Source: Tetradesmus obliquus
Taxonomy: Eukaryota > Chlorophyta > Chlorophyceae > Sphaeropleales > Scenedesmaceae
Reading direction: 5' to 3'
NCBI GenBank assembly: GCA_030272155.1
Contig: CP126198.1
Coordinates: 3,534,001-3,598,000, forward strand
DNA: 64,000 nt
Shown here: one piece after another, positions 1-64,000 of the stretch
How positions within the stretch are numbered: position 1 is the stretch's first letter
How the letters are laid out: every line of letters starts with the position of its first letter
The notes under the pieces: model-generated
Databases searched by the model: none
Told to the model about the DNA's origin: nothing
Seen by the model: the letters and a program-made list of their open reading frames with translations, nothing else
Position numbers and translations under genes: made by a program

Positions 1-21
1 TTCCTCACGCGTTTTGCTCAC

Positions 22-1857
22 ATGCAATGGGAATATAGGCCTGGCAGGCTGAATGTTGCTGATCCCCTAAGTCGTCTGTCAACACATAAGTTACAGGCGT
101 TGGTGATGAAACTGGCGGTTTCAACACGCTACAAAGGCAAAATGCATGTTCCTTTGCACAGGGAATCCGGGCGGTCTGTACAGCACGAGGTGCAGCAGCC
201 TAGTGAGGCAGCAGCAGGTGATGCTGTTGATATTGCTACCCCCGCAGTTGCGCTTGGCAAGCGTAACTGGTCAGCTTTCATGCCCTCACATGCGGCGGTT
301 CCAAAGAAAGTCCGTTTCATGGATGATATCTATCAGCATGGCCCAAAGGCGCAGGTAGTGCCACCCCCTACTTTCGACCCAGGGGAGGAGGAGAGACGCA
401 TGGTGAACCTCACTGCGCGTATCCAACGTGCTTATGCACATGACACATGGTTTGCAGAAGCAGACAATGTGAAAGGGCTAATCCAGCGACATGACTTGTA
501 CTGGAAATTGCTGCCAGATGGTAACCAAGTGCTGGTTATCCCAAATCACGACAACCTACGGACTGCTGCCATCGAGGAGTGCCATGATGCACTATGGGCA
601 GGACACACTGGGTTACACAAGACCCTCAAGTTGGCAGAACGGACGTTCTGGTGGCCAACTATGAGAGCTGATATTGAAAAATACGTGTTGACATGTATTC
701 CATGTCAGCGCAACAAAAGCTCTTCGCAAAAGAAGGCAGGCTTGTTACAGCCATTACCCATTCCGGGCAGGAGGTGGGAAACCGTGTCAATGGATTTGAT
801 AACCGGTTTACCAACTACAGAGTTGGGGCGAGATGCGATTCTTGTCTTCGTTGACAAGCTGAGCAAGATGGTCAAGCTGGTGGCTTGCAATGAGGACGAT
901 GGGGCTATCGAGATAGCTCAATATATCGTTGAAAACATCTTCAAATTGCATGGCTTGCCACGGGTATTACTCTCAGACCGAGACCCCAGGTTCACGAGCA
1001 ATCTCTTCAGAGAGATATGCAAGCTGCTCAAGACGAAGCAGGCTTTATCCTCTGCGTTTCATCCAGAAACTGATGGGCAGACAGAGCGAGTGAATCGTGT
1101 AGTCGAAGAGATGCTTCGGCACTACACTGGGCCCCGTCAGGATGACTGGGATAAGTACTTGTTTTCGGCAGAGTTTGCCATAAACAATTCATACAACGAG
1201 AGTATACAAACGACGCCGTTCTGGTTGAACAGCGGACAACATCCCTTGACGCCAGTGGATGTACAGCATGCTAACAGTGAAGTTCCAGCTGCTCTTCAGT
1301 TTACTGTTGGGCTAACAGCTGCGATAAAACATGCCAAAGAGCTCTTAGCTGGGGCTCAGGATAGGCAGAAGGCGCAGGAGAATGAGAATCGCAGAGAGCT
1401 GATTCTGGCGCCTGGTGAGCTGGTGTGGCTCAACCCCAAGCACTTGTACATAAGAACCCCGGGTACAAGGAAACTGTTGCCACGTTTTGTGGGACCGTTT
1501 GAGGTGCTTGAGAGAGTAGGAGAGACCGCTTACAGGCTGAAGTTGCCTAAGAACATGAGAGTGCACAATGTGTTTCATGTGTCACTACTCAAACTGTGTA
1601 GGCTAGAAGGGAGAGTTGTGCCCCATCCCAACATGATTGTTGACTTTGATGTCCAAGGAGGATACAAAGTTGAGATGGTGCTAACCCACAGCGAAAAGCC
1701 GTCAAGAAATGATCCTACACGTGTTCTGAAGTCATACTTGGTAAAGTATGAAGGTCTAGGTCCTGAGTACAATGCATGGGTCCCTGAGAAAGGTCTTCAA
1801 AGGGATTATCCCGAAGTGTTGCAACAGTATTGGAGTCGAGCTCGCCCTAGGGTTTGA
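22..1857 (+). CDS. Ty3/gypsy Pol C-terminal part: RNase H end, integrase, chromodomain
   Basis: Open frame of 611 codons entering from beyond the window. The first residues (WEYRPGRLNVADPLSR) are the conserved end of a gypsy RNase H region. Next come an HHCC zinc finger (HxxxxxxGH...CxxC, residues about 185-230), the DDE integrase core (about 250-400) and the GPF/Y-like module with FHVS (about 490-525). The last 60 residues (YLVKYEG...WVP) are a chromodomain, which in this family directs integration to particular chromatin. The frame looks whole over the visible part. It is an element gene, not a host gene. Confidence 0.92.
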   Translation: MQWEYRPGRLNVADPLSRLSTHKLQALVMKLAVSTRYKGKMHVPLHRESGRSVQHEVQQPSEAAAGDAVDIATPAVALGKRNWSAFMPSHAAVPKKVRFMDDIYQHGPKAQVVPPPTFDPGEEERRMVNLTARIQRAYAHDTWFAEADNVKGLIQRHDLYWKLLPDGNQVLVIPNHDNLRTAAIEECHDALWAGHTGLHKTLKLAERTFWWPTMRADIEKYVLTCIPCQRNKSSSQKKAGLLQPLPIPGRRWETVSMDLITGLPTTELGRDAILVFVDKLSKMVKLVACNEDDGAIEIAQYIVENIFKLHGLPRVLLSDRDPRFTSNLFREICKLLKTKQALSSAFHPETDGQTERVNRVVEEMLRHYTGPRQDDWDKYLFSAEFAINNSYNESIQTTPFWLNSGQHPLTPVDVQHANSEVPAALQFTVGLTAAIKHAKELLAGAQDRQKAQENENRRELILAPGELVWLNPKHLYIRTPGTRKLLPRFVGPFEVLERVGETAYRLKLPKNMRVHNVFHVSLLKLCRLEGRVVPHPNMIVDFDVQGGYKVEMVLTHSEKPSRNDPTRVLKSYLVKYEGLGPEYNAWVPEKGLQRDYPEVLQQYWSRARPRV

Positions 1858-2492
1858 GTCCCTCTGTGCTGTTAATACATGGAAAGAAAGGCTTCGATCC
1901 AGTGGTTTAAGAGACCGGGTTGTTTTGGTAAAAGCAATCAATATGGAGCCCTGCTGGACGTGTTTGATGTGCGAACCGGGTGACTCCTGGCCAGGGTTAC
2001 TGTCTGGATCCTGCACACATGACAAGTCGCCTTCATGCGAACTCAGTATCGTTGTTGCAAGGTGCAACCTCTTACGCCCCTTGGTAGCATTGTTCGTGCG
2101 CGCGCTGTGCCGGGATAGGCACTCCTACTGGCGAGACCCTTGGTTCTCTCAGTTCATTTCGATTGATATATCGATACGAATATTCAGTCACTGATTGTGG
2201 CTCGGTTAACCCTCGCGCTACCATGGGTAAAGTGACATGCGTTCAGCAGCTGGGCTGCTAGGTGAGACATCTCGAGGATGCGCCTGTGCGGTGGTACTCC
2301 ACACGCGGGTGGGGGAGAGGGACCCTCTTAAACAAATCACGGACACTCTTCATTATAGACACGGGACGCTGTGTTTGTCCAAACTGGTAGTATGCTGTAT
2401 GGGTGATCCCTGCACATACACTGGTCGTGACTGCTGTCATGCTGTACGGGTGATCCCTGCACATGCACTGGTCAACGAGGACGTTGCCACTT

Positions 2493-2506
2493 AGGTGGGG
2501 GAGAGT
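2493..2506 (+). other. Probable polypurine tract of the gypsy element
   Basis: Purine run AGGTGGGGGAGAGT directly before TGTCACG. In LTR elements the plus-strand primer lies immediately upstream of the 3' LTR, which here would begin at 2507. A second similar purine run near 2306-2320 is a weaker candidate. Confidence 0.5.
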
Positions 2507-2751
2507 TGTCACGTCGTGAGGCCTCAGGGCCTGCACACGTGGACTGTCCGTATGAGAACGACGTGTACTGTATGTACAGAGACTCTGATCCGAGAGTGCG
2601 GGCAGCACTGGGGTTCTGGCATGCTATGCCATGTCACAATCTACTCGGTACGTCGGCAGCCTAAAGGGAAACCCCCTGCAGGTGCGAGTCGAACCTTCCA
2701 CTACGCTGTCACTGTCTGTAGAGGCAGCGACACAACACGTGCGGTAACCAG

Positions 2752-5137
2752 ATGGGGGCCAAGTTCGGGCAGGTGAGGCTGGCATTTTGTTTGGCGCAGC
2801 AGTCCTGCTATCTGGCGGTTGGGCGCTTTTCGAAAGCAGTTGCCACCTTGGCCAGCCTAGCTGAGCAGGCTTCAAACACTGATGCTGCATGTCCATGGAT
2901 CTGCAGGATGGGCCAGTAGACACCGCGCAGGATCGCCAAGGGGGACCCTCTACTGCTGACGAAGCGCAGTTGCATGACTTCACTGAGCAGGTAGGTGGAA
3001 ACGGCAGCACCACTGGCAGCAGTAATAGTTGACTGCTACATGCTCCTGCTTGCCAGCTGTGTGTCAACGTGGTGGATGAGGAGGGGTGGCACAGGTGTCT
3101 GTAGTAGACTCATGCTGCAGCAGCAGCAGCAACACCCTCGCCCTGCAAGCGTGTCAAGGTACAGGTTGGTTAGCTAAGGATTATGCGAAATGAGTCATCC
3201 AGGCACATCAAACTTGTATGCTGCTGATCTTTCTGCTGTGCTGCTGTTCCTGCTGTTGGTACTGCTTTGGTGCGGTAGCAAAGGAAGCGGGCACGAACCG
3301 CACCAGCAGTTTCAGATGCTGCCAATGTTCTGCTGGCGTCTGCTGCAGCAGCTAGGCAGCAGGTGGCATCACAGCAGCAGGACACTGCTGCCCCCCTGCA
3401 GCAGCACCGCCTGCTGCTGCCTCTGCGCCGCCAGCTGCTGCTGTAGCAGACAATGCACACGTGCTGCAGCGGCAGGCGCAGCAACCAACTAGTCCAAGCC
3501 CCAGCACGGCTGGCGCAGCTGCTGCTGCACAGCCAGGTCAGTTTCCTGTTGGCATGCAGCTGCGCCTCTGGGAGCAGGAGGGCACCCTTTGGCGGCGCAA
3601 GTTCGCCAACACCATGTATGAGGTCACCTGCAAGGGGTTCATAGGCGAGGGCGGCAACGCAGAGGCGCACCTTGTGCAGCTAGACAATGTTCAGCTATTC
3701 ACACAGCCAGCCACGGCAGCAGCTGACAACAGTGAGGGCCGGATGGCAGCAGCAGCAGCAGTGGCAGCGGCACCGCAGGCAGCGGCAGCAGCAGCTTGCA
3801 GGACAGGCAACCAGCCGCTGCGCAGCCCTGAGGTTGGAGGGCTGTATGTGCTGAAGGTGTGCCGCCAGCTGCAGGACTTGACCGCAGAGGAGCGCGGCAA
3901 CGTGGCAGTGGATGACATGCGCAGCTACCGCAACGCCGCACGCAAGCAACTGCTTGGTGTGCGTGCGCGGTACGGCCGGCTGGCGGGCAGCCCCCGCTTT
4001 GTGCGCTGCTTTGCGTATGGCACAGCACAAGTGGTGGTGCCAGGAGCAGCTGCAGCACCCCCGCGCTCTGAGCAGGAGCGGCCCTGCCTACTGCTGGAGT
4101 ATGCACAGGGCGGCAGCGTGGCAGCGCTGCTGCAGTCACCTGAGGGCGGGCCTGCTGGCATGAGTGAGCAGCATGCATTCGAGGTGATGCGCGCGGCAGC
4201 CGCGGCGCTGCAGGAGTGCCACCGCAAGCGCATCATCTACAGGTCCGTACATCCTGGCAACATTGTGAAGGCGCAGGCGCCGTCTGGCAGGGAGGTGTTC
4301 AAGATGATCAACTGCGGCTCCTCTACCACAATGGATGAGGGGCTGGGCTCAGGCTACCGCTTTGGGATGTGGGCGTACCGGGCGCCTGAGCAGCGGGCGG
4401 GCGTGTACCACCACTACACGCTGGACACCTGGCACCTGGGCTGCCTGCTGCTGCACCTGAGGACAGGTGTGTGCTTGCTGCTAGTTGCTTGCTGCCATTG
4501 TTCCTGCATTTCAACTCCAAGCACTCGCCGCTCGAGGCTCTATAAGCACCTTGTCCTGCAATTGCTTGCCCCTTGGTGTGCTGTTTTCCCTTTGATATGC
4601 TGCTTTTTCATTTTTGTCACAGCCAGCATGTGCAGTCTGCACAATTCACGTGCACCTGCCGCAGTACGAGGGCAGCACCAATCACTGCCTTGCATGGCTG
4701 CTGCTTGCGTGGCTGCTGCTTGCGTGGCGGCTGCATTGCCAACTTGCTGCGCTGCCGCCTCCTCGAAACTCACTGCAACCGCGGCGCCCGCAGGTGAGCT
4801 GCCGCTGCCGGAGCTGCTGGGCCTGCCAGAGGAGGAGTGGCTGGCCGAGGTCAGTGCAGTGCACAGCGACATCATGCACTGCGAGCAGCACCCCTACCTG
4901 CAGCGCTACTCGAGCCTCAGCTTGCAGGAGAGGGAGCTGCTCAGCAAGTGCCTGATTCCAGATGCCAACAAACGGCCCATGGTCGAGCGCGTGTATGACA
5001 GCTGCAACTACTTTGCGCGAGAGGGCCTGGCACTGGGCGGGGACGCATTGCTTAATCTTGCCTCACACCTCGCAAGCGCACTGGCACGCCGCCTGGTGGG
5101 CGAGCTGTATGGCAACAACCAGCAGGGCGAAGTGTAG
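2752..5137 (+). CDS. Kinase-fold protein, copy A (probable pseudokinase)
   Basis: Paralogue of the gene at 46124-48923. Proposed exons: 2752-2772, 2907-2990, about 3279-4466 and 4794-5137; exon ends 2772, 2907, 4466 and 4794 match copy B in place and phase. The last frame is open from about 3360 to 5137. The Gly-rich loop (GEGGNAEAHL) and the VLKVC lysine are kept, as is RAPEQ of the activation segment. The catalytic-loop aspartate (HRD) is replaced in YRSVHPGN, and the DFG aspartate in MINCGS, so phosphotransfer is unlikely. The Ala/Gln-rich linker between exon 2 and the kinase fold changes frame near 3360-3400 relative to copy B, so the 5' part is uncertain or decayed. The last intron (4467-4793) is 327 nt, has no stop and is a multiple of three. 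Partner and pathway are unknown. Confidence 0.7.
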
Positions 5138-5849
5138 GCCGGTGGCGTGCTTTGGCAGCTGTGTACGAGGGGTGGCGAGATTTGCCCTGCTTTTGGTGGT
5201 GTAGGCTGACATGGCCGCTTGTTTCTGCTGCGCTGTTTGTGGCCATCAGCGCACCAGGAGTGTGCCATTGTCATGTTGTAATGCCAAGAGCCTGGATGTG
5301 AGTGCATTTGGCGCACAAGCATGCTTGCTGGCGTCGGCGCCCTCATCAGCGCCTGCTATATTTTGCAGTCGCTTTCATTCATAGATGCAGTCATAGCTGC
5401 TGGAGTATCTTGGCCAATTTGGCGGCCGTGCGCGCCCCGGTCAACTGCTGTCCACAGTGAACTGGCGCCAGTGCCAGAGAACTGGGAGTTCCATGTAGCA
5501 CTTGTACAGTCTGGTTACAAGCACAGCCGCCGCATGTTGGTTGCGAAACCAGCAACGAGGCACTTGCGTGCATCTGGCAACAAAAGCAGGGTGCAAAATG
5601 GAAAAATGCTGCCTCGTCCAGCTGCACAGTCGCACAATATGCCAACTTCAGACTTGCAAGCACCACATCAATAGCCACAAGGATTGCCCTCCAAAGGCTC
5701 AAAACCAGCTGCAACTGCTGCGCACAACTGCCACCCATTCAGCTCCTTCTCCTCTTCCCCCTCGCTGCCTCCAATCCAATGCTCTGGTACAGCCGACTGC
5801 ACATGCGGCGCTTAGAGGACAGACAACACTGTAGCGTGCCGTGGGCGCT
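5138..5849. other. Tail-to-tail intergenic region between kinase A and MGST3
   Basis: About 0.7 kb with no supported gene. It should hold the 3' UTRs of both convergent genes. The part near 5260-5360 resembles sequence downstream of kinase copy B (about 49000-49130). The part at about 5690-5760, read on the minus strand, resembles the 3' flank of the second MGST3 (about 45430-45510) and a stray copy at about 49240-49310. Confidence 0.6.
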
Positions 5850-7372
5850 TTACTTGCTCAGCAGGTCAGCTGCAAACTTGATGGTGGTGCCCACCAGGCC
5901 GAAGATCCCCACGTAGCCCAGCGCGGTCACGTAGTTGACACGCTTCTGGGGGTCGCCAGTGCAGTAGCCCTGCAAGCATGACATGGCAGCGCAAGCAGAG
6001 CAGTCAAGGCATGCATACATCAAAGACAGGCGGCGTACACATTGTGCGTGCAACCCTGCGTCCAACCGTGCACAGCTGGCCCAACCTGTTTGCAATGATT
6101 ACAGAGGTGCTGGCGTCCGCAGCAGACTCAATGCCTTTGTAGATATGGCTGTGCACATCGCCCACTGAGCCCAGAGCAGCATCACAGCCACCCTGCTCAG
6201 CTGCAGATGCACCCGCACAAGTATCCAGCGCACCTGCACGTAGCCGATGCGGCCGGCCAGGTAGAGGGCGCCGAAGGAGGCGGCAGTCACGGGGTACTGC
6301 AGGCCTGACAGTGTGAGCAGGCTCAGGAAGATAGGCTGGTTCTCCAGGCTGTTCTGGTGCGCGCGCTGCACGCAGTTGAAGGTCTGCAGGCGCAGCAATG
6401 CAGTGCAGTGCAGCGTGGTGCAGGGCGGGGCGGCATCGGGAAGTCAGGGAGTTGGACATGTTGAGTCGGACCTGCAGGGGCAATGTGGCTTGCGCCCTGA
6501 TTGATGGTGCAGTGGTGGTTGCAGGTTTCGACTTGAGTGTGTTACGATGGGCGGCAACAGCACCCTGGCACAAGCGCTGTGCAAATGCAAGGAGGTGATG
6601 AACTTCACATGCCCGGTCACAGTGCCTGTGTCATTGCTCAGGCAACTACAACATGGAGGAGAAGGGCTGTCGTCCATGCTAGTTGTGGCAGCATCGTGCA
6701 AGCAAATCCTGTGAAATGCAAACATGCAGGAGCTGCTGCAGCTGGATGCCTGGCTGATACAGCACCTGGGCAAAGGCTTGTCGCTAGCACTTGCCTGGCG
6801 GCTCTTCTCATCTGAGCAGTTTTTCTCGTCAGCGTACAGGGCAGGGTACTCCACATTGAACCTGCAGGATGAAAATGGCAGAATGTCAAAGGGTTTTGCG
6901 TAACAGAGTGATGATGCTGCACTGTTGCATCATTTCCTGCAGCAGGAACAAGTTGACCAGCTGCTTTTGTCTTGATGAAGGGCCAGCACAGCTTCAAATC
7001 TGCTGAACAATAGACTGCACGGTGGTGTGCACACTGCACGCAAAGTATGCAACACATTTCCTAGACGATCTGCCAATGGCAGATGCATTGGACGTGACTG
7101 GCACTTACTGCTTGCGCGCCTTGACCACCTTGAAACCCATGTACATGTGGTGCCTGCAAGACGCATGTCAGTATTAAGCACCAATCAAGGGGTATGCATG
7201 CAATGATCATGCTGCAGGGAATGGGTGCGGTGTGCAGTGTTCTGGTTCTGCTGGTGCCAAGAAGATGCCATTCAGCACAGATCTCTGCGCAGCACACTCA
7301 CACAAAGTATGAAGCAGCTGCTGTGCCCAGCACGTAGCCAAATCCAGGCTTAAGTCCATCCACAGCGGCCAT
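5850..7372 (-). CDS. MGST3: Microsomal glutathione S-transferase 3 (MAPEG family), intact copy
   Basis: Five exons on the minus strand: 7302-7372, 7109-7153, 6795-6861, 6234-6383 and 5850-5969. They join in phase to a 150-residue protein, against 152 for human MGST3. Family signatures are FNVEYP, FNCVQRAHQN, AGRIGYVQGY(C)TGDP and GLVGTT. MAPEG proteins are trimeric four-helix membrane enzymes of the ER or outer organelle membranes that conjugate glutathione to lipophilic electrophiles or reduce lipid peroxides; that role is by homology. The third exon ends in CAG|GCAAGT on its own strand, a GC-AG intron of the canonical kind. The gene shares a 324-bp divergent upstream region with DRC7. A truncated second copy lies at 44834-45348. 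Confidence 0.95.
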
Positions 7373-7696
7373 CGTGGCAGGTGCTTGCGTAGTGTCTCGG
7401 AGGTAGTGAACACGCAAACAACGTCACAAGTCGAGCGAGGCGCAACTATAAAGGGTTGTAAACGACTACGAAAGTGTTGAATGCAACCCGGACGTCACTT
7501 TGGAACCACAGCAGTAGCAGGCTGAGACCTATCCCTTCATCTACCATCATCCACGAACGATTCAGCAATATCAATTACATTCTGATGTTTTACAGCCAAC
7601 TGTTTTGTTTTTGTATTGTGAGCTGTCGCTCTGATGAAGCCAGACTAACAGTACAGCCCTAGGCTCGCTTGAGCGAGGCCAGGCAGCTCTTCCACA
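7373..7696. promoter_or_regulatory. Divergent promoter region, MGST3 (-) and DRC7 (+)
   Basis: 324 bp between the two start codons. It must carry both promoters and 5' UTRs. It is visibly richer in A/T than its surroundings around 7480-7650. I see no certain TATA box or other named motif. Confidence 0.55.
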
Positions 7697-10600
7697 ATGG
7701 CTTCAAACAATAAAATGCCTCCTGAGGTATTAGAAGAGCGTCTGGTAGAGTGCCGGCAAACCTACAAGCTGAATGTTGGGTAAGCCCATGAGTCAACATC
7801 TCAGCTTGACTGCAGCTGTACTGCAGTGTACATGCAACTTGCCATCAGAGGCCTGCAACAGCCTCCACCTGAGCATGCGGTGGACTTCAATGCTTACATA
7901 ACATAATTTCACATAGCAGCATGTCACATGCTGTGCATGGACCAGCAACATGCAGACAATATTGTCATCAAGCTGACCGTCAGTGAAGTTCACGAGTGTC
8001 GTATGCTGCTGCCACTGCTGCAGTTATGCTGGCTTACCACAGCTACCAGCAGGGTTTGTTGACCTTGTTAAGAAGTATAATTCACATGTCGCAGAGCTGG
8101 AGCTGTCCAGGTGTGCAGAGCTATGACTTTTGTCAGCAGATGATTACCTGCGCAGGTGCTCTGCAACAGTGCCTGGCACAGGCATCATCTCTTATGCAGC
8201 GCGACGGATGCAGCATATGCATGGCTGCACCAGTTGCAACTGTACGCCCGTGCATGGGATGTATGCGCAGCAACAGCTTACTGCAGTGGGCGTGCACATG
8301 CATCCAACTTGAGCCGCACCCACTTTCATTCCACTACTCCTCCCTCTTCATGGTCACCCCTCATCACCTGCAGCAACAACCTCACGGACTTGCCAGACAG
8401 CATCACGGAGCTGCAGGCGATCCGCATCTTGCGGTTCAAGTACAATCAGCTGCGCAGGGTGCCCAGCGCCGTCAGCCGCCTGCCGCAGCTGCTCACCCTG
8501 GAGCTGTCTGGCAACCAGATCACGCGCCTGGACAGTGGCATTGCACATGTGCGTGGCAGCATGCTGTCATGCTCAGTTTGCTGGCAGTGGCAGCAGCAGT
8601 GGCAGCCAGAGCCGCCTCAGCAGCAGCAGCAGCAGCAGCAGTCTCAGCAGCAGATTCAGCAGCAGTCTAAGCAGCTGCAACAGCAGCGTCACCTAACAGC
8701 ATGGGTGGTGCCACCTGTCACACCGCGGCGTGCTGGTCAATGTTGTTGGTAGCTGTAGCGCATGCCAGTGTTGTTTCTTCTGTCGTGCTGGTCATGATTA
8801 CAGCGTCGCAGGGTGTGATGAGGCAGGGTTTGGATACATCAATGCTGTGCAGGACCTGCACTTGAGCATGCACAGTATATATCAGCTGCAAATGCGCAGA
8901 AACGCAGCAGTCATGCGGCTGCAACACAGCATGCCAAGCGATGGACTTCGTGCATGTTTATGTGCCTGCAGGCAACCACTCTCAAGGAGCTGGATCTGTC
9001 GGGCAACCTGTTGGTGGAGCTGCCACACTCGCTGGCCACGCTGCCAAAGCTGGAGGTGTGCTTACAGCAGCGCAGCAGCCGCTAACCACAGCAGCAAAAG
9101 TAGCAGCAGGGGCAGCAGCCGCGGCAGCAGCAGCAGCTCGCAGCTGTGTTGGTGGCTATCACAGCAGTACTGCAATACATGTGTCACTTGTGCCAGCAGC
9201 TAGGCTGGCAGCAGCTGCGTTGTACAGGCAACGATAGCTACCACCAGCATGACAGCAGCAAAGCAGCAGGAGATTGCAGAGGAAGCAGCAGTGTATGTTG
9301 TGCACAAGTGGCAATGGCAGCAGCGCAATGTGCTGCGGCACTGGCAGCAGGAGTGCAGGAGCATGCATTGATGGGACATGAGCACCAAGAGCAGCAGCAG
9401 CAGGGGGAGCGCCAGCAAGCCCTGCATGTGACTAGCCGACAGGCATGTCAGCTGAATGTGCTATGTTTGGCTATGCCACACGCCAACAGCAAACATGTCC
9501 TTACTCTCCCTTGTTACTGTGCAGGTGCTGCGCCTTGAAAACAACCGCTTGGAAGCCCTGCCAGATAACATTGGGGAGCTGCCCAGCCTCACCAAGCTGG
9601 ACATCTCCACCAACTGCCTGCGGCAGCTTCCTGCAAGCATGGGCCGGCTCAAGCGCATCCAGCGCATTGACGCCGCCAACAACATGCTCGTGCGGGTGCC
9701 GCCGTCAATGGGCCACCTGAAGACGATCAAGGAGCTGAACCTGCGTTATAACAACCTGGATGACAAATACAAGGCGAAGGCGGAGGAGGGCCTGTCACGG
9801 TATGTGCAGCTGCGTCAGGCGATATGTTGCTTACATTTCTGATAGTGATGCTCTTCCAGCCCATTACTAGTTGACTGCACTGCAATGTGTCATCAAGCGC
9901 GATGCTCTCCTGCAAAACATTGTGCTGCTGCTGCTGCTGCTGCTGCTGTGCTGCCAGGCTGTTGGCGTTCCTGCGCGAAGAGGAGGAGCGTGAGCGGCTG
10001 GAGGAGGTGGAGAGGCTGCGGCCCATTGGCACGGCAGTGGGGCCGTACATGGAGTACAGGTGGGCGGAGCGCATTCCCAACATTCAGCTGCTTCAGCACT
10101 AGTGTACCAGCAAGCAGCCGTCTTTATGGCGTGCTCATGCTTACCTGCTCTCTGCACGGAACGTAGTTGCAGCATGCAGCGTCCTGTGCGCTGCTTGGCT
10201 GTCCTGCCAGACAGACTTGGCTGTATTGGGCACAGCAATCATGCTGGGGGTTGCACAGGACAACGAGGACACACCTAAGGATGTGCACATGTCGGGCTAC
10301 ATGCAGGTGCAAGGCTGAGGCGTCACAGCAGCTCAAGACAGAGTTTGGCGAGTTCAATGTGGACAACAGGTGCTGGATACGCACAGGTTTCAGCCTTACA
10401 CAGGTGAGCGAGGACCATGGTGACAGCAGGATAACCGCAAGCAATCGGCTTGGCAGACGCCGCATTCTTGACCTATGCTACCTGTTGAGTTCCTGCCCCC
10501 ACCATCTCATGTGTGCTGCTGCTGCTACTGCTGCTGCTGCAGGTGAACAACATGGTGTATGTGTTTGGTGGGCAGCTGGTCAAGGATGGCTCCGTGAGCC

Positions 10601-13600
10601 ATGAGCTGTTCTGGATGACCAGCGAGCGCATGGAGTGGCATGCGCAGCCAACGCGCGGTGACAGGCCATGCGGGCGGTACGGGCACGTCGCCGTGTACGA
10701 CCCAGACCACCACCAGCTGGTGGTGTTTGGCGGCAGGTGAGGCGGCAGCAACAGCAGCCCTAGCAAGCGTGTTGCTGGTACATGCTTTGGTGTGCTTGGT
10801 GGCTGCCTGCACCTGTCAATGCTACCTGTATTGCGGGCAGGTGCTTTATGAGCTTGCAGGACTGTGCAGCAAGGCATCAGCTGCAATGCAGCGCACGCAC
10901 TGAATTCGCGCTCACCCGGTGTGCTGTTCCTGGGCACCTTGCAGGAACGCCGACAAGAAGCGCCTGTCAGATGTGGCTGTGCTGGACCTGGACAGCTTCA
11001 CGTGGCGGCGGCCAGCAGTGAGCGGCACAGCTCCCAGCCCCCGCGAGGGCGCAGCAGCAGTGTACCACGCTGGACACATGGTGGTGTTTGGTGCGTGGCA
11101 TGCATGCAGTTGGTTGCTTCTTGCGTGTACCAGCGTTGCACTGCTCCCTCTGGCTTGACTGGCACTGCATTGTGATCGCTTGAAACAGTGCTGGCGTGCC
11201 ATGCTGCTGCCAGCAACCGTGCTGATGTGGCTGCTTGCACATGCTGAACTGCAGCTGGGCATGCCACTGGTGGCCGCACCAATGACCTGCTGCTGCTGGA
11301 GCTCTCTGGTTGGACGTGGAGTCAGCCCACCACAAGCGGCACAGCCCCCAGCCCCCGCAGCTGTGCAGCCATCACAGTTGGCAACGGGCACCACTTGATC
11401 ATCCATGGTGGCCGCAACAACTTTGTGCTGGATGACATGCATGTGCTGGACCTGCTTACTCGCACCTGGATTGATGTGAGTGGCAGCTGATGATGGCAGG
11501 GCTGGCAGCTGCGTCTGGTGAAGTGCCCGCTGCAGTTGGCGCGCTCGTAGATGCTTGTCGTGCATATCTTGCAGGACATTGTCAGCAGCACATGTCTCTT
11601 TGCCGACGGCTTTTTGGCAAGCATCCAAAGCCCCTGCTCCTGCAATGTACACAGGCGTGCGTCATTATATACATACCAGTTGCGAGCTTGTATTCATGTT
11701 GCTGCTGCTGCTGTTTGCATGTCGTGTCTGCAGGTGTCTCCCAAGGGCATGCTGCCTCCACCGCGCCACAGCCACATCCTGCACATGCACAACGATTGGC
11801 TGTACCTGTTCGGCGGCGTCAATGAGCTGGGGGCCAGCACAGTGTCGCTGTTCAAGGCACACATCTCACGCACAGCAATGGACAGGGCTGGCGCACTGCA
11901 TCCAGCCGCTGCTGGCAATGGCGGCTTAGGACCAGGTAGCTACACAGGACAGCTGGGGTTCAAGCCTCGCATGGCCAGCTTGTCGCGCCTAATTGTAGCG
12001 CATGCAGCACGATCACTCGAGCCAGCATATAACAGAGTGCCAGCACAGCATGCTCTGAAGTGCTGCATGTACAGGGACCGGCCTCACAAAGATGCTGTAC
12101 ATCAGGGCATGTGTTGTCTCGCCTTGTGTCGTGTTTTTTGGTGCCTGCAGGAGGTCTGGATGCTGCTGATGTGGCAGGTGCTGCTGTTGAGATTGAGTGG
12201 CAGGAGCTGGACCCTGAGCTGCCCTACAACAAGGACAGGGCGGGTGTTATGCAGCAGGGCCAGCTGCGCTGCTACCAGCTGGGGTCAGCAACGCTGGGCA
12301 GGACAATGAACGAGGATGATGCAGAAAAGGGTGAGTGGCATCGAGCCACAAGGGCTTGCTGAACACGATTGCACATGATGTTGCAGAGTGTCGTCCGCCT
12401 AGGCGGTGACACCCAGGCAGGAGCCTGACTTGCATTTGTGCTGGTGAAGATAGAACCTGCGTTATTCGTGTTGGTGGTGGGAGGATCACTTAGTCTAGCA
12501 TGCTTTGCACACACCGGCTGTCTGCAGGGCTAGTGTACTGGGATGTGTTCAAGACAGCAAAGCTAGACAGCTTCAAGCCCAAGGCTGTAGCAGCAGGCAG
12601 CGATGGAGAAGGCGCAGCACGCGCACAAGGAGGCAGCACCAAGAGCAGCCGCGTGCAGCACACCACACACAGCGCAGGCAAGATGCCGGCTAGCTTCACC
12701 AGCAACAGCAAGAAGGAGCAGAAGATGCTGGCATATGTGAGGGACTTCCAGCGAGTGTTCCAGGAGCTGTACCCACACAGGTAACGCTTGCGTGCAGGGT
12801 GCATTGCTGTAGCAGGGTGCGACTGTGGTGGTCCTGATATGCCTTGCAGTTAACATGGAGTTGTTACATGGAAAATGGAGTTGTGACATGGAGTTTGCAG
12901 AGTGCTGTGCTTGTGCAAGCATGCTGCAGCGGCAACGCTGCTGAGAGCGGGGTGTGAGCAGGGATGATCTCAGCCTTGTGTTGCATTGCTTCAGAATGCC
13001 ACTACTAGCTGGGGCCCAGCTGGCTGTGAATGCACATGGGTGGGTGGCAGAGAATGTTCCCATCTACAAATTCTGCAAATGCCACACCACCCCAGCATAG
13101 CTTCCAGGGTTTCCTGCAACAGCCACGGCATGCTGTCAGCTTGCAGCTGACATGCATCACACGGGCCATCTTATGCCGACGTGCTGCCACTGCTGTGTGC
13201 CACCTGCTCACCTGCAGGCGGCCCATGCCCCTCACTCCGCTCAACGAGTGTGGCGTGCCCAAATTTGTGTGCACCACGCTGCGCCCCAGCCTGCCCCCCT
13301 TCCCTGAGCTACACACGCTGGAGGGCTGCGCGAAGTTTGTGTCTGAGTTCCTGACATATGAGCTACTTGAGGAGCCCCTGCATCCACCCAGCCACATGCC
13401 CAGCCCCATGTCAGTGCTGAGCTGGCAAGCAGCTGATGCTTTTGATGCTGCGAATGTGCTGTGCTCACTGCTGCTGGGCGCTGGCTACAATGCGTTTGTG
13501 GTGATGGGGTACGCACCGCTGGCGGTGACGCTGAACGACCAGAGCAATACAGAGTATGTGCTGCCAGCTGGGGACCCACTGCTGTCTGCTGCAGATGCAG

Positions 13601-16600
13601 CAGCGGCTGCTGCAGCGGCAGCCAGCAGCCAAAAGCAGCAGCAGGGACAGGGACAGGCAGCAGGTGCAGGAAACAGCAGTGCAGGGCGCTCGGGTGCTGC
13701 AGGCAGCTCTGGACCAGGCTCTGCAGCAGCATCTGGCACTGGGAGTAGCAGCAGCAGCAAGGGTGGTGGCTCTGGTGCTTCTGAAGGGGCAGCAGGCGAT
13801 GATTTGGGCAAGAAGAAGAAGTGTGTTGTGAGGCCCAAGCCGCAGCTGGTCAGCAAGTACCTGCAGGGGCATGGTGACCCAGAAGCACAGGAGGCTGGCG
13901 ACACTGCTGGCACATCTACTGCTGAGGTGCGGCAGTTGCTTGCAGGAGCATGCTGCTGGTGTGCATGCATAACGCCCTGTGGCTTTGGTGCAGATGAGGC
14001 ACTGCCTATATGCTGCTTCACATAACCGTGAATGTCATCATGCGCAGCTGCATGACGAACGAACGGATGTGTCAACATGGTTTATGCACTGTACCTGTTG
14101 CTTGCAGACACCAGAGCCAGGGGCACGTGCCAAGTCTGCAGCAGCAGATGAGACATCAGCAGCAGCAGGTGGCGAGGACAGCCAGGCAGAGGTGGCAGCT
14201 GAGGAGCAGCCGCACAAGAAGCAGCGCAACAATAGGGTACACGCCTGGGTGCTGGTGCTGCCAGGAAGGCGAGAGGTGAGGGCTTCTTGAAGTGTTAGCA
14301 CTTGCCTACTTCCTGCACTAGGTAGCAGGTGCTGCCACATCTGTGCCACAATGCCGTGCTGAATGCTTCTTGTTTGCAACTTGCAGGCCACTGGCGACTG
14401 CAGTTGATGGGGTTCTCACAAGCTTGTAGCCTTGTTGCTGCATACATCCATTTCATGTAGTATGCTGTGTCGTCGTGCGCTGCAGGTGTCTGAGCCGGTG
14501 TTTGTTGAGCCTGCCACTGGGCGCAGCGTCAGCCCCACCTCACCCGACTGCCCATACACAGGCGTGGAGATGATTTGGAACGTCTACAACACCTGGATAT
14601 GCATGCAGGTGCGGGCATAACATGGCGTTGCCTGCGGCAGGTGCCAGTTCTGCCACCAAAGTAGCTCCAGAAGCGCAGAAACCACTATGGCGGCGATGCT
14701 GCAAAGTATGCAGAGGTCCAAGACCAGCAGCAGGGGGTGTGCAATAAGCTGATTATGCATTGGCTGCTGCTGCTGCTGCAGATGCCTGAGCCTCACTCGG
14801 ACTCCCGCGCAGTGCCTGGCAGCATCAGCTGGGAGCTGACCAACCCTGCGTTGTGGGAGCAGGTGCTCAACGAGCGGCAGACGCGGTGAGCCCGCAAGCT
14901 GCGTAGCGTAATTGCATGCAACTGCTTTTCTCAGCAGACTGACATGAGGTCGACTGGTGGCAGTCAGATGGCTGGCGTCGGTATTTCTGGTCATCTAGGC
15001 TTGAACACTGTGGCGTGAGCTTCCAGTACACATCAGTACACCAAGTAAGTGAGTGAGTGACTACCCAGGCAGCTCTGCAGCTCCTGGGTAAGTCAAGGCT
15101 AAGAGGGTGTGTGTGGCCAGGGGCGGCGCCCCTGGGATCCACACCCTCTACCCGTCCACTTGCGCCCTAGGGCACAAGCGGGGCGTATCGCTTGCGTGCG
15201 CTCATCAAAAGCGTGGCTTTTTGCGGTGGTCTGGTTCGCCGGTGCCGTGCTGTCGTTTCTTTGCAGGGTTTGAGTTAGGCTGTGCTGGTCTTGTGCCAGT
15301 ACGTTTCCTTGCTGCCATCATGATTGCCTTACGTTGCCTCCATATTTTCTGCATGTTGGTCACTGCTGAGAAGTGCAGCCTCTTTGCCAGTGCTGCTAAC
15401 CGTGGTCCTTCTACCCCTAGTTGGTGTTCAATTGTGTATATTGTCTCTTTGCATATCACCCCAGTTACCCCTAGTAGGATTGGCGCAACTGTAACTCTGC
15501 ATTCTGGGTCGTGTGTCGTAAACAGCTCTTTCAGCGCAGCATGCTGGGCTTGTGCGCGCTGCTGCTGGGGTTCTGGGTCTGTGTCTTTGCAGTATTTGAT
15601 CTCTGCTATGACGTAATTCATTTGACTGCTCATGCCGTCCAGCTTTTGCAGCAGAATGTTGGGAATGCTGCCTGTGTAGGCTTGCAGGGCAGCGCGCAGG
15701 GCTGGGGGCATGTTTTCGGGGAGGTCAGTGTCGCGCAGGTAGCGATTACATGGGAGGCGTGCTGGACCATCGCCGTCTGGCCACCGTCTTCGGATTCCCA
15801 CGTCTGTTAGCAGTATAGCACTAGCGCCTGAGTTTTTGTATATCGCTTCAACAATTAGAGACCCGGCTGCATTGTGACGGCTGGTGACGGTAGTAGATAG
15901 CCTAGGGCATCCGCTGATGGCGTGGTGGCAGCTGTCTGTTTCACCACATCTGAGGGGGCACATGGGACTCTTTACCACACGGTAACGGTGCAACTGCTTG
16001 TGTGTCGGCGCTACGTCAAACCTACATCCGATGTCTAGCTTTTTGGTACGCAAGGAGAGCTTTGAGCTTGTTAGAAACATATGGCTGTATCTGTGTTCCA
16101 TCTGGTCGCAGTGCCGTAGCCACTGCTCTGCGTAGTATGACTGTAGATTGGACATGCCGAACCACCTGTGCGTATGGGCTATGTCTCGCAGTGCATCCTC
16201 TAGGTTGGCCAGTGGTTCGTACATCGTGTGCTGAATGGACTTGCCATTTGTTTCTTTCTGCTGCTCGATGCGTCTATGTGGCCAATAGATGCTTGTTCGC
16301 AGGTTGCTTGGCCTGCCATATTCGTTGAGTTGGGTGGCAGCCACTTCCCCATGTGCCACGGCCGCTGCTGCCGCATCTGCAGCTTCATTGCCTGCTATAC
16401 CTATGTGACTTTTGACCTTCCAGATGTGAACTGAGCCGGGTGCCGCTCTTATTGCTTCAACTATCCCATTTAGCAAGTGGTGGTGACGTTGTTCTGAAAT
16501 ATCCTGGGGACGATCCACCGCTTTTCTGATGCCAAAAATCGACCCCAGGCTGTCAGTGGTGATGTGGACAGCGTTGTCTGGCTGGGATATCAGAGGCGCT

Positions 16601-19600
16601 GCCTCTGTAAGTGCTACATGGATAGCTGCCAGTTCTGCCCTACTGATGGTGTTAACGTAGCTCAGGTCTGCATTGCCGTCCCTCTGTATGCAGTTGACGT
16701 ACCACGTGCGTTCGTGCTCAGTACACCAACAGCAGTGCTGGTTTATGTGTTGCTTGTTGCAGGCCGCCGCGCTTTGAGCTGCCAGCAGCAGACAACGCGC
16801 GTGCAGCTGGCGGCCACGCCGCTCCAGGCCTCGCGTCTCGGCCTGGCATGGCGAGCACTATGAATGCCAGCAGCATGATGACCAGCATGATTCGGCCACG
16901 CACCCCCAGCACCTTCAACCTGCCACGCACGCCAACGCTGGGCTTTGGGGGTGGGGGTGTGGTGCCTGGCACGCCTAGTGGGCTGTCTCGTGCTCCAAGC
17001 CATCGGGTGCCACCGCTAGGAACGGCTGCTGCAAGTGAGTCGCAATGCCGCAGGGCATGAAGGCTGCAGCTTGCTGTTGCAGTTGCTTTTTGGATGCAGT
17101 CGAACATATTATTGTTGGCTTGCCACGCGCAGCTGAGCAACATAGTTGTAGCTTGCCTGTGTTCGACAGCATTCACGTGTGGTTTTCACCATGTGCATTG
17201 CTGTTGCTGAACAGATGTGGTGGCTGGTGTCCGGTTGCATGCGTGCTGCTGCAGGTGCTGCTGGCGTCAGCGGTACAGGTGTCGTGCCTGGTACGCCAGG
17301 CGGGCCTGAGGGGATGCGCGGCGGTGCTGCAGCCAGCACAGCAGGCATGGACGCAGCAGCAGCTGCAGCAGCGAGCAGTGGTGTTCTAGTGGTGGGGCAC
17401 CCAGGCACACCCAGCAGAGGGCCAGCATCAGAGTATGCAAGGTGCGTTTCCAGGCATCAGCCGTGCTTTGCAGTGCTTGCTTGCAGGAAATGACACTGCT
17501 GTAACTGTAACTAATCGGTGCTGCAAATGCCCCACTGCGTGTTTTTTTGCCATGCGTGATGCTGAATGCGATCATTGTGTATGAAGCACCCTGTATGCTG
17601 TGTGGCTGACAGACCCACCTGCTTGCTCCTGCAGGTCCGAGTATGCCAGGAGTGAGATGGGCGATGGCAGTGCCACGGGCAATGGCACAGCAGATGAGCA
17701 GGGCCCTGAGCATGACCTGCTGCCTGACCTGCCGCCTAGCTGGGTGCCCAAGCTGACCATCCCGCGCGACATGCTGGACATGCGCTGCCCCAGGGTGAGC
17801 ATTGCTAGCAGCGCTGCTTGCTGTCTGGGCAGGGATTGCTAGGTATGGAGGAAGATGAACACAGCTCCTCCTTATATAGTGTGGTAAGGTGTGCAGCATT
17901 GTAGGTTGATACAGCCAGGCTGGGCTAACGTCACCGCCTGCACTCACCACATCGCTTGCTGATGTTGTTGGCGATGTGTTGCGTGTCAGGGCTCCCGCAC
18001 CACGCTGTACAAGCGCTGCGTGCACGAGATCTATGCCGGCTTTGGCGAGTGTGCGCGCTGGGACGGCCTGGTGGAGCGCGTGACCAAGTATGCAGATGAT
18101 GCACGGCACGTGGTCGTGGAGGTGGGTGGCTGCAGCTGTCAGCACATACCGCAAACCCTAGCAGATGCGTGGGCCATCAGCTACCTCGTGCGAAGCAGCA
18201 TTAGCTTGTGGATGATGCAGCTGGTGCCACTGTATGATGTGGTCATCCAACCACGGCGGCAGCCCAGGTGCTGACAATGCCCTGCTCCTCTGCTGCTTGT
18301 GCAGGTGCGCGAGGTGTTTGCCAGGCGGAAAGACAAGCTCAAGGAGCGGCGCAGCTACCCGCAGCAGGATGCAGTGCAGGTGAGCAGCGTGCGACACAAT
18401 ACATGTTTTGAGTGAAGTGTGACTGACTGATGTGCCCTTTGGTGCTTGTCCAAGTGCCGCATCCTATGCACATCTTTGGGCATGGTGTAGGCGCGTCATG
18501 CTTGCTTAATCATATCCTTTGGGTGGATGTCAAGTTTCCCTGCAAGCAGGCAGAGTTGACGCTGCATCAAGTTTACGCCCTGGCTTGCAGGAGTTCTTCC
18601 TGCCCGGCAGCCTGTTTGCTGTCAAGAGCCTGCACACCGTGCGCGGCGAGCGGCGCACCATCAACTTCTACTCGGCAGCGCGCCTGGACGGCCTCGTGTG
18701 CCGCGAGGAGCTGGTAGGCAAGAAGCTCATAGAGAGGTTCAGCGGCAGGGATGATAAGCTAGAGTACCGCAGTGCAACGTTTGGCATGAGTCTATCCTCT
18801 TCAGGGGCAGCTGGTGGTGGCGCGGGGTTGGCAGGGGATGGCTTTGGTGCAGATGGCAGCCCGCAGCAGCAGCTTGGCCTGCTGGGTGAAACAACAGCAG
18901 CGACTGGAGCCGCAGGTGGTGCAGCAGCAGCAGGTGCGGGTGCTGGTGCTGGCCAGGACCGTGCACTTCCCATCCTGAAGATGACTGAGAAGTTTGGGCG
19001 CAACCCTAACAAGCCTGCTGACGAGGATGTGGCCAAGCGCGTGTTTTATCTGGACCAGGGCAAAACGATGCTGTGCTTCCAGCATGGCGAGGGGCGGCTG
19101 ACTGCTGGCTACCTGGTGTTCCACAAAGATGGCCAGGCACAGGCTGTGCAGGTGGGTGGAGCTGTGCGCAGTGCGTAACTGGCTGTTGGGTGCTGCTGCT
19201 GATATGCATAAGCATGCTAGACATTGGCTTCCACCAGGATATTGACTATGTTGCATCTGCTTTTATAACAACCTGACATCCCTGCATGCGTTGCTTGTGC
19301 TACTGCCTGAAGTGCAATGGCCTGACTGCCTTCAAATTCCTTTTCTCGATTTGTAAAACAATGCGCCATATGTCTGCCATGCCGCCAGGTTGACCCGCTG
19401 GCGCCGCGCCCCTCAGCGCGCCAGCTGCTGGAGGCCTACAAGGCGCTGCAGGCTGCTGAGAAGGAGGTGCTGCAGCACGTGCGCGACAGCGAGTGGGAGG
19501 GACGCGAGATCGGGCGCACGCGCAGCAACCAGGAGCAGAGCATCGCACTGGAAGCGCCATACTACGACATCTGCCGCATACAGGTGGGGTCTGCAGGCTG

Positions 19601-20540
19601 GATATGAGGGGCACACATAATCCTGTGGATTTGTAGCATATTTGTGTTGTTTTGCGTCTAAAGACGCGTATGCCACGTTGAACAGCTGCTACTCAGCCAA
19701 AGCACAGAAACACACGGCATGCAACCTGCCTGTTTGACCACACAAACAACCCAGCGGCCTGTGGCTGCATCATGCTGTTATAGCCGCTGCATGCTTTGCT
19801 GAAAAAACCTTTTGCGGTGTGTCTGCTGCAGGCTGATGACTCTGATGACGAGCCGGCTGACAGCGAAGCAGCAGCCTACGACTACCTGCTGCCCTTCCTG
19901 CCGCCGGGCATGGCCTCAGTGGGCAGCAGTGCAGCCAGCGGCAGCGCAGGCAGCCTGACGCGTGAGCAGGCGCTGGCTGTGCGGGAGCGCTGCCTGCTGG
20001 CGCTGAAGGACAGGCTGATCGAGCGTGCAAACATCATCCAGGTGCGATTGTGGTGGAGAGGGACGTGGGGTTGCGTCTGCAGTGTAGTAGTTGATTGCAT
20101 GCGCATTGCAATGTGTGTCTCTGACAGTGGTAGTTACGTTACACACAGCCAGTAGCATAGGTAGCAGCTAGCAGGGATCCTGTAGATGAGAGCTTGCGGC
20201 GTGCAGCTTGCCATGCTGCAGGAGTTTGTGTTGCATGAATTGGCATGCTGCTCTGCTTGATGCATGAATGCATTGATGGGGGTACTGCCTGCAGGCGCGC
20301 TTGGAGGAGGAGCAAGCAGCGCTCGCGCGGCGGCAAGCCTCATATGCACGTGACAGGGATGCACTCACACCAGCAGAGGAGGAGGAATACGAGCACGCAG
20401 CAGATGAGGCAGCCTTCAGGATAGGCATCCTGCAGCGGCGGCTGGCGAGGCATGAGGAGGCAGCGCTGCAGAAGTACTACGACCTGGACAAGAAGCTGCG
20501 CAATGATGCACGGCTGGCAGTGCTGCTGATGCCTGTGTGA
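7697..20540 (+). CDS. DRC7: Dynein regulatory complex subunit 7 (FAP50/CCDC135 type) with LRR and Kelch domains
   Basis: Exons: 7697-7779, ~8053-8110, 8374-8548, 8972-9055, 9525-9799, 9958-10059, 10307-10403, 10543-10736, 10945-11090, 11255-11475, 11734-11935, 12151-12330, 12528-12780, 13218-13926, 14108-14275, 14486-14608, 14782-14885, 16763-17034, 17255-17441, 17635-17794, 17990-18121, 18305-18379, 18591-19151, 19389-19583, 19832-20041, 20295-20540. From exon 3 on all phases agree; the exon 1-2 junction is not resolved. The product is about 1735 residues. Leucine-rich repeats (LRLENNRLEALP) come first, then Kelch repeats (VYVFGGQ, VVFGGR, YLFGGV), then the DRC7 core (LTPLNECGVPKFVCTT, LCSLLLGAGYNAF), an RVHAWVLVLPG block and a C-terminal coiled coil. 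DRC7 is part of the nexin link of motile cilia. The cysteine of the GNCFDF motif of animal DRC7 is replaced in ADAFDA, so the transglutaminase fold is probably structural. A long Ala/Gln/Ser insert follows it (about 13580-13800). Confidence 0.93.
15033..15044. repeat. Target-site duplication, LINE 3' side
   Basis: TCAGTACACCAA, identical to 16718-16729. The pair brackets the LINE fragment exactly and fixes its ends. Confidence 0.85.
15045..16717 (-). mobile_element. 5'-truncated LINE in a DRC7 intron, antisense
   Basis: A non-LTR retrotransposon fragment in the intron 14886-16762. On the minus strand a frame is open from the element's 5' edge to a stop at 15205. It encodes the later part of an RNase H domain (NTISRAELAAI with the catalytic Glu, ITTDS with an Asp, KSHIGIAGNEAADAA) and then a CxxxC...HxxxxxC zinc-knuckle-like motif, the usual end of a LINE polyprotein. 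The first RNase H aspartate and the reverse transcriptase are missing, as expected from 5' truncation. The 3' end carries a short GAGT-type microsatellite (15045-15062). A 12-bp target duplication, TCAGTACACCAA, flanks it. Confidence 0.88.
16718..16729. repeat. Target-site duplication, LINE 5' side
   Basis: TCAGTACACCAA, identical to 15033-15044. A perfect 12-bp match suggests that the insertion is not very old. Confidence 0.85.
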
Positions 20541-21141
20541 GCGCGCATGGACAGGCTGTAGGCAGTCACAGTAGCATACGGATGTGCACAGACACATCAC
20601 GTCCACTGGGCATCAGACAAGCAGCAGTCAATCGTGCGGACACGGCCCGGCAGTAGACATGTGCACTTCTGGATGAATTGCGCATGCAAACTGCACAGCT
20701 GCATCTGCCGGAGCGCGATGAGACTGGTCATGCTGTCAAGCATCGTTGCTTGGTGTGGTGTCTGCTTGGCATGCTTTGGTAAGGAAAGGCGCACTGTAAT
20801 CCAGCTGAAGGTCACACCATTGATAACTACTGGACCTGATGAGGCAGCTAAGTCGCCTGATAAGACTAGCTGGCTGAGGCGCCCTGCTTGTGATGGATGC
20901 TGCAAAGGTAAACCGAAACTCAAAAAGAGCAATGGTGCTTTGCAGCATACTGTGAAAAGTGTTTTTCACGTGGCTTGAAGTGCAACAGAAGCAGTACAGG
21001 CAATGCATCCCTGCAACCCGCATTCCAAGGTTTGACAGGCTGAAAATGGAGGCATAACAGCTGGCTACTCACATCATCCAGCTCTTGCAGTTGCACTGCC
21101 TCCTTTCTTTGAACGTTGGCGTTTGTGTCCGTTTGATTGAA
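20541..21141. other. Intergenic region between DRC7 and the Ala/Gly/Asp-rich gene
   Basis: 600 bp with no supported gene. It holds the DRC7 3' UTR and the upstream region of the next gene. A 115-codon open frame at 20634-20978 matches nothing I recognise and lacks the strong GC-rich codon use of the real exons. Confidence 0.5.
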
Positions 21142-21829
21142 ATGGCGACGTACACAACAAATCAGTACAAGGCAGCCTTCCAACAGCTGCCCTTGCACTG
21201 CAGCAAGTATTTCAGAGGCAGGACCACCGTGTTAGTGAAGATCAAAGAGTTCAGGAGGCATTTCAATCTGCCAGCAAAGTTCGCTCGCAGCTACGCGCTG
21301 CACGCACCCAGCGCCACTCACAAGGGCAACTTGCTGATCGGGCAGGAGCAGCCGCGCCAGGGATACGTGTCGCTATGTAACGCGTTGGTCGACGGCGTGC
21401 AGCTTGGTCCAGAGCGAGAGAAAGCTGCTGCGGAGTTCCTGGAGGGCCTGGGGCAGCTGGCCAGAGCAGTTGCAGGCCACCAGCCAGAGAACCCTCCAAC
21501 CATTGGCCACAAGCGCAGCAGCGAACCAGGGGACGAACCACCAGCCAAAAGACTGGGTGAGATTTCTAACAGATTTCTAGACCCGCTTGCTGGCTGTTGA
21601 TGGGGAAGGCATTGTTTTGGGGGCTGAGACCATGCATTTGTGCTTGCTTGTCCCATGCATTGAGTTGCAGTTGGTGTGCTGGCCCTTGCTGCAGCGGGCA
21701 TGGCACAGGCGCAAAACCCGGCCAGCTGAATCACGCTAACCGCAGTTCGTTTTTTTCCACCATTACTTTGCAGATGGGCTTGCGCAGGCCGCAGAGGCCG
21801 CACCAGAGGAGGAGTGCCAACTGCGCGCA

Positions 21830-21898
<69 letters not shown>

Positions 21899-24364
21899 AC
21901 ACAGGCAGACCGCACGCAGTTTGTGCAGCAGCGCGAGCGCGAACTGTTGCAGGTCTGGGAAAGCCTGGCTCCAGATCAGCAGCAGGCAGCAGTCGGTGCG
22001 CTGTCGCCACAGGATTTGGGGCAGTACTTGGAGGTTGAGCGGCACCTGCAGGCAGCACCCCAAGGTGCTGCTGGCAGCCCTGCTCCTGGTGTTGACCCTG
22101 CTGCTGCAGCAGCAGCAGTTGACACTGAGCCTGCGTGTGACTGGCTAGCTGCAGGTGGGGGCACAGCGACAGGTGCCGATACCGCTGCTGCTGCTGCTGC
22201 TGTTGCTGCAGCAGCAGCCGGCGGGACTGCAGCTGCAGGTGGCCCGCCAGCGGCCGTTGCAGGCATCGGTGCTGAGGCTGATGGTGCAGCAGCGGGGCCG
22301 CTCAGCGCTGCTGACCCTGCAGAGCTAGCAGCGTCAGATGAGGAGCTGCACCAGCGCTTCAGAGCAGTCTACCACAGGCTGACGCTTAGCCAGCATCTGG
22401 AAGTTAGCAGAATGACAGAAGAGCAGCTCACGCAGTTTTTGCGGCAGCACAAGCAGGATCTGCTGCAGGTGTCTCCGGCTGAGCGTGCAGTGGTTGGACA
22501 GCCGCCTGAACAGTGGCAGGGTTTGGAGTTCCTGCAGCGGGGCGTGCTGGCTCATGCAGCAGGGCAGGTTGCTGGAGGTGAGGCTGCTGCGGCTGTTGAT
22601 CCTGCAGCGCCAGCAGCAGGCGACTCTGCAGCTGCAGGTGATGGATCAGCAGCAGCAGCAGCAGCAGCAGGCACAGATGGTGGTGTTGACTTTGCTGCAA
22701 CAGCAGCAGTGGCAGCGGGTGATAGCGAGCCTGAGGATGACTCAGCGGCAGCAGGCAGCGTTGTGGCTGGTGCCGACCCTGCTGTGGCGGCGGCAGGCGG
22801 CGCTGTGGCTGGTGGCGACCCTGCTGCTGCAGCAGGAGCAGCAGCAGGCGATAGTGAGCCTGTAGGCGATGGGTCAGCTGGCGGCGCTGAGGCGGGTGTT
22901 GAGCCAGCCATGGCAGCAGGCGACACTGCAGCTGCAGGTGAAGAGTCAGTGGCAGCTGCAGGCACTGGTGCTGTAGCTGGCGGCGCAGCGGCAGGGGCCC
23001 CTGGTGCTGCTGACCTTGCAGGTCCAGGGGCTTCAGAAGCAATGCTGCTGCGCCAGCGCCAGCTTCATGCAGCCTACTGCAGGCTGACGTATGCTGAGAT
23101 TCAGCAGGTGCAGCAGATGACGGAAGAGCAGCGCACGCAGTTTCTGCTGCAGTGCGAGCAGAACCCGTTGCGGGGCTCTTGGGCACAGCGGGCGGTTATA
23201 GGACAGCCGCCTGACCAGTGGCAAGGGGTGGGGGCCGTACAGCAGGACTTGCTGACACATGCAGCAGCCAGGGTGTGCGCTGCTGCTGTCCCTGAGTTTA
23301 GGGGCGATGCGGCTGGTGCCGATCTTGTAGCAGCAGGTGGCAGTGAGCCTGCAGTTGATGGATCAGCTGCAGCTTCAGGCGCGGATGCTGATGTCGACCC
23401 TGCTGCTGCGGCAGCAGCAAGCATTGAGCATGAGGATGATGGTCTAGCGGCAGTTGGCGGCGCAGCAGCTGGTGTGGACCCTGATATGGCAGCAGCAGCA
23501 GCAGCAGCAGCAGCAGGTGACACTGAGCTTGAGGATGAGGAGTTAGTGGCAGCAGGCGGCGCCGACGCTGGTGCTGATCCTGCTGTGGCAGCAGCAGGTG
23601 GCACTGAGGCTGGTGCCGACCCTGCTGTGGTAGCAGCAGGTGGCCCCGAGGCTGGTGTCGACCCTGCTGTAGTAGCAGCAGGCGGCGCTGAGGTTGGGGC
23701 ACCAGCTGCAGCCGCCCCAGGCGCTGCTGGTGACGTGAGTGCTGCAGAGTTGAGGGAGCGTGTGCGCAGTATGCAGGCCCAGCTGGATGGGCTGCAGCAG
23801 CACGTGACTGGGAACACACGGGTGTTGAATGGGCACACGCAGCAGCTGAAACAGCACGCCAAGCGCCATGATGGGCACGACCAGACCTTTGTGCAAGTGC
23901 AGCAGGACCAGGCTGCGCTCACGGCAGCTGTAGAGGCAAACAATGAGCTGCAGCGGCAGCAGCTCAAGGAGCAGCAAGACCGTGAAGCACGGCAGTGCAA
24001 GCTTGAGGAGGAGCGTGAGGAGCGGCAGCAGAGACGCGATGAGGAGCGCGAGGAGCGGCAGCGCCAGCAACAGCAGCAGCACCACGCAGAGTTGCTGGCA
24101 GCGGTGAGCGGCCAGCTGCCTGCGAAGCCTAGTAACGTGTTCAATGTGCAGATCAAGGGCCTTGGGCAGCAGCAGGCATGCCACCAGGGGCGTGATCGGG
24201 AGCCGGCCGCCGCTGCGGTAGCAGCCCAGCAGCAGCCTGGACGGGTGTGGCAGCTGGGGCAGGCCGCAGTTGGCGCAGCAGCCTGGGCGGTAAGGTTGCC
24301 AGGCCGCTCTAAACGGTTTGGTGCCCAAGTCTCAGAAGAATGCAGCAGCATGAGTGACCGCTGA
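21142..24364 (+). CDS. Unrecognised 1001-residue Ala/Gly/Asp-rich protein with two 80-residue repeats and a coiled coil
   Basis: Two exons, 21142-21556 and 21774-24364, join in phase. The N-terminal 138 residues form a basic, compact-looking domain (KYFRGRTTVLVKIKEF, ending in PPAKRL, a possible nuclear signal) that I do not recognise. A run of about 22 alanines from GCA repeats follows. A module of about 80 residues occurs twice, at 22333-22570 and 23020-23280, sharing RLT, MTEEQ..QFL, RAV(V/I)GQPP(E/D)QWQG and HAA; a shorter relative precedes it at about 21905-22050. The linkers are near-repeats of the type GGxEAGxDPAVVAA. Residues about 690-860 are a Gln/Glu/Arg-rich coiled coil. A structural or scaffold role is possible but not shown. 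Confidence 0.75.
21834..21897 (+). repeat. Coding (GCA)n microsatellite, poly-alanine
   Basis: About 22 uninterrupted AGC/GCA triplets at the start of the second exon of the Ala/Gly/Asp-rich gene. In the chosen frame they encode alanine; the exon stays open through them. The same triplet lies near many intron ends in this window, but here it is coding. Confidence 0.85.
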
Positions 24365-27300
24365 GGTGTGCACGGCTTCAATCTGCCGTGCTTAGCTGAC
24401 ATTGTGTCGTGCACGGGCGTGGATGTTTGCTTTGCATGGCTGTGGTTTGTTGTGCAGGGCTGTGGGTGAATTGTGAGAGGTGACGGGGCATAGCATGGGA
24501 CGCCGCTTGTGATGTAGCAATGTTGTTAGTTGTGTGCGTGCACAACACGTTGTAGGTGGCTCCTGTGGCAGGCAGCGCGTTTTGCAAGCAGCCTGCCTGT
24601 CTGACAGGAGTCCTACATTGATTGTTGTTGAAGGGCTTGAGGGCTAAGCCTACACGTCATGAAACAACACAGTCATGGGCGTGCAGCAAGGAACGGGGTT
24701 TGTCATGAGCAGGCACTGCATCACCTGCTGCAACCGTCCACGCTGCAGGTGCAGTTGTGGACCTCAGGCCGCCTTGATAGATCAGCAGCGGCTGGCACAT
24801 TTTGTTTGTGTTGCAACAGAGATGTGGCACTTGTTGTGCAAGGCTATGCCGCTGGCTGCAGCAGCAGGAGCACTGCCCATTGGCAGAGCTAGCGCTCTTG
24901 CAGCATGCAGTTGCAGCAGGGGCTGTTCAGGGGTGCGCACTAGCTGGTGCCAGCTTGCAGCAGATGGGCGGGACTGGTTGGCGGCAGCAGTGCTCTTGTC
25001 GTGCCTTGGTGGCCTGATGCTTTCCCCTTGGGTTCTGTGTTCATGTGCACAGGCTGTACGACGCAGCGTTTGCTTGCACTGCTGGCATTGGACATCTTGG
25101 TGGTCACTAGGTACATCTCCTGTGTTTGCTTCTGCTCATGAGTGCAGCGGCAGCATGTAGTAGTGGTGCACTGTATGTATGTGGTGGTTGCTGGCGTGCA
25201 CCCTGCCCTTGCATTCATGCTGCCTTCAGCCTACCTAGGGCATGCCGCATGGCCTATGCGGCCTCCTGCCAGGAGTATGTGGCCACATGCTCAGCTCGAA
25301 CAATGTAACTGGCTTCATGTTACCCTTGGGTTGGTTGGGGTGGTCCTTGGGTCAGGCTTCACCTTGCTGCAGCGCCAGCGTGGGCTTTTTCATCTTGCCG
25401 GGTGGGTGCCAGCAGCAGAAGCGTCCTGTACCAGAGACATGCTGTTGTGTTGATGTGGCAGCTGCATTGGGGCTGCAGCAGCCGGCTGTGGTGACACATG
25501 TGTTTGGCATTGTTTGGCCTGCTGGTGGGCGGTAGAGCGATGGTGGGGAGGGAGGCAGTGCTGGTGATGCATCGCATGGTTTGTGGTCTTTGCAGGTTAG
25601 GTGAATTGGCCTTTTCTTGCCTCAGCATATTTGCAGTGCTACACCTACTGCACTTTGGCAACGGCCTGGGCACAACTGCCCCCTAGTTGCTGCGTGAAGG
25701 CAGCTGCTGTTGTGGTTGGCATCATTTGGTTGTATGCAGACTGTTGCCTGCCATGCGTATCACACATGCCAGCATGCAAATCTGCCCACCGTAGGGGTCC
25801 TATTGTGTTTGACGCTGTCAACTCCTCAAGGATATCGCTCGAGTGATTGCTGGCTGTTACGTGTGCTACCATGCAGATGCTTTGTTTCAGAGGAAAGCTG
25901 GCGCGTTGACGCTCATGTCAACTCTTTGAGGGAATATGAATAATCAGCACAATCTGAGTGTTGCTCGCAGTGCTGATATGCAGATACACCTTTGGATGGG
26001 GACCTCTTGTTTACTCTGACAGCTCCTTGAGGGAGCGTGCATAAGTGCTTCCTGTCTGTTGTTGTACCAAAGGAATTGCATGTGTATTACCACCCTTCTG
26101 CTGTGCGTAGGTTGTGGAGACTGCCATTGTTAGTGCTGTGCAGCACGCAAGCATGTAGTCGTGTGTACAACAGTCATGGCTGCTGTGTGCACCTGAAGCC
26201 ATTGCGACTCGACGCCTTCTTTGGCTGTCAGTGTTACGTGTGTCTTCTTGAAGTTTGATACACTTAGTTTTTGAGGAGGCGTCAACTGTGCAGATACCTT
26301 CATGGGGAGTTCGGGTGGCACCAAGAGCATAAATGTGTGTTGGCGGTGTTTGCAAGTTGAGGCTTGCACTCACATTACTACACAAGATAGGTAGTTTCCC
26401 TTTGCAGAAAGGTAGTTGACCTTCCACTGCTGGCTGCCAGCACGTGCAGAGCAGTTTGGGTAGTTGTGTCTTGCTTTTAGATCAGTTACTATGCGCTCTA
26501 GCATGCAGCCTTTTCCGTTCTGTCTGAGTAGGAAATCATCTTGGCTGCTCAGCCCACTTACTTAATTTCTGCATGTGTGCATTGTGTTCCACATTTTTGC
26601 AGGTCTGATTTGCATGGGCAGGTGATGTGCAGCTGACGGGTTATTGATGTTTGCACAGCTATGATGAACTCTGCAAGGTTTCATCATTCAGCAATGACCC
26701 CATGCAGTGTAGCATGAGCTACATGGCCTGCTTGTTGGAGGCCCCTTGTGACAGGTGCTTTTGAGCTTCAATGATTTGGCTTCACGCTGCATGCTGCAGG
26801 TGTGGGTCGCCAGGTTGAGGGGGCCATCATGATCTGACATCTGCAGGTTGTTGTCCTTTTCTGGTACCTTCTTTGTGTTATGCATTCCAGCAACAGGGCA
26901 GCTGTGTTGCTGGTGTGCGTGTTATGCATATATATGCATAAAGCATATATGCTTTCAGGCGGCTGTGTTCCGTTGTCCTGTTTCAGCTTGAGCAGTCACA
27001 GCGCCAGCACCCTACCTGCTGAACACCTGACATGCCAGACCTGCTCAAACACACACGTGTAAAGCGGCCCGCGGGCGCGGCAACGCGCGTGCTGCACTAT
27101 GTGGTATGCTGCGATATATGAAGTGAGTATGCGGTGCACTGCACTGGAAGGTGGCATGTTGACTGTACTGCTTTGTGTACTGGCGGAGGTGCAGTGGTCC
27201 TTGCAGCTATGAGTGGTCTCGCACACGTCTGCAGGCTGTAGATTTGTTGGAGAGTTGAGTTGTTGTGTGCGTTTTCAGTTGAACGCGCACACCTATCGTG

Positions 27301-27924
27301 CAGTGCAGCAGGTTGAGGTATGACGGTACCGCTGCTGCATGGGACTGGTAACAAATGACACAAATCAATAGACGTCTGTCAAGTGACAACCCATCAAGAC
27401 ACATGTCTATGAAGTGACGCTTTTCAAACCTATGGATGTGTAGGACCCTCACCTTGCAACCGCATTGGAATGAATCACTTGCTCCAATGAGCTTCAACGT
27501 GCAAGCCATGCACACCCAACGTGCCTCTTGTGGTGGAACATGCCTGGACTCACCGCAGTCCTACATAGGACATATATGTGCTTGCCGAATGCAACAGGAA
27601 CCCCTCCTTGCGCTCCAGGAGTGAGCGTAGTTGAGATGGCTTGAATGGCAATATGATGAGTTTGGCAAGTACACCAAAAGCACAAGAGCACAGCAGCCAG
27701 CTGCTGCCATCCGCAGCAGCAGCACACCTGCTGACAAGCCGACACAACCCTCAACAACTAGCAGCATCGCTCAATGGAGCAGACACATCCGTGCGTCCAT
27801 AGAAACAAAAACTGTGCTGCCCGTGCCCACACAAACCAAAACAGCACGGCTGTCACACACGCTGCGTGACACTGTGTGTGCCCACTTACCACCTGTGTCG
27901 CTGCCTAGAGCGATCAGTCATGAT
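24365..27924. other. Gene-poor 3.6-kb stretch
   Basis: I see no convincing coding region, RNA gene or element. Short open frames at 24675-25160, 25142-25535 and 25601-25846 look like chance: no domain and no phase-consistent splicing. Base composition shifts towards T and G on the plus strand to about 27200, which would fit a long 3' UTR or a non-coding transcript of the preceding gene. A small AT palindrome (about 26923-26951) is the only clear local structure. Confidence 0.5.
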
Positions 27925-27985
27925 GCGCGGGTCCACCTCCTGGCCCCTGCCCCTGCCCCGGCGGCTCCGGCCCCTGGCGGGCCGC
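27925..27985 (-). repeat. Degenerate tandem copy of the TOP3B C-terminal tail
   Basis: About 117 bp beyond the matching part of the last TOP3B exon, the sequence repeats the Gly/Arg-rich end and the VDPR tail (compare 28037-28080). It lies downstream of the TOP3B stop on the minus strand, so it is a duplicate in the 3' flank. Confidence 0.7.
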
Positions 27986-28019
27986 CACTTTAACGAACCG
28001 CACTACATGATGGTCAAAT

Positions 28020-28197
28020 TTAGAAGCGGTCAAACGTCATGCGTGGGTCCACATCCTTGCCCCTGCCCCTGCCCCTGCCCCGTCTGCCCCTGCCGCGCCC
28101 CCTGCCCCGCCGCCCTCCACCGCCCCGCTTCACAAAGGTGCGGCCATGCTTCACCTCGCACAGCTCCATGAGGAACTCCTCGCAGCTGAGGCAGCCT

Positions 28198-28240
<43 letters not shown>

Positions 28241-29265
28241 TTACGGCTGTGCACTTCAAGCTGATGACTGCCAGCAGCACACTGTGTTTCATCGCTCATG
28301 CATTGTTTTGAGTGCATTTTGGCGGATTGTTGGGCTGCACGGCAGTGTGGTGTTGTGTGGTCTGCAGCCGCCGCACCTGTGTATGCTGTATCCCCGCCTG
28401 GCAGCGGGCTCTTGCCCTTGAGCCAATCCAGCTTGAGCAGCTTGGAGGAGCACTCCTGGGGGTGGATGAAGCAGCAGCAGCAGCAGCAGCAATCAGATTG
28501 TTATGACTGCACACTGCACACAATGTGCACTCATTCCTACCCCCGCAACCTGGCTCAGCCATAGCCAACAGTACTCAACAACAAAGTGTCAACCTTTTTA
28601 CCAAACTCAATCCGGTGATGTCACCACCCCGAGCGCACCTCGCAGCGCTCCTTTGCCACTTTTGCGTCGCGCAGCTCCTGCGGCAGGTAGATGAGGAAGC
28701 TGCACCTGCTGCAGTCCAGCCGCCACTTGGGTGCAGACACGGGGTCCAGCACCAGCAGCCCTATGCTGCACTCGGGGCAGGCCAGCACGCCCTGCTGCGC
28801 TGGGGAGTGCTTGCAGGTGGGGTGCAGGCAGCTGGGGCACGGCATGCCCAGCTTGACTGAGCCCTGCTCGGCCTGCAGCACGTGCGCAAATGTCGAGCAT
28901 AGGTGCAGAGAGCAAATAGCTTTCAATGATTATTGAGATGGCTAGTGACATGTGGGTTGTGGCACCAAATTGGACCAGGAATGTACTGCCGGGGCTCAAG
29001 ATGGTGCAGGGCACCGGGTGAGCGGCAGCGCAAAGACATTCATAGGCGGCAGCGGGACGCAGCAAAGCTGCTGTCACATCATTTGGGTGCGTTCACCGTG
29101 CAGAGTGGGAGCAGTGGCAGCAAGACTGGCTGACAGTGCCTGCGGCGAAGCCAGGAGCGAAGAGGTTGTATGACGCTCACCTTGACCACTCCCTCGAAGG
29201 GCGGGTAGTTGTAGCAGAAGGGGCACAGCGGGTAGGTCTTGCCATCCTGCAGCAGCAGCAGCAGA

Positions 29266-29319
<54 letters not shown>

Positions 29320-32300
29320 TGTTGCACAGGATCATCACTGTTCTGCAGCCAGGTTGGCGCTGGAACTGGGCGCTCTGGGTACTCTGCCATCTGGTGCGTG
29401 CAATGCAGAGAAAACAGACAGAGCACACTCCCATACACCATCGAAACTATAGCAGTACTTCAGCGACATGTTGACAGGTCAACCACCTGATGGCCCCTGT
29501 TAAACGCTTGACATATACTGTCCTCGTTGTACTGCAGGCCTCACTTCACTCACCGAGCCAGCCAGGCTGAACAGTGCCAGCTCAAAGCCATCCAGTGGGC
29601 ACTCCAGGCCCTTGTACTGCTTCACAGCACCGCCCAAAACCACGCGCACTCGTATAACACGCTGCATGCTCTGCACATGCTTCAAGCTGCATGACTGGCA
29701 CACACACCCTCGCAGCTTCAGCAGCACAACAGCAACATGACGTCAGGGCAAACGCCTCAGGGTGTATGTCCAGTTCCAGCTCCAAAAAAGCATCACCATA
29801 TGTTAAAACGCTGTACTACACTCACCGAGCCAGCTAGGCTGAACAGCACCAGCTCAAAGCCATCCAGGGGGCACTCCAGCCCCTTGTACTGCTTCACAGC
29901 ACCACCCTGGGGCAGCGCATACACGTCCTCACAGGCAGCGCAGTACAGGCGGGACGGCCGCGCTGCGATGTACTTCATGTAGCGCCTGCACTTGCCACAC
30001 TTGCTCATGGGCTTGCCTGCGTGCATGACCAAAACGGGCGCGCAGCGCAGCAGCATGCAGATAGGAGCGCGTGTAAGCACCACGGTGTGTCAAGAGTGTT
30101 GTGTGTGACACGAGCGGATGCGCCTGTCAGCACACCAGCACGCCAAAGCCGCACGGTATGCATGGTGACAACTCGCAACACTCCAGCACCGCAGCCCTCA
30201 CCGCTGGAAGTCGGCTGAAGGACTCTGAACACCATACCGACTGAATCCTGTTCAGACGTCAAGCAAGAAGCAGCAAAACCCTCCAAGACTCACCGCTGGA
30301 TAAGAGTGGGCTGAAGGATGCCTCAAACAGCACGTCCTGGACATTATTGCAAACTCGATAAGAATGGTACAACCGTTATGCAGCTTCTCACCGCTGGAGG
30401 ACAGTGGGCTGAAGGAGGCCTCAAACAGCGCGTCCATGCGCGTGATGTGTCCCACGAAGAACATGAACTTGGCGCGGAACTGCTCCAGCGTGTGAGCCAC
30501 CACTGCCTCCTTCTGAGCCTTGCCGTCAGCCACCAGCCCAATCTGCTGCTCCACATGCGCACGCACCTGCAGATGTCAACACAACAGTGCAGAATGTTTT
30601 CAAATACTCTTGAAGAGTTGAAAACGGTGTCAGCAGGTAGTGTGTGCGCCACCACCACCTCCTTGCCATCAGCCACCAGGCCAATCTGCTGCTCCATGTG
30701 CGCACGCACCGGCAGATGTCAGTACAACCATGCAGAATTTGTTTGAAAGGTATCAGCAGATACATGTGCCGCCACCGCTTTCTTTGCAACCGTCACCAGC
30801 CCAATCTGCACCTGCGGGGTTGATTCAAACAGTTTGGGGAAAGGTTTGATTTGGTTGGACAGCACCAGCAAAAACAATAAAACCAGTAGCAGTGCTTGCA
30901 CTGGTGCAGGGCACAGGCCTATTCAAAGCTGCCGCTGGGTGGTGTAGCTGGTGATGCATCCTGTACTGTTTGCTGTACACGGCACCAAGCTACCCCGCAT
31001 TTGCATGTCTCACGCCACATCCAGCACCCCGTTATTTGTCACATTGACTGAAATTTGAAAGTTTGGCCAGTTTGACCAGCAGCTCACATGTGGCCTGCAG
31101 AGCTCCGGGTCAATCAGCTGGTAGCCCTTGATGAGGGTGATGCCCAGCTCAGTGGGCACGACACGCCGCCCCGACTGGATCTGCAGCAGCAAGAAACAGT
31201 GTCATAACACGACATAGCAGCAAGCACACTATGAGCCACAGTACACCTGCACCTGCTTCATGTGGCTGCTGCAAAACTATTCCAAGTAGCTGCTGCTCAA
31301 TCAAGCTATCCGTCGAAGCAATGCATAAAGCATTTCAACCTGCACGTAGTTGCGCTCGCAGATGTTGTTGATGTGCGTGGGGATGCTGGCGTCTGTGCCA
31401 ATGCCGTGCTTCTCCATCAGCCCGATCAGCTCAGCCTCCGTCAGGTAGTCGGGGGGCTGCAGCAGCAGCGGCAGCAGCAGCCAGCAGCAGCAGCAGTGCA
31501 AGAACAAGCCAGCAGTTGCAGTGAATGCGTCATCAGCATCATCGTGCAGCAGCCAGCACAGCACGTGCCTACACATTGTCCGCCAAGCAACACACTGCAG
31601 CAAGCTGCAAGCAACAGCACTTCCTTGTGCTGCAGCTTCGCAAGTTGACATGCGAACGTACACACGTAAGCAGCACACTCACGCTGGTCTTGCCCGCGCT
31701 GAGCTCCACTCCCTTCAGCGGCAGCACCTGGCCCTCACTGAGCGGCGGCAGCGGCTCAGCCTGGCTCACCTGCACGCGTGTGCATTGGATGCAGAGCAAA
31801 ACAGCAAGCGATGCACAAAACTTTTGTCGGAAAGGACACACAAACACAGCAGGGCCTGGCCCTCACTGAGCGGCGGCAGCGGCTCAGCCTGGCTCACCTG
31901 TGTGCGCAAATGCAGCGCAGCGCAGCGCAGCGCAGCGCAGCGCAGCACAGCACAGCATAGGAAATGTGATGTGGGGCACCACCCAGAAAACAAATCAACA
32001 TACACTTGTCATTGGGTACTGATGTGCCACTGGGCTGCTTCCAGGGTATTGGTGCATAGTTGTTACAGCCGACAATGCAATTGTTTGTGTGCGTGCATTC
32101 GCTTGCTGCCTGTGGCCTTGCTGGTCCGCTTGTCAACCGTAAGCTTGGATCTGTAAAGTACGCAGCAGGAACACCAGGCTGCTTCAAACATTAGGGTGTT
32201 CAAACCTCACACCGCCGCCCCCCCTCCCTCCCCCCCATTCCCAACTCACCTTCCAGGGCATGATTGCTGTGAAGCCCGGCCGCAGCACCACACTGCTCCA

Positions 32301-35300
32301 CAGCAAAACTGAAAGACAGCAAACTGCTGTACAACCATCACAGGCAACCCCCCACCTTCCAGGGCGCGATGGTGGTGAGGCCGGCCCACAGCACCTTGCA
32401 GCTGTATGGCCCTCATACAAATCTTGCACAGATGCTGTGGGAATCTCAACCACATCGTGCGAAGCCCTCCTGTATCATGTCCCCTCACCTTCCAGGGCAT
32501 GATGGCTGTGAAGCCTGGCCGCAGCACCACACTGCCCCACAGCTGAGCCGCAACACAACACACTACTATACAGCCACCACACATACAGGCCACCCACCTT
32601 CCAGGGCATGATGGCTGTGAAGCCTGGCCGCAGCACCACACTGCCCCACAGCTGAGCCGCAACACAACACACTACTATACAGCCGCCACACAAAGGCCAC
32701 TCACCTTCCAGGGCATGATGGCTGTGAAGCCGGGCCGCAGCACCACGCTGCCCGACAGCAGAAACAAACCTCTACACGCTTGCTGTACAGCCATCACACG
32801 CAAGCCTGCTGCCACCTTTCAGGGCATGACACACACATGTACACATAACCACCCACCATCCCTTCATCCACAGTAGGTTGCACCAAGCTGTACACCACCC
32901 GTCACACACAAACACAAACAAGGTCCCCTCACCTTCCATGGCATGATGGCTGTGAAGCCCGGCAGCACCACGCTGCCCCACAGCAAAACTGAAAGACAGC
33001 AAACTGCTGCACAGCCATCAAACACAACCCCCCACCTTCCAGGGCGCGATGGTGGTAAGGCCGGTCACAGCACGTTACTGTTGTATGGCCCTCACACAAA
33101 TCTTGCAGAAATGCTGTGGGAATCTCAACCACATCGTGCGAAGCCCTCTTGTATCATGTCCACCCACCTTCCAGGGCATGATTGCTGTGAAGCCTGGCCG
33201 CAGCACCACACTGCCTGAGGCGCTGAAGGTCTCGCCGCCACCAGCCAGCACAGCCTTGGTCTTCTTGAGCACGCAGTCCCCTGCAGCAGGCAGCAGCAGC
33301 ACAAGACATAGATGTCTCACCTTCATCAGTTGGCCGTGTATTGACAGGCCACTTGATTGAAAGCAGCCAACGCGTTGACACTGTTGTATGATCCAGCAAT
33401 GGTGCGCGCCCTACCTGAGAGGCTGGCCAGGCGCGCCCTACCTGACAGGCTGGCCAGGAAGTGTCGGGCCACGTAGTCGTAGATGAGCCAGGAGTCGCCT
33501 CCCCCTAGCTCAGCCTCAGTGGCAGCACGCACCGGTGTGATGGGCGGGTGGCTGCAGCGGCGGTGGCAACGCACGTAACAGCACATTGAAAACTTGAAGT
33601 CTTGGGTGGCTGGTTGCGCTGTGTACACATGCCAGCCGCCGCTGCTGCATGCATAGCTGTGCTGAGTACAGCAATTGAGTTGCGAGCAGAAGCAGGATGT
33701 AAACCGCAGCGCTTCCAGGCATTAACTACATTATTATACAGCCTGAGCTGCATGAAATGCTGCCGCTGCTGTTGTCACATAGTCGATACAGCTGTGTTGA
33801 CGCAACAGCTGTACTCACTCTCCAACATCTGTGCCACCCTGCAGTGCAGCAGAGCAGCACACATACCCGTATTAGTTGTTGTGCACAGTACGTATCAAGC
33901 GCATCACGCCCCGTATGCTAGTGCAAGCAGTTTCAATGCCGATGTGTGACTGCCGACATCCTCGCGGGCCACAAATACCCAGCATGCTGTAACACATGCT
34001 GCTGGTACTTTACGCAGCGTGCAGCTGGCATACAAGCGGCAGCAGCAGCAGCAGCACACACCTTGGGTTTTGTCACGCCCTGTGCCAGCAGCGATGATGC
34101 ATACTCCCCCCAGATGGGGTGCCGCGCCTGGCTGGACAGCGTGCCTGCAGCAGCAAACAGCAACGGAAGGCGGCTCATATCTTACAATCTTGACAGCTGC
34201 CTGTCTGTGGCAACACGTCAGCGTAGGCGTGTAATCACTTACAGCAGCAGGTTCTGCCGACATAGGACCAGTACTATTGAGGCTGCTGCGTCGGATTCTG
34301 CGCCAGAACCAGGCAGCACTGTCTGCATTGCAGGCCCAGGCAGCAGAGCAGCCGTATCGTTCCCGCACCTTCAAAGTCAAAGTTGGGTGGGTAGCCTGAT
34401 GACTCTGTGCGGGGGTAGGACAGATAACCACTAGTGTACAGCCGCTCAGCCACCTGCAGCGTTTGCAAAGGCAGCAGCCGCAAAAAAGCAACAGCAGGAG
34501 CAGCCTTCCGTCAGACATAGAGGAGATAGGGCAGCCAAACCAAGCAACAGCTGTAGCTGCTACGGCACAGGCAGTACACAGGCAGCTGCTCTCATTGTTG
34601 CATCACCAACAAAGGACAAACCCAGCAAGCTGCATCAATGTTTGAGGAGATTCACCACACACATGTTGCAGCCCCACCAACCCACCGCCATCGCTTGCGC
34701 AGGTCACATGTTGAGTGCGCTGCTGGCAGTCTTGAGCAGCTCCACAGTGTTCAGCCCCAGCACATTATAAATACCCGCAACACCAAGGGAATCATGCGGA
34801 CGCACAGTCAATTTCCGCATGCATGACAGAGACTCATGCGCAGACACTGCAGCTCCACCCACCGCCATTGCCTGCGCAGGTCCGATGTTCAGCGCGCTGC
34901 TGGCAGTCTTCAGCAGCTCCACAGTGTTCAGGCCCAGCCCTTCAGAGATACCCCCAGCACAGTACGACCCACACGGACACAGGAAGCTGCAGGAATGTAT
35001 GACAAGACTCATTCACAGACACTGCAGCTCCACCCACCGCCATCGCTTGCGCAGGTCCAATGTTCAGTGCGCTGCTGGCTGTCTTCAGCAGCTCTGCTGT
35101 GTTCCAAACCTTGACACATAATCATGAACAGCCACAGCAAAGCTGCAGCCACGCCGACTCACCGCCATCGCCTGCGCAGGTCCGATGTTCAATGCGCTGC
35201 TGGCAGTCTTCAGCAACTCCACAGTGTTCAGCCCAGGTGGCCGTGGCTTGCGGTCCTCTTTGGCAGTGACACTCTGCACACGCAGCGAGCCTGCGTCCTT

Positions 35301-35796
35301 GACCGCTGCTGCAAAGACCTGCCCCACATCCTGGTCAAACACACGGCCCCGCTCCCATTCTAGGTTGAGGCGGTCGCCAGCCTGCAGAGAGAAAAGAGAG
35401 ATGAGCAGGGAGCGAGAGTAAGCGAGAGGGAGCAATGGAAGCAGCAGGCAGAAAGATGCATTGATTTGGGCTGTGCTGCGCGTTGTGTGCTGCGGGAACA
35501 GCATGTGTGTTCATCAGCCCGTTGGTTGCAAGCACCAGCACAGCACAGGTTTATCTCGAGATGGGTACTGGCACAAGCCGCGTGCAACTTAGCCAGATAT
35601 GGGTGCACCACACAGAACAACTCCGTCTGGAAGGTCAAGATGCAAAATCAGCTGAAGATACATCAATGCAATGGGTTTGCCCTTGCAAGGGCTCGCACCT
35701 TAGCCAGCTGCGGCCGCACCACCCAGAATGGCTCTGGCTGGAAAGCCACGATGGCCTGGTGCCGCTCCACTGTGAAGCCCAGCGTGGGTGTCTGGG

Positions 35797-35830
<34 letters not shown>

Positions 35831-37964
35831 GGAGAGCAGGAGACAAAGCGGTAAGACACATGCCACATGATGGACAGGCAATTGACGGGCTGCAACATGA
35901 GGCGCTAGGTGCAAACTACGACGTTGACATCACTCCTCATTACCAACAGCTATTAACCAACCTCACCCCACTGCACAGCACACTGGTTGCACTCAATCCG
36001 TGAAGAGGGATGTACACAGCGGTGTGCTAACAGCCAGCTGCAACCCCTGCAGCACCGGCCTTTATGTGCATCAGCTGGCGGCTGGCTGTGAAAACCCAAT
36101 GCTTGCTGGGTTGTTGGCTGTTTGCATGCGACATGATGATGCAAGTGTGGCTTGCAACGCTCATAATCCGCAGCGCCATTACCTGGCAGGGCCCATATGA
36201 CACCACAGTGGCATCCAGGTTGCCATACCTGCATGCGCAACAAAGCCAGATGTGGGGTCAGCAAGCTGGCTGTCAATATGCTCACACTTGCTGATCGTAC
36301 CATGGCAACCGCTACACACACTTCAGTGGCAGGGCCTCAAACACAGGTGCAAGCACACCATTGCTGCAGGACATCCTGCACGCCTGCCGCTGCAAACCTC
36401 CACACCCTGCCAACACACCCTCACCTGCCCTGGAAGAAGCGCGTTTGGAAGCGTGTAAATGCCACACCCACTTTCAGGTCCAGCTCCTGGCGCGCAGCAC
36501 AACCTGAGCCTTACCCCGAGCCTAAAGCCTGGCCAGAACCCTAGTCAAAAGCCCAGCATACAGCCTCACCTGCCCTGAAAGAAGCGCGTCTGGAAGCGTG
36601 TGAATGCCACGCCCACTTTCAGGTCCAGCTCCTGGCGTGCATCAACCGCCAGCGCCTCCGCCTTGTTGGGTGCACCCAGGTTGGCCTGGCAGCAGCAGCA
36701 GCAGCAGCAGCAGCCACGCGACAGCAGCTGATGTGAAGGGCGGCTAGGCCAGCTGTGTGGTCCCGGGCATAACGCCGCAGCTGCTGCTGCACCCAGCACT
36801 ATGTTCAGCAGTGCAGCTGCAGCAAAACCTAGGATCCATACATACACCAAACAGCATGCACGCACTGCGAGTAGCCAGTGCAGCGAGCGCGATGATGTGC
36901 AAGCGGCAGCGCAATGCATCAAGCAGCTGCCTGTACACCCTTTCTTCTGCACCTCTGCTGCTGTGGCAACATAGCCCAAGCCCTCCCTGCACTTGCCTGC
37001 TGCCAATTGAGTCAGCAACTGTGTATAAGAAACATACCAGCTCTCAACGCATCACGCCAACATGGCTGCCTTGACCTCTGGCACGCTGACAGCTGCTGAG
37101 GCAGTACAGCCCAACCTCTGCATGCAGCCTGTGCTGTCTCCAGTTTGTATAGCCACAGCTGTTTTGCTTGGCAGCTGCTCCTCACCATGGCTGCCTTGAC
37201 CTCCGGTGCGCTGACTGCTGCTTCAGTGCTACAGCCCAACCTCTGCATGCAGCCTCTGCTGTCTGCAATTCGTACAGCCACAGCTCTGCCCATCAGCTGC
37301 TCCTCACCATGGCTGCCTTGACCTCTGGCGCGCTGACTGCTGCTTCACTGCTACAGCCCAACCTCTGCATGCAGCCTGTGCTGTCTGCATTGCGTATAGC
37401 CACAGCTCTTCTGCTCCTCACCATGGCTGCCTTGACCTCCGGTGCGCTGACAGCACTGAAGCGAGCCCTGAACACTGTCTGCTGGCCAGGGGCGCCCCGC
37501 TTCATGTGCGGCAGCACATTGTCCATCACCTGGCAGCAGCAGCAGCAGCGGTGCGCGTTGTTCAAGATGTGCGGCACACGTCAGTTCTTCAAGCACAATG
37601 TAGGTGCCTGCGGCAGGCGTTCCACTCTTCCCTGCTGCTGCCGCCGCACCTCAAACAGATGATGCCTCCCTCCCTATTGCATGCTTGCAGGAACATGCAC
37701 CAACGATGGCTGTGCGCTGGAGCCTGTCAACGCTGCTGCAACTGCTGCTGTCGCACCTCGAAGCAGATGTTCCCTCCCTGCATGTCCGTGTGCTTGCAGG
37801 AACATGCCCAGTCTACCTGTATGCTGTCAATGCTGCTGCTGCTGCCGCTGTCGCACCTCAAAGCAGATGTTCTCCCCCTCCCTGTCGCAGTCCAGCCACA
37901 GCACCAAAAAGTCCGCGCCTTTGCCCTCGGTCTGCAGGTGGCGGCACACGTGCGCCTGCAGCAC

Positions 37965-38003
<39 letters not shown>

Positions 38004-38452
38004 CAGCACAGCCAGGCAGCAGTGCGGGGACACAGGGCTAGTAGGTGCTCTTGGTTGAAGTGTTGCCTCATGCGTCGCCTGGAGGTGCCCATGCTAGGGC
38101 ACTGCTGGATGCAAAGAGTGGTGACGATCTCATCATCTTGCCCGGCACCTTGCCCAGTCAATGCCTCAGCACATGCAGGCTGTTTGATGTTATGCAAAAG
38201 CCCAAATCAAGAACCACAACCAGGCAAGCTCCTGAAACAGCGCTGTGCACCACTGCACTGCTATAGGTCAACCTGTTTGATGTCAGAAACTGCACAAGGC
38301 TGCTTTCAAGGTTTGAATCTGTCAAAGGCGCAGCGCTGACAAAACATCACCTTGGGGTTTGCCTCTCCCTTGAGCGTCTCAGCGCCAAACAGCTCCAGGG
38401 GGTCCACCCTGTCCCAGCTGTTGTAGGCGGGAGGGAAGTCCAGGTTGTAGCT

Positions 38453-38487
<35 letters not shown>

Positions 38488-39080
38488 GAGCAGTCAGCAA
38501 CAGCCAACAGCAGAACATAACACGACTTTGTTTGATCATGATTGCCAGCCATCAATGCCGCACGTGCCACCCTGTCAGCCTCCCACGGCACAGGTTGGGG
38601 TCACGAACAAAGACATACACAGGTCTCTGTCACTGCAGTGCCCCTGCTGCTGCCACTTCTGGTGCCACTGCTGCTGCCACTGCTGCTACAGCTGTGAGCA
38701 TCCAGCGTGACAGCATGCCGCCTCAAAGCACCTACTGCTGGAGCACATGCACGGAGTGCATGGTGCTGCTGCTGTGCACAAATGCAGCTGCAGCTACTAC
38801 TAGATCTCCTCATCACCAGCATGCCGGAGGCCACTACATGGATGCTACGGATGACTTTCCAGCTGCGCTACAAGCCTATGCAGACTGGCAAATGAGAAGC
38901 GGAGCAGCTGCTGCGCCGAGATGGTGGCTGCACTTTGCAGTGATGCCTGCTGTCACATGTCCACTGCGCTGCCTGCTCACACATGCCCAATGACGCTGGT
39001 CATCTTGAAGTTCGCAGCCTGCCCCTTGAAGTTCCCACTGAACTCGTGCACCTCCAGTGCTGCGCGCCGCGAGTACATCT

Positions 39081-39112
<32 letters not shown>

Positions 39113-39407
39113 GTCAAGACAGTGAGCGCACTCACGCATGTAGCACGCAGGCACGCCTGTGTGTGAAGATGCTTCTGCTGTGCACACTGGTTTGAAAACA
39201 GCAGCGCTGCAGCCATGCTGTTGCCATATGCCCTGGTAACAATGCACAGGAAAGAATGAAGCTTCCAGCAAGCAGCATGTGCGGTGACCCCAGCATTTGC
39301 ACTGTGATGTGCCAGTGCACTGGCCTCACCTGCCCATTGCTGAGGAACTGCGCAATAGACAGTGCCAGAGATGGCTTTTCGGCCACCATAAGCACGCTGA
39401 CAGGCAT
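28020..39407 (-). CDS. TOP3B: DNA/RNA topoisomerase 3-beta
   Basis: Minus-strand exons in order: 39330-39407, 38981-39078, 38351-38450, 37857-37955, 37422-37529, 36570-36685, 36183-36228, 35699-35791, 35163-35381, 34369-34453, 34062-34144, 33819-33838, 33442-33551, 33168-33280, 31683-31769, 31340-31456, 31088-31180, 30392-30566, 29826-30016, 29181-29246, 28639-28872, 28377-28455, 28020-28195. Every junction keeps phase. The product is 861 residues, against 862 in human TOP3B. The TOPRIM domain has LMVAEKPS and [10 protein letters not shown]; the catalytic tyrosine is in [10 protein letters not shown] (about residue 332). C-terminal CxxC zinc fingers precede an RGG box and a short acidic/basic tail. 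Type IA enzymes pass single strands through a transient break; TOP3B also acts on RNA through the RGG region, by homology. Exon 12 is a 20-nt microexon. Eleven exons have tandem copies of an exon edge in the adjoining intron, yet the frame is intact. Confidence 0.96.
29247..29318. repeat. (CAG)n microsatellite at the acceptor of TOP3B exon 20
   Basis: About 22 CAG triplets, interrupted once. On the TOP3B strand this reads (CTG)n and runs straight into the CTGCAG acceptor of the exon at 29181-29246, so it stands where a polypyrimidine tract is expected. Confidence 0.9.
29554..29640 (-). repeat. Tandem copy of TOP3B exon 19 3' end plus donor
   Basis: Repeats the exon end [15 protein letters not shown]...SLAGS and its GTGAGTG donor, 272 bp downstream (gene direction) of the true junction at 29826. 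The copied reading frame is open and nearly unchanged, but it has no proper acceptor. Confidence 0.88.
30202..30391 (-). repeat. Two tandem copies of TOP3B exon 18 3' end plus donor
   Basis: The exon end [11 protein letters not shown] with its GTGAG donor (junction 30392) recurs with junctions at 30294 and 30202, spacings 98 and 92 bp. The further copy is more diverged. Confidence 0.85.
30567..30811 (-). repeat. Two tandem copies of TOP3B exon 18 5' end with acceptor region
   Basis: The exon start [16 protein letters not shown] (edge 30566) recurs with edges at 30709 ([16 protein letters not shown]) and 30811 (shorter, VQIGLV). The copy at 30709 follows CCG rather than CAG, so its acceptor looks dead; the one at 30811 still follows CAG. 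Confidence 0.82.
31770..31897 (-). repeat. Tandem copy of TOP3B exon 15 5' end with acceptor
   Basis: The exon start [14 protein letters not shown] (edge 31769) is repeated with edge 31897, 128 bp upstream in gene direction, with a CAG before it. The copied frame then leaves the exon sequence. Confidence 0.88.
31911..31958. repeat. Pentamer microsatellite (GCAGC)n
   Basis: About nine GCAGC-type pentamers, drifting to GCACA at the right end, in a TOP3B intron. It is one of the few local repeats here that is not a triplet. Confidence 0.85.
32250..33167 (-). repeat. Eight extra tandem copies of TOP3B exon 14 3' end plus donor
   Basis: The exon end [14 protein letters not shown] with its donor (true junction 33168) recurs with junctions at about 33036, 32933, 32816 (degenerate), 32705, 32598, 32489, 32356 and 32250. 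Spacings run from 103 to 133 bp. Most copies keep both the coding frame and a GT donor (GTGGG or GTGAG). The block 32250-32540 resembles 32933-33220, including identical non-coding stretches, so the array itself was enlarged by a later, larger duplication of about 683 bp. Confidence 0.92.
33415..33441 (-). repeat. 27-bp tandem copy of TOP3B exon 13 3' end plus donor
   Basis: The end of exon 13 and its GTAGGGCGCGC donor are repeated once at 27-bp spacing (junctions 33442 and 33415). Because 27 is a multiple of three and the copy is open, use of the second donor would add nine residues (RARLASLSG). Confidence 0.88.
34686..35162 (-). repeat. Three extra tandem copies of TOP3B exon 9 3' end plus donor
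   Basis: The exon end [22 protein letters not shown] with donor (true junction 35163) recurs with junctions at 35038, 34863 and 34686, spacings 125, 175 and 177 bp. The copies carry a GTGGGT donor while the true site is GTGAGT. The copy at 34686 has an internal stop. Confidence 0.92.
35588..35698 (-). repeat. Tandem copy of TOP3B exon 8 3' end
   Basis: [15 protein letters not shown] is repeated as [15 protein letters not shown] 111 bp downstream in gene direction. The donor of this copy has lost its GT. Confidence 0.82.
36425..36569 (-). repeat. Tandem copy of TOP3B exon 6 3' end plus donor
   Basis: The exon end [20 protein letters not shown] with a GTGAGG donor is repeated at 145-bp spacing (junctions 36570 and 36425). 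The copy differs at only a few mostly silent positions. Confidence 0.9.
37061..37421 (-). repeat. Three extra tandem copies of TOP3B exon 5 3' end plus donor
   Basis: The exon end [10 protein letters not shown] with GTGAGGAGC (true junction 37422) recurs with junctions at 37308, 37186 and 37061, spacings 114, 122 and 125 bp. The last copy has lost its GT. Each unit also copies about 80 bp of intron, so the intron is built largely of this repeat. Confidence 0.92.
37650..37856 (-). repeat. Two extra tandem copies of TOP3B exon 4 3' end plus donor
   Basis: The exon end EGENICFE with GTGCGAC (true junction 37857) recurs with junctions at 37757 and 37650, spacings 100 and 107 bp. The nearer copy keeps GGNICFE and the donor; the further copy is more changed. 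Confidence 0.88.
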
Positions 39408-40098
39408 GGTGGGCAATTACAGCAGCCTGCTGGCCGCGCTGCGTTCGAACAGGCAGCAGCAGTTGCTCAGCGCTGCTGCTGTTGTTGCCACACTAGATGT
39501 CCAGGGCCGCAGCCCCCTTGCAGACTGCACGGCTCCTTTATTCAACAGTAGATCATGAACACTAAGATTCTTGTACCAGTCTCAGCTGAACTAGTCTTAA
39601 CGACGTAACCTACGCATTCAAGCACAAGTAGGGGTGGCAGCAGAGTGTGAACTCCAGCATAACCGCATGACACATAGCTCAATGGGCTTGCTGCCGCCCA
39701 CTGCACCACTCTAGACAAGCGGAAATGTTGCGGTAAACAATGACGGGTGTTGACTCGCGATCAGGATGTGGTTGCGCGCATAACAGGCTTGTCTGGCATG
39801 ACAAGAACAGGTTACACCAGCGGTGTCTTCCGTCCAGCTTCAGCTCGTACACTTATTGTTCAGGTTACTTTGAGCTGTTTCACATTTCTGCATCCAAGCT
39901 GCACGTTGCCCGTGCGTTGTTTTTGCCAGAGACGAGTGCCGCAGCCTGCTCGTCGAACACAGACAGGTTGCCGACGCACCTTTAGCACAGACTTATATAG
40001 AAAACACCAGTTGTAACTTTTGTTGCATTATAGGTCCCGGGTTGTGCAGCAGACCGCAGCCATCAGCTGCTCTAGCACAGCCCTAGCAGCAGCACAAC
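39408..40098. promoter_or_regulatory. Divergent promoter region, TOP3B (-) and NOP16 (+)
   Basis: 691 bp between two start codons. It holds both promoters and 5' UTRs, and pairs two housekeeping genes. I see no certain named motif; an AT-richer stretch with TTATATAG lies at about 39990-40035, about 100 bp before NOP16. Confidence 0.5.
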
Positions 40099-41922
40099 AT
40101 GGGAGGCTCCAGGCGCCGTCTAAAGCGCAATGCGCCGAAGGTCAAGGTTGGAGTAGTTAAGCGCAAGAAGAACAGCAAAGCACAGGTTCCAGTAGAGCTG
40201 TTGGAGCAGCGGCAAGACCTGAAGAAGCGTCTCAACACCAGGTGGGCTGCTGCTGCTGCTGCTGCTGCTGCCACTGATGTCTCAGCATCTGCGGACATTA
40301 TAGCAAAGCTACTGGCAAGCAAGAATGACTACAGCTCTGTCAGAGGTTCAGTTCAGCAAACTGAACAGCCTAGTTGCATCCTGCGAGCCGCTGTCTCATT
40401 TAAAGCACCAAGCCAGACATATGTGACAGTCTTTCACTCCAGCATCCAGCTTCTTAGAATCCGCGTGACACAGCGCCCTTGTACGTTTCAGCTTGTTCTC
40501 CTACTTGCAACAGAATCAAGTCCACATACAGCAGTAGCAGTAGTAGTAGCAGCAGCGGCGGCGGCGGCTGACCTTGTGCCTATGCTCCTCCCTGCTGCCC
40601 CTCTGCCCCTGCAGTGCCCAGTGGGTGGAGGAGCAGACGCTGACCAAGAACTATGCAGCCAACAAGTTTGTGCTGGACCCTAACGAGGGCTTTGGCAGGA
40701 ACAAGCGCGCAGTGCCGCTCAAGAGCAAAGAGGAGCGGGAGGCAGAAGATGGGGGCACATACTCGGACGACGATGGTGAGGAACAGCAGCAGTTGGTGCT
40801 GTGTTGGTATCATCGTATGCTACAGGTGTATAGGCTAGTGCTTGAGTGCAGTAGTACATGACTGCAGCGGACTTAAGCTGCTGAAGGGCAGGGTGCGCAA
40901 GCAGCAAGCGCTGCATGTGCAGGTGCATGGTGCATCTCTTTGCAGGAGCCATGCATGGAGCATGCCAATGGCATGCTGGAATAGGCAACAGCATCTGCTA
41001 CTTTTGAACGAGCATTGACCTGTGGACAATCACAAGGCACGCGCTGCAAGCGTCAGCCTCTGCATGAACCGTAAACCGCCTAAGCCATGTTCAAGCAACT
41101 GCCTACTGTGTTGCATCTGCCATGCGCCGCCTGCAAGTGGGGTGCATGTCGTTATTTACTGCACTCTTGCCGAATCCAGCAACTGCTGGCTATGCTGCTT
41201 CTCACATGCGCTGACTGCATCTGCCATGCCCTGTCTGCAGAGCTGCGTGTGGTGTGCAACAAAGAGCGCAAGACAGGCAAGGCGCCCCCAAAGCGGCTGA
41301 CCAGCCACCAGCGGCAGATAGTGGAGCGGCTGGTGGCAGCACATGGCGAGGACGTGCAGGTGGGCAGCAGCGGCTGTGTGGCGTTGGGGTTGATGTTGAG
41401 GTGGACATCAAACGATGCTGCAGCAGCCTCTGCAGCTGTTACAGTAGTCAGCATAACTGCTGTGGCTGCAGTATTTTAATGGTTCAACCAGCACATGCAG
41501 ATAGTATGCGGCTTCCTGCAGCACATGGGGAGGACGTGCAGGTGGCTGCAGCTGAGACTGTGCACCGTTGGCGTTGATGCAGAGCTAGCTGCATGGTGGT
41601 TGAACCTTCTGGAGCTTTGCAGGACAAGTGTTGCTTGCTGTGGCTGCAGTCATGTCATATGTAGAGCAGTACGCCTGCAATCCTTCGTCAACGACTGCAT
41701 GCTTCACCTGCCTGACGGATGCCCTTGCCTGTGCTGCTGCTGTGCTTGCGTGTGCAGGCCATGTTCCGTGACCGCAAGCTCAACCCCATGCAGCACAGCA
41801 TAGGCAAGCTGCAGGAGCTGCTGGAAGCATACAACCACTGGCGCCCGCAGGACAAGCATGACTTCAGGGCGCCCAACAAACCACCTAAGCGGGCGCTGCT
41901 GCGTGGCGTGCGCACAGGATGA
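40099..41922 (+). CDS. NOP16: Nucleolar protein 16, 60S ribosome biogenesis factor
   Basis: Exons 40099-40241, 40615-40775, 41241-41359 and 41758-41922 join in phase to 195 residues, near the family's usual 180-230. The basic N-terminus (MGGSRRRLKRNAPKVK), the block WVEEQTLTKNYAANKFVLDPN, VERLVAAHGED and AMFRDRKLNPMQHS...YN match the NOP16 order. NOP16 works in the nucleolus in large-subunit assembly, by homology. The acceptor chosen for exon 2 (CTGCAG before TGCCCAG) is set by phase. The 3' ends of exons 3 and 4 have degenerate tandem copies downstream. Confidence 0.92.
41360..41541 (+). repeat. Tandem copy of NOP16 exon 3 3' end plus donor
   Basis: GCAGCACATGG(C/G)GAGGACGTGCAG with GTGG, the end of exon 3 and its donor at 41359, is repeated with the junction at 41541, spacing 182 bp. 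Intron sequence behind it is also partly repeated. Confidence 0.85.
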
Positions 41923-43318
41923 TAGGGAGGAGGCAGTTTGCTTGAGAGGCAGCGCGCACCTGTTGCTGGCCTGGGCTGTATTTCAGCAGCAAACACATGC
42001 TACTGATGGTGCCAAAGCTGTTTGAGCGCGCGTAGGTCATCCTGCAAGTGGGCAAGGTCCAGGAGCTGCTAGAAGCGTACCACCTACTGGAGCTTGCAGA
42101 ACAAGCATGACTTCAGGGTGCCAAACACGCCATCCAAGCGGGCTGTTGCTGCTGCGCGGCGCGCGCACAGGATGACAGGGAAGAGACCGGCTGTTATATC
42201 GCTGTGCGGCCGCTGCGCTGTAAGTTGCTGCTTGGTTCCGCTATTTCAGCAGCAAGTGGTGTGCAGCTGCAAGGTGCACATGCGGTGTGGTGCAGGCGGG
42301 CTTGCAGTGGTCCTGCAATTGGGTTGCTGGAAGGCAGGCAGCTGCAGGACCAGCAGAGCAATCACGTGGCCAGCACACCATGTGGCATATGGGTCTCATC
42401 AACAGCAGCATCCCTTGCTTATTGCAAGACATAGCCAGCGGTGCATATTGCTTTGTGCATGCAATGCTTTGAGCCGTGAATTCATGGTGCTCCATGCATA
42501 CATGCTGGTGTATGCATGACACACCATGCAAGCCAGCAGCTGGTTCAACTGGGCTGTGCATCCAGTGCATGTATCAACAGTCCAGGCTTATGGTCAGTTG
42601 TCCTGCAGTATGCCATGCGCATGCCTTCTCAGTGCTGTTGTAGCGCTTGTTTGTTGCTTAGTACCTGGCCCTGGCACATCTGAAATGCTGGCACGCAGCC
42701 GGCCCTGGCGCACAGGTATAGCTTGCGGCTTGCTGATGCATCCTGGTTGGACGCTGGTTGCAGCCTTCTGTTGCAATCATCTGTGTGCGGGCATGGATGT
42801 TTTGTGCATTGTTCTGAATGCGAGTAAGCTTTTGACAAATGCACGCCCAGGTCTGCACAGACAGGACATTGTCACAAGTGTGAGGGTTCTGCAGGTGGCT
42901 TCAAGGGGCGCTGCTGTGCAGCCAGGATGCAGAATGGCGCTCCCTTGAAATAGCGTTGCGCCTACTTATGATTATGGCACCACGTCCGCATACTCATGTC
43001 ATGCTAGGGGCCGTTAGCGGCCTGATCAGCTCGCAAGGACTGGCAGCAGAACATTGGAACACAAGTGTTACATAACTTGTTGAGTGATCAGCCACCCCAG
43101 TGAGAGAAGACACCTTGGTAAATATTACTGACACAGCCGTGCGTCGTCAACTCAGTTGCTGTGAACAGTTGATCCGCACATTTCACCGTCACACCTTGAA
43201 CGTGGTGCCTAGCAGGCGCTGCCTACCGATGCGCGATTCGCTTATCATTCACAGATCAACTAACTTCCGAACATAGTATTCACTCTAACCTTTGAGCTCA
43301 CATTATCCTCACTCGTGC
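41923..43318. other. NOP16 3' flank and intergenic region
   Basis: It contains a degenerate copy of the last NOP16 exon (42045-42175). The rest holds no supported gene; open frames at 42094-42519 and 42526-42948 show no domain. Confidence 0.5.
42045..42175 (+). pseudogene. Degenerate copy of the last NOP16 exon
   Basis: QELLEAY, KHDF and a basic tail followed by GGATGA are recognisable about 250 bp downstream of the true exon, but the frame is broken between them. It looks like a tandem duplicate of the terminal exon, not a retrocopy, because the flanking sequence is partly shared. Confidence 0.75.
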
Positions 43319-43556
43319 ATGAATGACAACACTGCATGCTCGATTTGCTGCTTGGTGTGATGCTGCTGCGCGTATGTTTCAGGCTCTGCTGCTGCTCCTC
43401 CTCCTGCTGTTGCTGCTGCTGCTGCTGCTGCTGTTGGTTCTGGCATGCTACGCTGCAGCTCTGACAGAGCTGGAAGGACTACAAACAAATATCTAGAAGA
43501 AGTGTTATCTCTGTTTCTGCTGCGCCTGCACAACATGTCGCTCTTCACCGCCACAG

Positions 43557-44400
43557 TTTGAAGTCACTGACTGGGGCAGGGAGCTGCAGGAGGCCTGCAT
43601 CACGTTGGTTAAAGACACCTACGAGACGTTGCGTGATGTCACCAGCAGGGCTGAACTTGAGGAGCACTTTGGGCAGGCGTTTGTGCAGCAGCTGGAGCTG
43701 CAGGTGCTGCAGCGGCAGCAGTTGCTGCGCTCACTGAGCATTAGGGGCCAGGTGGCAGAGCATGCACCGCCTGTACTACAGGTAGTACCTGCTGCTGCTG
43801 CAGAGGAGCAGGGCCAAGCATCTCAGGTAGAAGTGAGCGTAGCAGGTGAGCACGGAGCAGCATTAGCAGCCATGGAGCTATGTGAATACAGTAGAAATCG
43901 GAGACTATCTGGGTTGGTGCATTAGCAAGGCACAGATACTGCAACCATGGCACCGCTGCCTAACCCCCAACAACTGAGCAGCTTGCAGGAACTTGCTTGT
44001 GCTGCCACTGTGCCATTCCCACTGCTTTCAGCAATTCTACAACTGCATGCCACGCTGGTTGCAGAACTCCAGCACCAGCTGAGTTGCAGAAGGTGCACAG
44101 CAGCTCCCTGGTTGGCTTGCTGCCTGCCAGCCAACCGTACCTAACTGGCCATTCGACCCTGTCGGCGCTCACTTTTGCCTGCACCTGTGTTGTGTTCCTA
44201 ATGCAGGCGCAAGCGTGGCTGTGCCATGTGCAGCGCTGAAGGCAGGGCTTGCTTGGCCTCCCTGTGTGCAGCCAGACAGGCGCGAGGCACACTTATCTGC
44301 TGCAGAATTTGAGCAGGTCTTTGGCATGAGCTATGCAGCTTATCTGGACCAGCCAGCATGGAAGCAGCTGCAGCTGAAGAAGAGGCATGGCCTGTTCTGA
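43557..44400 (+). CDS. Villin-headpiece domain protein, 5' exon unresolved
   Basis: Two exons, 43557-43845 and 44207-44400, join in phase. The C-terminal 40 residues form a villin headpiece: HLSAAEFEQVFGMSYAAY, then W-K-Q, then LKK and the terminal GLF. This module binds F-actin in villin, dematin and relatives. The upstream 96 residues (FEVTDWGRELQEA...) are an acidic helical region I do not recognise, without gelsolin repeats. The start is uncertain. The frame enters through an acceptor at 43556; an exon from the ATG at 43319 to 43354, with a GTGTGA donor, would fit the phase. Confidence 0.72.
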
Positions 44401-44833
44401 ACAGCAGCAGCAGATGAACCTGAGCAGCCTGGTCTGCAGCGATTAACAGTTAGCTGTTGCTACAGCTGCGCAGCTGTCTTTTGAGAGCAGCAGCACCAAC
44501 GGCAGCAGAGAAAACACTCAAAGCAGCATGATGGAGGCAATACAGTTGGCAAATCATAACCAGACAGCGCACAGCAGCAGGCTACTGAGCTGCAGCAGCT
44601 GCAGCCACAGCCCAGCCCGCACACTGTAGCTAGTGCCAGCAGGTGCACTGTGCTGCTGCAGCTGGTCCTGCTGGCCTGGGCCGGTGTGCCATATGCTCGT
44701 ATGATTACCGGTATCAGCAAATGCTGTCATGCATTCAGATAAACCAGTCTCAGCTGTAGCTACAGCTGCAGCAACTCACGGTGCCAACGGCTGCAATGGA
44801 ATGCCGTCCAGCGCACTACTTCTATTCTCTTGC
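44401..44833. other. Region between the villin-headpiece gene and the second MGST3 copy
   Basis: No trace of the first three MGST3 exons (MAAVDGLKPGFG, HHMYMGFKV, VEYPALYADE) is visible here, so the duplicate is 5'-truncated. An ATG at 44729 opens a frame that runs into the MGST3 exon, but its product has no resemblance to MGST3 before CVQRAHQN. Confidence 0.55.
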
Positions 44834-45348
44834 TGCGTGCAGCGCGCGCACCAGAACAGCCTGGAGAACCAGCCTATCTTCCTGAGCCTGCTCACGCTGT
44901 CAGGCCTGCAGTACCCCGTGACTGCCGCCTCCTTCGGCGCCCTCTACCTGGCCGGCCGCATCGGCTACGTGCAGGTGCGCTTGATATGTGTGCAGCTGGA
45001 GAAGGCAGCTGTGGATGCTGCTCTTTGCTCTACAGGCAATGTGCGCATGCATCATATACGGTCAGCGTGCTGCTGGCCCAGCCTGCCTGGTTGACCGGGC
45101 GAGCCAGCCACGCTGCAGACATCTGCACTGAACCAGGGATGCATGCATAGTGTGTGGGCTGTCCGATTTCATGTATGTATCAAGTATGCTGTGACTGCTG
45201 TGCTTGCGCTGCCATGTTGCTCCTGCAGGGATACTGCACTGGCGACCCCCAGAAGCGTGTCAACTACGTGACCGCACTGGGCTACGTGGCCATCTTCGGC
45301 CTGGTGGGCACCACCATCAAGTTTGCAGCCGACCTGCTGAGCAAGTAA
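44834..45348 (+). pseudogene. 5'-truncated second copy of MGST3
   Basis: Only the last two exons are present, 44834-44973 and 45229-45348, joined at the same phase as in the intact gene. The longer exon differs from the other copy at about one base in 130. The last exon differs at about five in 120, with one residue change (GYVGIFG to GYVAIFG). The intron between them is alignable at its start but has diverged. It has no N-terminal exons, so the product would lack the first membrane helix unless an unrelated upstream exon is used. It lies just upstream of kinase copy B on the same strand. Confidence 0.85.
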
Positions 45349-46123
45349 AGCACACATGTGCTTGGGCATGCCGCTGTGCTCCTGTGACTTTCACTTCGGC
45401 CTATGCCGTGGGCTGTAGGACAGCACTGGCTCAGCGGAGGCAATGGAGAAGGAGCAGGATGGTCAGCAGTTGTGTAGAACAGTTGCATCTGCTTGTCAGC
45501 CTTTGGAGTGTGGGCTTACTGGTTGATGTTGTGGTACCATGCACATATGTAAAGTTTGCATGTTGTGCATTGGCGGCTATGCAGCTGCATACGTCCTGCA
45601 AGACGTAGCGTGTGCGGTTGCAATCGCCACAACTGTGGCAAGCTGCTGCAGCTGGATGAGCCGGTAGTGTGAATCTGCAACTGTTGTGGGCGCCATGATG
45701 GACGCATATGCCTGTTGCTGGTTGTGGATAGAAATGCAAGTTGGATTAGTTTTGTAACTACATTCTGCATCGCTGCTCGTATCTCGAGATACATCAGGAT
45801 CCCGGGCATGAGGAAATGTCATGAGGGATGTCTGCATGCAGTGATGGCATTGCATGCCAGGAACACCGGTTGCTACAGCGTTTCATCTGCAACCTGTCAT
45901 AAAGATCGTTTTGCAAGTGCAAGTGGGGCATGGGATGCCTGCAGCGCAGAAGCGGAACATCACGGAAGGCCGGAGCCTAAACCTTGGGTTCGGCGCTATT
46001 CAAATTTGCTTAGTTCCAGGCACCTTGCCAGGCCTCTTCTTCATGAATCAATTTCTTGAATACGCCTATTTTGATAGCGCAAGCGTCCCGTAACGCTGCA
46101 ACAGTCTTCAGCAGACAGCAGGC
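45349..46123. other. Intergenic region between truncated MGST3 and kinase B
   Basis: About 45430-45510 matches the 3' flank of the intact MGST3. No further gene is supported. The kinase B promoter should lie in the right-hand part. Confidence 0.55.
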
Positions 46124-47007
46124 ATGAGCGGAGTTGTCCACACGCACCGGTGCGGCAAGTGCGGCAATAAGATCTACTTCAAGTTTTGGGAGGTGAGAAC
46201 GACCTGCTGTATACGCCAAAGGCAGGCGTGACCACACAGCTGGTCCTTTCCACCAGCAGTGGTGCACTTGGCAGGCAGTCTCACTGATGCTGCTTGCATG
46301 CTTTTGCAGGATGGACCAGCAGACACCCTGCAAAACGGGCAGGGAAGCGCCTCTACTGCAGATCACACGCAGCAACGAGAGGCTGCACCACCACCAATGC
46401 CCTACTGTGATGCCAGTCCAGTCACTGAAGCTGAGGCAGCGCAACATGAGCAGCAGCGAAGGAAGCGGGCACGAACCACTACCACTGCAGCAGAGGAGGT
46501 TTCAGGTGGTGCCACTGCACTAATGGCTTCTATAGCAGCGGCAGCTGAGCCCCAGGTGGCATCACAACAGCAGCAGCAGCAGACCCCGGCCTCTGCACCA
46601 GCACTGCCTGCTGCTGTTTCTGTGCTGCCAGCTGCAGCTGCAGCAGATTAGCCGCATGTGCAGCAGCAGCAGGAGCAGCAGCAAATCCCTGCCTCTGCAC
46701 CAGCACTGCCTGCTGCTGTCTCTGCGCTGCCAGCCGCAGCTGCAGCAAATGAGCCGCATGTGAAGCAGCAGCAACAGAAGCAGCAGCAGCAGCAGCAGCA
46801 GGTCCCTGCCTCTGCACCAGCACTGCCTGCTGCTGTCTCTGCGCTGCCAGCTGCAGCTGCAGTAGATCAGCTGCATGTGAAGCAGCAGCAGCAGCAGGAG
46901 CAGCAGCAGCAGCAGCAGTACCCCGCCCCTGCACCAGCACCGCCTGCTGCTGTTTCTGTGCTGCCAGATGCAGCTGCAGCAGATCAGCCGCATGCGCTGC
47001 AGCAGCA

Positions 47008-47040
<33 letters not shown>

Positions 47041-48923
47041 CACACAGCAAGGCTTTAGCGCGGCTGCAGCAGCTGCTGCCGCAGAGTCAGGGGAGTTTGC
47101 TGCTGGCAAGCAGGTGTACGTGTGGGAGCTAGAGGATGTGCTGTGGACTCGCAAGTTCACCAGGACAGTATATGAGACCACCAGCATGGGATGCATAGGG
47201 CAGGGCGGCAATGCAGTGGCGTACTTGGTGCGGCTGGACAACATTGTCAAGCCAGAGGCGCAGCCAGACACAGCAGCAGCTGGCTGCAGCGAGGCGCGGC
47301 CAGCAGAGGCAGCAGCAGCACGCTGGCGCGCCCGCAGGCTGCTGCCCGGCCCTCAGGTTGGCGGCCTTTACGTGCTCAAAGTGTGCCGGCTGCTGCAGGA
47401 TTTAACAGAAGAGGAGCGCTGCGGCACTGCAGTAGATGATCAGCGCAAGTACCTGTATGCTGTGCGCAAGCAGCTGCTTGGCGAGCGCGCGTGCTATGGC
47501 AGGCTCCCGCGCAGCCCGCACTTTGTGCGCTGCTTTGCGTATGGGGCAGCAACAATGACGGCGTCAGGCGCAGCTGCAGCACCCCCTGCAGTCGGGCAGG
47601 AGCGGCCCTGCCTGCTGCTGGAGTATGCGCAGGGCGGCAGCGTGGCGGCGCTGCTGGAGTCAGCAGAGGGTGGCGCTGCTGGCATGAGCGCGCAGCAGGC
47701 GCGCGATGTGATGCAGATTGCGGCAGAGGCGCTGCAGCACTGCCATCGCTGGGACATTGTGTACAGGGACCTTCAGCCCGGCAACATTGTGTTGAGCCAG
47801 GCGCCGTCAGGCGAGAGCGATTACAAGCTGATTGACTTGGGGTCCTCCATCATCACGGATGAAGGGCCGGGCACAGACCACCGCTTCGGGATGCTAGCAT
47901 ACCGCGCGCCCGAGCAGCGGCCTGGCTCCACCCACACCTACACGCTGGACACCTGGCAGCTTGGGATGCTGCTGCTCCACCTGAGGACAGGTGCGTGGTC
48001 GGTGGTGGTTGTGTGATTTTGTGCATCTTGCTCAACGGCTGTACTGGACACCTGGCAGCTAGGGCTGTTGCTGCTGCACCTGAGGACAGGTGCGTGGTCG
48101 GCGGTGGTTGTGTGATTTTGTGCATCCTGCTCACGGCTGTATTGGACACCTGGCAGCTGGGGCTGCTGCTGCTACTCTTGAGGACAGGGTCGGCAGCGGC
48201 TGTGTGTGCTTCCGCATCCCGCCTGATGGCTAAACAGTGCAGCGCCGCGTAGGGTACTTGTTGCGTTGTTGCACCGTGGCATCGTGTTCATCTGCGCACT
48301 GGCCGCAATGTCAGTTGCTCCCTTTCCTAAGCACCACCTGAAATACCTGGCTGATGCATGATGCGGACGTGTTGTATGGCACGCCACCAGTGACAAACTC
48401 ACAGCAAGTGCAATGTGCAGCAACAAGGTGCACCTGCCACACCCTTGTCGGCAGCGTCAGCCACTAGATGCACGCATGTGCACACGAAACCCCCTCAACA
48501 GCTGCAGCACAGGTGCCGTTGACTGCACAACGTTTGTGCCGGCAACTGATTGTGCTGCCGGTTGCCCTCCCTCTGCTTGGCCCCTTTTGCGTGTCTGCAG
48601 GTGTGCTGCCGCTGCTGGAGCTGGCAAGCCTGCCAGAGCCCGAGTGGCTGGCGCAGGTCAGCGCAGTGCACCAGGACATCCTGCATGCCGAGCAGCACCC
48701 CTACCTGCAGCGCTACACCTGCCTCAGCCAGAAGGAGCGGCAGCTGGTCAACATGTGCCTGGTGCCTGATGCCAACGCTCGGCTCAAGGTGGACCGCGTG
48801 TTTGCCACTTGCGACTATTTTGTGCTGGAGGGCCTGACATTCGACGCGAACGAATGGAGCGATGCCGTAGCTTTCATGCACGACTCTGGCGCAATCACTG
48901 GCCAGGTGCTGCACAAGGCGTAA
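46124..48923 (+). CDS. Kinase-fold protein, copy B, with one-knuckle zinc motif and a stop codon in the linker
   Basis: Exons 46124-46192, 46310-47990 and 48601-48923, all in phase. Exon 1 encodes MSGVVHTHRCGKCGNKIYF, a CxxC knuckle. Exon 2 has an Ala/Gln-rich linker of four degenerate 34-40-codon units and then the kinase fold: GQGGNAVAYL loop, VLKVC lysine, YRDLQPGN (HRD Asp kept), LIDLGS (DFG Asp kept) and RAPEQ. A TAG at 46649-46651 interrupts the linker in frame where the neighbouring repeat units have CAG. The gene is therefore either a young pseudogene, or starts downstream (ATG 46658), or removes the stop by unannotated splicing. The end of exon 2 and its donor are triplicated in the last intron. 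Substrate unknown. Confidence 0.8.
46582..47040 (+). repeat. Coding minisatellite of about 100-120 bp, four units
   Basis: Units begin near 46591, 46693, 46810 and 46930 and encode SAPALPAAV...PAAAAAD followed by a Gln run. Spacings are about 102, 117 and 120 bp. The in-frame TAG lies at the end of the first unit. Copy A keeps only a degenerate single unit (about 3395-3450). Confidence 0.85.
47945..48200 (+). repeat. Tandem triplication of kinase B exon 2 3' end plus donor
   Basis: The segment from CTGGACACCTGGCAG through AGGACAG|GTGCGTGG and on to ACGGCTGTA occurs at 47945-48043, 48044-48141 and, partly, 48142-48200 (spacings 99 and 98 bp). The true junction is 47990. The second unit keeps a perfect donor; the third has lost it (AGGACAGGGT). 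Kinase copy A has one unit only, so the expansion happened after the genes split. Confidence 0.92.
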
Positions 48924-50349
48924 GCTTTCACAGCACAAGGAGTGTGCCACTAGAATGCATGTTCTTGTCAAGCGATGGGATGTGCTTATTGCCACACAGT
49001 GTGCTTACACTCACTCCTGTGGGGCACGGGGCCGATGGCGTTGTTGTGATGGCTTGAATAGTAACATGGTGATGATGAGTGTATGATGGCTGGCATTGGC
49101 GCCCTCACCAACACCTGCCTATATTCACATGAAGGCGGTCCACCACCGCTAGCGACTGTCACAGTCACAGTGCAGAATTGATAGTTGTTGTATTTCATGG
49201 CCGCAACCAGCCTGCTGCAGCTCTTGTGTGCTGGATGATTGGTGTTGGTAGGGAGAAGGAGGATCAGCAGCAGGTGTGCGCAGCAGTTGCAGCTGGTTGT
49301 CAGGCATCGCAAGGCCAGTCTGCGAGTATCGCAGTATAACGCAAGTTGGCGGGTCGTACACTCCGTGATATCGCAGTATAACGCAAGTTGGCAGGTCGTA
49401 CACTGGCGGGTGTGCAGTGACGTAGGGTGCGGCGCAGTTGGACAAGCAGCTGTTTGAGCCGGCAGTGTCTTATTGGGTGTGCACCCTGCTTTGCTCAGCA
49501 GATGCGTGCCATTGCCTGGCTGACATGGTCATCGTTGCTATTCTTGCAATCACCTCGCGGTAGCAGAGCATGTAATCACACTCAGTGTGACAGTGTGAAA
49601 GAACCTTTCGTCACGAAGCAGTGACACAAACGGTATCATGGTGAACCTCAGCTGACTATCCCAAATACACCACCCGGCCACAGCCCAGCCCTCGCAGCTT
49701 ACAATACCCTTGACCACACTACACCACAAAAAACCCACACTACACCGGTGCAGAATGCCGTTAACACAAACGACGTATGCATGCATGCATGGAAGACATG
49801 CCAACCAGTGGTTGCAGCACACACACAGGAGCAGACCCGGAGCAAACTTTGCTGCACACACACGTCTCCCAAAGCAGCGACCACTCAAACTGTGCATTGA
49901 AGACAGGACCCAAACAGAACTCCCTTCTGACTACCGGGCACAATATGCCTTGCAAGCATGCGGTCGTATGTGTAAGCACAAAGCAATGCGCTCAGCAAGG
50001 CACAACAGGCAGCTGGCTCACGGCAGCACTGTGTCGCAGCAACCACAGCAATGGCGAGTCCTGTGAATGTGCCAATGGCAACAAGCACAATACGACTGCT
50101 TCGTGCTGGTCTCAGCCAACACGAACACACAGGCACGCCATCAGCGGCCAAACACCCCGCAGCACCCAACCAGGCACTGCACCAGGTGGTGCCACACGCC
50201 GCACGCAGTGATAACACCACAGCACAGTGCACCTTACCCAATCATTCAGCTGCTGCAAGAACTCTCACACTCATGGGCCGCACATAACAGGGTAGCACGC
50301 TGCCAAGCTGATCAATACAGCCGCATGCTGCTCAGCGCAGGTAAAGACG
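48924..50349. other. Intergenic region right of kinase B
   Basis: No supported gene. About 49000-49130 resembles the downstream flank of kinase copy A. About 49240-49310 resembles the 3' flank of MGST3, as if a further MGST3 end once lay here. Open frames at 49710-50363 show no domain. Confidence 0.55.
49329..49404. repeat. Two-unit direct repeat, 42-bp period
   Basis: A 34-bp stretch starting TCGCAGTATAACGCAAGTTG occurs at 49329-49362 and 49371-49404 with one mismatch, each copy ending in GGTCGTACACT. Confidence 0.85.
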
Positions 50350-51480
50350 TGGATGCCGGTTGACTCACTGGCGGCATCTAGCAGATGTAGCCGGCTGGCG
50401 CGTAACGCGCGGGGCCGCCGAGTGGCGGCGCAGTCAACGCGTGCCTGGGTGTGCAGCAGAGTAACTGCGTGCCTGTCGGGTCTGCTGAGCTGCTCGGTCA
50501 CTCGTTGCCGGGACCCCTGCGGGCGGCGAGGGAGATAGGGCGGCTTTGCTTGCAGGACAGGGGTTAGTCTAAAGCTGAGTGCGCGCTCTGCTGCTGGCAC
50601 TGGGCTGTTGCACTCGCACACTCGCGCGGCGCTGCGTGTCGCACCGCTGTTGTTCTATCACGGGCTGTGGGTTGTAAGGCAAAGGCACTGTGTGCTGCTG
50701 TAGCACCAGTGTGCTCAAGTTACTCGATGCAGGCTGCTCAGCGGCAGTGTGGGCTGGCAGTAGTAAAGGTGTCACACGTCTGTGGTGTGCAGGGAACGTA
50801 GCTGGGCTGTTGCTCTTCAACAGGCAAAGGGCTGGGAAGCAGGCTGAAACTCACCTCTGGTGGCTGCTGCTAGGCTGATAATCGTTGCTGGCAGCTGGTT
50901 ACACGAGCTGCTGTGTCGGTGTTGTGCTGCTAGACTTTAGCGCACGGTTGGTGGCAGGCTTAGGTGCACTCTGGGCACGGCTGCGGCTAACAAAGGGCAC
51001 TCTCCGGTGCGGCGTATCTGTCTCAAGGCTCAGGTAAGTCAGGCTGGTAAACTCGAACTCAGCGCGTGTAGAAAGTTACACAAAAGATCACGTTGTATCA
51101 CAGTATCAATTCACTTCGTTGTTCTCTCTCCTCCTAATCCGGGGTCTGTTCCCATGGCATGCTCTCATGTCTCTAGGCTGCCGCCTTATATACTGGCTGC
51201 CGGCCTATGACCTTCCAGCTGCCGCAACTTCACCTTCCAGCTGCCAGTAACTTCGCAGTTACTGGCAGCTACCAGTCAGACATGCTGCATGACAGACATG
51301 CTGAGGCTGGTCAGTCAGACACAGCCCACAAGTCTGACCTGGCTGCTGCTACAGCCGCCAGTCAGTCATGCTGGATGCTGTACACAACAGCACGCTGCTG
51401 CAGCCATTTCTTTCTCAAAAGCTTCTACATGATTGTGCTATGCAATTCTCATCTAATGCTGTTCCTGCCGTAGCAGCGCT
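50350..51480 (-). mobile_element. Possible LTR-like or other non-coding element, minus strand
   Basis: A 1.1-kb non-coding block with composition unlike its surroundings. Read on the minus strand it has a TATATAAGG box near 51190 and a 14-bp inverted repeat just upstream of it (51239-51252 and 51257-51270, loop TCGC). That layout resembles the promoter part of an LTR. I find no coding region, no certain ends and no target duplication, so the assignment is weak; a promoter of an unseen non-coding RNA is an alternative. Confidence 0.3.
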
Positions 51481-52547
51481 GCTCAAGTCAGACTGACCAC
51501 TCACTGCTGCTGCGCACACCAGTGCTGTGTCAGACTTGCATGCAGCGCTGGCCAATGCCGGCATTTCACGCATTCTGGCACACTTTGTGAATGGTGTGCA
51601 CATTCCTGCTGTCACACAATACACTTCCACACAACACAACAGCTGTCACACGAAATGTGTGCGAGTACACACTAAGTGCGTACAAAAGTCGAGTTGTGTG
51701 CAAACACGGATGCCTCACGTGTCTCAAAGTAGCATATGTATGCGTGGCACCAGCAACGTCAACAACAGACGGCCCCTGCTGAGCATTAGTCACCACATTT
51801 CGTTAAACATATGCATGTCACTATCACGTGTGTGAACTAGGAATTGCATGCAAGCTACCACCTCTGGTGGACATACTCCACTGTTTTGGTGCACACCACG
51901 CAGGTGGGCATGCCGCCATGCTCAGCAGGTAGTAACAATACCCCTGCATGCGGCATATCATGCTTTGCAAAACCAACAGCCAGCCACAATACGCCACAGT
52001 GCTCAAAGGCTGCTGGTCAATGCAGTGAGGGCATCACATGAGCACCAACAGGACACATAGAGCTGGCAGCAAGGCGTGACTGTCATTGTGCAGCCATCTG
52101 CAGCCAACTAAATTTGAACCCGCATTACAGCAGCCTTTCCCATTCGCCCACTTCCTGATACTTCAGTATCGAGCACCACCTGCGCAATGTGCAAAACGTT
52201 ATGCACAGCCCAGCCCACAGTAGCGGCAGAAACCACAGTTTTCTGCCCCCCCCCCCCCCAGTTCAGCTTGGCACCGGTTGTGCTGCTACTGCTGCTTCTG
52301 CCACTGCTGCAGCTGCTGCTGCCGGTTGACAGACAGTGTGCATGTTGAATGTAAGCATGTAAGTTTCCTGAGCAGCTGCCTGTGCATGATGCCCAGCTTA
52401 CCCTCTATGCAGCTCTGCAGCGCCAGCACCAAGACCCCAGCTTCTGCACAACGTGAATGCCTGCAACAAGCAGTCACGATGTGCAGCAGCAGCCTGCATG
52501 CAGCATGCACCACATTGCACCAGCAGCAAGCCATTGTCTCAATGTTG
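51481..52547. other. Non-coding stretch
   Basis: No supported gene. It holds a 14-base poly-C run at 52246-52259. Open frames at 51527-51835 and 52278-52784 have no recognisable domain. Confidence 0.5.
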
Positions 52548-53062
52548 GGAGGTATCCTGTGGTGCCATCTCCGACGCAAGGCCCACCGGCTTGCCCGCTG
52601 GCAGTGCTGTGTAGCTCAGCGGGTTCTGCCCAGCGACGACCTCACAATGTGCCCGAGTGATTCAGTATCCTGCTTCCCTCAATCAACTTTTGCACAAGAT
52701 GCACGCCTGCAACAGGTGCAACATTCAACGTGTGCAGCAGCGGCCCACACACAGCACCTTCCAGATTGCGCCAGTATCATTTGAGCGTTTCCGCGGTTGG
52801 ACAATACCGTGTGGTGCCGTATCCACTGCAGCCTCCTCCAGTTTACCAGCTGGCAGTGCAGCGCTGGAGCAGTGAAGTCCAGTGCCTTGGTCCCAGTGAA
52901 GGCCTCATGATTCACCCTGAACTTGTACCTTGCGGCTGTTGTTCAACCTCTGCACAGCATGCAGATCTGCAGCTGCAAACTAGCTGTACATGCACAGCAA
53001 TCACCATGTGCAGCAGCCACCTTGTGCAGCAGCTGCTCTCTCACTGGGTTCCTCACAATGCA
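52548..53062 (-). repeat. Two degenerate tandem copies of the last exon of the decarboxylase-like gene
   Basis: Downstream of the stop (gene direction), parts of the last exon recur at about 52795-52920 (VNHEAFTGTKALDF against VNFEAFTGNKTLNF) and about 52548-52650, offsets roughly 290 and 250 bp. Non-coding flank is repeated as well. The copies are clearly more diverged than the TOP3B ones. Confidence 0.78.
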
Positions 53063-54745
53063 TCAGTAGCAGGCCAATGTTTCTGCGGTTGGGAAGTAAC
53101 CTGTGGTGCCGCCACCCAGGGCAAGCCCCACTGGCTGGCCTGCTGGTAGTGCTGCGAAGTTCAATGTCTTGTTCCCAGTGAAGGCCTCAAAGTTCACCCT
53201 GAGCCTCAGTATTTTGCGGGCCGCATTGGCATTTGGGATGCCAGCAAAGCCAAGGGCCTTGGGGTTGTATGTCAGCTGGAAGCTGAGTGGTTTTGTAGTG
53301 GGTGTTGCAGGCTTGTCAAGCGGCCACTGCAGGGTGAAGGGACGAGGCAGTGGAGCACACATCAGCAATGTGTCGACATGCTGCAAATGCATGGGCGCAA
53401 GAATGCAGCAAACAACGTATTTGCAAAGCAGCTGGCCTGGCACATAGCCCCCATCTGTGTTCCAGCCCTCCTTGCATTTCATGGGCAGCACCCTGCACCT
53501 CTCACCTTGAGAAAACACAGCCAGCAGCAGCAGCACTTGCACAGTTGATGGCACATGCAGTAATTTGCAAGCAAGCCATACGCCCCACTGCACGTGGTGC
53601 GGTGCAGCTGCTCCAGGTGCGCTGCACTAGCTGATGAGTCAGCGGTACCGCTGATGACTGCCAAGTAAATCAATAGTTGGCAAGCTCTGTCTTCAGCACC
53701 AAGCCGCCTGCAAAAGCCTGCAGCGCATGCTGACAAGGCACACCTGTGGTTCGGGGTCCCTCACCTGCATACTTGGGACAGTGCTGAGCTCCTGTTTCAA
53801 CACCCACGCAAGCGTCTCTGGTGGAATGCCTGACGTCACTGGGTCAAACACACCATGCAGCAGCAGGCTCTGGTCTGCTGCTGCCCTCACAGACACGACC
53901 TCAGTCCCATTGGCAAACCTGCGCCAGTTGAACTTTGCTAGCTCCTGCAGGCACGCAGCACAAACACGGACCTTGTTATGTCGCCTGGCACCGCTGCATT
54001 TTTGCAGGCACGGTTGAGCAGTAGGGAGAAGCCCAATTAGGTTCCATGGCAATGTTGCTGTGGCCTCGACCCGTTCTGCATGCTGAACACGATGCTAGAG
54101 CACAAGTGGTGATGAGCACCGCCTGCTGGCATCCACTAACATCAATGCTGTGCAGCATCCTGCACGTACCTTTGGCAGGCCCCAGTTGCTGCGGCCACCG
54201 TGCACAGACGCCTCAGAGTCCACCCAGATGCGCTGCACTGAGAACAGAGGGGTGCTGCACTTGCCGGCCTTGTACTTGCCCGGAATGTATGCAAGCTCAT
54301 TGTATGGGCCTACAGGCGAGCTCTTGTACTTGAGCAGCATAAGGTAGCCTGGGCCTTTTGTGAACTGCCAGGCTGGCAGCCCAGAGTACAGCTTGTTGGG
54401 GGCGGGCGGGGAAGGCAGCGCAGACACCTGCAGTTAGGATGAGAGGCTGAAAAGTCAGCATAGCTAGTGCACTTGCCAGCATGGCTGGTGCGTGCTGCAA
54501 GTGCTGCAGAGCTCACTCAATTGGCTGCGCAGTTCGCGGCATACTGGCCTAGCAGTGCATGTGAGTCTGCAGCATGAGGGTGTTACCTGGAATACATAAA
54601 CTCTTGCATACGTCGTGTTCCAAGGGGGAGGGGCTGTGTTTAGCGTGCTATTTCCATTCACATCAGCTGCATACGTGTCCCATGGAGCCAGCAAAAGGAT
54701 CAGCCACAGGGCGCCCTGACGCAAAAATCTGGTTACCCGGGACAT
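53063..54745 (-). CDS. Secreted acetoacetate-decarboxylase-like protein
   Basis: Minus-strand exons 54587-54745, 54170-54427, 53765-53944 and 53063-53326 join in phase to 286 residues. The N-terminus (MSRVTRFLRQ, then a hydrophobic run WLILLLAPW ending in TYAAD) is a typical signal peptide. The core GYLMLLKYKSSPVGPYNELAYIPG, then VQRIWVDSEASVHGGRSNWGLPK, fits the acetoacetate-decarboxylase-like superfamily as found in fungi and algae. Many such members lack proven decarboxylase activity, and I could not place a Schiff-base lysine with confidence, so no reaction is claimed. The last exon has degenerate copies beyond the stop. Confidence 0.78.
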
Positions 54746-55697
54746 ATGCGCTGTTCCGACAGGCCAAACCGATGTTGATCACGGAAAAATACTACTTGCT
54801 GCGCAGATGCGGCCGTCACGGCTTATGGCGACGAAACACGGCAGCCAGTGTAAAAAGCATGACGCGTTGCGTGTAGTGGCACTTGCCGCTGGGCAAGCAG
54901 CAGCCGTCCATTGGAGGAATCATAAAGCATGGAAAATGAACATGGTAATTGATACGAAGCTGCTCATCAGCAGAGGCAGCAGGTGACCCTCCGGGGTGCT
55001 CAGCACCCGGTGCTGCCCTTGCTGTCATCGTGTCGATGCAGTAAAAAGAATTGCATGGATGACAGTACATTTTGCAACAGCATGCAACATATTGCTTACT
55101 CACATATCTAGAAGGGCCCCCCCAGATGCAGTGAGTCACTGCCAGTGACCTTTTGTTCCAGCAAAATTGATACCCAGCACCAGCACCCCCACACTGAGGT
55201 GAAGCATGCCACATGCTGAAGACTGACTGCGGACAAGCAGCATGTAAATTGACAAATTGTAGACAAAGCATGTACTTGCAGCCTTGGCCTCGCCAGCCTT
55301 GGCCTTGCCAGCTGGGCAGTGTGAACCAGATGACCTGAAAGCATAGCATAGAGTGGCAGCCACCTAGCCAGCCAATCCCCGCATCCAATACCAATAGTGA
55401 CTGCAAGGCAGTGGCGGCTGCGCAACAATGGAAGAGCCATAGCATCTCAGAAGGACGCGTCACGCAAGGACACACGCTTGCATGCAACAGCGCGGCGCCC
55501 TGCTGGCCACATCACCCGCAGGCCAGACTCCACCACGACATGCACCGCATTAACTGACTGCATGTTGGCAACAAACACCCCGTTGTTCCCCGACGCCTGC
55601 ATACACCAGGCAGGTCCGGCTGCAGCCCACATTTGCAGCCGCACACGCACACCCGACCACAACCTCAAGCCAGCTGTGCCGCTGCGCCTGCATCTCT
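54746..55697. other. Intergenic region between the decarboxylase-like gene and CGL160
   Basis: About 0.95 kb without a supported gene. It holds the upstream region of the minus-strand gene on its left and the CGL160 3' UTR on its right. Minus-strand open frames at 54816-55487 show no domain. Confidence 0.5.
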
Positions 55698-58462
55698 TCA
55701 CTCAGACAGAGCTTTCCGTATGAAGATCCTGTCCAGTGACATCGCGCTGTCGTCACCCTGGCCATCGCCAGCCTCTGCTGCACTTTCACTGGCAGCCGCG
55801 CGCTTCTCTGGCTCACTCAGTTCACTCAGAAGTTCCAGGCCCTGCCGGCCCAGCACTGCGAGCTTGTACGTGAAGAACCCTACCAGCAGCGCATACAGCT
55901 GCAGGGTTACGCCGTACTCGTCAGCGTACAGTAGGTTCCAGCGGTTGTAGAGCAGCACGAGCACCACGGGGATCAGCAGCCGCGGCTGGCCCACTGCTGC
56001 ATTGCCAGCAGCTCCGCCGACTGCAGGGGATAGGAAAAACGCGGGAAACAAGAAACAGCAAGCAGCACAGAGGAGTCAACGAGGAGTAGCAGTTGCAGCA
56101 AGAGGTCAACGCAGGCCTGAGCAGGTATGCCTCATTGGCTAAGTGTGAGGGGCTATGCGTTTACAGTGTGCTTGTTGCCGGGCATGCAGCAAGGACAGCG
56201 CAGCAGGGTACATGCTCAAATATTCCCGGCGCACAATGCTGCCATGCTTTGCCGCTGTAAGCCACACCACGCAGGACACAATACCTGCAGCGGCTGCATG
56301 CTTCCCATGTAAGTATGCGGACTGCAGCATCGCATGCAACTGCTTTACTGTTGCAGTTAAGGCTACCACATCCCCCTGCGCCATGCTGCCCTTTGCTTTC
56401 CTGCAAGCCTCACTGTCCCCCACAGTCCCTCACTGTCTCACACAGTCCCTCACTGTCCCTCACAGTCCCTCACTGTCTCACACAGTCCCTCACTGTCCCT
56501 CACAGTCCCTCACTGTCTCACACAGTCCCTCACTGCCCCTCACAGCCCCTCACTGCCCCTCACTGCCCCTCACAGTCCCTCACTGCCCCCCACCTGAGTC
56601 CACAGTCCTGCTCAGCAGCCGCAGGTAGGTGAGGCCGCTCACTGCACCCAGCGCATAGCTGATTGCCACGTCCCTGGTGTACAGGAAGTAGCAGCTCACT
56701 GTGCCCAGCAGCCCTAGGCCAATGCACCAGGCTTGGAACTCAACCTTGAGCTTCTCGTAGCGTGCCTTCTCTGCTGCTGCTACTGCTGCGCGCTGCGCTG
56801 CTTCTTCGGGGCTCATGGCACCGACAGCGTTGATGCTGGCGACGGTGCCAGGCGCAGCGAGGCGCGACGAGCGCTTAAACCTGCAGTATTGGTGAAGATG
56901 CAGTGATGTGGGGAAGGCAATGTGTGCTTGCGTTTGTGTGCGGTGCCACATGCTGGAGTAGCATGTAACAGGCATGCAGCGGCTTTTGGGTTTCATTTGC
57001 CAGATGAGTAGCGTCTCAAAGCACCCATGCGTGCAGACATCCTGACCCCGCTGCTGCTGGCATGCTGCCACCACGCAAAGCACCACAAATAGCAGATGCG
57101 ACAATGCCGGCGCAGCCACAGACACACTGCCACACCTGCGAGCTTCATTCTTTGAAGGCAAGTCCTTGAACTGGTACGACGGCGATGCTGCTGCTGCTCC
57201 ACTGCGCTGCCTCGGCTGCTGCTGCTGCTTCGCCGGCTGCTGCTTGCTGCTGCTCGTAGTGCTGGGTGCCGCTGCTGCCGCTGCTGCTGCGGCTGCTTGT
57301 TGCTGCTGCTGCTTTTGCTTTGCTTTCAGCAGCTGCTCTGTAAGGTCCACATTCATGTCATCAAGTGTGCCCAGACGGCTGAAGCTCACCACGCCTGCAG
57401 CGGCAATTTCAGCAGCATGCATGCTGTTATACGTATGATGCAGTTGCAAGACAAGCTCAAGTACTTTGTGGGCAGCCAGCACTGCGATTCGCGAAAGAAC
57501 AGCACATACATGTGCTGCTGCTTGGCAGCAAGCACACCTTCACGTACAATGCCTATGTAGGTTGCCTGCCACATGCTGCTGCTGCTTTTGTTTCAGTGAA
57601 ATGGCTGTCTCCTTCTGCCCGGCTGCTAGCAGACTCACGGCAACGCCTTTGACGCTGGCACCCCTGCCGCCGCGCACTGCAATAACTGCGCATCTGCCTG
57701 CTGGTCCCCTGCTGTCGCACACCACACCGCAGACTATCATGTTGCAAACCTGGCCCTGTGCCTCCCGTAATGCCTCCTGCGCGCTGCTTCTTCCTGTACT
57801 CTGCCTGCTGCCGCTCCAGGTCCTCCTGGCGCTTGAGCTGCTCCTGCCAGTTGGTGTTCCAGATGAACTCGGGCTTCCAGCGGCCTCCTTTCTTCTGGGG
57901 GTCAAAGGCCTCGCCCGCCTTGCTGTACACCTGGGTTCCGTGAGAAGTTAAGGGTGTTGATCAATTTGCATGTTTGACAGAGCGTCGAGGGCATGCCAGC
58001 CATGGTTTGGTACTTGTGTGGTGAGAAGCTGTGAGAAACATGTAACGAGCCCGCAGCCGCGCATGGTGCATCTGCCAGCTGCAGCATAACATGCCATGCA
58101 GCAGGCAGCAGTAGTTGCGTTGCTGTACACATCCTTTGCTGCTTTGAGTGTTGCTGTTCACGGCATGCAGCAAGCAGTGTAAGAGCACTCTACCAAGCCC
58201 AGCAGGTCGTTGAGGCATGCCTGCATACCTCTGCGTTAGGGTCTGCAATAGAGAAGAGGCCTGTCTTGGGGAAGGCCCGGTCCTGCATGGCTTGCGCTGC
58301 TTCTTTCTGTGCCTCTTCATCCTGAGAGGATGTTGGCTCGCTTGCTGCGCGGACAACTAGGGTGACCGAGCGCTTTGGCAGCAGCAAGCTGCTGCTGCTG
58401 CTGCCCCCGATATTCCCATGCCGGCAGCGAACAGTTTGGGTGTGACTTGTACATAACCTCAT
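55698..58462 (-). CDS. CGL160: CGL160-like chloroplast ATP synthase assembly factor
   Basis: Minus-strand exons 58229-58462, 57750-57930, 57136-57394, 56594-56880 and 55698-56020 join in phase to about 427 residues. The start at 58462 (MRLCTSHTQTVRCR) gives a plausible plastid transit peptide; an ATG at 58681 is in frame and cannot be excluded. Signatures are WKPEFIWNTNWQEQLKRQ, LDDMNVDL, and an AtpI-like membrane part with about four helices (GLGLLGTVSCYFLY, SYALGAVSGLTYLRLLSR, RLLIPVVLVLLYNRWN, ALLVGFFTYKLAV). In plants CGL160 assists assembly of the thylakoid ATP synthase; the role here is by homology. An Ala/Gln-rich insert follows MNVDL. The intron after exon 4 starts with a minisatellite of donor-like heptamers. 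Confidence 0.85.
56415..56593 (-). repeat. Minisatellite of GTGAGGG heptamers directly behind a CGL160 donor
   Basis: On the gene strand the intron opens GTGGGGGGCAGTGAGGG and continues for about 175 bp as alternating CAGTGAGGG and ACTGTGAG units (10-11 bp, with 22- and 44-bp higher periods). Nearly every unit contains GTGAG, a fair match to the 5' splice-site consensus, several preceded by CA. Confidence 0.9.
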
Positions 58463-59295
58463 ATGTATTGTATCAACGTAAAACGTTGCGAGCACAGCAA
58501 TGCGCGGCGTGAAACGGAGAAGCGCTTGGTGAGCACAGCACCAGATTATGGATCGAGTCGCGGTGCCAGATGTTGAAGACAGACGAATAATACTACCGGC
58601 ATGTGATGCTGCAAAGCTTAGACTGCCGACTCGGGTGGGTCGGGGTGTGTGCTGACATGCGTTGCTGTGTGACAGATTCACACCCTTGTGTCACACCAGT
58701 GGTGCCATGAGGATAAGTTTGGTCCCGGTGCTTAAAGGCACCATATTCAAATTGTTTTGAAAGAAGAGAATGGTGCATATCGCAGGTGGGTGATACATGC
58801 AGAGATAGGAGACCACAGCACTGCAGGTGCAGCAGCTATAGCTATGGCTGCTGGCCAAGTCCATCAGGCTTGAGTAGCACGAGAGCACCTGCCACGACTC
58901 ATGTGTCAATATAACGGATTAAAGTTTTTCTTGAAGGGCTCAGCAGCACGTAGACACGGCTATGAGACAACTCTTGGTCCAGAGATTGGATGCAGGTAAA
59001 CCTTGCTTATCCGGCCGTTCCGGTGTGCCAAGCAACAGACTTGATAATTCAACTTCCTAAAACCTGTGCTGTATGGACAAACTCAATCAATGCGATCAGA
59101 CTGTCTCTGGCTGGCAGTCATCGGTCAACGCAACAGATGTCGGTCACTTTGTCGCTTTGTAAATAGCGCGCTTGCTGTCTGGGCATTTCAGTGATTCCCT
59201 CAACTTTAGTTGTGATATTTAATCTTAAAAGAGCGGATCGAGCCTGTATCGCTGCTGCACTAATTGCTCAACGAAACTTGCGTTACTGATCTGCC
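58463..59295. promoter_or_regulatory. Divergent upstream region, CGL160 (-) and metallophosphatase (+)
   Basis: 833 bp between the two start codons. It is clearly AT-richer than the genes, most of all at 58900-59260. It should hold both promoters. No named motif is certain. Confidence 0.5.
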
Positions 59296-61264
59296 ATGGG
59301 CTTCTGGAGCTGTTTGCTGGCCCCGTTCAGGGCATGCCTACCTTCCAAGATGGATTTTTTATGCGCTGATGATTTTTCATACACGAAGTTGAGGTCGGAT
59401 GCAGAGTGCACTCCAGAAGGTACGCCCATCACCGCACCCTAGCTGCTGTCATCTCTAACCAGCGCTCGACAAGCTGCAACGCCAACAACCCCTTGTAGAA
59501 CTCTGTGTAACGCACTCAAGTAGCAAATCAATTGAAATATGGTGGCCCAGCTCGACTCTGCGCTGCTGCACATCAGGCCAGCAGCATTCCTGGGGCTTGT
59601 CCTGTGCATGCAAACTCGTTTGCAAGGCCACAGCAGCCCCTCAATACAAGTTCAGGACAAGCATCAGCGCAATATTTGGCGCATACACTGCTCAACTATC
59701 ACTACTGCCCTTTTGTACTGCAGGCAATCCCCTACCAGCTATCTGCCACAAGGTCATTCGCCAGTCAGAGCTGGGGCCAGGCAGGCTCATTGTTGTGGGT
59801 GATGTGCACGGCTGCCTCAACGAGTTCTTCCAGCTGTTGGACACTCTGGATTTCAAATACGGTTATGACAACCTGCTGCTGACTGGAGACCTGGTCAACA
59901 AGGGCCCCCGCAGTCAAGAGGTGAGTTGCAGTGCACACTGATGCAGATCCCCAGGCCAGCACAACAGCAGCAGCTGCAGTACATACCTGCAGGACATTCC
60001 AATATTCAAGGAATACCCAGAAAGCCGAGACGACTAAAGCAGCAGCAGCGCATCCGCGTGAGATTCTGCTTTCAATGTGCCGCTAACATGCTGTTATATG
60101 CTTGCCGCCGCCATGCAGGTGGTTGCAGCGCTGCGTGCACTTAGTGAGAGCGGCCAGGTGTGGGCAGTACGAGGCAACAACGATGACGTGGCACTGTCAG
60201 CATGGTATCAGCTGCAGGCTGGCGTACCGCTGGAAAGCCTCAAGAAGAAGGCACGCTGGGTGGGGCAGCTGCAGCCGGAGGATGTTGACTACTTGAACCA
60301 GCTGCCGTTCAGCATCAGGGTTGAGGGGTGAGTGTGGTTGCTTGCCTTGTTGCACAGCAAGTGCGGGGCCCTTGCAGCACTCAGCAGGCTTGCTGTTGGT
60401 GGCTGCTATGTGCCGTGCTCTGGTGTGGACACTGTGTACATCTGGCAGCAGCAGCAGCAGCAGCAGTGAAGAGTGTGGTAATCGCCTGCCCCTAGTATCC
60501 TTGCATGCCCCATTGCGCATACGTGGATAAATGTCCCTATCTGTGGTTGAAACTCTTGCAACCACCTGTCGGTGCTGCAGGTACAACCTGGTGGTGGTGC
60601 ATGCTGGCGTGCTGCCAGGCACCCCGCTGCAGCAGCAGCAGCTAGCCACACTGACCACTATGCGGGACATAGCCCAGGCGCCTGATGGCAGGTGAGAGGC
60701 GCAGCATCACACAGCGGGCCCCCAGCATTTGCACTGCTACTTTGACCCCCTCACAGCTCAACAGCTTTGTTTGGTGCCCCTCACGGTGGCATCAGCAGTT
60801 ACTCTGATGCTGATTCTTGCAGTGCAGATGTTCCTGCACCATTTGAGCAAGCATAGCAGCTGCAGTGCTCGTTGTGTGTGTATCCTGTGGTAGTTGCTGA
60901 TTCTGCTTGTTGCTGCTGCTGCTGCAGCCTCATCGCACTGGAGAGGGCTACGGAGAGCAGCACACCCTGGGCTGGGTACTGGAAAGGTGAGCAGCATGCA
61001 GCTTTAGAGCTTGTGCTGCTGCTGTTGATGCTGCTAGCTTTGGCATTATGTGCTAGCTTCGGCGCTGTGTGACTGGCAACTGCGCTGGCACAGATAGCTT
61101 CTGAACAGCACATCTAGCGCGTCAGTCTGGGCATGTGCGTGTATGTGTGCGGCGAAGCAGCAATAGCATGGTGGCACATGTGGTAAAAGAGCCACCAGAC
61201 GCAATCGACAGTGTGCCTGCAGGTGTTGCATCTCAGTGCACCAGTTGCCAAACACCACCATGCC

Positions 61265-61306
<42 letters not shown>

Positions 61307-61556
61307 TACAGGACCCGAGCACGTGGTGTTTGGCCACGACTCGGAGCGTCGCCTGCAGGGCTACGCGTGCTGCACAGGGCTGGACACAGCCTGCGTGGCG
61401 GGCGGCCAGCTCACAGCCTGCGTGCTGCCCGCACTGCAAGAGCTGCAGCAGCAGCCTGGCTTTGTGCGTGCCCGCAGCCACAATGCACCAGCAAGCTTAA
61501 GAGACATGGGGGGCTTCCTGCTGTGTGTGCCTTCAGGCACAAACTACCAAGGGTGA
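59296..61556 (+). CDS. ApaH-like PPP-family metallophosphatase
   Basis: Exons 59296-59419, 59724-59920, 60119-60327, 60581-60691, 60928-60986 and 61312-61556 join in phase to about 314 residues. Metal-binding PPP motifs are in order: GDVHG, GDLVNKGPRS, GNND (usually GNHD/E), HAGVLPG and FGHDSERRLQ, followed by GLDTACVAGGQLTA, which is typical of ApaH-like (ALPH) and Shewanella-like enzymes. These hydrolyse phosphate esters such as dinucleoside polyphosphates, mRNA caps or phosphoproteins; the substrate here is not known. The change GNHD to GNND removes the usual catalytic histidine, so activity is open. The N-terminal 40 residues (MGFWSCLLAPFRAC) could be a membrane or organelle signal. A (CTG)n run leads into the last acceptor. 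Confidence 0.87.
61261..61311 (+). repeat. (CTG)n run in place of a polypyrimidine tract
   Basis: About 14 CTG triplets directly before CTACAG at 61311, the acceptor of the last metallophosphatase exon. It is the plus-strand equivalent of the pattern seen in TOP3B. Confidence 0.88.
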
Positions 61557-63215
61557 TGTGGGGGTTGGTACTGCTGCAGGTGTACAACAGAGGGATTGTG
61601 GGTATTGCCAGCTGGCTTGCTGTGTGTGTGGGCTGACATGAGAGCTAGGTGATTGCAGTGTAAGGGCCTCACTGAGTGGGTGCAGATGGCAGGTAGAGCT
61701 GACACACAAGCTTGAAAAGGTTTGCTAGTAATGCACTAGTCTGTGTTGGTTTTGTGGGTGACACAGAGTTCAGAATGGGGATGCTGTGCTTTGTATGTTG
61801 GTGGTTGTGTGACTGCTGCGCTGTTTTTGAAAATTTGAACTGGCTGTGCAGCGTGTTGGTTACTTCGTGGCCAGGCTGTGCAGTCAAGGAGCTGCCAGGC
61901 ACCTGAGCACATGGTTTACTCTGTTGGGTTTGATTGGCTACAATGCTCGGCAGAAGTGGCCAAGCAGCAGGGCACCAATGGTCAAAATGGGTTTCCTGAG
62001 CTGCTTTCCTGACGTGATTGCGTGACGTGCTTGGCACAGCCTTACCATGATGGCACTCTGTTGCTCATTCTGATGTACTGCTGTGTTGGTGGCGATATGT
62101 TTCAGAGAGCTGCTGTGACATCACACACACATTGTGACAAGTTGAAGGGCTAATGACTGTGTGTTGAGCTTGTTTTGTACTGGAAACCGTCAGGCATGCC
62201 GGCACGTATTGACAGGTCATGCAAGTGTTTCTTGAGCTGTGTTTGTTCCAAGAGGATTCTGTATTCTCTGCAAGCAGTTCGCATACTAGCAACTGCTTGT
62301 GGCCCTAGATTTGCTTCTGGCCTGGCATTCTGTAATCCGTGTGCATTCCAGAATCTTTGCAGGCAGGTCCTGCTTTTGGCCCTGCTGGCAACTGCTTTTG
62401 GCCCAGCTGGTAGCAGGGACCTTCCATGGCAACGCTACATACCGTGAAGTGTTGCAGTGCTGCACATGAGGTGTGCAGTACCAGCAGTGCAGAATGCAAA
62501 GGACGACACACAACCGCGCGCTGCAGCAGTAACAGCTGCTTGCAAGCAATTGCTGTGTTGTGTTGCACCTGACATAGTATGCTATGCTTGCAGGCTGGGC
62601 GTTTAATGGCGTGTGCGTGTGCTAAGCATGTTCCTTTGTGGTTTAGATTGCACTTGATGCTCAATCTTGCTACGCCAGTGTAGTAAGTTGCTGCACGTTT
62701 GTGACATGTTATGGGCACCTTGGGCTGCCGCTGTGTACATATCTGTCTGCTGCTGCAGCATTGCAGCAGCTCGATGCTGCCGTGACCCAAGTAGCGGTAC
62801 AAGCTTCTTATGGGCGCAGCCATGGGTGGCAACAGCGGCGTGCATGCGAGGTGTCACCTGCCTAGAGTGTAACACTACTCCCAAGCAACTTGTTCAAAGC
62901 GCTTCCACAGTGGCAAAGTTACACCGGTGCGTATGCAGTCTGTCATAAACAGACTGTCACTTCACAAGCCATAGCCACCGGCCCGGAGCCCCACTGGTGC
63001 AGATGGGCGGCTGCTGTGCACCATGTTGACTGCATGTAAGTGCACTCACCCAAGACACAGCCCACAAGGGTATCCTTCAAACACTCAGATAAAACCTCTA
63101 CAAATGAAACGTGGACAGCTGGTCAAGGATCACGATGCAACATCCGGTTTGTGTGATCACGTTGCTGCTCTCTGTACGGTCAACAGCAGCAGTACCGTCG
63201 TCAGCAACGTAGTCA
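61557..63215. other. Intergenic region right of the metallophosphatase
   Basis: 1.7 kb with no supported gene. A T/G-rich left part (to about 62350) suits a long 3' UTR. Short internal repeats of CTGGC/TTTTGGCCC type occur at 62280-62420. Confidence 0.5.
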
Positions 63216-63841
63216 TCACCTGCCCCTGTGCTGCTTGTGCGACTGGTCAATGCGGCACTCCTGATCCGCGGACTGCGTCAGCATCTGCTGCTGCTGCTGC
63301 ATAGCCGCCAGCAGCACATCTGGCCCCACCAGCCGCCGTGAAGCAGCATCACCACCAGCACCAGCAGCTGCAAACATATCACCCTTGGTCATCATCCCAG
63401 CAGCTGAAGCACCACCCACATTCACACCCGCTCCAAGCCCTCCTGCAGCAGCGCCGCCGCCAGCCGCAGACTGCCCCACTGGCACGCCTGCTGCTACTGC
63501 TGCTAATATGCCAGTGCGCGTTGCCACGCTCTCCTTGAATGCACCGCGCACAATTGTGTTCTTTGGCTGCCACAGGTTCGGCTGTACTACAGCAGATGCA
63601 GAGCGGGGCACCAGCCCTTCTTGCTCCTGGTGCTCTGCTGCGTCTGCCGCTCCCGCCTTGCCTGCTGCTGCGCCACCAGCTGGCAGCTGGTGCGGGCGCT
63701 GCATGTGCTGCACCTCCACGCCATGTGCTGCTGCAGTGCCGTCCACACGCGCTGCAACTTTTTCCAACGCATCCAGCTGCGTTGCTGCGGAGACCATCTT
63801 GCGCGTGGCCTCGCGCGCTGTGACGTCGCTGCCCTTTTGGC
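63216..63841 (-). CDS. Unrecognised protein, C-terminal exon, partial
   Basis: Minus-strand frame open from an acceptor at 63842 (CTGCAG) to a stop at 63216-63218. It encodes a helical start (REATRKMVSAATQLDALEKV), an Ala-rich linker, a conserved-looking block (PNLWQPKNTIVRGAF) and a Gly/Ala-rich end with QQQQQ. I do not recognise the family. The 5' part lies beyond the window or in 63842-64000. A GTGATG donor at 63219 could continue the gene to the left instead of the stop. Confidence 0.55.
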
Positions 63842-64000
63842 CTGCAGATGGAGCGAGGCAAGCAGGGGTACAGTAGCTCAGGAGTGCAGCAGGAGCAGCA
63901 GCATCCTCATGCCATCCACCTGCGAGTGGACTGTGACACACACGAGCTGCTGCGACCGCCAAGCCTCCATCACAATTCAGGCAACTGCTGTAACTGCAGT

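What the first reader, a model, noticed from the sequence alone, without database searches (positions are those of the whole stretch)
28020..39407. Splice-junction-anchored tandem duplications throughout TOP3B
At eleven of 23 exons a segment of 27-272 bp that spans an exon edge is repeated in the adjoining intron. In nine cases the copied edge is the exon 3' end with its 5' splice site; in exon 15 it is the 5' end; exon 18 has both; the last exon has its tail copied downstream. Copies keep coding sequence and often a usable GT, yet the single-copy path still gives a full 861-residue protein. Random tandem duplication should not centre so often on donors. Possibilities are a mutational process tied to transcription or splicing intermediates at donors, or selection for multiple donors.
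Basis: partly seen in the sequence, partly recalled or inferred. Interest (0 to 1): 0.93.

Follow-up and report, generated by a model that had tools for sequence, protein, structure and literature searches.

The report
Exon-border copies left in algal introns
In this green-alga-like genome, short stretches of about 100-150 bases that straddle exon borders have been duplicated again and again into the neighbouring introns; the extra copies look silent and decaying, but their crowding at exon borders is not explained by random duplication.

Summary
The repeats are real. A 23-exon, 861-residue TOP3B gene on the minus strand matches a solved TOP3B chain over residues 4-722. Copies of exon borders lie in its introns: donor type at exons 4, 5, 6, 8, 9, 13, 14, 18, 19 (exon 2 weakly), acceptor type at 15 and 18, and the last exon's tail downstream.

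It is genome-wide and not donor-specific: 36 of 302 predicted donors and 32 of 326 acceptors have a near copy of the splice-site region within 300 nt, against 0 of 1439 and 0 of 1550 controls. 26 of the 36 nearest donor spacings are 99-159 nt.

The copies decay like neutral DNA: copied donors keep GT in 29 of 34 cases, 0.83 expected without selection. Selection for multiple donors is not supported.

Uniform duplication plus survivorship also falls short: in the 319 introns without border copies, repeats of this unit size are 0, where I estimate about 30. Origin or early survival is therefore tied to exon borders. At least 51 nt of native intron separates a working donor from its copy, except in 26-27-nt units. 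The mechanism (break repair, then filtering by splicing) is inferred. No RNA data or relatives were available.

The parts
28020..39407 (-). TOP3B (DNA topoisomerase 3-beta) gene, 23 exons, ATG at 39407, stop at 28020-28022
   Evidence: Exon model; Pfam; alignment to PDB 9cah_A over residues 4-722
38944..38998 (-). exon 2 donor, 26-nt tandem, 2.1 copies (weak)
   Evidence: TRF, 82% matches; not confirmed by the alignment
37857..37886 (-). exon 4 3' end (source of donor-type copy)
37635..37786 (-). exon 4 donor-type copy in intron 4 (spacing 100, 68% over 154)
37058..37340 (-). three tandem exon 5 donor-type copies (unit about 114-122)
36415..36499 (-). exon 6 donor-type copy (spacing 145, 92%; 75 exon nt plus donor +10)
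35584..35642 (-). exon 8 donor-type copy (spacing 111, 75%; GT lost)
34655..35104 (-). three exon 9 donor-type copies (35104-35032, 34934-34857, 34757-34655)
33405..33458 (-). exon 13 donor, two 27-nt (nine-codon) copies, 26/27 identical
32244..33080 (-). exon 14 donor-type array, seven copies, TRF unit 109
31849..31900 (-). exon 15 acceptor-type copy upstream of exon 15 (spacing 128, 96%)
30661..30743 (-). exon 18 acceptor-type copy upstream of exon 18 (spacing 143, 87%)
30289..30337 (-). exon 18 donor-type copy (spacing 98, 90%)
29432..29635 (-). exon 19 donor-type copy (spacing 272, 71% overall; exon part 76/82)
27906..27986 (-). copy of the exon 23 tail, downstream of the stop codon (64/81)
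47945..48188 (+). independent example in the window: donor-type tandem (unit 99) in the gene finder's gene at 46124-50567, at the end of a protein-kinase match (47600-47992)

Best explanation
These are remnants of recurrent small tandem duplications, in donor pairs of 98-152 bp (23 of 34) or 183-284 bp (11 of 34), that straddle exon borders of both kinds. Because the original splice site stays next to its exon, the extra copy falls inside the intron, is spliced away, and then decays without constraint; the exon half stays recognisable longer because its source is under selection. Two things go beyond ordinary tandem duplication. First, duplications of the smaller class are confined to exon borders in the sampled genes, so their birth or early survival is tied to exon-border DNA. 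Second, the working splice site keeps at least about 50 nt of native intron beside it, which I read as a splicing filter: with less native context the copied site would win and break the message. SHOWN: the copies, both border types, the rate in the sample, near-neutral decay, the size class, the spacing floor and the deficit in intron interiors. INFERRED: that the copies are spliced away, that the duplications arise by repair of nicks or breaks in exon-border DNA, and that splice-site choice sets the floor.
For: 36/302 donors and 32/326 acceptors have a 19-of-22 or better copy at 14-300 nt; controls 0/1439 and 0/1550. 68 of 387 introns of 80 nt or more carry a junction-type copy, 53 of the 68 with nearest spacing 80-159; of the other 319, 10 carry intron-internal repeats, with spacings 40-70 in 8 and 190 and 259 in two, none 80-160. 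With gapped BLAST clusters, 67 touch an exon (54 with smallest spacing 80-160) and 9 do not, none of the 9 having a basic unit of 80-160 (one is a 28/56-nt satellite whose multiples fall there). Geometry gives 3.15 times more intron-only than junction placements, and intron parts alone stay detectable in 11/42 pairs, so about 30 were expected (my estimate). Decay: GT kept 29/34 against 0.83 expected, donor score 4.24 against 3.97 expected (a different placement of the copied donor gave 30/34); intron part diverges 1.73 times the exon part where alignable (365/1723 against 161/1314), close to my prediction of about 1.6 for a free copy of a constrained source. Floor: smallest donor gap 52 nt in 34 pairs, log10 P -7.5 for the 24 with unit under 200; in the second sample four donor edges have nearest gaps 51, 57, 84, 85.
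Against: Exon borders outside TOP3B come from a home-made gene finder, which calls some copies exons. The intron-only expectation rests on an estimated detection factor. Windows in introns that are not exon copies show no steep fall with distance from the splice site (0.9-3.3%), which taken alone favours uniform duplication. One of the two second-sample stretches (S7) has no donor-type copy in 28 donor edges, only 3 acceptor-type in 28. 11 of 34 donor pairs align over less than a quarter of their intron part, so those are not shown to be plain tandem units. The exon 13 and exon 2 units of 26-27 nt break the floor. No composition signal at donor +10 to +50 explains the donor floor. One intergenic stretch has a unit of 99. 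Synonymous share in donor pairs, 123 of 241, is above the 0.43 I calculate for a free copy, and exon parts have fewer indels than a free copy predicts (10 against 73 in intron parts), leaving room for constraint on some copies. Breakpoint microhomology was not tested.
Confidence: 0.55

Rival explanations
1. Unbiased small tandem duplication everywhere, with survivorship only: duplications inside exons are purged, those inside introns decay twice as fast and vanish, and border-spanning ones stay visible through their constrained exon half.
For: Copies decay nearly neutrally; exon-edge windows stay visible more often than neighbouring intron windows (46/281 against 17/300 at 24 of 30); intron windows that are not exon copies show 0.9-3.3% with no steep fall; 22 of 34 donor pairs still align over 60% or more of their intron part.
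Against: Simulated detectability differs only 0.197 to 0.171, and the measured loss (11/42) still leaves about 30 intron-only duplications of 80-160 expected, 0 seen; clusters 54 junction to 9 intron/UTR-only, 67 to 9 with the second sample.
Confidence: 0.27
2. Selection keeps multiple splice sites, for robustness or for alternative splicing.
For: 29 of 34 copies keep a GT; 10 of 34 copied donors score above the original, 7 equal; synonymous share 123/241 in donor pairs is above the free-copy expectation.
Against: GT loss and donor score match unconstrained decay; 11 of 12 indels in exon parts of donor copies shift the frame; no enrichment of strong acceptors at copy starts; donor unit lengths modulo 3 are 9, 11, 14.
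Confidence: 0.06
3. The copies are alternative or cassette exons, that is, tandem exon duplication.
For: The gene finder calls several copies exons and some keep open frames; weak acceptors are enriched at copy starts (0.88 against 0.59 at score 0 or more); the spacing floor resembles a minimal intron (repeat-free introns, 1st percentile 59.7 nt).
Against: Copies are partial exons and strong acceptors are not enriched at their starts (0.18 against 0.18 at score 4 or more); frameshifting indels; the solved TOP3B chain has no such segments.
Confidence: 0.06
4. Assembly artefact: haplotypes or noisy reads laid end to end as false tandem duplications.
For: The assembly method is unknown to me and no reads were available.
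Against: Copies span 74-98% identity in their exon part, with tight spacing and border specificity, on every contig sampled; false haplotype duplication would not choose exon borders.
Confidence: 0.04
5. A short mobile element (introner-like) inserts near splice sites and creates long target-site duplications.
For: Narrow spacing range.
Against: Of 68 weak matches between gap sequences of different genes, 64 are CAG-type simple repeats and 4 are short others; in 22 of 34 donor pairs the intron part is duplicated too.
Confidence: 0.02

Closest known systems
Tandem duplication across an intron-exon border in a potato RNA-dependent RNA polymerase gene (PMC4974935; passages and section 5 read)
   Same: A short tandem duplication spans an intron-exon border and multiplies splice signals; its two copies differ at ten positions.
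   Different: There the duplication made a new spliced intron, shown by RNA-Seq, in one gene; here the copies appear silent, occur at about 12% of tested donors and 10% of tested acceptors, and no new intron is inferred.
Intron gain by tandem duplication of an AGGT-bearing exon segment (Rogers model, ATP2A1; as described in PMC4974935)
   Same: Tandem duplication near splice signals leaves the protein unchanged.
   Different: The model duplicates exon-only sequence; here the unit straddles an existing border.
Tandem repeats concentrated near intron-exon junctions in the two green algae of a 31-species survey (PMC3887541; passages read, part of the abstract among them)
   Same: Green algae, repeats crowding at intron ends, introns richest in repeats.
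   Different: The motifs named in the passages I saw are short (di-, tri-, hexanucleotides); exon-border copies of 100-150 bp are not described in them.
Small tandem duplications from break repair by CST and Pol alpha-primase fill-in (PMC8355091; passages read)
   Same: A general way to make short tandem duplications without homology.
   Different: Shown in mouse and human cells at induced breaks; the passages give no link to splice junctions and speak of insertions under 100 bp.
Tandem exon duplication / mutually exclusive exons (recalled)
   Same: Exon sequence repeated in an adjoining intron.
   Different: Here part-exons that mostly lack one strong splice site and decay.

Membership tests
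[quoted passage not shown]
   Tandem units
[quoted passage not shown]
   No RNA data; strong acceptors not enriched at copy starts, weak ones are
Tandem exon duplication | Whole exon with both splice sites copied | tested here: not met
   In the 34 donor pairs the copied part begins 30-119 nt before the exon end, and inside the exon by construction of the set; a 30-nt stretch with both sites repeated in L029-L030 is an exception
Tandem exon duplication | Copies conserved as coding sequence | tested here: inconclusive
   Against: 11 of 12 indels frameshifting in donor copies. For weak constraint: synonymous share 123/241 against 0.43 calculated for a free copy, and few exon indels
Introner / mobile element | Shared element sequence at many loci | tested here: not met
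   Gap all-against-all: 64 of 68 between-gene matches are CAG-type repeats
Small tandem duplication by break repair | Direct head-to-tail unit without extra sequence | tested here: inconclusive
   Intron part aligns over 60% or more in 22 of 34 donor pairs, under 25% in 11
Small tandem duplication by break repair | Breakpoint microhomology or filler signature | not tested
   Most copies are too old for clean breakpoints
Minisatellite | Homogenised array of short units independent of exons | tested here: not met
   Border-bound; intron-only arrays with units 40-70 form a separate class
DNA topoisomerase 3-beta | Toprim, topoisomerase core and TOP3B zinc ribbon | tested here: met

The most novel reading that the evidence does not exclude
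A mutational process bound to exon borders, acting on DNA or its nascent transcript, makes tandem duplications of about 100-150 bp at donors and acceptors and almost nowhere else; splicing then lets through only those that leave about 50 nt of native intron beside the working site. Roughly one intron in six carries its traces in the sample, which would make it a main engine of intron growth in this lineage and a natural experiment on how much intron a splice site needs.
Probability: 0.4. Interest if true: 0.82.

Novelty: new variant of a known kind. Interest (0 to 1): 0.62.

Why it matters
Where new introns and intron length come from is an old open question. If duplications are born at exon borders, splice junctions would be mutational hot spots, and a genome in which about one intron in six carries border copies (68 of 387 sampled) would allow direct measurement of how the spliceosome chooses between near-identical neighbouring sites. 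The spacing floor gives a concrete number, about 50 nt, to test in minigenes. It also warns gene predictors: my own finder called 37 exons in TOP3B instead of 23.

Tried and rejected
Gene finder: the first build failed to load and two single-strand versions ran everything into one gene per stretch; the two-strand version is the one used. I first thought the copies were coding exons under selection because several pairs (exons 6, 9, 14) differ mostly at silent sites; pooled counts and indels gave at most weak support. I then leaned to generic duplication plus survivorship; the size-class comparison went against it. let source and copy windows overlap and is discarded in favour. A dimer explanation for the 183-284 units holds in only 4 of 11 cases. 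The 30-mer profile used a very broad repeat mask (one hit left in S2) and is not relied on. Rfam: nothing in 27501-39700. Dropped before counts: two genes with protein-internal repeats (third gene of the window, third gene of S5); low-complexity windows; introns under 80 nt; two acceptor rows that repeat donor pairs (23 to 21); two further acceptor rows (S3 gene 4, S5 gene 5) aligned only in the intron part. In one search the best copy and the nearest copy per border was used. The listing was capped at 14 pairs per gene.
Full report
SETTING. The window is C8:3534001-3598000 of a 104.66-Mb, 17-contig assembly, GC 0.57, with many CAG-type microsatellites. I take it for a chlorophyte alga from genome size, base composition and gene style; that is inference, no call names the organism.

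THE GENE. On the minus strand 39407-28020 a 23-exon model gives 2586 nt and 861 residues. Pfam and a match to a solved TOP3B chain, residues 4-722 of 861 against 9cah_A, E 5.7e-277 (human by recall), show that the single-copy path is the conserved protein and that no copied segment belongs to it in that range.

THE COPIES. A self-comparison on the minus strand finds copies beginning 30-82 nt before an exon's end, running through the donor and into the intron. All copies of one exon begin at nearly the same exon position, as expected for arrays that grew from one first duplication. Exons 4, 5, 6, 8, 9, 14, 18 and 19 are of this kind, exon 13 has a 27-nt version and exon 2 a weak 26-nt one. Exons 15 and 18 have acceptor-type copies upstream. 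The exon 23 tail is copied downstream at 27906-27986.

GENOME-WIDE. I fetched five 40-kb stretches (C1-C5) and later two 20-kb stretches (C6, C9), and wrote a two-strand gene finder (36 genes, 408 introns in window plus five stretches; donor consensus CAG|GTGNG, acceptor TGCAG|G). Alignment-free tests: 48/290 donor edges and 44/294 acceptor edges have a 21-of-30 or better copy within 600 nt on the intron side, 0.7 and 1.3 expected from unrelated introns (some acceptor hits there are donor pairs seen from the other end, because the finder calls some copies exons). A 22-nt probe across the site gives 36/302 donors and 32/326 acceptors against 0/1439 and 0/1550; nearest donor spacings are 27 (exon 13 of TOP3B), 26 in 99-159 and 9 in 220-279. 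Clusters: 19 donor, 14 acceptor, 21 both, 9 intron/UTR-only, 2 exonic in 34 genes. Window classes at 24 of 30: exon 3' edge 46/281, exon 5' edge 40/284, first intron bases 17/300, last 11/257, intron interior 85/1712 (exon copies included), exon interior 9/636, intergenic 4/722. The second sample is mixed: S6 has donor spacings of 108-129 and longer, two of the longer ones CAG-rich, among 24 donor edges, and several acceptor hits; S7 has 0 of 28 donors and 3 of 28 acceptors.

ARE THE COPIES FUNCTIONAL? In 34 donor pairs the exon parts differ at 241 scored changes: 123 synonymous, 113 nonsynonymous, 5 stops; random placement predicts 65.6 synonymous. A constrained source with a free copy predicts about 0.43 synonymous by my calculation, observed 0.51; acceptor pairs 44 of 86, predicted about 0.50. 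Where 60% or more of the intron part aligns (22 pairs) it has 365/1723 substitutions against 161/1314 in the exon part, ratio 1.73, and 73 against 10 indels; the indel deficit is larger than a free copy predicts, but local alignment favours indel-free exon parts. Of 12 exon-part indels in all 34 pairs, 11 shift the frame; 21 acceptor pairs have none. Copied donors keep GT in 29/34, expected 0.83, and score 4.24, expected 3.97 if decaying at the rate of codon positions 1 and 2 (0.089). Copy starts show no excess of strong acceptors (0.18 against 0.18 at score 4 or more) but an excess of weak ones (0.56 against 0.41 at 2 or more, 0.88 against 0.59 at 0 or more). So most copies behave as decaying sequence, with room for weak constraint on some.

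IS IT ORDINARY DUPLICATION PLUS SURVIVORSHIP? Partly. Exon halves stay visible longer, and intron windows that are not exon copies show 0.9-3.3% with no steep fall from the splice site. But the size classes separate: 68 of 387 introns have junction-type copies, 53 with nearest spacing 80-159, while among the other 319 the 10 with internal repeats have units of 40-70 (8) or 190 and 259 (2), none of 80-160. Gapped BLAST clusters agree: 67 touch an exon, 54 of them with smallest spacing 80-160; 9 do not, and none of these has a basic unit of 80-160, one being a 28/56-nt satellite with multiples in that range. Geometry offers 3.15 intron-only placements per junction placement, and an intron part alone is still detected in 11/42 pairs, so about 30 intron-only cases were due (estimate; the 42 pairs come from the smaller sample and include two acceptor rows that repeat donor pairs). 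Intergenic DNA (46,857 bp) has four stretches with repeats, one with a unit of 99. Hence birth or early survival is linked to exon borders. I cannot tell a border-bound process from an exon-bound one whose exon-internal products are purged.

THE SPACING FLOOR. The intron stretch between donor and copy is never under 52 nt in 34 pairs (52, 52, 53, 54, 54, 56, 58, 59 and up); for the 24 pairs with unit under 200 the chance under uniform placement is about 10^-7.5. Acceptors: minimum 46, log10 P -5.1 for 19 pairs. The second sample gives nearest donor gaps 51, 57, 84, 85, the 57 at a doubtful predicted exon. Small 26-27-nt units in TOP3B (exons 2 and 13) are exceptions; the exon 13 one is in frame. 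At acceptors the floor is near the length of the T-rich, A-poor stretch reaching to about -60; at donors no such composition signal is seen, so the donor floor is unexplained. My reading, inferred, is that the outer site loses to the copy if its native context is cut short.

MECHANISM. Not a mobile element: 64 of 68 between-gene matches of gap sequences are CAG-type repeats. Small tandem duplications are known products of break repair (PMC8355091, passages); a border-straddling duplication made a new intron in potato (PMC4974935, section 5); tandem repeats near intron-exon junctions were reported as most marked in green algae (PMC3887541, passages). I commit to repair-made duplications at exon-border DNA, filtered by splicing, at 0.55.

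LIMITS. No RNA, no named relatives, no reads; borders outside TOP3B are predicted; counts share arrays and are not fully independent; expected numbers are estimates.

Noticed in passing
window 46569-47035: 117-bp tandem repeat (39 codons), 3-4 copies, partly called exonic by the gene finder: an exon-internal duplication in the same size class.
   Followed up: partly
window 56408-56593: 10/20/40-bp satellite (CCTCACTGTC) starting about 15 nt inside a predicted exon edge.
   Followed up: no
window 33405-33458: Exon 13 has two near-identical donors 27 nt apart in frame, so either could be used at the cost or gain of nine residues: a ready natural test of donor choice.
   Followed up: partly
L029-L030 joined (S6), gene on + strand, exons 25-28: A 30-nt stretch with acceptor and donor repeated at 123-129 nt, 29-30 of 30 identical; possible tandem whole-exon array.
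   Followed up: no
window-wide: CTG/CAG runs sit directly before many acceptors and near some donors; they may help breakage or act as tract substitutes.
   Followed up: no
window 4073-4471 and 47600-47992 (+): Protein kinase domain matches in the neighbouring genes; the second gene carries its own donor-type tandem.
   Followed up: partly
S4 stretch starting at 14386 (in L022): The one intergenic stretch with a unit of the same size (spacing 99, 28 of 30); may be an unpredicted gene or UTR.
   Followed up: no
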